Source of the DNA: a virus
Virus record (IMG/VR): IMGVR_UViG_3300006117_000698
Location: 1 to 29,952 of that record
DNA: 29,952 nucleotides
Strand: one strand, 5' to 3'
In this document: positions 1 to 29,952 of the stretch, piece by piece
Layout: every line of letters starts with the position of its first letter
Numbering within the stretch: position 1 is the first letter of the stretch
Made by a program: the position numbers and the translations under genes
The notes under the pieces: generated by a model
Databases searched by the model: none
The model's input: the letters and a program-made list of their open reading frames with translations, nothing else
What the model was told of the DNA's origin: nothing

Positions 1-39
1 TTCGAAGACCAGAACTCTATCCAATTGAGCTAAGGACCC
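1..39 (-). tRNA. tRNA-Arg(UCG), 5' half only
   Basis: The minus strand reads a 7-nt acceptor strand, U8-A9, a D arm with GG in its loop, and an anticodon loop CTTCGAA giving anticodon UCG. The 3' half lies outside the window. It is the last visible member of the minus-strand tRNA array. Confidence 0.8.
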
Positions 40-44
40 ATTGT

Positions 45-118
45 TGGTACCTCGTGATGGAATCGAACCACCGTAACCACCGTGTAAGGATGGAGTTCTA
101 CCATTAAACTAACGAGGT
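45..118 (-). tRNA. tRNA-Val(UAC)
   Basis: Full cloverleaf on the minus strand. Acceptor ACCTCGT pairs with ACGAGGT, the anticodon loop CTTACAC gives UAC, and the T loop is TTCGATT. Discriminator A and CCA are encoded in the DNA. Confidence 0.9.
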
Positions 119-128
119 GTCGACTGCT

Positions 129-202
129 TGGTACCTGGCAAAGGTAATGCTCCTCTGTCTCACGATTATCAGTCGTGTGCTCTACTTTTGAGCTAGCCAG
201 GT
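129..202 (-). tRNA. tRNA-Ile(GAU) with unusual T loop
   Basis: Acceptor ACCTGGC pairs with GCCAGGT, the anticodon stem CACGA/TCGTG closes the loop CTGATAA (GAU), and discriminator A and CCA are encoded. The T stem is mostly paired, but the loop reads AGCATTA instead of TTCRANY: the normal U54/A58 pair is A54/U58. The rest of the tRNA is canonical, so the odd loop is probably real. Confidence 0.85.
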
Positions 203-208
203 TATGTA

Positions 209-287
209 TGGTCTCGGGTGAGGGATTTGAACTCTCATTTTTCCTGGTCCCAAACCAGGTGCCATAACCAGATTAGGCGAACCCGAG
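209..287 (-). tRNA. tRNA-Pro(UGG)
   Basis: Acceptor CTCGGGT pairs with ACCCGAG. Anticodon stem CCTGG/CCAGG closes the loop TTTGGGA (UGG). The T loop is TTCAAAT, and discriminator A plus CCA are encoded. One mismatch is seen in the T stem. Confidence 0.88.
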
Positions 288-348
288 ATTGTTGAATTTG
301 ATGATTTATCAATTATTAATCTACCGCTAGGACGGACTGTTAACCGTT

Positions 349-447
349 TCCCGGCAGGCCGGATTTGAACCAGGCTTCTTCAAAACTTGTTGCCCCAGAA
401 TGGAATCAAACCAACGAGGCGTAAAAACCCTCCAGCTGTCCAGTCAA
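349..447 (-). pseudogene. two degenerate tRNA-like segments
   Basis: The minus strand holds two T-arm-like segments that do not fold into cloverleafs. Positions about 394-447 have a D-arm-like and an anticodon-like hairpin with loop TTTTTAC (UUU, Lys), but the variable loop is missing, the acceptor strands do not pair and no CCA follows. Positions about 349-375 have a TTCAAAT T loop and no recognisable 5' half. They look like decayed or deleted tRNA genes. Confidence 0.35.
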
Positions 448-473
448 GCAACAGAGGAGGGCCGTGTTAACAC

Positions 474-549
474 TGGTGCCCCATGTCCGACTCGAACAGA
501 CCACATCCTGATTACAAAACAGGTACTCTACCAGATGAGCTAATGGGGC
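474..549 (-). tRNA. tRNA-Thr(UGU)
   Basis: Acceptor GCCCCAT pairs with ATGGGGC, D arm GCTC/GAGT, anticodon loop TTTGTAA (UGU), T loop TTCGAGT, discriminator A and encoded CCA. Confidence 0.92.
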
Positions 550-555
550 GAAACT

Positions 556-1029
556 TTATGCTGCCAAAATCATTTTCATACGATCAGCTGCACAGCTGGC
601 AGCGAATGCTCGGGGCTTGACCACAGGTATCACGTTGCACATGCCACGTATGTAACCCACAGCTTCCTGTATCACACAGCTGGATCCGTACATTTCATCG
701 GGATTGATGTCCAGGTGTACTTCCACGGCACGATCTTCCAGCACATCGGTCAGTTTGAGATACAGTTCAGCGATCTTGTACACTTCGTTCATGAGTCGCA
801 TGCGAGGACGGTCTCGTTTTTGATCCCAGTCTCGTTCGCGCTGTGTTTCTCCAAAGATCTTGCAACCGTTGTTGCCGTTGATGTGTACCACGATGGCCAA
901 GGTATAGTCAGCGTACCATTGGCCGTTCATTCGGAATCGTTCACTGTCGCCACCGATATAGATTCTGGTCTCTGGCGTTTGCGCTTGTATGAAATTCTTG
1001 ACTGCATCGATATTGATTGCTTGATACAT
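556..1029 (-). CDS. RNase H-like nuclease, YkuK/DUF458 type
   Basis: 157 aa. An Ile-Gly-Gly-Asp-Ser start near residues 25-29 (Asp28), a Glu at about 82 and a His-Leu-Asp at 105-107 give the spaced acidic residues of an RNase H fold. The C-terminal Lys-Pro-x-Ala-x-Ala-Ala-Ser segment also fits the YkuK-like family, whose substrate is unknown. The ATG at 1029 is chosen because AAGGA lies about 6 nt upstream; the longer frame would run into the tRNA-Met gene. It is the only protein gene inside the tRNA array, so a link to tRNA or RNA handling is tempting but is inference only. No membrane segment or signal peptide is seen. Confidence 0.7.
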   Translation of the reverse strand: MYQAINIDAVKNFIQAQTPETRIYIGGDSERFRMNGQWYADYTLAIVVHINGNNGCKIFGETQRERDWDQKRDRPRMRLMNEVYKIAELYLKLTDVLEDRAVEVHLDINPDEMYGSSCVIQEAVGYIRGMCNVIPVVKPRAFAASCAADRMKMILAA

Positions 1030-1049
1030 GACCATCCTTGAGTTAGTGT

Positions 1050-1125
1050 TGGTAGAAGTAGTTGGATTCGAACCAACGGTCTCCGCCGTATGAAGGCGTT
1101 GCATTAGCCGCTATGCTATACTTCT
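1050..1125 (-). tRNA. tRNA-Met(CAU), probably elongator
   Basis: Acceptor AGAAGTA pairs with TACTTCT, the anticodon loop TTCATAC gives CAU, T arm GTTGG/CCAAC with loop TTCGAAT, discriminator A and encoded CCA. The fully paired acceptor argues against an initiator tRNA. A separate Ile2-type CAU tRNA lies at 20405. Confidence 0.88.
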
Positions 1126-1127
1126 AG

Positions 1128-1201
1128 TGGAGCGGGTAGCGAGAATCGAACTCGCGACTCTAGCTTGGAAGGCTAGGGTAATACCATTTTACGATACCCG
1201 C
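1128..1201 (-). tRNA. tRNA-Gly(UCC)
   Basis: Acceptor GCGGGTA pairs with TACCCGC. Anticodon stem CTAGC/GCTAG with loop CTTCCAA (UCC), T stem GCGAG/CTCGC, discriminator U and encoded CCA. Confidence 0.93.
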
Positions 1202-1202
1202 T

Positions 1203-1289
1203 TGGTGGGATGCCTAGGTAACGATCCTAGCCAATCGCAGTGATACGGGATTTACAGTCCCGGCCCCGTCCTTAGAGGTATATCATCCC
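1203..1289 (-). tRNA. tRNA-Tyr(GUA), class II, unusual T loop
   Basis: Anticodon stem CGGGA/TCCCG closes the loop CTGTAAA (GUA). A long variable arm follows, as expected for tRNA-Tyr. Discriminator A and CCA are encoded. The T stem CTAGG/CCTAG is perfect but its loop is ATCGTTA, again A54/U58 in place of U54/A58, as in the tRNA-Ile gene at 129. The last acceptor pair is a mismatch. Confidence 0.85.
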
Positions 1290-1301
1290 ATATTTAAAAA
1301 T

Positions 1302-1376
1302 TGGTGGGCTAGTGTGGAATCGAACCACCTAACTCGCTATGTCGTAGCGGGCTGAAACCATTTCAGCGTCAAGCCT
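1302..1376 (-). tRNA. tRNA of uncertain identity (possible anticodon GAC)
   Basis: D stem GCTG/CAGC, T loop TTCGATT, discriminator A and encoded CCA are clear, and the acceptor AGGCTTG/CTAGCCC pairs except at its first position. The anticodon stem CGCT/AGCG leaves a loop ACGACAT, which lacks U33 and would read GAC (Val). It may be a decayed or specialised tRNA; the isotype should not be trusted. Confidence 0.6.
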
Positions 1377-1383
1377 AAAAACT

Positions 1384-1458
1384 TGGTGGAGACCGAGGAA
1401 ATCGAATCCTTCTAGACAGCATCCTTGCAAGGGATACCCGTAGCCCACTACTGCCCCC
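1384..1458 (-). tRNA. tRNA-Ala(UGC)
   Basis: Anticodon stem TATCC/GGATG with loop CTTGCAA (UGC), T loop TTCGATT, discriminator A and encoded CCA. The acceptor GGGGGCA/GGTCTCC is held by several G-U pairs with one mismatch at the base, so the stem is weak. Confidence 0.75.
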
Positions 1459-1466
1459 AAATTGTT

Positions 1467-1542
1467 TGGCTCCATCTGTTGGATTCGAACCAACCTTCTC
1501 CGGTTAACAGCCGGGCATACTCGCCAAGAATATTAAGATGGA
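1467..1542 (-). tRNA. tRNA-Asn(GUU)
   Basis: Acceptor TCCATCT pairs with AGATGGA. Anticodon stem CCGG/CCGG with loop CTGTTAA (GUU), T stem GTTGG/CCAAC with loop TTCGAAT, discriminator G and encoded CCA. It is the first gene of the array in the direction of transcription. Confidence 0.9.
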
Positions 1543-1599
1543 ATAGATTTTAACACACTCCGCCACGGCGATTTCACTCCCACCGGGTTCCAGAATGTG

Positions 1600-1673
1600 T
1601 ATAGTAAAGCACACTGTCCGAGATCCCCGAGGGACCATGGTCCGGCTTGCCACTTTCAGTGTGCTTTACTATA
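1600..1673. repeat. 17-bp perfect inverted repeat with 40-nt loop
   Basis: The arms at 1600-1616 and 1657-1673 are perfect reverse complements. The loop contains the 12-nt palindrome GGACCATGGTCC at 1632-1643. It lies in the roughly 290-nt gene-free stretch (1543-1836) between the tRNA array and the next minus-strand gene. There is no T-run after either arm, so it is not a plain terminator. A structured RNA, a processing site or a replication or packaging element are possible. Confidence 0.6.
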
Positions 1674-1775
1674 TACTGATTTTTCATCTCACAAAAGAGA
1701 CTCCATCCTAGTACCCGCCCGTTCAACATGCTGTCTTTATAGTGCCTTGTTATGGACCTCGTTTCCGAGACACTT

Positions 1776-1811
1776 AAAACAAAAAACCCCGGAGTTGTTA
1801 GTTCCAGGGTT
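1776..1811 (-). terminator. rho-independent terminator
   Basis: On the minus strand a 9-bp stem (AACCCTGGA with TCCGGGGTT, one G-U pair) and a 9-nt loop are followed by TTTTTTGTTTT when the stem's terminal Ts are counted. It lies about 25 nt past the stop of the 49-aa gene, so it ends that transcript before the tRNA array. Confidence 0.8.
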
Positions 1812-1836
1812 CTTGAAGTTTGCGGAATAATTTTAC

Positions 1837-1986
1837 CTAACTATTCCATCCTTCATGAACCCAGATCTGCTCTGCCGGTGCGCGATCATTCGTCAGACTA
1901 ATCGCTGACCAATAGGCGCCCACGCCCATCTGCTTGGTGCAATTAAACTTCGAATGTAATCGTATGTGCGACATTTGCTTTTCCAT
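1837..1986 (-). CDS. 49-aa hypothetical protein
   Basis: A short frame of 49 codons starting Met-Glu-Lys-Gln and ending Trp-Asn-Ser. It is rich in His, Trp and polar residues, with no membrane segment, and I do not recognise its family. Support for a real gene is positional: a perfect TATAAATA late-promoter core lies 33 nt upstream and a clear terminator lies about 25 nt downstream, so the unit is a complete one-gene transcript. No strong Shine-Dalgarno sequence is visible. Short Trp-containing proteins are common in phages, but no function can be assigned. Confidence 0.55.
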   Translation of the reverse strand: MEKQMSHIRLHSKFNCTKQMGVGAYWSAISLTNDRAPAEQIWVHEGWNS

Positions 1987-2018
1987 TAAATTTTATACTA
2001 TACAATGATTGTACGATC

Positions 2019-2026
2019 TATTTATA
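2019..2026 (-). promoter_or_regulatory. late promoter core TATAAATA
   Basis: An exact TATAAATA on the minus strand, the T4-type late promoter core, 33 nt upstream of the 49-aa gene. Confidence 0.6.
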
Positions 2027-2183
2027 TCTCTGTCAACCAAGTGGTTGATTAACTGCATGTTATTGGACAAATACGTCAAACTCAATGCGGGTAAAAATTG
2101 TATCTTAGCAATAATTATAATTGACTTTGACATTGTATGTCAACCATAACAACTATATGGTTGCAACTCACACAATGTTGATG

Positions 2184-2663
2184 CTACAGCGATGTTAATC
2201 TTGGGGTGTTTTTGAAGCTTTCAAAAACACAAACACCCAGTCTTCGATCACCTGGTCGGAATCCTGTGACTTCGTGGTATACATCGACCTTGAGTCTGTG
2301 CCACCTTAGTGGTTCAATCACATGACTTTCATACGGCACCGTATCTGCTTGATCCCGGTACCAATTGGTGGTTACTGTGGGATTTCTTTGATCTATCAAA
2401 AAATTATAGGTTAAATTTCTACGGCCATCGACATGTTTTTTGCCATGGGCAACAAACTGTTGCACGTTGACACTGTCATAGGTGTAGATTTTGGGATCAA
2501 AAATTGTTGATATGAAATCGTACAGATTTTTTCTTGCTTCGCAAATACGATACGTAGTACACGTGGGAGTCGAATACGCCTGATTGTTATCTATTGCCAA
2601 ATATATGTCTGGCCACAGAAATTCCGGAATAGGTGGTAGGTCGATGTATTCAAAATTTGGCAT
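2184..2663 (-). CDS. phage protein, possible oxygenase-like beta fold
   Basis: 159 aa. The C-terminal part has a Trp-His-Arg-Leu segment followed by Tyr-His-Glu-Val and, about ten residues on, Asp-Arg-Arg-Leu-Gly. That recalls the distal His and Arg of 2-oxoglutarate/Fe(II) oxygenases. The proximal His-x-Asp pair is not evident (a Thr-Asn-Trp-Tyr stretch is near that point), so the fold may be kept without the chemistry, or the likeness may be chance. No signal peptide is seen. An AATAAATA promoter core ends 6 nt before the ATG, which predicts a nearly leaderless late transcript. Confidence 0.5.
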   Translation of the reverse strand: MPNFEYIDLPPIPEFLWPDIYLAIDNNQAYSTPTCTTYRICEARKNLYDFISTIFDPKIYTYDSVNVQQFVAHGKKHVDGRRNLTYNFLIDQRNPTVTTNWYRDQADTVPYESHVIEPLRWHRLKVDVYHEVTGFRPGDRRLGVCVFESFKNTPRLTSL

Positions 2664-2668
2664 AGGAC

Positions 2669-2676
2669 TATTTATT
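2669..2676 (-). promoter_or_regulatory. late promoter core AATAAATA
   Basis: Late-promoter-like core only 5 nt before the ATG at 2663. T4 late transcripts begin a few nucleotides after the core, so the mRNA would start at or beside the start codon. Confidence 0.5.
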
Positions 2677-2705
2677 TTTATAATATTGAACTCTGACTGA
2701 TTAGA

Positions 2706-2795
2706 TCATTCTTTGCCGGTCAATTTGACTCGATCGGAGCATCCCAGAGTGTGTGCCACTGTTTGCATTACCTGTTGCTTTGCTGTTATACTCAT
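2706..2795 (-). CDS. possible 29-aa ORF after the desaturase
   Basis: A 29-codon frame starting 3 nt after the desaturase stop, beginning Met-Ser-Ile-Thr-Ala-Lys. The tight spacing would allow reinitiation, but the only G-rich stretch touches the ATG and there is no other support. It could be a chance frame. Confidence 0.25.
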   Translation of the reverse strand: MSITAKQQVMQTVAHTLGCSDRVKLTGKE

Positions 2796-2798
2796 CCC

Positions 2799-3593
2799 CT
2801 ATAATTTTAAAAATGGCAGGAATATCCTGCAGGCATCAAATTCCCACCAACGACCGCTGATGCCTGAACCAAAATCATAATTGCCCGGACAGTGATGATG
2901 ATTGTTATGCCACCCTTCACCCCAGGTCAGATATCCGGTCAAGATGTTGTTGTAGGTTCTGTCTTGAGTTTCAAAATTTCTGTAGCCAATGCCGCTGCGT
3001 ATGTGTCCCACTGTGTTGGTAATGTTGGCATGAAAAAATGATATGCCGGTTACTAGAAAAAATCCAGTGAATGCCAGGCGCCAATCCACTACACACACTA
3101 TCAAAGGAACCAGCCACATGATCTTCAATTGGTTTCTATGAAACCATACATGATTGGGTTTTCGTAAAAGATCAACCGCGTACCTGATGTTGATCATCAT
3201 GTTGTTCTGGGTGATTTGAAAATACCAGCCAACAAAAGCATGAAAAAATCCGTGTGCTACCGGGCTGTGGATGTCTCTTTTGGTATCACAGTGTGAATGA
3301 TGGTATCCTCTATGCAGTGCGGTCCACATGATGCTGGACCCCTGACCCGAAAACACAGCAAAGAATAATATGATGTTTTCTTTCCAGGCTGGCAGGTGAT
3401 GTGTTCTATGACTGAACACTCTATGATACCCTACTTCGGCACCTAGTCCGCATACCAACATCCACATAATCAGAGTGGCACAAAGATAATGCGCAGCAAT
3501 TATACCTATGGCCAACATGTAGACAGCACTTCCGGCCAACACAAGCACAGGTATCCAAACAAACCATATGGCTTTGGAAATATTTTTAAACAT
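2799..3593 (-). CDS. membrane fatty acid desaturase
   Basis: 264 aa. All three histidine boxes of the acyl-lipid/acyl-CoA delta-9 desaturase family are present: His57 to His62, His94 with His98-His99, and a C-terminal His-Asn-Asn-His-His at about 229-233. Hydrophobic segments at roughly 10-50, 72-92 and 165-190 give the expected membrane layout. The enzyme would put a double bond into host acyl chains using a di-iron centre and an electron donor not encoded here. Its start overlaps the end of the upstream acyltransferase gene by 8 nt, so the two are co-translated. A possible role is changing membrane fluidity or lipid A/phospholipid acyl chains during infection. Function class is firm; the substrate is not. 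Confidence 0.88.
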   Translation of the reverse strand: MFKNISKAIWFVWIPVLVLAGSAVYMLAIGIIAAHYLCATLIMWMLVCGLGAEVGYHRVFSHRTHHLPAWKENIILFFAVFSGQGSSIMWTALHRGYHHSHCDTKRDIHSPVAHGFFHAFVGWYFQITQNNMMINIRYAVDLLRKPNHVWFHRNQLKIMWLVPLIVCVVDWRLAFTGFFLVTGISFFHANITNTVGHIRSGIGYRNFETQDRTYNNILTGYLTWGEGWHNNHHHCPGNYDFGSGISGRWWEFDACRIFLPFLKL

Positions 3594-4278
3594 TTGATAT
3601 CTCCTGTTGTTGATAAATTCGTCGAGTGTTGCCGCCGACTAGGCTGACAATTTCGTTGTCTTCAACATCGCGTAGCACTGTGAGTCCCGGATGTATTACT
3701 GCATTTTTTCCAATTCGCATGTTGCCACCGATCTTCATGAGTCGTACACCAACACCCACATAGGTATTTTCTCCAATTTCTGTATTTCCTCCAACAAAGC
3801 ATCCGTGTTGAATTGTTACATTTTTGCCTAGCCTGGACCCATGAGAAATTTGAGTGGCTCCATGTATAAAACAGTGATCTCCAAACTCTGTATTTGAGTG
3901 TATGTCCACAAAGTGTGCTACACAAACACCCTGCCCAAACTTTGCTGTTTTACTGATACGACTTACCTGGCTCACCATCAAATTTGCACAGGTCAATTGG
4001 TGTTGATCTACTAAATCTATAAACTTGATTCTTTTTCCTACATTGCGTGCTACCGAGGGTACCGGATTAACACCTATAAAAAAATCATACTGTTGTTTCA
4101 ATTGTTCAAAATCACAGGCAGATTCAGATGCTATAATCGGTAACCCATACATATCTGCGGTGTTGCCGTAATAGTCACTATCAATTATACCACGAACTTC
4201 AAATCCGCCTATTTCAAAATGTTCTATTAGATCTGGAAGGATTTGACCGCATCCAAGAAAAATTAATGGTTTTGACAT
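3586..4278 (-). CDS. NeuD/PglD-type sugar O/N-acyltransferase
   Basis: 230 aa from the ATG at 4278. The N-terminal third starts with a hydrophobic strand and Gly-Cys-Gly, like the nucleotide-sugar-binding domain of NeuD/PglD proteins. The C-terminal half, from about residue 105, is a run of hexapeptide repeats (Ile/Val-Gly-x-x-x patterns) forming a left-handed beta helix with His residues near the expected acceptor site. These enzymes acetylate bacillosamine- or sialic acid-type sugars. It precedes the desaturase in one transcript. A longer frame using TTG at 4293 is possible, but the ATG fits family length better. The nearby glycosyltransferase genes support surface-glycan modification; the acceptor is unknown. 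Confidence 0.8.
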   Translation of the reverse strand: MSKPLIFLGCGQILPDLIEHFEIGGFEVRGIIDSDYYGNTADMYGLPIIASESACDFEQLKQQYDFFIGVNPVPSVARNVGKRIKFIDLVDQHQLTCANLMVSQVSRISKTAKFGQGVCVAHFVDIHSNTEFGDHCFIHGATQISHGSRLGKNVTIQHGCFVGGNTEIGENTYVGVGVRLMKIGGNMRIGKNAVIHPGLTVLRDVEDNEIVSLVGGNTRRIYQQQEISNV

Positions 4279-4432
4279 TTGTTGTTCTTTCAAAATTAAA
4301 ATTTAATTGACCAAAGATATGATATATTACACCAGATTCTAGACTAGTGCCAGGTCGATATATTCAACGTAAACTATTTACTTTTATGATAGTCACAATA
4401 ATTCAAGTTCTACTGCTGATTGATACTCGAGC

Positions 4433-5335
4433 TCAATGCTGATAAAGATTGTGCCATCGGGCTGTGTCGGCTCGTACCTTGGAATCGAGCGCACGATAGT
4501 CTGTTGCCCAGGGCAACAGCATCTGATGCATCTGATAAAATTCGCGTGCTTCCGCAGAATCAAATATCTTGGTCATTTTTTTGTACCAATGGTCTCGTAT
4601 ATCGCTAGCGGTCCCGGGTGGCAGGTACATGGCATAAAAACCAGTATAATCAAAATCCTGGCCTAGTTTTTTTAGACTGGGTATTTTGACAGCATCGTTG
4701 TTGTTATGGTATTCTTCAGTCAAGGCCAGGGGCACAACATTGTTGCTCACAATTTGTTCATACACACTGGCGTAGGTCACTAATGCTATGTCTAGGGTGT
4801 TGCTGAGAAGATTCTGTACCACAGGAGTATCACCATTGTAGGGCACATAGGTCACATCCATGCGACCGAGAATCGCCTTGGCAATTGCGGTGTTAGTAGC
4901 ACTGGAACTGCCCGCTGCGATTGGTCGAGAACGAGCCTGTTGTTCCAGCTGTGCCCAGGATGTGATTCCGCTTTTTTTACTGGCCACTACCGCATAAACA
5001 AGTTCGGCAGTATACATCATGGGTGTCAACGAGTCCACTGTGGTTCTCAGCTCTGGATTTTCCAATGGTTTGAATACCATCGGTCCGCTTCCAGTCAACA
5101 ACAACACAGTGCCATCGGCTGGAGATCTGGCGAATTCTTTGACAGCCATTTGGCCACCGGCCGAAGGCATATTTAACACCATCACAGTATCGCCTTGACT
5201 GTTCAATTGTTGTTGCACGAACCTGGCCACAAGGTCCCCAGCGCCTCCGGCCGGGTACGACACCATGATGCGCAAGGACTCAGCCGAGCAGGTGACCGAT
5301 AAAAAAATTGACATCAGTAAAATTATCTTTTTCAT
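4433..5335 (-). CDS. TctC/Bug-family periplasmic binding protein
   Basis: 300 aa. A signal peptide covers about residues 1-18 (Lys-Lys, hydrophobic core, Cys-Ser-Ala). The body matches the Bug family of tripartite tricarboxylate transporter receptors: Tyr-Pro-Ala-Gly-Gly-x-x-Asp near 27-34, Gly-Gly near 60, and the Pro-Tyr-Asn-Gly-Asp motif near 165-169. Such proteins bind carboxylates in the periplasm and hand them to TctAB. No TctA or TctB partner is in the window, so it would work with a host transporter, block one, or have another use. The family is greatly expanded in Betaproteobacteria, which hints at the host. An AATAAATA core lies 36 nt upstream. Confidence 0.88.
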   Translation of the reverse strand: MKKIILLMSIFLSVTCSAESLRIMVSYPAGGAGDLVARFVQQQLNSQGDTVMVLNMPSAGGQMAVKEFARSPADGTVLLLTGSGPMVFKPLENPELRTTVDSLTPMMYTAELVYAVVASKKSGITSWAQLEQQARSRPIAAGSSSATNTAIAKAILGRMDVTYVPYNGDTPVVQNLLSNTLDIALVTYASVYEQIVSNNVVPLALTEEYHNNNDAVKIPSLKKLGQDFDYTGFYAMYLPPGTASDIRDHWYKKMTKIFDSAEAREFYQMHQMLLPWATDYRALDSKVRADTARWHNLYQH

Positions 5336-5370
5336 ATTTGTTGATCCAGTTCATTGAGTGATTTGGATTT

Positions 5371-5400
5371 TATTTATTGAGGTACCCGTACCAATAAATA
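5371..5400. promoter_or_regulatory. divergent late promoters within an inverted repeat
   Basis: AATAAATA occurs on the minus strand at 5371-5378 (for the TctC-like gene) and on the plus strand at 5393-5400 (for the PP-loop gene). They are the outer arms of an inverted repeat whose inner arms are GGTAC and GTACC; one side has two extra bases. One compact element could thus serve both directions. Confidence 0.6.
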
Positions 5401-5428
5401 TTTGTACAACACACTACAGAATTGGCAC

Positions 5429-6532
5429 ATGTCCAACATATATTATCAAGTAAGGAATCAGACATTTTTCAACAAATTCCTAGCAGCCAGCCACGCATCC
5501 AAACATGATCTGCAGATAAGATTCAATCTTTACGATGAAGCATTTGACCAATGTGACTGGAGCCAAGAGCCAGAAACCACGTGGGACCAACTGTTAGATA
5601 TCCGGGCTCTGCAGATCGCAACCATGAAAAAACCCATAGTGTTTTTCTTCAGTGGCGGCACTGACAGCTATACCATGTACCAGGTTTTTAAAAGAAACAA
5701 CATATTCATCGATTTGGTCTACATCAGACTGCACGAATATGAATCACACGAACAACAACCGGTGCTGGAACTGTTGCACAACGGAGGATTTCACAGCGAT
5801 ACCAAAATCGTGTACAGACACGAGTCTGAATTCCTGACCAACGATTCAACATACAGCAACGAAAACTGGATCTGGGAAAAACCCATGCGATACCAATGGG
5901 GACTCGCCAACGCTGGTGATGCTCCTAGCCTGGCACACGTGGAAAAAATCCTGGATACTAGCGATTTTGTAGCCGTGATAGGACTGGAAAAACCTCGACT
6001 GCATTTTGATCACACTGGTGTCTATTCGTACCAGGATGACGAAAATTTTTGTAGACCCATGGGCGAGCCGCGATTGGTGTGTTTTTATCTAGATCCTGCT
6101 TTGCCAGAACTGCATGTCAAACAAAGCTACATGTTGCTGAACTATGTGAAAAGCCTTCGCCCGCAAGCGACTCGACCCGAACAGCTGGCCGATTACAATC
6201 AGGTTCACAATGCCACTCGGTTCAGCTGGTTTGACTACAGCATCCACGGTTGTGGAAGATTTGGTGACCTCAATTCCAGTCACCATGCGCATCAAGGAAA
6301 TTTCACATCGGTACTTACGCTGTCTGACACCGGAAGATTTGAAAAATATTTCCATCACGGTCGATTTCGGCAATGGTTCGAAGATGGTTTCAACGATCGA
6401 GTGGTAAAAAATTATCTTGCTGGCATCAACAGCGTGGTCACTGACAGTGCCGGCAAGTATCTGTTACAGGATCCAAACAATTTTTTCAGCATACGACAGT
6501 TTAGATCAAAACACTATCGCCTCACATTCTAG
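5429..6532 (+). CDS. PP-loop (N-type ATP pyrophosphatase) protein
   Basis: 367 aa from the ATG at 5429. A hydrophobic strand followed by Ser-Gly-Gly-Thr-Asp-Ser at residues 75-80 is the PP-loop that binds ATP and adenylates a carbonyl or carboxyl group, as in asparagine synthetase, QueC and tRNA thiolases. The rest does not match those families clearly: the glutaminase domain of AsnB is absent, and the Cys pattern of QueC is not seen. A late-promoter core ends 28 nt upstream, but no good Shine-Dalgarno is visible. It could modify a sugar, a nucleotide or a peptide. The ATPase class is well supported; the substrate is unknown. The gene stands alone on its transcript or is read with the 87-aa gene that follows. 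Confidence 0.7.
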   Translation: MSNIYYQVRNQTFFNKFLAASHASKHDLQIRFNLYDEAFDQCDWSQEPETTWDQLLDIRALQIATMKKPIVFFFSGGTDSYTMYQVFKRNNIFIDLVYIRLHEYESHEQQPVLELLHNGGFHSDTKIVYRHESEFLTNDSTYSNENWIWEKPMRYQWGLANAGDAPSLAHVEKILDTSDFVAVIGLEKPRLHFDHTGVYSYQDDENFCRPMGEPRLVCFYLDPALPELHVKQSYMLLNYVKSLRPQATRPEQLADYNQVHNATRFSWFDYSIHGCGRFGDLNSSHHAHQGNFTSVLTLSDTGRFEKYFHHGRFRQWFEDGFNDRVVKNYLAGINSVVTDSAGKYLLQDPNNFFSIRQFRSKHYRLTF

Positions 6533-6541
6533 TGAAATTTT

Positions 6542-6549
6542 GATAAATA
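6542..6549 (+). promoter_or_regulatory. late promoter core GATAAATA
   Basis: The core lies 27 nt upstream of the ATG at 6577. A clear ribosome-binding site (CAGGAG) lies between them. Confidence 0.5.
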
Positions 6550-6576
6550 ACAATATCAGTTACCAGGAGACTTGAA

Positions 6577-6840
6577 ATGCCATATCAAATAACAACAGTA
6601 AGTCATACTGCTGAAATGCAGTTTGATTCCAACGGAAATCTTGCTCCTGGTGCAGTCTATCTGGCAGATCTATCTGCTGCTGGACTCAGCTTTGTTCAGC
6701 CCAACAGTATAACAAACAACAATGATGGTACTACAACCACGATTAGACATTTTGATGATTTCGTCCTGGCCCTAGCCTGGGAAAAGGTTATCCAGGCTCG
6801 AACAGCAACCATCTCAACCAAACTTGTTGTAGTTCAATAG
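6577..6840 (+). CDS. 87-aa hypothetical phage protein
   Basis: 87 aa with a strong Shine-Dalgarno (CAGGAG, 7 nt spacing) and its own late-promoter core. The sequence alternates short strands and helices: a Thr-rich middle loop, an Asp-Asp-Phe-Val-Leu-Ala-Leu-Ala-Trp helix and a final strand ending Leu-Val-Val-Val-Gln. In size and layout (start with Thr/Ile strand, Trp-containing helix, last beta strand) it recalls the two small paralogues at 19793 and 20078, but direct identity is low. I do not recognise its family. Late expression suggests a virion-associated or assembly role, which is inference. Confidence 0.7.
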   Translation: MPYQITTVSHTAEMQFDSNGNLAPGAVYLADLSAAGLSFVQPNSITNNNDGTTTTIRHFDDFVLALAWEKVIQARTATISTKLVVVQ

Positions 6841-6844
6841 TAGA

Positions 6845-7015
6845 TCAAACAAACGGTCTACGATCAAATTCGCGAATGGCCTGATGTGTCAACGCCCGGG
6901 CAGTGCGTATGGCCCGAAATGCGCGACTGAGTTTTTCCTGCTTGCTGATCTGCCCACTCAAGGTACGGCTCAACTGTGAGGCTGTCTGGGTTTTTTTAGG
7001 TGCTGGTTTACTCAT
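6845..7015 (-). CDS. 56-aa basic hypothetical protein
   Basis: A 56-codon frame on the minus strand with AAGGA placed 8 nt before its ATG. It is rich in Lys, Arg, Gln, Thr and Ser and has no membrane segment. The likely role is nucleic-acid or protein binding, based only on charge. Its stop lies 5 nt from the stop of the convergent 87-aa gene. Codon use resembles the neighbours, and the Shine-Dalgarno is one of the better ones in the region, so I consider it a real gene. Confidence 0.55.
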   Translation of the reverse strand: MSKPAPKKTQTASQLSRTLSGQISKQEKLSRAFRAIRTARALTHQAIREFDRRPFV

Positions 7016-7111
7016 GTCGGTTTCCTTGATGTTGTATTGTAACTAATACAGTATACAGTATTACAGTCGCACTGTCAATGCACACAAGATATTTGACTCT
7101 GTTTTTGGCGA

Positions 7112-7119
7112 TATAAATA
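7112..7119 (+). promoter_or_regulatory. late promoter core TATAAATA in a 7-bp dyad
   Basis: An exact TATAAATA lies inside GCGATAT-AA-ATATCGC, a perfect dyad, 26 nt before the GTG at 7146. Confidence 0.65.
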
Positions 7120-7145
7120 TCGCTTCATAGACTCTGAGAGTTGCC

Positions 7146-7823
7146 GTGAAATACATAATGATCGTGTACATGCCCGGGCATGCTGGAAATTTCCTGTCAC
7201 GACTATTCGGCCTGAGTACCGAGACCATACCGCAGATGCCCAAGACCACCGTGGAACATTTGTTGCGTCAGAAGCTGGCTATTCCACCGGATCTTGATCG
7301 TGTTGCACTGTATCGATTTGATCAGGCTGCCCAATTTTCCAGCTGGCAACAGTACCATCGTGCTTGGTCGGATTTTTATCAGGCCGATCAACTACAGGAA
7401 CTCAATCGGGTGTCGGGCGAGATCTACAACACTGTGATACATGCCATACATCCGCACGAGTTTGTTAAAAATCTATACCAGATCAACACTCGAATTGATC
7501 TGGCCGGTGCCAAGTTTGCCAAACAAGATCCACAGCCCTGGTCACATGGAATATATCATGTACAGTTGCGCATGCATGATGACTGGGTCGCACAACAACA
7601 GGAACAGTTGGGATTCCAATGGCGCGATCGGGAGGCTCAACAATTCGATCACATCGCACAGCACTGTAGCGATCGATGCATCGATCTAGATCGCATGCTG
7701 ATCAACCAATCAGAATTCTTGGCCGAATATCGAGACCTGTGTGAATCTATGTCAATAACGGCCAATCCAGACCAGGCCTTGATGCTGTATGCAAACTGGC
7801 GTTCCATCAGATATCCGATCTAG
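7146..7823 (+). CDS. sulfotransferase-like phage protein
   Basis: 225 aa. The N-terminus has a hydrophobic strand followed by Gly-His-Ala-Gly-Asn-Phe-Leu-Ser-Arg at about residues 11-19. This resembles the phosphate-binding start of phage and bacterial sulfotransferase-like P-loop proteins. The rest is polar, with many His, Gln and Asp residues and no clear second motif, so the activity is uncertain. The start is GTG at 7146 with GAGAG upstream; ATG at 7158 is an alternative. The stop is one base before the next gene, which looks like a glycosyltransferase, so both probably act in one surface-modification step. The 3'-phosphoadenosine donor would have to come from the host. Confidence 0.5.
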   Translation: MKYIMIVYMPGHAGNFLSRLFGLSTETIPQMPKTTVEHLLRQKLAIPPDLDRVALYRFDQAAQFSSWQQYHRAWSDFYQADQLQELNRVSGEIYNTVIHAIHPHEFVKNLYQINTRIDLAGAKFAKQDPQPWSHGIYHVQLRMHDDWVAQQQEQLGFQWRDREAQQFDHIAQHCSDRCIDLDRMLINQSEFLAEYRDLCESMSITANPDQALMLYANWRSIRYPI

Positions 7824-7824
7824 C

Positions 7825-8973
7825 ATGTTAAAAATCATAAGCCGACCTCCCAACGATGAGTTTACTCTGTACCTGTTTCAAGAACTGGTCACTAAAGGTC
7901 CCGGGCGCGATTGTGAATCCTACTACATGTGGGGTACACCTCCTGAGCGGTTGGAATCTTTTTTTGAAAATACGCTATTCCAATCCTCCACTGTGATCAT
8001 TGGCATCAAGGACCTGCTGGATCTGTGGAAAGGATACAGCCATTGGCAACACACTCAGCAAGCCGGGGTGGATCTGATTGTACGGTGTGTGCGACGATAC
8101 CCTGACACCATGTTTGTGATTTTTACCAGTCTGGAGAATCTTTATCTGGAGTTACAGGAACCCAATGTGCAGATCATACCCTGGGGCGGAGACTGGGTCA
8201 ATCAATTGATCGAATATCGACGACTAGAACCAGTAGCAGACAAAAATTTTGCCAGCACCAAGACATTTATCAGCCTCAATCGCAACGTGCGAGATCATAG
8301 AGTGGTGTTGTTGAGCTATCTATTTGGACAGGATCTGGATCAACATGGCCTGATCACGTTCCTGGGAATCGGTGTACAGGAACAGCCGGAATCGGAAAAT
8401 TTCCGAGAACGTATCCAATGGGAATTTGACAGCCACAATCAGCATGTTGAGCCGATCATGCAACGCGGCTATGAACGATTTTATTCCAATCAGTCACTGG
8501 TTGTGGACGATTATCGCATCTACGCACCCAACAACTCCAACGACAATTTCTCCAATTTCAATCGTCAACTGAGACACAAGTACCGAGACAGTTTTGTGGA
8601 AATCATATGCGAAAGCAGTTTTGTCACTCCAGCATTCATGTTGACTGAAAAAACGCATCACAGTTTTTACGCATTCAATTTTCCTATCTTGATAGCCGGT
8701 GCCGGAGCTGTGGCACACCTGAGAGAGATTGGGTTTGACATGTTTGATGACATCATTGATCACAGTTATGATTCAACAACTAATCCGGTAGATAGAATCA
8801 CACAGGCCATTGATCTAAATCGAGCTATCCTGACTCAGCCGGATCTGGCCAAGGCATTGTGGCAGGCCAACCAGGACCGATTCTGGCACAATCTAGACGT
8901 GGCCAGATCCGGCATGTACTCTTGGTACAAACAACGCACCTTGCGGCTGATCGATCAGATCCGTTGGCAATAA
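7825..8973 (+). CDS. GT10-like glycosyltransferase
   Basis: 382 aa from the ATG at 7825, one base after the previous stop. Residues about 255-310 carry the pattern seen in fucosyltransferase-like (GT10) proteins of phages and bacteria: Glu-Ser-Ser-Phe, then Leu-Thr-Glu-Lys-Thr, a hydrophobic stretch with Pro-Ile-Leu-Ile-Ala-Gly, Leu-Arg-x-x-Gly-Phe, and an acidic Asp-His-Ser-Tyr-Asp end. That region binds the nucleotide-sugar donor in the GT-B fold. There is no signal peptide or membrane segment, so it acts in the cytoplasm. Donor and acceptor cannot be read from the sequence; modification of host LPS or phage structural proteins are both possible. Confidence 0.6.
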   Translation: MLKIISRPPNDEFTLYLFQELVTKGPGRDCESYYMWGTPPERLESFFENTLFQSSTVIIGIKDLLDLWKGYSHWQHTQQAGVDLIVRCVRRYPDTMFVIFTSLENLYLELQEPNVQIIPWGGDWVNQLIEYRRLEPVADKNFASTKTFISLNRNVRDHRVVLLSYLFGQDLDQHGLITFLGIGVQEQPESENFRERIQWEFDSHNQHVEPIMQRGYERFYSNQSLVVDDYRIYAPNNSNDNFSNFNRQLRHKYRDSFVEIICESSFVTPAFMLTEKTHHSFYAFNFPILIAGAGAVAHLREIGFDMFDDIIDHSYDSTTNPVDRITQAIDLNRAILTQPDLAKALWQANQDRFWHNLDVARSGMYSWYKQRTLRLIDQIRWQ

Positions 8974-9050
8974 TGATAAAAGTTTTTGGTTGATCGCTGT
9001 CAACTTGTTCGGTCTCAAAGGCGTTATATTAGTATAACCAGGAGATTGTT

Positions 9051-9161
9051 ATGAGCATGCAACACAGTTTGACCAAGTTCAATCAACGCAGGATGGCAAG
9101 AGGCATGCAACCTGTTACTTTGCAAGAATGGCGTCGGGTATATCGATTGTTTGCACACTAG
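9051..9161 (+). CDS. 36-aa basic protein
   Basis: A 36-codon frame with a very good Shine-Dalgarno (CCAGGAG, 6 nt spacing). The product is basic, beginning Met-Ser-Met-Gln-His and ending with a Trp-Arg-Arg-Val-Tyr-Arg-Leu helix. No family is recognised. Its last 47 nt overlap the end of the convergent acetyltransferase gene, an unusual arrangement that lowers confidence slightly. Confidence 0.5.
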   Translation: MSMQHSLTKFNQRRMARGMQPVTLQEWRRVYRLFAH

Positions 9162-9588
9162 CACGCTCATAGTAGCAACGCTCGCTGTCTGAGTGAGTCA
9201 ACACAAATGCCAATCGTTCCAGCACTCGTGCGCTGGCCGGATTGCGTCGCAGGGTATCGGCCCTGATCGTACCAGGATACTGATCCAGCACCTGCTGAAC
9301 AGCCCGAGTGGCCAGTCCTGATCCGCGATAATCTACCCCCAACCAATAACCAATCACATGGTAGTGACCGTGGTCCTGCAACTCGACTGCGCCGGCCACA
9401 CAGCCGTCTATCCGGATCACAGATATGTGCAAGGCCGACATGGCCAGTATGGCTTCATAATGCAGGCTGAATTGATCCAGGGTGGCCTGGGCCAACCAGC
9501 CCAATTCTTCCAAGTGGTCTCGAGATCGAACCACTGTTTGATGCAGTTCTTCGATGTCGGAAGTTTGCAAAGTTGCTGTAGAGAACAT
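9115..9588 (-). CDS. GNAT acetyltransferase, RimJ/RimL-like
   Basis: 157 aa from the ATG at 9588. The acetyl-CoA site is visible as Gly-Val-Asp-Tyr-Arg-Gly-Ser-Gly-Leu-Ala-Thr-Arg-Ala, followed by the RimJ/L-type Asn-x-x-Ser-x-x-Val-Leu-Glu-Arg-Leu-x-Phe motif. Such enzymes acetylate N-terminal amines of proteins, aminoglycosides or other small amines. No Shine-Dalgarno is obvious; a longer frame using TTG at 9618 exists but adds no family sequence. The gene is alone on the minus strand, between the glycosyltransferase and the curli module, and converges with a 36-aa gene. The target is unknown. Confidence 0.75.
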   Translation of the reverse strand: MFSTATLQTSDIEELHQTVVRSRDHLEELGWLAQATLDQFSLHYEAILAMSALHISVIRIDGCVAGAVELQDHGHYHVIGYWLGVDYRGSGLATRAVQQVLDQYPGTIRADTLRRNPASARVLERLAFVLTHSDSERCYYERASVQTIDIPDAILAK

Positions 9589-9664
9589 GACATACTTATT
9601 TGCACAGTTAAACAGCAAGTTAAAATACCAGGCATTCCAGTTAAATACTAACAGGAGTCAATAC

Positions 9665-10141
9665 ATGCACAACATCAACAAACTACTGATATTGCTGGTT
9701 TTGGTCAGCGATGCCGTCGCGGCGCCGTTGCCAGATTTCACATTCAAAAGCCCCAGTTTCAACGGTTCGGGCTATGGTACATATCAGCTGACCATAGAAA
9801 ACGAACAGTATACTAGACAACAGGCTGTGCTAAGTGCGCTACAATCAGCACAACAACAGGCGATAGCCACAGCGGCCAGTAATCCCATCAACCAATTTTT
9901 GACCAATTTGGAATCAAGAATCTACGCACAGATCAGTCAAAACTTGGCCACTGCCATGTTTGCCAACAACAACTGTAGCGCAGGACAACCCTGCGGCGGA
10001 ACCATGAATTTCCAAGGCAATACCATACGCTGGAGCAAAGATCCAACCAATCCCAATCAGATACTGCTACAGGTAACTGACAATGTGGGCAACATAACCA
10101 CTATAACTGTGCCCTTAGGCAGTTTTACAATGACCAACTGA
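9665..10141 (+). CDS. csgF: curli assembly factor CsgF
   Basis: 158 aa starting at ATG 9665 behind CAGGAG. A signal peptide covers about residues 1-20 (Asp-Ala-Val-Ala-Ala). The mature N-terminus has Phe-Thr-Phe-Lys-Ser-Pro-Ser-Phe-Asn-Gly, the CsgF segment that inserts into the CsgG channel. It is followed by Asn-Pro-Ile-x-x-Phe and a helical stretch, then a C-terminal sheet ending in Val-Thr-Asp-x-x-x-Gly-x-x-Thr-Thr-Ile, as in CsgF. It is longer than E. coli CsgF (138 aa), with an insert holding Cys-Ser-Ala-Gly-Gln-Pro-Cys that may form a disulphide. CsgF caps the pore and couples curlin export to nucleation at the cell surface. It lies one base before csgG. Confidence 0.85.
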   Translation: MHNINKLLILLVLVSDAVAAPLPDFTFKSPSFNGSGYGTYQLTIENEQYTRQQAVLSALQSAQQQAIATAASNPINQFLTNLESRIYAQISQNLATAMFANNNCSAGQPCGGTMNFQGNTIRWSKDPTNPNQILLQVTDNVGNITTITVPLGSFTMTN

Positions 10142-10142
10142 C

Positions 10143-11318
10143 ATGAAAATACTATTATCCTTGGTGCTTGCGGCTATATTATCTGGTTGTGCTACCACGC
10201 AGAAAATGGGTGTTGAGCACAAGCCTGAACTGGTGCCAACCAAACTACAACGAGAATTTGATTCTGTGCCTTTGCCGGCTGGCCCCAAGCTCAGCGTGGC
10301 TGTGTATCAGTTTACCGACAAAACTGGACAACGTAAACCCACTCCAGGTATTGCCAGCTTCAGTACCGCGGTCACACAAGGTGCTGATGTGTTCTTGATC
10401 AAGGCCTTACAGGATGTGGGACACGGCCAATGGTTTGATGTGGTCGAACGCAACAACCTAGACGCCTTGACCAAAGAACGCTTGATCATCAAACAGATGC
10501 GCGAAGCCTACGAAGGCAAAGAAGCCAAACCTCTCATGCCCATGCTGTTTGCTGGCATCATATTCGAAGGCGGTATCATTGGTTATGACAGCAGTGTAGA
10601 ATCGGGTGGCACAGGATATAACTTCTTGGGCATAGGTCCTAGTACACAATACAGTAAAGATGTGGTGACCATAAGCCTCAGGGCCATAGCAGTCAACACT
10701 GGCAAGATAGTGGCTGCGGTCACAGTAACCAAGATCATCTACAGTACTGCGGACAGTTTTGCTGTGTTAAAAAGCATCGAACCCGGTGGCAACATTGTAA
10801 GCAAGGTGTTTGATGGCACCACCGGAGCTGTCAGTGCCACAGCCGGCATATTCCAATTTGAAACTGGATTGACCATAAATGAACCCGGTACCTTGGCAGT
10901 GAAAACAGCAGTGGAAGCCGCAGTGGTCGAAATCATACGCGAAGGTGAGCGCAAAGGAGTATGGGATTATCGCAAACCTGAACAACCACGAGTGCAGATC
11001 ACGCCGCCGGCTACTGTGGCGGAAACAGTCCCAGCGGCTGAGCCAACACGAGCTGTGGAAGTTGCAGAACCAAAAAAAGAAAAAATTGAGATTGCCAAGT
11101 TGGACAAAATGTATTTTGTAAAAAATACTCGAGTGTACACAACAAAATCCAATCTCGATGGGCCTGTGTATGGCCCGTATGTGGTAGTTTTGGCCAACCA
11201 AGTGGCAACAGTGACCAAAACGCAATTCAAAGATGTGGTACAAATACAAACCGATTCAGGAGTCAAGGGATTTGTAAAACAAGATAGATTGAAAAATCTA
11301 CAGACAGCGAACGATTAG
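10143..11318 (+). CDS. csgG: CsgG curlin export lipoprotein with C-terminal SH3-like domain
   Basis: 391 aa. A lipoprotein signal ends Leu-Ser-Gly-Cys with the lipid Cys at residue 16. The CsgG core spans about 25-275: Val-Ala-Val-Tyr-x-Phe-Thr-Asp-x-Thr-Gly-Gln-Arg-Lys-Pro, Val-Thr-Gln-Gly, and Trp-Phe-x-Val-Val-Glu-Arg-x-Asn-Leu are diagnostic. CsgG forms the nine-subunit outer-membrane pore that secretes curlins without ATP. E. coli CsgG is 277 aa; here a Pro/Ala/Glu/Lys-rich linker (about 278-322) and an SH3-like domain (323-388) are added. SH3-like domains of this kind often bind peptidoglycan, so the tail may anchor the pore to the wall; this is inference. It is transcribed directly after csgF and followed by a curlin gene. 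Confidence 0.93.
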   Translation: MKILLSLVLAAILSGCATTQKMGVEHKPELVPTKLQREFDSVPLPAGPKLSVAVYQFTDKTGQRKPTPGIASFSTAVTQGADVFLIKALQDVGHGQWFDVVERNNLDALTKERLIIKQMREAYEGKEAKPLMPMLFAGIIFEGGIIGYDSSVESGGTGYNFLGIGPSTQYSKDVVTISLRAIAVNTGKIVAAVTVTKIIYSTADSFAVLKSIEPGGNIVSKVFDGTTGAVSATAGIFQFETGLTINEPGTLAVKTAVEAAVVEIIREGERKGVWDYRKPEQPRVQITPPATVAETVPAAEPTRAVEVAEPKKEKIEIAKLDKMYFVKNTRVYTTKSNLDGPVYGPYVVVLANQVATVTKTQFKDVVQIQTDSGVKGFVKQDRLKNLQTAND

Positions 11319-11357
11319 GAGTCGCAAAAAGGCCAAAAGAGCCAAAAGGAAAACGCA

Positions 11358-12290
11358 ATGAAAACAAGACTAGCCAAACTAATAATAACAATGCTAGCGA
11401 TAACGGGTATAGCAGGAGCAGCCGATAACAGCATCTACATAGACCAAACCGGTGACAATTCCACGATCAATATAACCCAATCAGGTTATGGTAACGTGGT
11501 ACGAGGTATACAACCCCTGCCCAATGCCAACGATAACACTGTGAATGCCCGAATATACGGCAGCAACAATCAATTGGCCATTACCCAGACTGGTAGCAAC
11601 AATCGACTGGATCTGGGCGTACAGACCATGACCGGCAACGGCGGAGCAGGCAACCCCACTGTGACTTATACCGTGACAGGTGACAATGCCAAAGCCAAAA
11701 TTGACAGCAACAACGAAGGTACCGGCATCAGTGAAAGCAATTCGATCGCAGTAAATCAGACCGGTAACAATTCTGGATTGAATGCTCGGGTCCTGGGCGG
11801 TGAAAACTCCTTGAGTATAAACACCGGAGGCGGCGACGGCAATGGGGTCAATTCATTTGTCAACGGTGGTAATAACTCCCAAAATATCAGTTTGTTGGGT
11901 GGTGGCAACAACGTGGCCACAGTATTACAAGGTGTAGCCAGTCCAGTCAATAACAGCAGTGTGGGCATTAACTTGGTTGGTGCCAGCAACGTGTTCAGCA
12001 TAACACAAGATGGTGGCACTGCGGGCAATCAGGTCACTGTGGGCGGATACACAGGTGGGTCAGCCATGACCGGCAGTGGTAATTCAATCACTGTGTCACA
12101 ATACGGCAGCGCCGACAACACGGCCAATTTGGGTATTACCGGCAGTAACAATACCATAACAGCCAATCAAGCTGCTGGTGCTGCTTCCAACAATGTGCTC
12201 AATCTCAAAATGAATGGTAGTGGCAACACTGTGGGCGTTTCACAAGGCACAGGCACAGCCCCGCCACCTTCTACCGTTGGTCTGCGTTGA
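11358..12290 (+). CDS. curlin-repeat amyloid subunit (CsgA/CsgB-like), long
   Basis: 310 aa with a signal peptide ending about residue 21 (Ala-Gly-Ala-Ala). The whole mature protein is a run of curlin-type repeats with the Ile/Val-x-Gln-x-Gly-x-x-Asn core; about eight recognisable Gln-x-Gly units are visible, some degenerate. Strand-turn-strand repeats of this sort stack into the amyloid core of curli. At 310 aa it is about twice the length of E. coli CsgA (151 aa). The Shine-Dalgarno is strong (AAAAGGAAAACGCA before ATG). The gene follows csgG by 39 nt, so it is the most likely export substrate. The protein is Asn- and Gly-rich and nearly lacks Cys and aromatic residues. CsgA or CsgB identity cannot be told apart. 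Confidence 0.85.
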   Translation: MKTRLAKLIITMLAITGIAGAADNSIYIDQTGDNSTINITQSGYGNVVRGIQPLPNANDNTVNARIYGSNNQLAITQTGSNNRLDLGVQTMTGNGGAGNPTVTYTVTGDNAKAKIDSNNEGTGISESNSIAVNQTGNNSGLNARVLGGENSLSINTGGGDGNGVNSFVNGGNNSQNISLLGGGNNVATVLQGVASPVNNSSVGINLVGASNVFSITQDGGTAGNQVTVGGYTGGSAMTGSGNSITVSQYGSADNTANLGITGSNNTITANQAAGAASNNVLNLKMNGSGNTVGVSQGTGTAPPPSTVGLR

Positions 12291-13393
12291 TGAAAATATT
12301 GTTGTTTCTCAGTTTGTGTTTCGTGTCAGTGAATCTCTGGGCTGGTATTGGTACTATAACCGAACAGGCCAACAATCCAGCATCGATACAAAGACAAAAG
12401 ACCACATTGTCTGGCACCAAAGGAACAGCAGTAGAAATGGAAGATGCTGTAAAAACCGGACAGGGCAAAGTGGGCATTACCTTTGCTGACGATACTAGAG
12501 TACAAGTGAACGAAAATAGCCGATTGGTCATTGACGACTTTGTGTATGATCCAAAAAAACCCACCGCAGGCAAACTGGCACTCAACATGGCGTCGGGCAC
12601 GGTGCGGTATGCGTCAGGGGCTATTGCTCATGACAATCCCAGCAAGGTTTCTATCAATACACCCACCGCCACTATCGCTGTTCGTGGAACTGATTTTACT
12701 ACCACTGTGGATGAACTGGGTTCTAGCACAGTGATATTGTTGCCCAGTTGTCCGGCTGGTTATGCTGATATAGAACGTGACTGCAAAATTGGCATAATTG
12801 ATGTGATCACTGATGCCGGACAAGTCACACTGGATCAGGCCTTTCAAGCCACAAGAGTGGACAGTCGTGGCACGCCACCAACTCGACCGGTCATTGTGCG
12901 ACTGACTGCTGACAGCATCAGCAATCTGTTGATCCTGAGTCCGCCGCCTGAGATTCGTCGAGCAGTATCGGACCAACGAGAAATGAATCGAGTCAATGCT
13001 CTTAGCCAGGATTTTCTCAAAGAAGCCGATCTCAGCAACGTGTTGACTGAACAACAACGAACCATATTTGCCAATAGGCTCAGCCAAAACTTTTTGGATC
13101 AGGACTTTTTACAAAATATTTTGACCTTGATCAACGAACAATTGGCGGCTGAACTCAATCTACTCAACAGCACCACGTCAGGACTGTTGCCAGACTATAA
13201 AGCACTGTCAGGGGTCAAGGTAGCTGTGGACGATTTGACTGTGACTCTAAGTCGTGATGACGGTAGCAACATGTCCAGCGCCACATTCAGCAAATACAGC
13301 AATGCCACACTGTATCAAACACAAGGTTCCATCACGATAAAAAATCGCGTCAACACCGGCGGTACCACGGTGGTAACTTTGAAGCAGAATTGA
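12290..13393 (+). CDS. secreted FecR-domain protein
   Basis: 367 aa. The start is the ATG at 12290, overlapping the curlin stop as TGATG. A signal peptide covers about residues 1-18 (Trp-Ala-Gly). A FecR domain lies at about 40-145: a strand with Gly-Lys-Val-Gly-Ile-Thr-Phe-Ala-Asp-Asp-Thr, then Leu-Val-Ile-Asp-Asp-Phe-x-Tyr, and the Val-Arg-Gly-Thr-Asp-Phe motif that marks this family. The C-terminal half is helical and ends in a beta-rich part. Here the FecR domain is not a membrane sigma regulator but a periplasmic or exported protein, as in bacterial FecR-CHASE2 cyclase gene groups. It sits between two curlin genes, so binding to fibres, exporter or cell wall is likely but unproven. Confidence 0.82.
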   Translation: MKILLFLSLCFVSVNLWAGIGTITEQANNPASIQRQKTTLSGTKGTAVEMEDAVKTGQGKVGITFADDTRVQVNENSRLVIDDFVYDPKKPTAGKLALNMASGTVRYASGAIAHDNPSKVSINTPTATIAVRGTDFTTTVDELGSSTVILLPSCPAGYADIERDCKIGIIDVITDAGQVTLDQAFQATRVDSRGTPPTRPVIVRLTADSISNLLILSPPPEIRRAVSDQREMNRVNALSQDFLKEADLSNVLTEQQRTIFANRLSQNFLDQDFLQNILTLINEQLAAELNLLNSTTSGLLPDYKALSGVKVAVDDLTVTLSRDDGSNMSSATFSKYSNATLYQTQGSITIKNRVNTGGTTVVTLKQN

Positions 13394-13394
13394 T

Positions 13395-14177
13395 ATGAAA
13401 CAGTTATTGTTACTGGTCATGCTGTTCTCCAGCGTTGTATCAGCTGATCCACAAACAGATTCGGCTCAGGCCAGATTGAACTATATCACAAACAACAGCA
13501 TCTATATAGATCAAGTTGGTGACTCAAACAACATCAGAATTCAACAAAACAGTGGTCAAGCCGGCATAGCTGGAGTGGGTGCCAACAGTATGCCCATACA
13601 AGGCGATGGCAATTACGTAAAGATAATCCAGGGCGACCCATTGGGGTCAGGACAGCACCTGGCAGAAGGTGCCGTCTATGGCAGTTATAACACTGTGATA
13701 GCCAAACAAGGTGTCGCCCTGGATGGGCAAACGTCTGGCCTAGATGCCGGCGGACACTATATCATGTTCACGGTAACCGGCACTGGCAATCAGATCTCCA
13801 GTGAACAGACCAATACCGGTTCAGCCAACATGAGCTATGTGGCCACCACAGTCAACGGCAACTATAACACACAGACCTTTAGTCAGACCGGCAACGGAGC
13901 CAAACAGATCACGGCCAACACACAGGGCAATCAAAACAGTCTCACTGCCACACAGACTGGGAGCCAACAGAATCTGGCAGTGAATTTTCTGGGCAACAAC
14001 AACAGTGCCAGCGTGTTACAAACCGGATCAGCCAATAATGCCAATATCAGCATAGTCAATGCTGGTGGCCCAGGATCGGTCAATCTTATTCAAACAGGTG
14101 GACAAAACTATTCGGTCAGTACTGTTTGTGTACAAGCAGGCGGTTGCGGACCTATAACTGTGCGCCAAGGCAATTGA
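13395..14177 (+). CDS. second curlin-repeat protein
   Basis: 260 aa with a signal peptide ending at about residue 17 (Val-Ser-Ala-Asp). Repeats with Ile-x-x-Gln-x-Gly-x-x-Asn cores run through the mature protein, e.g. Asp-Gln-Val-Gly-Asp near the start and Leu-Ile-Gln-Thr-Gly-Gly-Gln-Asn near the end. Two Cys close together in the last 15 residues could form a disulphide. It starts one base after the FecR gene. In bacterial operons CsgB is the nucleator and CsgA the major subunit; this shorter copy could be either. The two phage curlins are alike in repeat type but clearly differ in sequence, so they are not a recent duplication. Confidence 0.83.
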   Translation: MKQLLLLVMLFSSVVSADPQTDSAQARLNYITNNSIYIDQVGDSNNIRIQQNSGQAGIAGVGANSMPIQGDGNYVKIIQGDPLGSGQHLAEGAVYGSYNTVIAKQGVALDGQTSGLDAGGHYIMFTVTGTGNQISSEQTNTGSANMSYVATTVNGNYNTQTFSQTGNGAKQITANTQGNQNSLTATQTGSQQNLAVNFLGNNNSASVLQTGSANNANISIVNAGGPGSVNLIQTGGQNYSVSTVCVQAGGCGPITVRQGN

Positions 14178-14182
14178 TTCGA

Positions 14183-14190
14183 TATAAATA
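14183..14190 (+). promoter_or_regulatory. late promoter core TATAAATA
   Basis: An exact core inside GATAT-AA-ATATC, only 5 nt before the ATG at 14196. The layout matches the dyad at 7112 and predicts a nearly leaderless transcript for the outer-membrane protein gene. Confidence 0.65.
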
Positions 14191-14195
14191 TCCGT

Positions 14196-14861
14196 ATGAA
14201 AAAAATCTTTTTGGCTTTGATTGCCAGTTTTGCAGTACAGGCTGTGGCACATGATCTTGTGGTGAATCTTGGTGGCACTGTGGATCTTTCCAACACCACG
14301 ATCAACAGCGCAGTGTCTTATATCAACAAAGATCTGCGTGCAAGCCCGTACAGTCAGTACATAGATATTGATAACATATACAAATCCAGCGCCAGCAGTG
14401 GAGTCACACAAAACCTGTTTGATGTGTATGCCAAGGTCAATTACGAATTGGGCGACGGTAAAAATTATTTACAAACAGCTGGACGATATCAATATGACGA
14501 ATTTGGCACCTATAAAAATCTAGTGGTATTTGGTGTTGGTCATGGTTATCGTGTGTTGCGTACCGACACAGTCAAGCTCAGCGCCGAAACCAGCATAGCA
14601 CAGGCCGAAAGTGTTGAGTTGAACCAAACAGTGTTTCGTGAAAGTGTATGGGCCAGTTATCAAATCAACAACAAAAGCACCGTTTCAGAAAAGTACCTGA
14701 TTGAATCCGGTGGCACATTCCAATATCAAAAAAATGTCATGTCATTGAGATATCAATTGACCGATGATGTTGCTGTCAGCATCAGCAACACCTGGATCAA
14801 GGACAGCATCAACAACAAGTTGACCAATGCCACTGTGTTCGGGCTAGGAATGAAGTTCTAA
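14196..14861 (+). CDS. outer-membrane beta-barrel, DUF481-like
   Basis: 221 aa. A signal peptide ends at about residue 18 (Val-Ala-His). The mature protein is a series of amphipathic strands with Tyr, Phe and Gln at regular spacing, and it ends in Gly-Met-Lys-Phe: a terminal Phe is the assembly signal of outer-membrane barrels. Strand order and length fit the DUF481/YdiY 'salt-induced' outer-membrane family. It has its own late promoter core and closes the curli block. It may anchor fibres, act as a receptor mask against superinfection, or change outer-membrane permeability; no direct evidence separates these. Confidence 0.72.
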   Translation: MKKIFLALIASFAVQAVAHDLVVNLGGTVDLSNTTINSAVSYINKDLRASPYSQYIDIDNIYKSSASSGVTQNLFDVYAKVNYELGDGKNYLQTAGRYQYDEFGTYKNLVVFGVGHGYRVLRTDTVKLSAETSIAQAESVELNQTVFRESVWASYQINNKSTVSEKYLIESGGTFQYQKNVMSLRYQLTDDVAVSISNTWIKDSINNKLTNATVFGLGMKF

Positions 14862-14862
14862 G

Positions 14863-15561
14863 ATGAGAGCCGAAGAATTCGTTACGGAAATAGAACGGGC
14901 AGAACCTGGTCTCTATACAGGTGGCAATAAAGAATTGCCTTTCACTGTGGATACAAAAAACATGCGTCGCATACGTCCCTTGCCAGGCGGAAGTAGATTT
15001 GGTTACTATATTGTTGATGGAACTGTGATCTATATCGTTGATCCCGAGCGACCCCAAGAACAACGTGAACGACCCAACGACATCATAGTGGCCAAGTTGC
15101 ACTTGGAACGGGCTGATGGGGGACTGGCCCAAGCAATCCCCAATCTGTACCAAGTAGAAACTATCACAGTAGACGAACGATATCGCAGACAAGGACTGGC
15201 ACGAAGTCTATACGGCATTGCCTTGACTGTATTGCGTTATACACTCATGGCCGGCAGCATACAGACCGCAGGTGGTAGGAGAATGTGGCAAATGTTGAAC
15301 ACCATACCCGGAGTGGAAATGTTTGGTGTGGTAGATGACTATATCATCGATGACAAAATTGCACAGGCCATCCTAAAACGCGGTGGCCGAGTTATACATC
15401 AGGCTCCCAGCGAAGAAATCCCAGGTGAAACAGATAGTGTGTACGCATTTCCTATACGTGCTGGCAGCAATGAGATAGTCAGCCAAATAAGAGGGTTGAG
15501 AGTCTATGACGACATGGACGATAATGGCGTATCTTTGATCGCTAAATGGACTGGTCGATGA
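14863..15561 (+). CDS. GNAT-fold acetyltransferase with capsid-targeting-like N-terminus
   Basis: 232 aa. The acetyl-CoA binding motif Val-Asp-Glu-Arg-Tyr-Arg-Arg-Gln-Gly-Leu-Ala-Arg is at about residues 103-114, preceded by the Val-Glu-Thr-Ile-Thr strand. The first eleven residues (Met-Arg-Ala-Glu-Glu-Phe-Val-Thr-Glu-Ile-Glu) look like the short capsid-targeting segments of T4 internal proteins, which the prohead protease cuts after a hydrophobic-x-Glu. If so, this enzyme is packaged in the head and injected with DNA. It starts one base after the outer-membrane gene and lies 6 nt before the CHASE2 gene. The substrate is unknown. Confidence 0.65.
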   Translation: MRAEEFVTEIERAEPGLYTGGNKELPFTVDTKNMRRIRPLPGGSRFGYYIVDGTVIYIVDPERPQEQRERPNDIIVAKLHLERADGGLAQAIPNLYQVETITVDERYRRQGLARSLYGIALTVLRYTLMAGSIQTAGGRRMWQMLNTIPGVEMFGVVDDYIIDDKIAQAILKRGGRVIHQAPSEEIPGETDSVYAFPIRAGSNEIVSQIRGLRVYDDMDDNGVSLIAKWTGR

Positions 15562-15567
15562 GAACAA

Positions 15568-16569
15568 ATGAAAAAAATCCTACTTAGCCCCTGGACAGCC
15601 TTGGTCACATTGGCCATAGTTGTGGGCATAAGAACAGCAGATCCTGTGTTTGTTGAAAGTGTGCGACTAAGATACTTTGATACCTTGATCGCCAACAAGA
15701 CGCCCACAGTCAACAACATCTACACTGTCGACATCGACGAAGCCGCACTGGACCAACTCGGGCAATGGCCATTGCCGCGTGCGGAATATGCCAAAATCAT
15801 ACAAGATTTATATGCAAGACACGCAGGTCTAGTTGTGCTGGATGTGCTCATGCCGGAACCTGACCGTACTGGAGGCGACAATCGACTGGGACATGCACTG
15901 AAAAAATATCCGGTAGTGTTGCCAGATTTCCCTGCTGACCACAGCAAGAACATTGCACACCCGCCGGGCTCGGCCGTGATTGGCTCCAACAACCTGGACA
16001 TGATGATCACATATCCGGGCCTGATTGCCAATATTCCTGCCATAGAAAATTCAGCGGCTGGTGTGGGCATCGTGAACACCTTGCCAGAAATAGACGGAGT
16101 AAATCGTCGTGTGCCATTGGTGGTACAAGTTGACGGGCGGCTGTATCCCGGGCTGTCTCTGGAAGCTCTGCGTGTTGCCAGTGGCAACAGCACATTCCAG
16201 GTGCGAATGAACGAGCTGGGTGTGGAGAAACTGCGACTGCCGGGCGATATTGGAATTGTTGCCACAGACAACTTGGGACGCATCTGGATAGACTGGAGTC
16301 AACACAGTAAATCGGCAAAGTTGACCGATTTACCCCGAGATTTTGGTGGTGCAGTTGTGATAGTGGGACCCACGGCTGCTGGCATTGCCAATCCGGTACC
16401 AACCAGTATTGGTGCGGTGTGGCCACATGATCTACAGGCCCGAATCATGGCCACCATGATCAATCACGTGGTCATACAACGACCCGGCTGGGCCGATACG
16501 GCAGAAATTATACTAATAATAGTGCTTGGATTAGTGCTTGTATTCTTCGCTAACTGGCGTAAAAAGTAA
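15568..16569 (+). CDS. CHASE2 sensor half of a split adenylate cyclase
   Basis: 333 aa. A membrane segment at about residues 8-25 is followed by a periplasmic CHASE2 domain (about 30-300), with the hallmark Val-Asp-Ile-Asp-Glu-Ala-Ala-Leu-x-Gln-Leu-Gly-x-Trp-Pro-Leu-Pro-Arg run near 50-67. A second helix covers about 309-327, ending Asn-Trp-Arg-Lys-Lys and stop. In intact bacterial proteins the CHASE2 domain is followed by three helices and a class III cyclase. Here the frame stops after the first of these; the other two and the cyclase are encoded at 17503. The last 25 codons use TTA, CTT and CTA for Leu, unlike the CTG/TTG of the rest. The two proteins may assemble in the membrane. Confidence 0.85.
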   Translation: MKKILLSPWTALVTLAIVVGIRTADPVFVESVRLRYFDTLIANKTPTVNNIYTVDIDEAALDQLGQWPLPRAEYAKIIQDLYARHAGLVVLDVLMPEPDRTGGDNRLGHALKKYPVVLPDFPADHSKNIAHPPGSAVIGSNNLDMMITYPGLIANIPAIENSAAGVGIVNTLPEIDGVNRRVPLVVQVDGRLYPGLSLEALRVASGNSTFQVRMNELGVEKLRLPGDIGIVATDNLGRIWIDWSQHSKSAKLTDLPRDFGGAVVIVGPTAAGIANPVPTSIGAVWPHDLQARIMATMINHVVIQRPGWADTAEIILIIVLGLVLVFFANWRKK

Positions 16570-16575
16570 TAAATA
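16568..16575 (+). promoter_or_regulatory. late promoter core AATAAATA
   Basis: The core overlaps the CHASE2 stop and ends 5 nt before the ATG at 16581, so the inserted block has its own late promoter. A further AATAAATA occurs at 16824-16831, before the endonuclease gene. Confidence 0.5.
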
Positions 16576-16580
16576 TTATT

Positions 16581-16832
16581 ATGAAAACATTTCGCGATTA
16601 TATCAATCTAATAGAATCTGCTAATCAAAGTTTAGAAGAAAACTGGATCAATCACGATGCCCCGGAGATGTTAGCAAGGCACCTTGCTGAGTTGTATTAC
16701 AACGGAATCAGTCCTGCTGATGAGTTTAAAATGGCCGCACATATCTATCAACAAGTTATTAACGGCGAAATGTCGATTGAGCAACTCAAGCAACACATTG
16801 CCAGACTTGAAAAAGAAAAGCGTAATAAATAA
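16581..16832 (+). CDS. small helical protein with T4 internal-protein-like N-terminus
   Basis: 83 aa. The first twelve residues ([12 protein letters not shown]) closely resemble the capsid-targeting sequence of T4 internal head proteins (Met-Lys-Thr-Tyr-Gln-Glu-Phe-Ile), with Leu-Ile-Glu as a possible prohead-protease site. The remainder is helical and charged, ending in a Lys/Glu-rich coil. I know no family for it. It lies inside the split cyclase locus, just before the homing endonuclease, and shares that block's AT-rich codon use. It may be a passenger of the mobile block or a displaced native gene. Confidence 0.65.
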
Positions 16833-16894
16833 AAGTGCGAGTCGCGATGCTATCAACATCCACCCGCTCTATGATTGTAAAGGAATCACAGCAA

Positions 16895-17506
16895 ATGTAT
16901 TTACGCTATTATGTCTATGCCTACATAAGAAAGTCAGACCATACACCTTACTACATCGGTAAAGGTAAAGACGCAAGAGCTTGGTCTAAAGCTCATTCCG
17001 TCAAAGTCCCAAAAGATAAATCTAAAATAATTTTTATTGAAACTAAACTAACCGAAGTCGGTGCCTTGGCCATTGAGCGCCGATTAATACGTTGGTGGGG
17101 CCGTAAAGATCTAGGCACTGGTATATTACACAATAGAACAGATGGCGGCGAAGGAGCAACTGGCAGAGTATGGACAACAGAACAGCGTAAGAAAAATAGT
17201 CTATCACATACTGGTGTTGCTAAATCTGAAAATCATCGTATAAAATTAAAAGCCGCAAAGCAAGGCAAAAAACACAATCAATACGGCACCAGGCAATCCG
17301 AAGAATGCAAAGAAAAGAATAGACAAGCCCATCTCGGAGAGAATAATAGTTTTTACGGAAAAAAACACACAGATGAATCTAAACAAAAAATAAGAGATAA
17401 AATAACAGGTATAAAACGAGAAAAGTTGGTATGCCCACATTGCGGCATGGTATGTGCTAAAAATATATACGTCCAATATCACGGAGACAAATGTAAGCAC
17501 AAATGA
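16895..17506 (+). CDS. GIY-YIG homing endonuclease with NUMOD3-like repeats
   Basis: 203 aa from the ATG at 16895, with AAAGGA 10 nt upstream. The N-terminal catalytic domain has Tyr-Val-Tyr (6-8) and Tyr-Ile-Gly (20-22), with the Arg of the active site nearby. Residues about 105-170 hold NUMOD3-type DNA-binding repeats (Gly-Lys-Lys-His-x-x-Glu-x-Lys). A Cys2-His-Cys finger follows: Cys180, Cys183, His196, Cys200. Such enzymes cut a target allele and spread their own gene. Its stop overlaps the next start as ATGA, so translation of the cyclase half is coupled to it. The gene is AT-rich compared with most neighbours, which supports recent arrival. No group I intron structure was recognised around it. 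Confidence 0.88.
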
Positions 17507-18531
17507 ATAAACATTTATCCTATATTGTTCCAATCTTATTAGTTGTCTTACTCTACTTTGGTGGGCAATACGCTTACACGCATTATGCGTTCCTAATTGA
17601 TGTTACTATTCCTATCGTAGCAGTAGTTCTAGTAGGCCTACATATCAATATTGTTAGATTTATTACAGAGTTAAATCAAAAATTAGCAATCAAACGACAG
17701 TTCGGCAGTTATGTCAATCCCACCATTGTGGAACGCTTGCAGAAAAATCCTGAATTGATCAAACTCGGTGGCGAACGTCGAGAGCTCAGTATAGTCATGA
17801 CTGACCTGCGTGGGTTTACTGCGCTAGGCGAAAGTTTTGGCGACGATGTAGAAGGCCTGACCAAGATCATGAATGACTACATGACAGCGTTGAGTGTTCC
17901 TGTGTTGGCCAATGATGGTACACTGATCAAGTTCATTGGTGACGCCAGCCTACATGTACATGGTGCGCCATTGGATGATGACAAGCATGCCCAAACTGCT
18001 GTGCGCACTGCACTGGAAATGATCCGGGCCATTGAAGATTTCAATGTGGGCTTGATTGCCAGTGGGCGTCCTCCAGTGGGCATGGGTGCAGGTGTCAACA
18101 CCGGCGAGACCTTGATAGGCAATATCGGTGCCAAAACCAAATTTGGCTACGATGTGTTGGGAGATTCAGTAAGCACAGCAGCACGCCTGGAAGGACAAAC
18201 CAAGAGCTATGGTGTGCTGTTGATCATTGGTCCAAGAACAGCCGATCTGGTCAAAGATTCATTTGCAGTGATTAAACTGGATAACATCGCGGTCAAAGGC
18301 AAAACTGTTGGGCTGGATATCTATACCGTGGGCCAAACTGCGACCCACAAACATGAAGAATACATGAAAGAATATCTAAGTGGCAACTGGAATCGAGCAC
18401 TTGAGTGGGCTAGAGAATTGTGTACAGATCCAACCGTGGACATACAGGAATATTACAAAAAGATGATCGAGCGGATGGAACAAGGGGTACCAGACAACTG
18501 GAACGGCACCTATCATGCCACAAGCAAATGA
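17503..18531 (+). CDS. class III adenylate cyclase half of the split CHASE2 cyclase
   Basis: 342 aa. Two membrane helices (about 5-25 and 31-52) lead into a catalytic domain at about 90-275. Metal-binding Asp101 and Asp147, and the adenine-selecting pair Lys143 and Asp217, are present, so ATP is the expected substrate. The transition-state Arg228 is kept, but the Asn normally four residues before it is Ser224, which may lower activity. A helical C-terminal extension follows. The upstream half of the protein (CHASE2) ends at 16569. The first 65 codons use only TTA/CTA/CTT/CTC for Leu, then switch to TTG/CTG, as though the start arrived with the endonuclease. The product, cAMP, would alter host regulation. 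Confidence 0.87.
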
Positions 18532-18846
18532 TCAGTCGCTACCGCCGGCTGCTTCTTGATCTTGTACAGTGGCGTTGATGCGCTTTTCGGCTGATACTCG
18601 TTCATGTTCAATGCTTTTGCCACGAAGATGCAGAACCGTATTGACCTTTTGATTCAGTCGGATCAGGTCGTTGTCCAACATGCGTATACGGTCAATCAGT
18701 GCGATCAACACGGTGTTGGCATCTGATATGACCGGCTTGACTTCGGTAGTTGCCCACCGCCAGACATAGTGTATGACATAGCCCATGCCCACGGCCATGA
18801 TGATAGGGAATCCGTACTTGTTTACCAGTTCTACTAGGTTTCCCAT
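18532..18846 (-). CDS. small membrane protein with C-terminal coil, holin-like
   Basis: 104 aa from the ATG at 18846. One helix at about residues 12-32 (Gly-Phe-Pro-Ile-Ile-Met-Ala-Val-Gly-Met-Gly-Tyr) is followed by Trp-Arg-Trp and a long amphipathic coil with Arg, Asp and Glu. The Asn/Asp-Lys-Tyr-Gly-Phe-Pro start is typical of small YvrJ/holin-like phage proteins, and the gene at 19031 has the same plan, so they look like paralogues. The start overlaps the upstream stop as TGATG. Its stop directly abuts the stop of the convergent cyclase gene, together forming TGATCA. A role in lysis or as a membrane spanner is possible. Confidence 0.6.
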   Translation of the reverse strand: MGNLVELVNKYGFPIIMAVGMGYVIHYVWRWATTEVKPVISDANTVLIALIDRIRMLDNDLIRLNQKVNTVLHLRGKSIEHERVSAEKRINATVQDQEAAGGSD

Positions 18847-19031
18847 CACGTGTAGCCTCTTGTGAATCGTTCAACAGGATCAATCTTTTTGATCATCCGG
18901 ATCCCAGTGACCAAACAGGTTTCAAGACGGAATAGATCACCTTCTTTCCACCCCAATGCAACTGTGTCCAACTCGTTGTCCAATTTCAAATAATTGGGAT
19001 ATAGATCCCATTCATAATCGTAGTATTTCAT
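18846..19031 (-). CDS. 61-aa hypothetical protein
   Basis: 61 aa from the ATG at 19031 (Met-Lys-Tyr-Tyr-Asp-Tyr-Glu-Trp-Asp). Acidic, with many Tyr and Trp in the first third, and no membrane segment. Family not recognised. Both ends overlap neighbours by one base (TGATG), so it is translated with the two holin-like genes and probably works with them. Confidence 0.6.
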   Translation of the reverse strand: MKYYDYEWDLYPNYLKLDNELDTVALGWKEGDLFRLETCLVTGIRMIKKIDPVERFTRGYT

Positions 19032-19312
19032 CAGTCTCTGCGACAATCAGTTTTTCCGTCAGCTCTGGCAATTCTGTCAAGATCGGGTTTAAGACCGAGG
19101 GCAGAACTTACTAATGTATCCACTCTTAAGACTTCATGATTCATGGTCTTGACTCGGTTGTCCAAGGCCGTGATGATGCCGGCCATGCTCTTGATACTGC
19201 TGAGCACTCCGGCCAACAACAGTTTGATGGTCAAAAAAACAAAATATCCACCGGCCAATGCTGCTGCAACAGGAAAACCAAGATCGCCAATGATCTTGAG
19301 AACATCATTCAT
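19031..19312 (-). CDS. small membrane protein, paralogue of the 18532 gene
   Basis: 93 aa. It begins Met-Asn-Asp-Val-Leu-Lys-Ile-Ile-Gly-Asp-Leu-Gly-Phe-Pro and has one or two helices within residues 14-45, then a polar tail with an Asn-Arg-Val-Lys-Thr-Met-Asn segment like that of the 18532 protein. A very good Shine-Dalgarno (AAGGAG, 6 nt spacing) and an AATAAATA late core upstream make it the first gene of a three-gene unit. A holin or membrane adaptor role is inferred from size and layout. Confidence 0.62.
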   Translation of the reverse strand: MNDVLKIIGDLGFPVAAALAGGYFVFLTIKLLLAGVLSSIKSMAGIITALDNRVKTMNHEVLRVDTLVSSALGLKPDLDRIARADGKTDCRRD

Positions 19313-19347
19313 ACTTGCTCCTTGTCTCTTACAAGATTTATTGCCAG

Positions 19348-19355
19348 TATTTATT
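19348..19355 (-). promoter_or_regulatory. late promoter core AATAAATA
   Basis: Core followed by C, 35 nt upstream of the ATG at 19312; it drives the three-gene membrane-protein unit. Confidence 0.6.
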
Positions 19356-19382
19356 CACTATCAATCAAGACTTGATGCAAAT

Positions 19383-19408
19383 AAAAAAAAGGGCCCGAAG
19401 GCCCTTTT
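19383..19408 (-). terminator. rho-independent terminator with TTCG loop
   Basis: On the minus strand GGGCC-TTCG-GGCCC, extended by AAAA/TTTT pairs, is followed by a run of eight T. The C(UUCG)G tetraloop is very stable. It ends the small-gene transcript at 19450; on the plus strand the T tract is only four long. Confidence 0.85.
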
Positions 19409-19449
19409 GGTGGTTTCTGTTACGAGGTATTTCCTACCCTATGCAGTGA

Positions 19450-19569
19450 TTAAACTGCAAATGATGTGGCTCGTACTGTACGTGCAGAGAACTTGATGTT
19501 CTTGCCAGAAACAGCGACTTCGCCTGTATTTGCGTTTGCATTTACGAGTTTTGCTTGATTTACAGTCAT
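19450..19569 (-). CDS. 39-aa hypothetical protein
   Basis: A 39-codon frame rich in Ala, Val, Thr and Asn, with Lys-Phe-Ser-Ala-Arg-Thr-Val-Arg-Ala near the end and stop 42 nt before a strong terminator. It starts 3 nt after the stop of the 43-aa gene. The Shine-Dalgarno is weak. The regular codon use and the terminator support a real gene. No family is known to me. Confidence 0.5.
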   Translation of the reverse strand: MTVNQAKLVNANANTGEVAVSGKNIKFSARTVRATSFAV

Positions 19570-19572
19570 CGC

Positions 19573-19704
19573 CTACTGTGTTGCCTCTTTCGCTATCTCA
19601 CCATGTCGAAACCGGTCGGACCCACCTAATAGACCTACAACTAACCAGAACCAAAGATTTACTGCGGCTACAATACCCCAAAAATAAATCCAATGTTCAA
19701 ACAT
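19573..19704 (-). CDS. 43-aa single-helix membrane protein
   Basis: A 43-codon frame beginning Met-Phe-Glu-His-Trp-Ile-Tyr-Phe-Trp, with one Trp/Val/Leu-rich helix over about residues 5-28 and a charged tail. Gly-Gly-Ser-Asp-Arg follows the helix. GGGA lies 6 nt upstream of the ATG. It sits just past the tmRNA-like RNA and 3 nt before the 39-aa gene, so both may share a transcript. Small one-helix proteins of phages can act as lysis, antiholin or superinfection factors, but nothing here decides that. Confidence 0.5.
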   Translation of the reverse strand: MFEHWIYFWGIVAAVNLWFWLVVGLLGGSDRFRHGEIAKEATQ

Positions 19705-19715
19705 ACAAGTCCCTT

Positions 19716-19790
19716 AGGTGGATCCGGGGAGAATCGAACTCCCGTCCACAGTGCCTTTGCTACGAAGGAATTACAACAATACTTTGCTAC
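19716..19790 (-). ncRNA. tmRNA-like 3' tRNA domain (or degenerate tRNA)
   Basis: The minus strand ends with TGGACGGGAG, loop TTCGATT, CTCCC, then CGGATCC-A-CC: a perfect T arm and acceptor 3' strand whose lead-in TGGACGGG is typical of tmRNA 3' ends. No matching 5' acceptor (GGATCCG) lies within a tRNA's length, and the anticodon-like hairpin CCTT/AAGG has G at position 33. The last base of CCA is T. It could be the acceptor piece of a split tmRNA, a truncated tmRNA, or a tRNA relic. Confidence 0.4.
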
Positions 19791-19792
19791 TG

Positions 19793-20068
19793 CTAGACAG
19801 TTTGCACCACGATTGATAAAGGTGGTGGATCAAATGTGTTCATGAATGTGACCCAGGCCGCGGCTGCATCCTGGGTTTCCCAGATAATAACAGCACAATC
19901 GCTAAGTGGAAAAATTGGATCTAGGGTGGGTTGCAATGCAGGAATACTCAACGCCGGCCCCGTGCCCGTTGTTTGAGCCAACTGACAACTAGCCAGCTGA
20001 TTTTGCATAAAGTCCTCTTCGAGAGATGACAATTTCCTGCCCATGTTCATATTTGTGATAATAGTCAT
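19793..20068 (-). CDS. 91-aa hypothetical protein, paralogue of the 20078 gene
   Basis: 91 aa. It begins Met-Thr-Ile-Ile-Thr-Asn-Met-Asn-Met-Gly-Arg and has Ala-Val-Ile-Ile-Trp-Glu-Thr then Ala-Ala-Ala-Trp-Val-Thr-Phe and Pro-Pro-Pro near the end, with the same order as the next gene upstream. The strand-helix-strand plan with a Trp helix could be a small ferredoxin-like (ABM-type) fold. It follows its paralogue by 9 nt and ends just before the tmRNA-like RNA. Function unknown. Confidence 0.68.
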   Translation of the reverse strand: MTIITNMNMGRKLSSLEEDFMQNQLASCQLAQTTGTGPALSIPALQPTLDPIFPLSDCAVIIWETQDAAAAWVTFMNTFDPPPLSIVVQTV

Positions 20069-20077
20069 ATCAATTCC

Positions 20078-20341
20078 TTAAATGATTTGTACTTGAGCCA
20101 GCACTGGTGGAGGACTAGCTTCATTGACGAAGGCTATCCAGGCATTGGCTGAATCGGCGGTGTCCCATATTATGATTACTGTTTGTCCATCGACACTAGT
20201 AGCCACGGCTGGAAAATTTCCTTGTTCTGCAGATGCGTATACATGGTTCTCGGCTGCAGCAATGGTTAGACGATTCATAACGTTGTTCAGTTCGACGGCA
20301 GTCATATCTCTGCCCAGGTTGACATGTGTGATAATAGTCAT
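20078..20341 (-). CDS. 87-aa hypothetical protein, tandem paralogue
   Basis: 87 aa behind AAAGGAG. Starts Met-Thr-Ile-Ile-Thr-His-Val-Asn-Leu-Gly-Arg and shares Val-Ile-Ile-Ile-Trp-Asp-Thr, Ala-Trp-Ile-Ala-Phe-Val-Asn and Pro-Pro-Pro with the 19793 gene, so the two are a diverged tandem duplication. Both lack signal peptides. A late-type core CATAAATA lies 57 nt upstream, overlapping the end of tRNA-Ile2. Function unknown; a small dimeric alpha/beta fold is likely. Confidence 0.7.
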   Translation of the reverse strand: MTIITHVNLGRDMTAVELNNVMNRLTIAAAENHVYASAEQGNFPAVATSVDGQTVIIIWDTADSANAWIAFVNEASPPPVLAQVQII

Positions 20342-20398
20342 TGTGACTCCTTTTGATATATTTACTTACTCTAAAAATCCAAAATCTTTTTATAACAT

Positions 20399-20406
20399 TA
20401 TTTATG
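20399..20406 (-). promoter_or_regulatory. late promoter core CATAAATA
   Basis: Starts within the CCA end of tRNA-Ile2 and reads toward the 20078 gene, so the tRNA 3' end doubles as promoter sequence. Confidence 0.45.
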
Positions 20407-20481
20407 GTGGGCCTCCCGTGATTCGAACACGGCACCCAACGATTATGAGTCGTTTGCTCTAACCTAATGAGCTAGAGGCCC
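20405..20481 (-). tRNA. tRNA-Ile2(CAU), lysidine type
   Basis: Acceptor GGGCCTC pairs with GAGGCCC, T stem CCGTG/CACGG, discriminator A and encoded CCA. The anticodon arm AACGA-CTCATAA-TCGTT matches the bacterial AUA-reading tRNA-Ile2, whose C34 is changed to lysidine by host TilS. It would help translate AUA codons. It stands apart from the main array. Confidence 0.88.
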
Positions 20482-20504
20482 AAGTGTTTATTATATAGCA
20501 TATT

Positions 20505-20870
20505 TCAGCAACTGTCAAGCCATCGTTTGAGATCACCGTACAAAACCACCATCATGGCTTCCTTGCTGCCAAAAAATATGATTTTTTTTGGTATGCCGCG
20601 TGTGGTACTGATATAGTAGGGCATCTGTATTTTGCGGTCCAGATCCAGCATCATGCGCTGATCAAACATGGCCGGATCTGAAATAGTGTATTCGTAGGAT
20701 TCGATATCCAGCACTTCACTGAACACTCGGTATCCAGGGCCGGTCAGGCGCATACCACCAGTGTTGCGTATATTAAACCACCATTGTGTCCGAGCCTGGG
20801 CCACAGTGATACGATCCTGCTCGGGCAACTCAGACACTAATTTTTTAGTAAGTTGCAGACGGTCACGCAT
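20505..20870 (-). CDS. 121-aa hypothetical phage protein
   Basis: 121 aa. Mixed alpha/beta sequence: a charged helix at the start (Arg-Asp-Arg-Leu-Gln-Leu-Thr-Lys-Lys), then Trp-Trp-Phe-Asn-Ile-Arg-Asn-Thr-Gly-Gly-Met-Arg-Leu-Thr, and a C-terminal Lys-Lys-Ile-Ile-Phe-Phe-Gly-Ser-Lys-Glu stretch before a helix. No signal or membrane segment. It begins 2 nt after the GT17 gene stop, so they are co-transcribed. I do not recognise the family and assign no function. Confidence 0.62.
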   Translation of the reverse strand: MRDRLQLTKKLVSELPEQDRITVAQARTQWWFNIRNTGGMRLTGPGYRVFSEVLDIESYEYTISDPAMFDQRMMLDLDRKIQMPYYISTTRGIPKKIIFFGSKEAMMVVLYGDLKRWLDSC

Positions 20871-20872
20871 GA

Positions 20873-21748
20873 TCAGAATCTTGATAAAAATTCTTCAGGA
20901 TCGACGCCAGAATTGGGCAAGATCCATTGCGGATAGTCCAGGCAGGCTCTGGGAAAGTAATCGGTCATGTTGACTATTTCGTACTGGAATTCGCTGTCAC
21001 GATTCCAGCTTTTCTTTTCAGCGATACTTTTTTCTACATCGAGATTGAGGACCAGATCAGCAGTATTTTCTTCTTGGTGCACTGTATTGCGTGCCTTGTC
21101 GGTCAGCCAAACCCGGTCGCCCAGGTAGCTGAAATGCCAACCGCCGTGACGCACAGTTACTACCTGATCCTGGGTCAACATACCTGTACGGCCTCGATAA
21201 TCAATTTGTGCTGGAAGATTATACAGGTTAGATCGTTGATAGCGAAGTGCTTGTACACTGAACTGTCTGATCCAGCTGGCCCTGGCAGCCATGCTCCAAA
21301 TGTCAAACGGGCCCGGTATTGGAGATGCACGCACATAATTAAATTTAAAATTGCACAGGGGCATATGGAAACCAAACACCGTGGCTTGGTCTTGAGTTCT
21401 TGTATAGTCAACACTGCTGGGTCTCACAATCTCATCCACATCGCTGTAGATCACAATGTCATCGTCGTTGGCATCGGCCAGCCCGGCAATGATGGCATCC
21501 CGCTGTAGATCCGCATTGTTCCAGTAATTGCGATCGGCCAAACTGGTATATTTGACATGACGGATCTTGTCCAACCATGGTGCGAATCTTTGTTTGTGCT
21601 GTTCAAAGATATAGGGCTTGGCATGATTGGTCAGGGTAAGATCACTTTCACACAGCACAAACACATCCACATGATCGTACAAGGTACGCAGGCGTAGCTC
21701 TAGCAGATCCAGTTCGTTGTAAAATATAAAGGTGTCGTAAACACGCAT
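20873..21748 (-). CDS. glycosyltransferase family 17-like
   Basis: 291 aa. The N-terminus (Tyr-Asp-Thr-Phe-Ile-Phe-Tyr-Asn-Glu-Leu-Asp-Leu-Leu-Glu-Leu-Arg) and the metal-binding Ser-Asp-Val-Asp-Glu-Ile at 102-107 are typical of GT17, the GlcNAc-transferase III-like family found in phages and large viruses. The Gly-Gly-Trp-His-Phe-Ser-Tyr segment near 205 is also conserved in that family. No membrane anchor is present, so it works in the cytoplasm. It probably adds GlcNAc to a phage or host glycan. The neighbours add little, but nucleotide-sugar dehydrogenase and other transferases in the window fit a glycan-modification theme. Confidence 0.82.
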   Translation of the reverse strand: MRVYDTFIFYNELDLLELRLRTLYDHVDVFVLCESDLTLTNHAKPYIFEQHKQRFAPWLDKIRHVKYTSLADRNYWNNADLQRDAIIAGLADANDDDIVIYSDVDEIVRPSSVDYTRTQDQATVFGFHMPLCNFKFNYVRASPIPGPFDIWSMAARASWIRQFSVQALRYQRSNLYNLPAQIDYRGRTGMLTQDQVVTVRHGGWHFSYLGDRVWLTDKARNTVHQEENTADLVLNLDVEKSIAEKKSWNRDSEFQYEIVNMTDYFPRACLDYPQWILPNSGVDPEEFLSRF

Positions 21749-21752
21749 GGTG

Positions 21753-22040
21753 TCAAGGAAAAACTCGGTCGCCTTGCTTGAGAACCACCACTGTGAACTT
21801 GTCGGTCTTGAACTGTGAGTTCAATTTTTTGGCCAGGTTGATGGCATGTCCGGGATTGCTGAATGATACTTTTTTGTATTTGGGTCCCGGGTATTGCACC
21901 AAAAGATTGCTGGTTTTGAGGTTGATGGGCTTGCTGTCATAAAACACAGCCCATACTCCTTCGCTGCCTAACACCTGTTCGGTCTTGTAGGTGTTACGAT
22001 TGGTTATTTCAGCTAGTACGATTGGCTTGGGTCGGCTCAT
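21753..22040 (-). CDS. 95-aa hypothetical protein
   Basis: 95 aa from the ATG at 22040. Short beta-rich sequence with Val-Trp-Ala-Val-Phe-Tyr-Asp then Lys-Lys-Val-Ser-Phe-Ser-Asn-Pro-Gly-His-Ala, and a Lys-rich C-terminal half ending Gly-Asp-Arg-Val-Phe-Pro. The pI is clearly basic, so nucleic-acid binding is possible. A CATAAATA core ends 7 nt before the ATG, giving a very short leader. Family not recognised. Confidence 0.62.
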   Translation of the reverse strand: MSRPKPIVLAEITNRNTYKTEQVLGSEGVWAVFYDSKPINLKTSNLLVQYPGPKYKKVSFSNPGHAINLAKKLNSQFKTDKFTVVVLKQGDRVFP

Positions 22041-22047
22041 GATCAAG

Positions 22048-22055
22048 TATTTATG
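22048..22055 (-). promoter_or_regulatory. late promoter core CATAAATA
   Basis: Core followed by C, 7 nt before the ATG at 22040; another case of a late core nearly touching the start codon. Confidence 0.5.
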
Positions 22056-22072
22056 GCGGTAATATACCCAGT

Positions 22073-22276
22073 TTAATAACTGCCGCCGTCCATGCGCACG
22101 GTGATCACTTCGTCTACTGGTTGAGCAACAGCTGACTGCAATTCCTGCATGTGCAACAACAGTCGAGACAGATCGGCTACCAAGGCTTGTGCTTCGTCGG
22201 CTGTCATCACAAGTGTATTTCTACCGCCCTGCAGGCCCTGTACACGATCAATAAATCTTTCTATGTGCAAACTCAT
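22073..22276 (-). CDS. 67-aa helical hypothetical protein
   Basis: 67 aa. Two predicted helices (residues about 2-16 and 25-48) and an acidic linker, ending Val-Arg-Met-Asp-Gly-Gly-Ser-Tyr. The start overlaps the MazG-like stop as ATGA, so translation is coupled. It may be a partner or small regulator of that enzyme; this is inferred from position only. Confidence 0.6.
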   Translation of the reverse strand: MSLHIERFIDRVQGLQGGRNTLVMTADEAQALVADLSRLLLHMQELQSAVAQPVDEVITVRMDGGSY

Positions 22277-22641
22277 CTGTGCACCTCATTCAGGTATGGA
22301 TCCAGCCAGGGCGGTTCCCAGCCCTCAGGCTTGAGTATTTTGCCATCCTCTCTTTTGATCACAGCACCGGTGTTGACGTCGATCTTGTCAAAATTGCTGC
22401 GCATGACTTCGTTCCAGGCACCTTCGGCATCGGCTCCCATGCTGTGTATGGCACCAATAGTGACCACCAAGATATCAATCAAGGCATCCAGATCGGTTAC
22501 CGGATGCTGGCTATCCTCCAGCTCTTGTACTTCTTCACGTATGAGATCCAGATACAAGGCATACTGATCTCTATTTTCTATGCCGACAGTTTGTCCGCAG
22601 GCCTGCATGAAACTGGCCTGCTGTTGGAATGGGCTAGACAT
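22273..22641 (-). CDS. MazG-like nucleotide pyrophosphohydrolase
   Basis: 122 aa from the ATG at 22641, with AGGAG 9 nt upstream. The all-alpha NTP-pyrophosphatase signature is Glu36-Glu37-x-x-Glu40 in the second helix, with Asp52 and Asp56 in the third (Asp-Leu-Asp-Ala-Leu-Ile-Asp), and a later Asn-Glu-Val-x-x-Ser-Asn-Phe-Asp-Lys helix as in the short MazG/HisE-like group. These enzymes split NTPs or dNTPs to NMP and PPi; phage versions may clean the dNTP pool, lower ppGpp-related signals or remove modified nucleotides. It is one domain, shorter than host MazG (about 260 aa). Translationally coupled to the genes on both sides. Confidence 0.75.
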   Translation of the reverse strand: MSSPFQQQASFMQACGQTVGIENRDQYALYLDLIREEVQELEDSQHPVTDLDALIDILVVTIGAIHSMGADAEGAWNEVMRSNFDKIDVNTGAVIKREDGKILKPEGWEPPWLDPYLNEVHR

Positions 22642-23086
22642 TGGCAATCTCCTGTGTGTTGTGATATGGACCGTGATAGGTATAGCGTTGCAACACGATC
22701 AGCTTGGGATCTTGTACAGTACGCCATTTACGACCTTTCTTGACCTGATACCAACCGGCTGCGAACCAGCTACGGCTTTTGGCTGTCTTGGTAAACAGCG
22801 GTAACGCATGCGGCACGTCCCAGACCGGATTGTGTACACGACTGGCTGTGGGATACCCGTGTACTAATCGATCAGTACATGTTGCCACCGGTGCACGAGC
22901 AGGACTGGATTCAAATCTAATACCAACATCACGTTCCAACATGCTGATGGTTTTGTACTGTGTGATTTGATTGTTGATACGGATTTGGTATCCGCCAGCA
23001 CAGGCTTCTACGTTGCCAATTTTTTTATCGTCTCGTTGCAGGATCCAAAATTCGTTATCAATTACTGGTTTTGCTATCAGCATCAT
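22634..23086 (-). CDS. 150-aa hypothetical phage protein
   Basis: 150 aa. An N-terminal half with Phe-Trp-Ile-Leu-Gln-Arg-Asp-Asp-Lys-Lys-Ile-Gly resembles a small beta-sheet domain. The centre has Pro-His-Ala-Leu-Pro-Leu-Phe-Thr-Lys-Thr-Ala-Lys-Ser-Arg-Ser, and the end has Trp-Tyr-Gln-Val-Lys-Lys-Gly-Arg-Lys-Trp. The Lys/Arg clusters suggest nucleic-acid binding. The layout seems familiar from T4-like phages of aquatic bacteria, but I cannot name a function. Start is ATG ATG; the second (23083) has slightly better spacing from AAAGGG. It overlaps both neighbours. Confidence 0.6.
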   Translation of the reverse strand: MMLIAKPVIDNEFWILQRDDKKIGNVEACAGGYQIRINNQITQYKTISMLERDVGIRFESSPARAPVATCTDRLVHGYPTASRVHNPVWDVPHALPLFTKTAKSRSWFAAGWYQVKKGRKWRTVQDPKLIVLQRYTYHGPYHNTQEIANV

Positions 23087-23264
23087 ACCCTTTCTTTTTG
23101 CACATCTGTTGTACTTTTACCGGCACGTCTGGGTGCCATCCGCCTATCAACTGTCTGCAATCGTAACGCATGGTGATCATGGGTGATTCCATGGCATTCA
23201 TGAACCACAAAAATATTATGCCAGTGCCCAAGGTCGCTACACACAAGGTGACATACACTTTCAT
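23058..23264 (-). CDS. 68-aa single-helix membrane protein
   Basis: 68 aa. A membrane helix at about residues 3-22 (Val-Tyr-Val-Thr-Leu-Cys-Val-Ala-Thr) then a soluble tail with two Cys in Tyr-Asp-Cys-Arg-Gln and Gln-Met-Cys-Lys-Lys-Lys. The helix may be an uncleaved anchor or a signal peptide, exposing the tail in the periplasm with a possible disulphide. The start overlaps the RNase H stop as ATGA, and the end overlaps the next gene by 29 nt. Unknown function. Confidence 0.55.
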   Translation of the reverse strand: MKVYVTLCVATLGTGIIFLWFMNAMESPMITMRYDCRQLIGGWHPDVPVKVQQMCKKKGYDADSKTSN

Positions 23265-24259
23265 GTCAACACTCCTTGATAGGTGGCGTTTAACCAGCGT
23301 CCAAACTGTTCGGCTGTTTCGCTACATTTGTTGAGTTCATACTTGCCACAGAACTGCATGAATCTCACTCCCACCTGCCCTATATCTTTGTGACTGATCT
23401 GCTCACGTATGGCAGTGTCAATTGTTAGTTTAACATCCGCGGGCTGAGCAGTCAAGTCAATCAAGGTCCTGTTGCGCTCGTAGTCATCTAATACTCTATG
23501 CTCTACACCATCTGGATCTGTCCAGCGTTGTAGCATCATGTTGTTCCAGCTGTAACCTTGTTTTGTTCGGTCCTCGTACGCCTCCGCCAAGCCGACCTTG
23601 TTCTTGGTACCTTTGGTCCTAACTCCCGGAAACGCAGAAAAAACATTATCAGTCGGGTCGCCTCGCATGCACTTCTCAAAAAGAAGCCACCCTGGGTCCG
23701 GTATCTTTTTAGGTTCCTTAGTTTTCTTGTCGAGGACCGGTTTACCTTTCGCATCAAATATTCCTTCGATCGTGATCAATTCATCGCTAATGCCATTATA
23801 CTGTTTTACATTTGTGGCCAACAGTTGAACAAAGTCAGTGTCACTGCTTATAATCACATGGTCGTCAGCAGGATGTAACGCAATCCATCTTGCTATGATG
23901 TCGTCGCCTTCTGCTGTGGCGCACCGTATGACGCTGCAATTGGTTCGTTCTGTCAGATACTGGGTCAAGCTGTCATAGGTCTCCCAGAACATGGCATCTT
24001 CTTCTTGTTCTTTTTCTGTGAGTGCCGCCCGGGCCACGGCTCGATTGGCCTTGTAGGGTCGATAGTGGTCTTTGCGCCAGCTGCGCCCTTCTAGAGCAAA
24101 TACCACGTGATCAGCCGAAAATCGCTGTGCTACCTTGTTGGCGGCCATGAGTGTGATATGCAGGGCGAATCCGATCTTTTCCCAGGTATCCGCTGCTCTG
24201 AAAGCACCGTGTCTGGCACGGAAAAACATGTTTGCTGTGTCAATCAGCACATACCGCAT
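23261..24259 (-). CDS. rnh: T4 RNase H-type 5'-3' exonuclease / flap nuclease
   Basis: 332 aa with AGGTGG 6 nt before the ATG. The FEN/T4 RNase H acidic sites are visible: Ile-Asp-Thr-Ala-Asn at 6-10, Phe-Ala-Leu-Glu-Gly near 54-58 (where Asp is usual), Ala-Glu-Gly-Asp-Asp-Ile-Ile and Ser-Ser-Asp-Thr-Asp-Phe, followed by Arg-Gly-Asp-Pro-Thr-Asp-Asn. T4 RNase H is 305 aa; here there is extra sequence of Lys/Pro type in the middle (near Lys-Gly-Lys-Pro and Lys-Lys-Ile-Pro). It removes RNA primers from lagging-strand fragments. It is one of the best marks of T4-superfamily ancestry in the window. Confidence 0.87.
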   Translation of the reverse strand: MRYVLIDTANMFFRARHGAFRAADTWEKIGFALHITLMAANKVAQRFSADHVVFALEGRSWRKDHYRPYKANRAVARAALTEKEQEEDAMFWETYDSLTQYLTERTNCSVIRCATAEGDDIIARWIALHPADDHVIISSDTDFVQLLATNVKQYNGISDELITIEGIFDAKGKPVLDKKTKEPKKIPDPGWLLFEKCMRGDPTDNVFSAFPGVRTKGTKNKVGLAEAYEDRTKQGYSWNNMMLQRWTDPDGVEHRVLDDYERNRTLIDLTAQPADVKLTIDTAIREQISHKDIGQVGVRFMQFCGKYELNKCSETAEQFGRWLNATYQGVLT

Positions 24260-24267
24260 ATTACCAC

Positions 24268-24972
24268 CTAAACGTATTTGTTGGAGATAATATATTGTAA
24301 CATAAAACGATGGAAAAAGCTATGGCCATTTTTGCCAAAATGATATGAATTGGGTGCTACTGTTTCGATTCCGGCTGATTCCAGGATCGCATTGTAGGTC
24401 AGGGCAGGATCGTATGGTCCGATGTAACTGGAGCCCCAATCCTTTCGATCGGTGATGGCACCAAAATTGGTATTGCCGTTTACAAATATGTGACGTATGT
24501 TTTGTGCATCCAGTTCTTGATGGAACTGCCAAATTTCATCATGTGCCTGTAGAGTTTTTTGATTCCAGTCCACATTGATCACAAACTGTCGATAATCTTC
24601 CTGTAGTTCTGCTGGCACACGATCTATGCCCGATGCGTTGACTTGATAATACACATTGTCGTACAACCACTCTTCTCTTTCCCAGGTGCTCCACTGTATG
24701 ATCACCAAGAGGTCGTGCGTGGTATTGGCACGTTCGGCCAACCAGGCTCGTGTGGTACGGATTATACGAGTATTGCTGCTGGCACTTTCGGCATCAAGAT
24801 ACAACGAGGCATTTAGACTCTTGCTCAACTGCTTGGCCCAGGTCACTGCCTGATTGTCCGGATGTGGTCTACGACCTAGATAAAAATATTGGCTATCGTC
24901 CTGAGCAAAAGCATGGCGATTCACAGCTTCGGCTCCGGCTGCGTGGCTGTCGCCATTTACATAAAGTATCAT
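24268..24972 (-). CDS. SGNH/GDSL-type hydrolase
   Basis: 234 aa. Gly-Asp-Ser-His at 7-10 places the nucleophile at Ser9. A Ser-Asn-Thr segment near 65 fits block II/III, and His211/His217 near the C-terminus (Tyr-His-Phe-Gly-Lys-Asn-Gly-His) supply the base. No signal peptide is present. SGNH enzymes remove acyl groups from sugars, lipids or proteins; phage forms may de-acetylate surface glycans, opposing the NeuD-like acyltransferase encoded at 3586. It overlaps the upstream gene as ATGA. Confidence 0.72.
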   Translation of the reverse strand: MILYVNGDSHAAGAEAVNRHAFAQDDSQYFYLGRRPHPDNQAVTWAKQLSKSLNASLYLDAESASSNTRIIRTTRAWLAERANTTHDLLVIIQWSTWEREEWLYDNVYYQVNASGIDRVPAELQEDYRQFVINVDWNQKTLQAHDEIWQFHQELDAQNIRHIFVNGNTNFGAITDRKDWGSSYIGPYDPALTYNAILESAGIETVAPNSYHFGKNGHSFFHRFMLQYIISNKYV

Positions 24973-25223
24973 TCTTGATAGGCTGGGTTAGGGAATTCTA
25001 GTTCAAACACGTGATATGTGGAATTGTCTGTTTTATTTTTGAGGAGTTCTATGGTGCGATATTGCTCGGCTTCGTCAAGAGATTTAAAAATACCACTTCC
25101 ATACGACGCTGTGCCCAACGTTGTGCCCAATATGGACACCGGCGATATGTATATACCACCATCGATTGTCAGTTTGGTCAATTGATAGACCTTTATGGTT
25201 TTTGGCGGTCGTAGGCCTTGCAT
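24969..25223 (-). CDS. 84-aa hypothetical protein
   Basis: 84 aa from the ATG at 25223, which overlaps the upstream stop as TGATG. It starts Met-Gln-Gly-Leu-Arg-Pro-Pro-Lys, has a glycine-rich middle (Gly-Thr-Thr-Leu-Gly-Thr-Ala-Ser-Tyr-Gly-Ser-Gly) and a helix with Asp-Glu-Ala-Glu-Gln-Tyr-Arg, ending in a short strand. No membrane segment. I do not recognise the family. Its end overlaps the SGNH hydrolase start. Confidence 0.58.
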   Translation of the reverse strand: MQGLRPPKTIKVYQLTKLTIDGGIYISPVSILGTTLGTASYGSGIFKSLDEAEQYRTIELLKNKTDNSTYHVFELEFPNPAYQE

Positions 25224-25627
25224 CAACTGACCTCACTACGACCATCGCCGATATCTTTGCTGCGAATGATCCTGTTGCCATTCATGGCCTGTTCTTGTTC
25301 CCAAGTTTCGAGTACCACATTACGACATACATTTTGGAAATAACGATCAATGATTTCACTGTCAGTATCGGTCTTTTTCATCATGTAGCCATGTCTGACC
25401 AAGTCAGCTATCATTTTTTCGTTCCAATCAAACTCAAAAGAACCGGCATGGATATTTTCAGGATCTATGTCTACACTTACAATTTTAAAGTAAGGTTCAC
25501 CACGCTCGGTGGCCAGCTCTTTGGCAGTTTTTTCCGGAGCCTTGGGAGCTTTGGGCGCCCGAGGCTTGGGATCCTCGGTTATCTTGATCACAGCGGGTTT
25601 CCGACGGAAACGATCAAATATGCTCAT
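25223..25627 (-). CDS. 134-aa phage protein with Pro/Lys-rich linker
   Basis: 134 aa from the ATG at 25627. A short basic start (Phe-Asp-Arg-Phe-Arg-Arg-Lys) and a Pro/Lys/Ala linker (about 18-40) precede a compact domain with Pro-Tyr-Phe-Lys-Ile-Val-Ser-Val-Asp-Ile-Asp-Pro and Phe-Glu-Phe-Asp-Trp-Asn-Glu. The plan recalls small conserved proteins of T4-like cyanophages, but the function is not known to me. It starts one base after the nucleotide-sugar dehydrogenase gene ends. Confidence 0.62.
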   Translation of the reverse strand: MSIFDRFRRKPAVIKITEDPKPRAPKAPKAPEKTAKELATERGEPYFKIVSVDIDPENIHAGSFEFDWNEKMIADLVRHGYMMKKTDTDSEIIDRYFQNVCRNVVLETWEQEQAMNGNRIIRSKDIGDGRSEVS

Positions 25628-25628
25628 A

Positions 25629-26873
25629 TTATTGAGGCCTAGTATTGCCGTAATGTACCACAGTAAACACTGTGCTGGTCTGTGGTAATTTTCTCCACGG
25701 ATCCACAATTATGCTGCCAGGTTTGATTTCACAGTAGGGCTGTGTGTCCTGTTGGTCACCAGTGTATTCGTAAGTGATTTTTCTGTTGTGAGCCCAAAGG
25801 AACACAGCAGGTGTGCTGACTGTGTCTACCACGTCGGTTGGGTCGTCGCTGAGTGGATCCACATAAACCACGGTGTGACCGGCTTGTTTGACATAGTGCC
25901 CGACCAGAGTCGAGTACGAACCGATACAGTATTCCACATCAGGCTTGTAGGCCTTGCCGTGTATCACGATAGGCAATCCGCTGGCAACAGCTTGATCGAC
26001 CAAGAACAGGGCCAGATTGCGTGCTTGTAATTCTCTAGCATGCATCACAGTATCGAACAGATCGTAACCGATGTCGTATTCTTGGGCCAACCAACGCAGA
26101 GCGATATTGTCTCTGGGATGGCAAGCGCCAGCATCGCCCATGCCTGCTGTCATGTATTTGGGTCCCATGATACGCATGGTGCTGCGTGCTAGAGCATTGG
26201 TCACAACATCTACGTTGATGTTGCCAATTTTTAACGCAAAGTCCTGGATCATGTTGACCAAGCCAACCTTGGCCGAAATAAATGTGTTGTAGAAGATCTT
26301 GATGGCTTCGCATTCGTCCCAGGTTCCGATTTCGTATCTGGGATCGTTCTGCATGATGGTCTTGTACAAGGCAATCAAGTCACCGGCGATGCCGGAAATT
26401 TCACCGTCTTCGGTACCGATAATGACCATTTCGGGATTGGCCATGTCCCATTTGACCGAACCCATGGCGATCAGGTATGGATTGTACACAAACTGATGAA
26501 CCGGATCCAGCAAGGTAATAAATTTTCTGCGGGTGGTTCCTGGCAACACAGTGCTGATCAAGACCACTTTTTTGCTGACACCATTGGCATATTGATTTAC
26601 CTTGTTGATGGCATCAATTACAGCGTCATGACCAAAGTCCTTGGGCTCCATGTGGCTGCTGGGTACCGAGCCATCGTAGCCTTCCGCATGCGGAGTGGGC
26701 ACAGCAATAAAGATCCATTCGCTCGCCTCAACCAATTCGGCCATGTCACATACCCGTACAGTGTCGCTGGTTCTGGGCACAATATCATAGCCACGTACTT
26801 CGTGTTTTTCTGCCATGACTTCGGCACAATCTAGTCCCAGTTTCCCAATTCCTACAAATCCAATTTTTGCCAT
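25629..26873 (-). CDS. UDP-glucose/GDP-mannose-type 6-dehydrogenase
   Basis: 414 aa behind AAAGGA. The N-terminal Rossmann fold has Gly-Phe-Val-Gly-Ile-Gly-Lys-Leu-Gly (5-13). The catalytic segment Gly-Ala-Cys-His-Pro-Arg-Asp places the nucleophilic Cys at 251, and Lys192 and Asn196 match the conserved helix. The C-terminal NAD-linked domain includes Gly-Lys-Ala-Tyr-Lys-Pro-Asp. These enzymes oxidise a nucleotide sugar twice to the uronic acid, making UDP-GlcA or GDP-ManA for acidic surface polysaccharides. Which sugar is used cannot be told. The usual Gly-Gly-Ser-Cys is altered to Ala-Gly-Ala-Cys. Genes for several transferases in the window may use the product. Confidence 0.87.
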   Translation of the reverse strand: MAKIGFVGIGKLGLDCAEVMAEKHEVRGYDIVPRTSDTVRVCDMAELVEASEWIFIAVPTPHAEGYDGSVPSSHMEPKDFGHDAVIDAINKVNQYANGVSKKVVLISTVLPGTTRRKFITLLDPVHQFVYNPYLIAMGSVKWDMANPEMVIIGTEDGEISGIAGDLIALYKTIMQNDPRYEIGTWDECEAIKIFYNTFISAKVGLVNMIQDFALKIGNINVDVVTNALARSTMRIMGPKYMTAGMGDAGACHPRDNIALRWLAQEYDIGYDLFDTVMHARELQARNLALFLVDQAVASGLPIVIHGKAYKPDVEYCIGSYSTLVGHYVKQAGHTVVYVDPLSDDPTDVVDTVSTPAVFLWAHNRKITYEYTGDQQDTQPYCEIKPGSIIVDPWRKLPQTSTVFTVVHYGNTRPQ

Positions 26874-26924
26874 GATGATCCTTTGAGTTGTCGTGTATGT
26901 AATTTATCGTGATTGATCGCCACA

Positions 26925-27677
26925 CTAGATTTTTTTGTAAACCGGAATTGGGTTCATTTTGTGTAGACTACGAGCACGTATTTGACGATATTTTTCAACG
27001 TTTTTTAACTGCTCGAGATTGTCAATAGGCAATTCATTGTTGTCCTGTCGCATGGCCATTTCTAGCTCGGCATAGGTAAGACCTCCCAACTGATCCGAAT
27101 CGGTCCTGCCATCGTCCCACAGGCCATCTGTGGGTGGTGCATCGATGATGTCTTGCAACACACCCAGTTCGCGGCCCATCTGCCATACTTCGGTCTTGTA
27201 ACAGTCGGCGATGGGACTGATGTCCACGCCACCGTCGCCGTATTTGGTATAGAAACCCACACCAAAATCCTCAACCCGGTTGCCGGTTCCTACTACCAGG
27301 CCCTGCGTGCTTTGAGCAATCTGATACAGGGTCACCATTCTCAATCGGCTACGGCTATTGGCCATGCCCAACAAGTTGTTGTACTGATTCATCTTGGTCT
27401 CGAATGTGTCAAACACCGGAGTCACATCAATGATCTCGTGTCGCACATTGTCGAATGTCTGGGTCAACCAGGCACCTTGTTGCATACTGAGATCGTGCAG
27501 TTCGGGCCGTTGGCGTATGGGCATGCTGACAGCGATGGTATTTAGGCCAGTCCTGGCGCACAAGGCGCTGACCACGGCCGAATCAATACCGCCTGATATG
27601 CCCACTACCAAGGTCCTCATGCCAGCTGTGTCAGCATAGTTTTTAATCCAGGCTGTTATGTTGTCTTGCAAATTCAT
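26925..27677 (-). CDS. nadE: NAD+ synthetase, ammonia-dependent
   Basis: 250 aa from the ATG at 27677, overlapping the upstream stop as ATGA. The PP-loop Ser-Gly-Gly-Ile-Asp-Ser is at 28-33. The family signature Gly-Thr-Gly-Asn-Arg-Val-Glu-Asp-x-x-Val-Gly-Phe-x-Thr-Lys-Tyr-Gly-Asp-Gly-Gly-Val-Asp-Ile-x-Pro-Ile is complete, with Ala-Pro-Pro-Thr-Asp-Gly-Leu-Trp after it. The glutaminase domain is absent, so it would use ammonia. It turns deamido-NAD into NAD+ with ATP. In a phage it could restore NAD+ when host defence enzymes (Sir2, TIR, etc.) drain the pool; no other NAD genes are visible. Confidence 0.9.
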   Translation of the reverse strand: MNLQDNITAWIKNYADTAGMRTLVVGISGGIDSAVVSALCARTGLNTIAVSMPIRQRPELHDLSMQQGAWLTQTFDNVRHEIIDVTPVFDTFETKMNQYNNLLGMANSRSRLRMVTLYQIAQSTQGLVVGTGNRVEDFGVGFYTKYGDGGVDISPIADCYKTEVWQMGRELGVLQDIIDAPPTDGLWDDGRTDSDQLGGLTYAELEMAMRQDNNELPIDNLEQLKNVEKYRQIRARSLHKMNPIPVYKKI

Positions 27678-27922
27678 TGTTTCAATCTCCATATCAAGTG
27701 TTCTACATTGTTGTGCCAATGTATTTCATGCTGTATTTCATCCATTGGATGAAATATTATTTCATCCATCCCAACCCGGGTAGCGATTCCGCGATAGGCC
27801 CATTCTAAAAATATACGGCGTCCGGATATCGAACAACGTCTAGGCCACAGCACAAATTTCAGTTGCCAGACTGGTGCTTGGTCAAAATAATCAACGGGTA
27901 ACAAGAATATCAAGTGCCCCAT
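27674..27922 (-). CDS. 82-aa hypothetical protein
   Basis: 82 aa. Starts Met-Gly-His-Leu-Ile-Phe-Leu-Leu-Pro-Val, with a strand-rich body (Leu-Lys-Phe-Val-Leu-Trp-Pro-Arg-Arg) and many His, Met and Trp in the end (Phe-His-Pro-Met-Asp-Glu-Ile-Gln-His). No membrane segment. Overlaps queE by 13 nt and nadE as ATGA, so it is translated with both. Family not recognised. Confidence 0.55.
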   Translation of the reverse strand: MGHLIFLLPVDYFDQAPVWQLKFVLWPRRCSISGRRIFLEWAYRGIATRVGMDEIIFHPMDEIQHEIHWHNNVEHLIWRLKQ

Positions 27923-28764
27923 TCGTTTTTAAAAAGCGGCACTTGAAGTCGGTCACTGTAGCGCCACCCACGTTTCATGGCCGCCACGGCCACATTCTTG
28001 TTGTTCAAAGTGTATACGCTTTCAACACCACCCACTGGCATGATATACACCGGACCCACAAAATCTGCCTGTTGGAAGCAGTCATATGCACGTTCAGCAT
28101 CCAGGATGTCCTCCTCGGTGGCCACCACAAACTTTAGATAGCAGGTTCCATACTGCTGATAGGTTCTGACAATTTCTGGTCGGATGGCATCTTCCCAACT
28201 TTCACCACTGGCTGGCAACTTGGCGCTGATGCTGAATGTGACTTCGCGATCACCATTGGCCTGTGCCCACTGCCACAGATATTTGCCAAATTCTTCTTGT
28301 ATGGGTTGGGTACCGTTGGTCTCAAAAGTGATTTCTTTTAATCGAGCCATGGCCGGGTGATCCAACAAATCCATGTAGGCACGTTGCCAACCCAGCAAAG
28401 GTTCCCCGCCTGTGATTACCAGGTGCTCGTCTCGCCACTCACCATGTGGCAAGATCTCCATGATACGAGCCACGATGGCATCGGTCTCCAGCATGGGACT
28501 GAGATTTTTAAAGTCCGGGTGCCACGACGCATAACTGTCACAGCCTGTGCTGACTAAAGGCAAATCTTCATAACGCTTGAATGGATTTAATTCATGTATA
28601 GAGGCCAAGTCATCGGCTTCGGTGCTCAACATAGGACGTGGCATACCAAAGCCCCTACAAGAAAAATTGCAGCCAAAAGTTCGAAGGAACACACTGGGAA
28701 CCCCCATGTATCTGCCTTCTCCCTGGATTGAATAAAACAACTCTGCTATCTTAATCTTTGACAT
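27910..28764 (-). CDS. queE: 7-carboxy-7-deazaguanine synthase QueE, variant radical SAM
   Basis: 284 aa. The N-terminus has Gln-Gly-Glu-Gly-Arg (14-18) as in QueE, and radical-SAM motifs Thr-Gly-Gly-Glu-Pro-Leu and Glu-Thr-Asn-Gly-Thr follow. Cluster ligands are Cys32, Cys36 and, after a long insert, Cys75: a CX3C-X38-C pattern instead of CX3CX2C. QueE makes the deazaguanine ring for queuosine or for 7-deazaguanine DNA changes that hide phage DNA from restriction. The partial CDS at 29889 may be another pathway gene. The start is duplicated at 29806-29892 with the HNH gene between. Its first 20 codons encode the same peptide as that remnant but differ at 11 codons, all synonymous. Confidence 0.85.
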   Translation of the reverse strand: MSKIKIAELFYSIQGEGRYMGVPSVFLRTFGCNFSCRGFGMPRPMLSTEADDLASIHELNPFKRYEDLPLVSTGCDSYASWHPDFKNLSPMLETDAIVARIMEILPHGEWRDEHLVITGGEPLLGWQRAYMDLLDHPAMARLKEITFETNGTQPIQEEFGKYLWQWAQANGDREVTFSISAKLPASGESWEDAIRPEIVRTYQQYGTCYLKFVVATEEDILDAERAYDCFQQADFVGPVYIMPVGGVESVYTLNNKNVAVAAMKRGWRYSDRLQVPLFKNEWGT

Positions 28765-29800
28765 TTGTATCCTTTATTATTTCTAAGTTTAACACATTAG
28801 TCGGTAATTGTAAATTTTTTTGGAGAGTTTTACAATTATCTCCGTGCCATCTATTGTAGTTCGATACAACCGCAATTTTACCACAATGTTCGCACGATTT
28901 AGTAGGACGAACAATCCCAGTCATCCGCTCACTCATTTGTTTTTTCCAGTTGTCGGATTTGGGCATCTTACAGCCTTTTAATGCTCCTTGACGAATTTTT
29001 TCTTTTGCTTCATCAGATACGACTCTATTCTTTAGTGCTTCTTTTCTTTTTAATATTGTTTCGGCAGAATAAATTTCGTGCTCTTTTTTCCCACGCTTAG
29101 CCGCAGCACATTTTTCCATTATGGCAGGATCTCGTTTAACACCTCTTCTTGAATCTGCTTGTTTTTGTAATAATGCTTTGCCTTCTGGAGTTTCTAAAAA
29201 TGCTCGCCGTTTAGACTTCATCATTTCTTTATATTCTGGATCTGCCCATCTTGCTAACGCGGCCTCCTTTTTTCGCTTGGTGCCGTCTTCGGTCATTTTG
29301 AGTTTTTTGCCCCAGTTAGGATTTTCAGGGCCTTTCTTAAACTGTTTTAACTTACTTTTCTCGCCAATCTTTTTTTTAGATTCTTCTGAGTGTTTTCGTC
29401 CTACCCAAGTGCCGCCTTCCTTGGCATACTTCTCTTTTAACATTTGAGAATAGTGTTTCCTAAATGTTTCATACATTCTACTGGAAATTGTGTAGGTATG
29501 ATTTACACTGCGTTCCTTGGTAGTCATTTTGTTAATAAATGTATTAAACGCAAATGCCATTTTGCTACCGTATATGCCTTCAAACTTCATTTTCCATAAC
29601 AATGCGTGAGCAATGTAATGTTCTCGGGCAGTTAGTTGAACTACATTTGATTTGACATTATCGCCGCCAAAACTACGAGGAATAATATGATGTGTTTCTT
29701 TATATCCTTGTATAGAGCCCCGTAGTTGTGCTTTGCGTATAAGGTTATTATACCACTTGCTGTATTTGCTTTCTACAAATTTTACAGGCCAGATTATCAT
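28751..29800 (-). CDS. HNH homing endonuclease with NUMOD3-like repeats
   Basis: 349 aa. The HNH site has His37-His38, Asn52, His61 and His65, in the usual Glu-x-His-His-Ile-Ile-Pro-Arg-Ser context after a typical Val-Glu-Ser-Lys-Tyr-x-Lys-Trp-Tyr start. Residues about 125-290 hold NUMOD3-like repeats (His-Ser-Glu-Glu-Ser-Lys-Lys-Lys-Ile). A Cys303-Cys306-His319-Cys323 finger closes it, matching the GIY-YIG protein in spacing and in His-Gly-Asp-x-Cys. Its stop overlaps the queE start by 14 nt. The gene is AT-rich and lies between a queE 5' remnant and full queE. No clear Shine-Dalgarno is seen; the remnant's stop is 5 nt before the ATG, so it may be read by reinitiation. Confidence 0.87.
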   Translation of the reverse strand: MIIWPVKFVESKYSKWYNNLIRKAQLRGSIQGYKETHHIIPRSFGGDNVKSNVVQLTAREHYIAHALLWKMKFEGIYGSKMAFAFNTFINKMTTKERSVNHTYTISSRMYETFRKHYSQMLKEKYAKEGGTWVGRKHSEESKKKIGEKSKLKQFKKGPENPNWGKKLKMTEDGTKRKKEAALARWADPEYKEMMKSKRRAFLETPEGKALLQKQADSRRGVKRDPAIMEKCAAAKRGKKEHEIYSAETILKRKEALKNRVVSDEAKEKIRQGALKGCKMPKSDNWKKQMSERMTGIVRPTKSCEHCGKIAVVSNYNRWHGDNCKTLQKNLQLPTNVLNLEIIKDTNVKD

Positions 29801-29805
29801 CGATG

Positions 29806-29892
29806 TTAAGCAGAATTAGAATGCGGAACGCACATGTACCTGCCTTCGCCTTGTATGCTGTAAAACAATTCTGCTATTTTGATTTTGCTCAT
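29806..29892 (-). pseudogene. 5' remnant of queE displaced by the HNH element
   Basis: The first 20 codons match the QueE N-terminus (Ser-Lys-Ile-Lys-Ile to Gly-Arg-Tyr-Met) exactly, then the frame reads Cys-Val-Pro and diverges, stopping at codon 29. The true queE continues Gly-Val-Pro-Ser. The break is followed by TGCGGAACGCA, a short dyad (29822-29832, plus strand). It overlaps the upstream partial gene as ATGA, which marks this as the original queE start. Confidence 0.85.
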
Positions 29893-29952
29893 TTGGCCCA
29901 CCAATTCTCCCAAGGGAATTCAATCCAAGAATCTTCCTCGGCTTTGTTTATT
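29889..29952 (-). CDS. 3' end of an upstream gene
   Basis: About 20 codons ending Glu-Phe-Pro-Trp-Glu-Asn-Trp-Trp-Ala-Lys and stop, running off the window. The stop overlaps the old queE start as ATGA. A deazaguanine-pathway gene (queC, queD or folE) would fit the context but cannot be confirmed from so little. Confidence 0.55.
   Translation of the reverse strand, partial: INKAEEDSWIEFPWENWWAK

Follow-up and report, generated by a model that had tools for sequence, protein, structure and literature searches.

The complete IMG/VR virus record IMGVR_UViG_3300006117_000698 (29,952 nt; hereafter, the window) contains homologues of csgF and csgG together with genes for curlin-like proteins, which raises the questions of whether a curli export and fibre module is indeed carried by a phage, how far it extends and what it might do for a virus. 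Publication of phage curli modules spans 2020-2022: they were described in HTVC008M and related pelagimyophages (PMC7029224), in Methylophilales phage Melnitz (PMC9004378) and in podo- and myo-pelagiphages (PMC9599517), the last report also documenting viral curli gene expression in sea water. The original prediction, which treated curli genes in a phage as a novelty, was therefore anticipated, and its ideas of superinfection exclusion and host trapping were likewise already in print (PMC7029224, PMC9004378, PMC9599517).

The Module Resides in a Phage Genome

A second assembly agrees with the window over 26 kb (99.985% over 20 kb and 99.4% over 6 kb). T4-like marks had been predicted on both sides of the curli genes, and genes for a T4 RNase H-type exonuclease, NAD synthetase and UDP-glucose dehydrogenase, all common to HTVC008M, were found; no head, tail or terminase genes were recognised within the window, save one weakly named virion structural family (Table 1). 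Terminase and the curli module do occur together on related contigs, one of which has T4-type capsid and sheath genes too. In searches of ten to eighteen related records, which are mostly fragments, T4 capsid, sheath and terminase were all three found only in G005, and terminase alone in G003 and G006. Since the module is also present in two groups of cultured phages, the prediction that it is phage-borne stands. That misassembly joined bacterial curli DNA to phage genes is extremely improbable: we found no evidence in support of such an event, the second contig has the same 26 kb, and the same module lies on terminase- or capsid-bearing contigs. Assignment of the locus to a bacterial chromosome or to a chimeric assembly was rejected on these grounds. 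The window also contains a TctC gene and a tmRNA, for which the betaproteobacterial model fits best within its clan.

The late promoter cores that had been proposed around the block did not hold up. The motif TATAAATA occurs three times, compared with 0.84 expected, and nine of 100 shuffles reach three occurrences; its frequency is thus within chance, and the candidate was rejected. The occurrence at 14183-14190 cannot serve the DUF481 gene because it is too near the start codon at 14196.

Gene Content and Conservation of the Module

All genes of the predicted block at 9665-14861 are present (Table 1), with profile matches for CsgF, CsgG, the FecR-domain protein and the DUF481 barrel and sub-threshold ones for the two curlin-like proteins. 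The predicted boundary did not survive: the module extends to about 19,312, and past 14861 there is a gene for a CHASE2 sensor and cyclase, in two pieces, followed by a pair of small membrane protein genes on the minus strand.

Table 1. Features of the curli module and one further candidate gene in the window.
Feature	Position	Strand	Evidence
csgF homologue, signal peptide by inspection	9665..10141	+	PF10614 E 2.9e-11 (above cut-off); phrog_35372 E 1e-49
csgG, whole gene	10143-11318	+	PF03783 E 6.5e-42
csgG core, outer-membrane lipoprotein pore, lipobox LSGC	10143..10973	+	PF03783 E 6.5e-42
CsgG C-terminal extension: Pro/Lys/Glu-rich linker and SH3-like domain	10974..11318	+	AlphaFold model, tails of relatives
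Curlin-like fibre subunit 1, signal peptide by inspection	11358..12290	+	PF07012 E 0.0012, just under Pfam cut-off
FecR-domain protein, signal peptide by inspection	12287..13393	+	PF04773 E 2.9e-11; phrog_37870 E 1.1e-129
Curlin-like fibre subunit 2	13395..14177	+	PF07012 E 0.017, sub-threshold; profile family with subunit 1
DUF481 outer-membrane beta-barrel	14196..14861	+	PF04338 E 1.4e-13
GNAT-like gene inserted in module	14863..15561	+	phrog_15502 E 7.4e-9; window and L005 only
Cyclase first half: signal anchor, CHASE2 sensor, first post-sensor membrane helix	15568..16569	+	PF05226 E 6.1e-41
Insert splitting cyclase gene	16570..17502	+	83-aa ORF and GIY-YIG/NUMOD3 homing endonuclease
83-aa ORF in cyclase insert	16581-16832	+	
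GIY-YIG/NUMOD3 homing endonuclease	16835-17506	+	NUMOD3 E 5.2e-12; phrog_314 E 3.5e-14; GIY-YIG by inspection
Cyclase second half: two membrane helices, class III cyclase domain, C-terminal domain	17503..18531	+	PF00211 E 2e-18
One-helix membrane protein, type B	18532..18849	-	phrog_18771 E 2.4e-30; alignment with paralogue
One-helix membrane protein, type A	19031..19312	-	phrog_18771 E 1.8e-29
Weakly named virion structural family	25223-25708		only such candidate in window

The order csgF-csgG-curlin-FecR-curlin-adenylate cyclase is found in the cultured phages HTVC008M and Melnitz and, with almost no exceptions, in about 70 further IMG/VR loci. Among testable loci, csgF adjoins csgG in 71/71, a curlin gene immediately follows csgG in 58/58, FecR is present in 49/49 and a second curlin-like gene in 34/35, and a cyclase was present wherever the sequence continued for 9.5 kb or more downstream. 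By contrast, the DUF481 barrel occupies its slot only in the window and in L005, the slot being taken in L013 and L017 by a different, larger secreted protein; the DUF481 and GNAT-like genes, confined to this phage, were rejected as parts of the module. The prediction that csgE is missing was correct, with no CsgE detected in 18 virus records (the window and 17 related ones) or in the two bacterial genomes; according to PMC7029224, CsgE is not essential to the curli phenotype. Compared with E. coli csgBAC/csgDEFG, the window thus shares homologues of the CsgG pore and CsgF, differs in having no detected CsgE and has FecR and a cyclase added.

Window CsgG aligns to E. coli CsgG 3x2r (E 1.7e-40), and its AlphaFold model matches the fold of 4uv2 (E 2.7e-18). 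The csgF reading frame is already open from 9554. Residues 321-385 of CsgG form a separate, well-predicted beta domain, and the SH3-like domain spans about 11103-11297; the window tail itself has no Pfam match, and in relatives this tail hits SH3 families of bacteria (E 5.8e-10 for L043). The domain is common to many related contigs, with many other phage CsgG proteins having no such tail, and appears to be a new feature of CsgG.

Both curlin-like proteins score below the PF07012 cut-off of 20.7 bits (19.2 for subunit 1 and 15.5 for subunit 2). Their tentative assignment is backed by a family alignment with HTVC008M and Melnitz genes annotated as curlin, by G-x-x-N / N-x-Q spacing in excess of that in shuffles and by richness in Asn, Gln and Gly. 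For subunit 1, AlphaFold predicted a beta-solenoid with 23 strands and no helix (pLDDT 76.7, pTM 0.76); a Foldseek search with this model returned weak, unspecific matches (best E 0.013; CsgA 8c50 at E 0.19). The FecR protein is predicted, from its signal peptide, to be secreted or periplasmic. Since neither a membrane anchor in this protein nor an adjoining sigma factor gene was seen, classical FecIR iron signalling is unlikely.

A CHASE2-Cyclase Gene Split by a Homing Endonuclease

The two cyclase pieces cover positions 1-339 and 344-681 of the 681 positions of phrog_35576, and no residue is lost at the junction. GC content is 0.38 in the insert versus 0.51 and 0.45 in the two halves. The placement of this low-GC GIY-YIG/NUMOD3 insert between the first and second membrane helices appears to be new, as does the swapping of the cyclase catalytic cassette between phages. 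Retention of every junction residue, and the homing endonuclease within the insert, as in many introns, could be taken to mean that a self-splicing intron interrupts the gene and that the product is one chain. We consider this quite improbable, however, since the first half terminates with a stop codon right at the junction, the second half begins at a separate ATG that overlaps the stop codon of the endonuclease gene, and no Rfam intron family was matched in 16300-17800 at E up to 1; an intron was accordingly rejected. In T4-like phages, genes split by homing endonucleases are known, such as that for ribonucleotide reductase. There, as here, a free-standing endonuclease gene has been inserted and one enzyme is left encoded by two reading frames; what differs is that the protein split in the window is a membrane sensor-cyclase and that the break falls between two of its membrane helices.

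The window cyclase retains both metal-binding Asp residues, the substrate Lys/Asp and the Arg. The transition-state Asn is replaced by Ser (GDSVSTAAR), which makes its activity uncertain.

A Pair of Small Membrane Proteins Accompanies the Module

The two phrog_18771 proteins are paralogues; of 18 loci that could be tested, 15 have them linked to the curli module. Across 50,697 phage records, phrog_18771 occurs only in csgG phages (six records). In HTVC008M and its relatives the genes encode 83-115 aa with one membrane helix and lie ahead of csgF; in the window the pair is downstream, on the opposite strand. Judging by position, the pair is probably the "histidine kinase" of PMC9599517. A histidine kinase identity for these small genes was rejected for want of profile support, with no kinase family matched at E up to 1 among 22 phrog_18771 members. 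The recurring Pfam matches were TM140 and, weakly, YvrJ (4/22 members, best E 0.21), and there was no significant holin match. The pair's association with the curli module appears to have been overlooked and to be new.

Comparison with Cultured Phages and Bacterial Relatives

HTVC008M and the pelagimyophages (PMC7029224, PMC9599517) share the module order and the small membrane gene pair with the window. HTVC008M differs in that its cyclase is one gene, its CsgG (280 aa) has no SH3-like tail, the DUF481 barrel and GNAT-like gene are missing, and the small genes are on the same strand as csgF. Melnitz has the same six genes in order and a cyclase with the unusual VSTAAR; its cyclase is intact and its CsgG has 278 aa. 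The Melnitz report described csgGF alone and called csgA and csgB missing (PMC9004378), whereas two curlin-repeat proteins are annotated in the GenBank record of this phage.

Among cellular organisms, the nearest relatives are rare operons of Alphaproteobacteria in which FecR and a CHASE2-cyclase are already present, a relationship that appears to be new. In Caulobacteraceae (L097, L098) and Hyphomonas (L106), csgF, csgG, one or more curlins, FecR and CHASE2-cyclase form one gene run, and CsgG and the cyclase of such operons group with those of phages with high support. These loci differ from the window in having bacterial flanks, an unsplit cyclase, no phrog_18771 pair and curlins solely before FecR. 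FecR genes also lie divergently beside other bacterial CHASE2-cyclases (L189, L196, L201). In a quick CsgG tree, proposed as a check on the original prediction, the phages grouped with the alphaproteobacterial FecR-cyclase operons, which were nested among them; a single phage clade was not rejected (p-AU 0.12), so that transfer may have gone in either direction.

Discussion

The conserved set of csgF, csgG, two curlin-like subunits, FecR and CHASE2-cyclase in one order is read from the sequences themselves; from it we infer the following mechanism. We give about an even chance to a type VIII secretion unit that works without CsgE, provides the infected cell with a coat or otherwise modifies it, and is coupled to an envelope-sensing cyclase. 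The subunits would be exported by the Sec system of the infected cell, and CsgG would form an outer-membrane ring with its SH3-like domains on the periplasmic side, where they might, as a guess, anchor the pore to peptidoglycan or partially close it in place of CsgE. With CsgF assisting at the outer face, both curlin-like beta-solenoid proteins would be displayed as a fibre or coat. FecR and the CHASE2-cyclase may together serve as an envelope sensor and raise intracellular cyclic nucleotide during secretion. In this phage, the cyclase would be produced as separate sensor and catalytic polypeptides, which probably come together again in the inner membrane. An operon of FecR with a CHASE2 kinase controls biofilm in Burkholderia (PMC5192318), and Sinorhizobium CHASE2 cyclases receive their signal through an outer-membrane barrel (PMC13001267). 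The likeliest benefit would be an altered surface of the infected cell, chiefly for exclusion of competitor phages and secondarily for keeping new hosts nearby.

Several points count against fibre secretion, namely the weak Pfam curlin repeats, the unspecific Foldseek matches and the Melnitz cultures, in which neither clumping nor any indication of sibling capture was seen (PMC9004378). The absence of clumping also counts against the proposal (PMC7029224, PMC9599517) that cells are stuck together by fibres, giving released virions immediate access to new hosts; gene anatomy supports this equally with a coat, yet we judge it unlikely. Similarly unlikely is a pore for lysis timing, as proposed for Melnitz (PMC9004378), in which CsgG and CsgF make a pinholin- or secretin-like lesion, possibly with the phrog_18771 pair, and the fibre genes are secondary. 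The linked, phage-specific one-helix pair and its weak YvrJ match would suit such a lesion; however, the pair lacks a significant holin match, and conservation of the fibre subunits and FecR equals that of the pore; a bare pore would have no use for them, which favours fibre secretion. Two of the reports (PMC7029224, PMC9599517) suggested an ungated CsgG channel that admits large nutrients or iron complexes to the periplasm and an iron-regulatory role for FecR. This reading fits the absence of the CsgE gate but leaves the conserved fibre subunits unexplained and calls for a kind of FecR signalling that the protein's features make unlikely; we regard it as very improbable.

A bolder extension of the secretion unit, which we put forward as possible but doubtful, is a signal-coupled secretion device without a known bacterial counterpart: the phrog_18771 pair, FecR and the CHASE2-cyclase would link the state of the curli pore with events at the inner membrane (such as lysis timing or exclusion of a second phage), and cassette swaps would match or evade host cyclic-nucleotide signalling.

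Phage curli modules thus reach well beyond the published marine examples and have more parts than described. Among these are a pair of membrane proteins specific to phages, an SH3-like domain appended to CsgG and a sensor-cyclase that phages exchange and that is even found split. The alphaproteobacterial FecR-cyclase operons provide a concrete bacterial relative, which makes the origin and function of the module testable in laboratory systems such as Melnitz and HTVC008M.

A Phage Curli Module of a Published Kind

Profile searches of the window, a single complete 29,952-base IMG/VR virus record, bore out the curli block of the original prediction, with CsgF, CsgG, a curlin-like protein, a FecR-domain protein, a second curlin-like protein and a DUF481 barrel. 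The barrel gene is followed, in order, by a GNAT-like gene, a CHASE2-domain gene, an 83-aa ORF, a NUMOD3/GIY-YIG homing endonuclease gene and a class III cyclase domain.

Coordinates of the module and of other features in the window and in compared loci
Feature	Record	Position (strand)	Remark
Curli block, csgF to DUF481 barrel	window	9665-14861
Two small membrane genes	window	18532-18849, 19031-19312	opposite strand, convergent on the module
Seven tRNA genes	window	45-1542 (-)	left end, around RNaseH-like gene
Eighth tRNA gene	window	20405-20481
Desaturase-like, hexapeptide-transferase genes	window	2799-4293 (-)	fatty-acid desaturase-like
TctC-family periplasmic solute-binding protein	window	4433-5335 (-)	PF03401, E 9.6e-17
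Two-piece (permuted) tmRNA gene	window	19359-19808 (-)	betaproteobacterial model best in its Rfam clan
Second homing endonuclease gene	window	28751-29800 (-)	GC 0.37 (low); adjoins QueE-like gene
Two curlin-repeat proteins, FecR protein	Melnitz (L004)	9812-12606	GenBank record
94-133 aa gene upstream of csgF	L012	9133-9483	also in L014 and 16 further loci
94-133 aa gene upstream of csgF	L014	9118-9468

A bacterial chromosome flanking the block, or a chimeric assembly, was the reservation attached to the original prediction. Most related records are fragments, and no structural genes are seen in them. A second IMG/VR contig of 41 kb (G001) matches the window at 99.4 to 99.985% over 26 kb, and related contigs that carry the module also carry terminase (G003, G005 and G006), with T4-type capsid and sheath genes on G005 as well. 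The named proteins nearest to the csgG and FecR products belong to the cultured phages HTVC008M and Melnitz, and best or clear matches of the NAD synthetase, UDP-glucose dehydrogenase and RNase H were found in HTVC008M. Both the chromosomal and the chimeric origin are thus unsupported.

Related phages were searched using gene maps from profiles built on 74 IMG/VR loci, with counts limited to loci with enough sequence. The module is present across these loci and in HTVC008M and Melnitz: csgF adjoins csgG in 71/71 testable loci, a curlin gene follows csgG in 58/58, FecR is present in 49/49, the second curlin in 34/35 and the CHASE2-cyclase in all loci whose downstream sequence is 9.5 kb or longer. 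Among mapped loci, only the window and its twin, L005, have the DUF481, GNAT-like, 83-aa and endonuclease genes. A variable site is the slot behind the second curlin, where L013 and L017 encode a secreted protein of 664-668 aa. The 94-133 aa gene upstream of csgF, absent from the window, is a stand-alone relative of the cyclase C-terminal tail.

The order csgF-csgG-curlin-FecR-curlin-cyclase is the same in HTVC008M (genes 014-019) and Melnitz (genes 99-104). csgF and csgG were reported in pelagimyophages, with sibling capture proposed (PMC7029224); for Melnitz, a pinholin-like role was proposed and clumping was not seen (PMC9004378). The module is therefore not a new kind, and the novelty originally ascribed to it does not stand; the observation itself is confirmed, and the variant is new, with several unreported parts. 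The Melnitz paper calls the fibre genes missing, but its GenBank record holds them (see table).

The window's TctC-family protein, whose stretch is also covered by the twin contig, is without a match among the 50,697 phage records. Surface or lipid modification is possible for the desaturase-like and hexapeptide-transferase genes. Melnitz, too, has a tmRNA close to its curli module.

An Overlooked Pair of Small Membrane Proteins

The two small membrane genes encode phrog_18771 paralogues of roughly 83-115 aa with, by inspection, one N-terminal membrane helix and then a probable coiled coil. The pair lies near csgF or the cyclase in 43/77 loci, and in 15 of the 18 where both sides are long enough. 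Among 50,697 phage records the family is found only in the six of HTVC008M and Melnitz; the FecR protein is confined to these same six, which are all the csgG phages bar one 1.5-kb unannotated record. It is absent from 80 bacterial csgG loci. The pair is a module member overlooked so far. Judged by position, its genes are probably the "histidine kinase" of PMC9599517; at E up to 1, no kinase profile was matched by any of 22 members, whose recurrent weak matches were to YvrJ and TM140.

A Split Cyclase and an Extended CsgG

The cyclase halves together cover positions 1-339 and 344-681 of the 681 of their family, phrog_35576. Alignment with intact relatives places the break between the first membrane helix that follows the sensor and the second, and shows that no residue is lost. 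GC is 0.38 in the insert versus 0.51 and 0.45 in the halves, no intron RNA was found there, and the ATG start of the second half overlaps the endonuclease stop codon. The cyclase thus reads as a two-piece gene; as both frames are open and conserved, it is probably functional.

Identity of the window's cyclase to that of L007 is mostly 77-100% in the catalytic part and far lower in sensor and tail; the nearest sensor, at 70%, is that of L043, a cyclase with only 43% identity in the catalytic half. Between L007 and L013, identity is 82% for the sensor half and 47% for the catalytic half. Judged from these identities, the catalytic cassette has been swapped between phages. There are four motif classes with minor variants, TCLGDxVNLASR and SVIGDAVNLAAR among them; in the window's class Ser replaces the canonical transition-state Asn, which makes predicted product and activity uncertain.

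In the AlphaFold model, CsgG carries 114 extra residues forming a linker and a domain (pLDDT 78-93). The window's own tail has no Pfam match; in relatives, this tail has hits to bacterial SH3 families (L043, E 5.8e-10; L048, 3.1e-7; L007, 6.8e-7). Cell-wall binding is common among SH3-like domains of this type. Since CsgE is missing in all records tested (18 virus records, two bacterial genomes), our guess is that the tail would hold or close the pore.

Bacterial Relatives and a Putative Envelope Sensor

Among bacteria, the best relatives of CsgG come from Alphaproteobacteria (identity up to 44%). FecR and cyclase were stated not to occur in bacterial curli operons (PMC9599517); however, csgF-csgG-curlin-FecR-CHASE2-cyclase forms one run in 3/80 bacterial loci, from Caulobacteraceae MAGs (L097, L098) and Hyphomonas (L106), with bacterial flanks (genes named by inspection), so bacterial operons do include both. 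In the CsgG tree proposed earlier, and likewise in the cyclase tree, these three group with phages at 95 to 100 support. Other bacteria sampled fall apart from this group in both trees, except two short MAG contigs (L118, L128) placed among phages, which may be phage sequence. The three operons and their grouping suggest that the module moved as a unit; a single phage clade in the CsgG tree is not rejected (p-AU 0.12), so transfer may have run in either direction.

By inspection, FecR starts with a signal peptide, and its gene has no sigma factor as a neighbour, which makes regulation of the iron-sigma type unlikely. Searching with the phage FecR profile also picks up, outside curli operons, FecR genes that lie divergently to three bacterial CHASE2-cyclases. 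In Burkholderia, a FecR and CHASE2-kinase operon controls biofilm (PMC5192318); in Sinorhizobium, the signal reaches CHASE2 cyclases via an outer-membrane barrel (PMC13001267), and the same regulon has a FecR-domain protein among its targets (PMC5498481). Because of these divergent genes and precedents, we infer that the phage FecR and CHASE2-cyclase may act as an envelope sensor pair.
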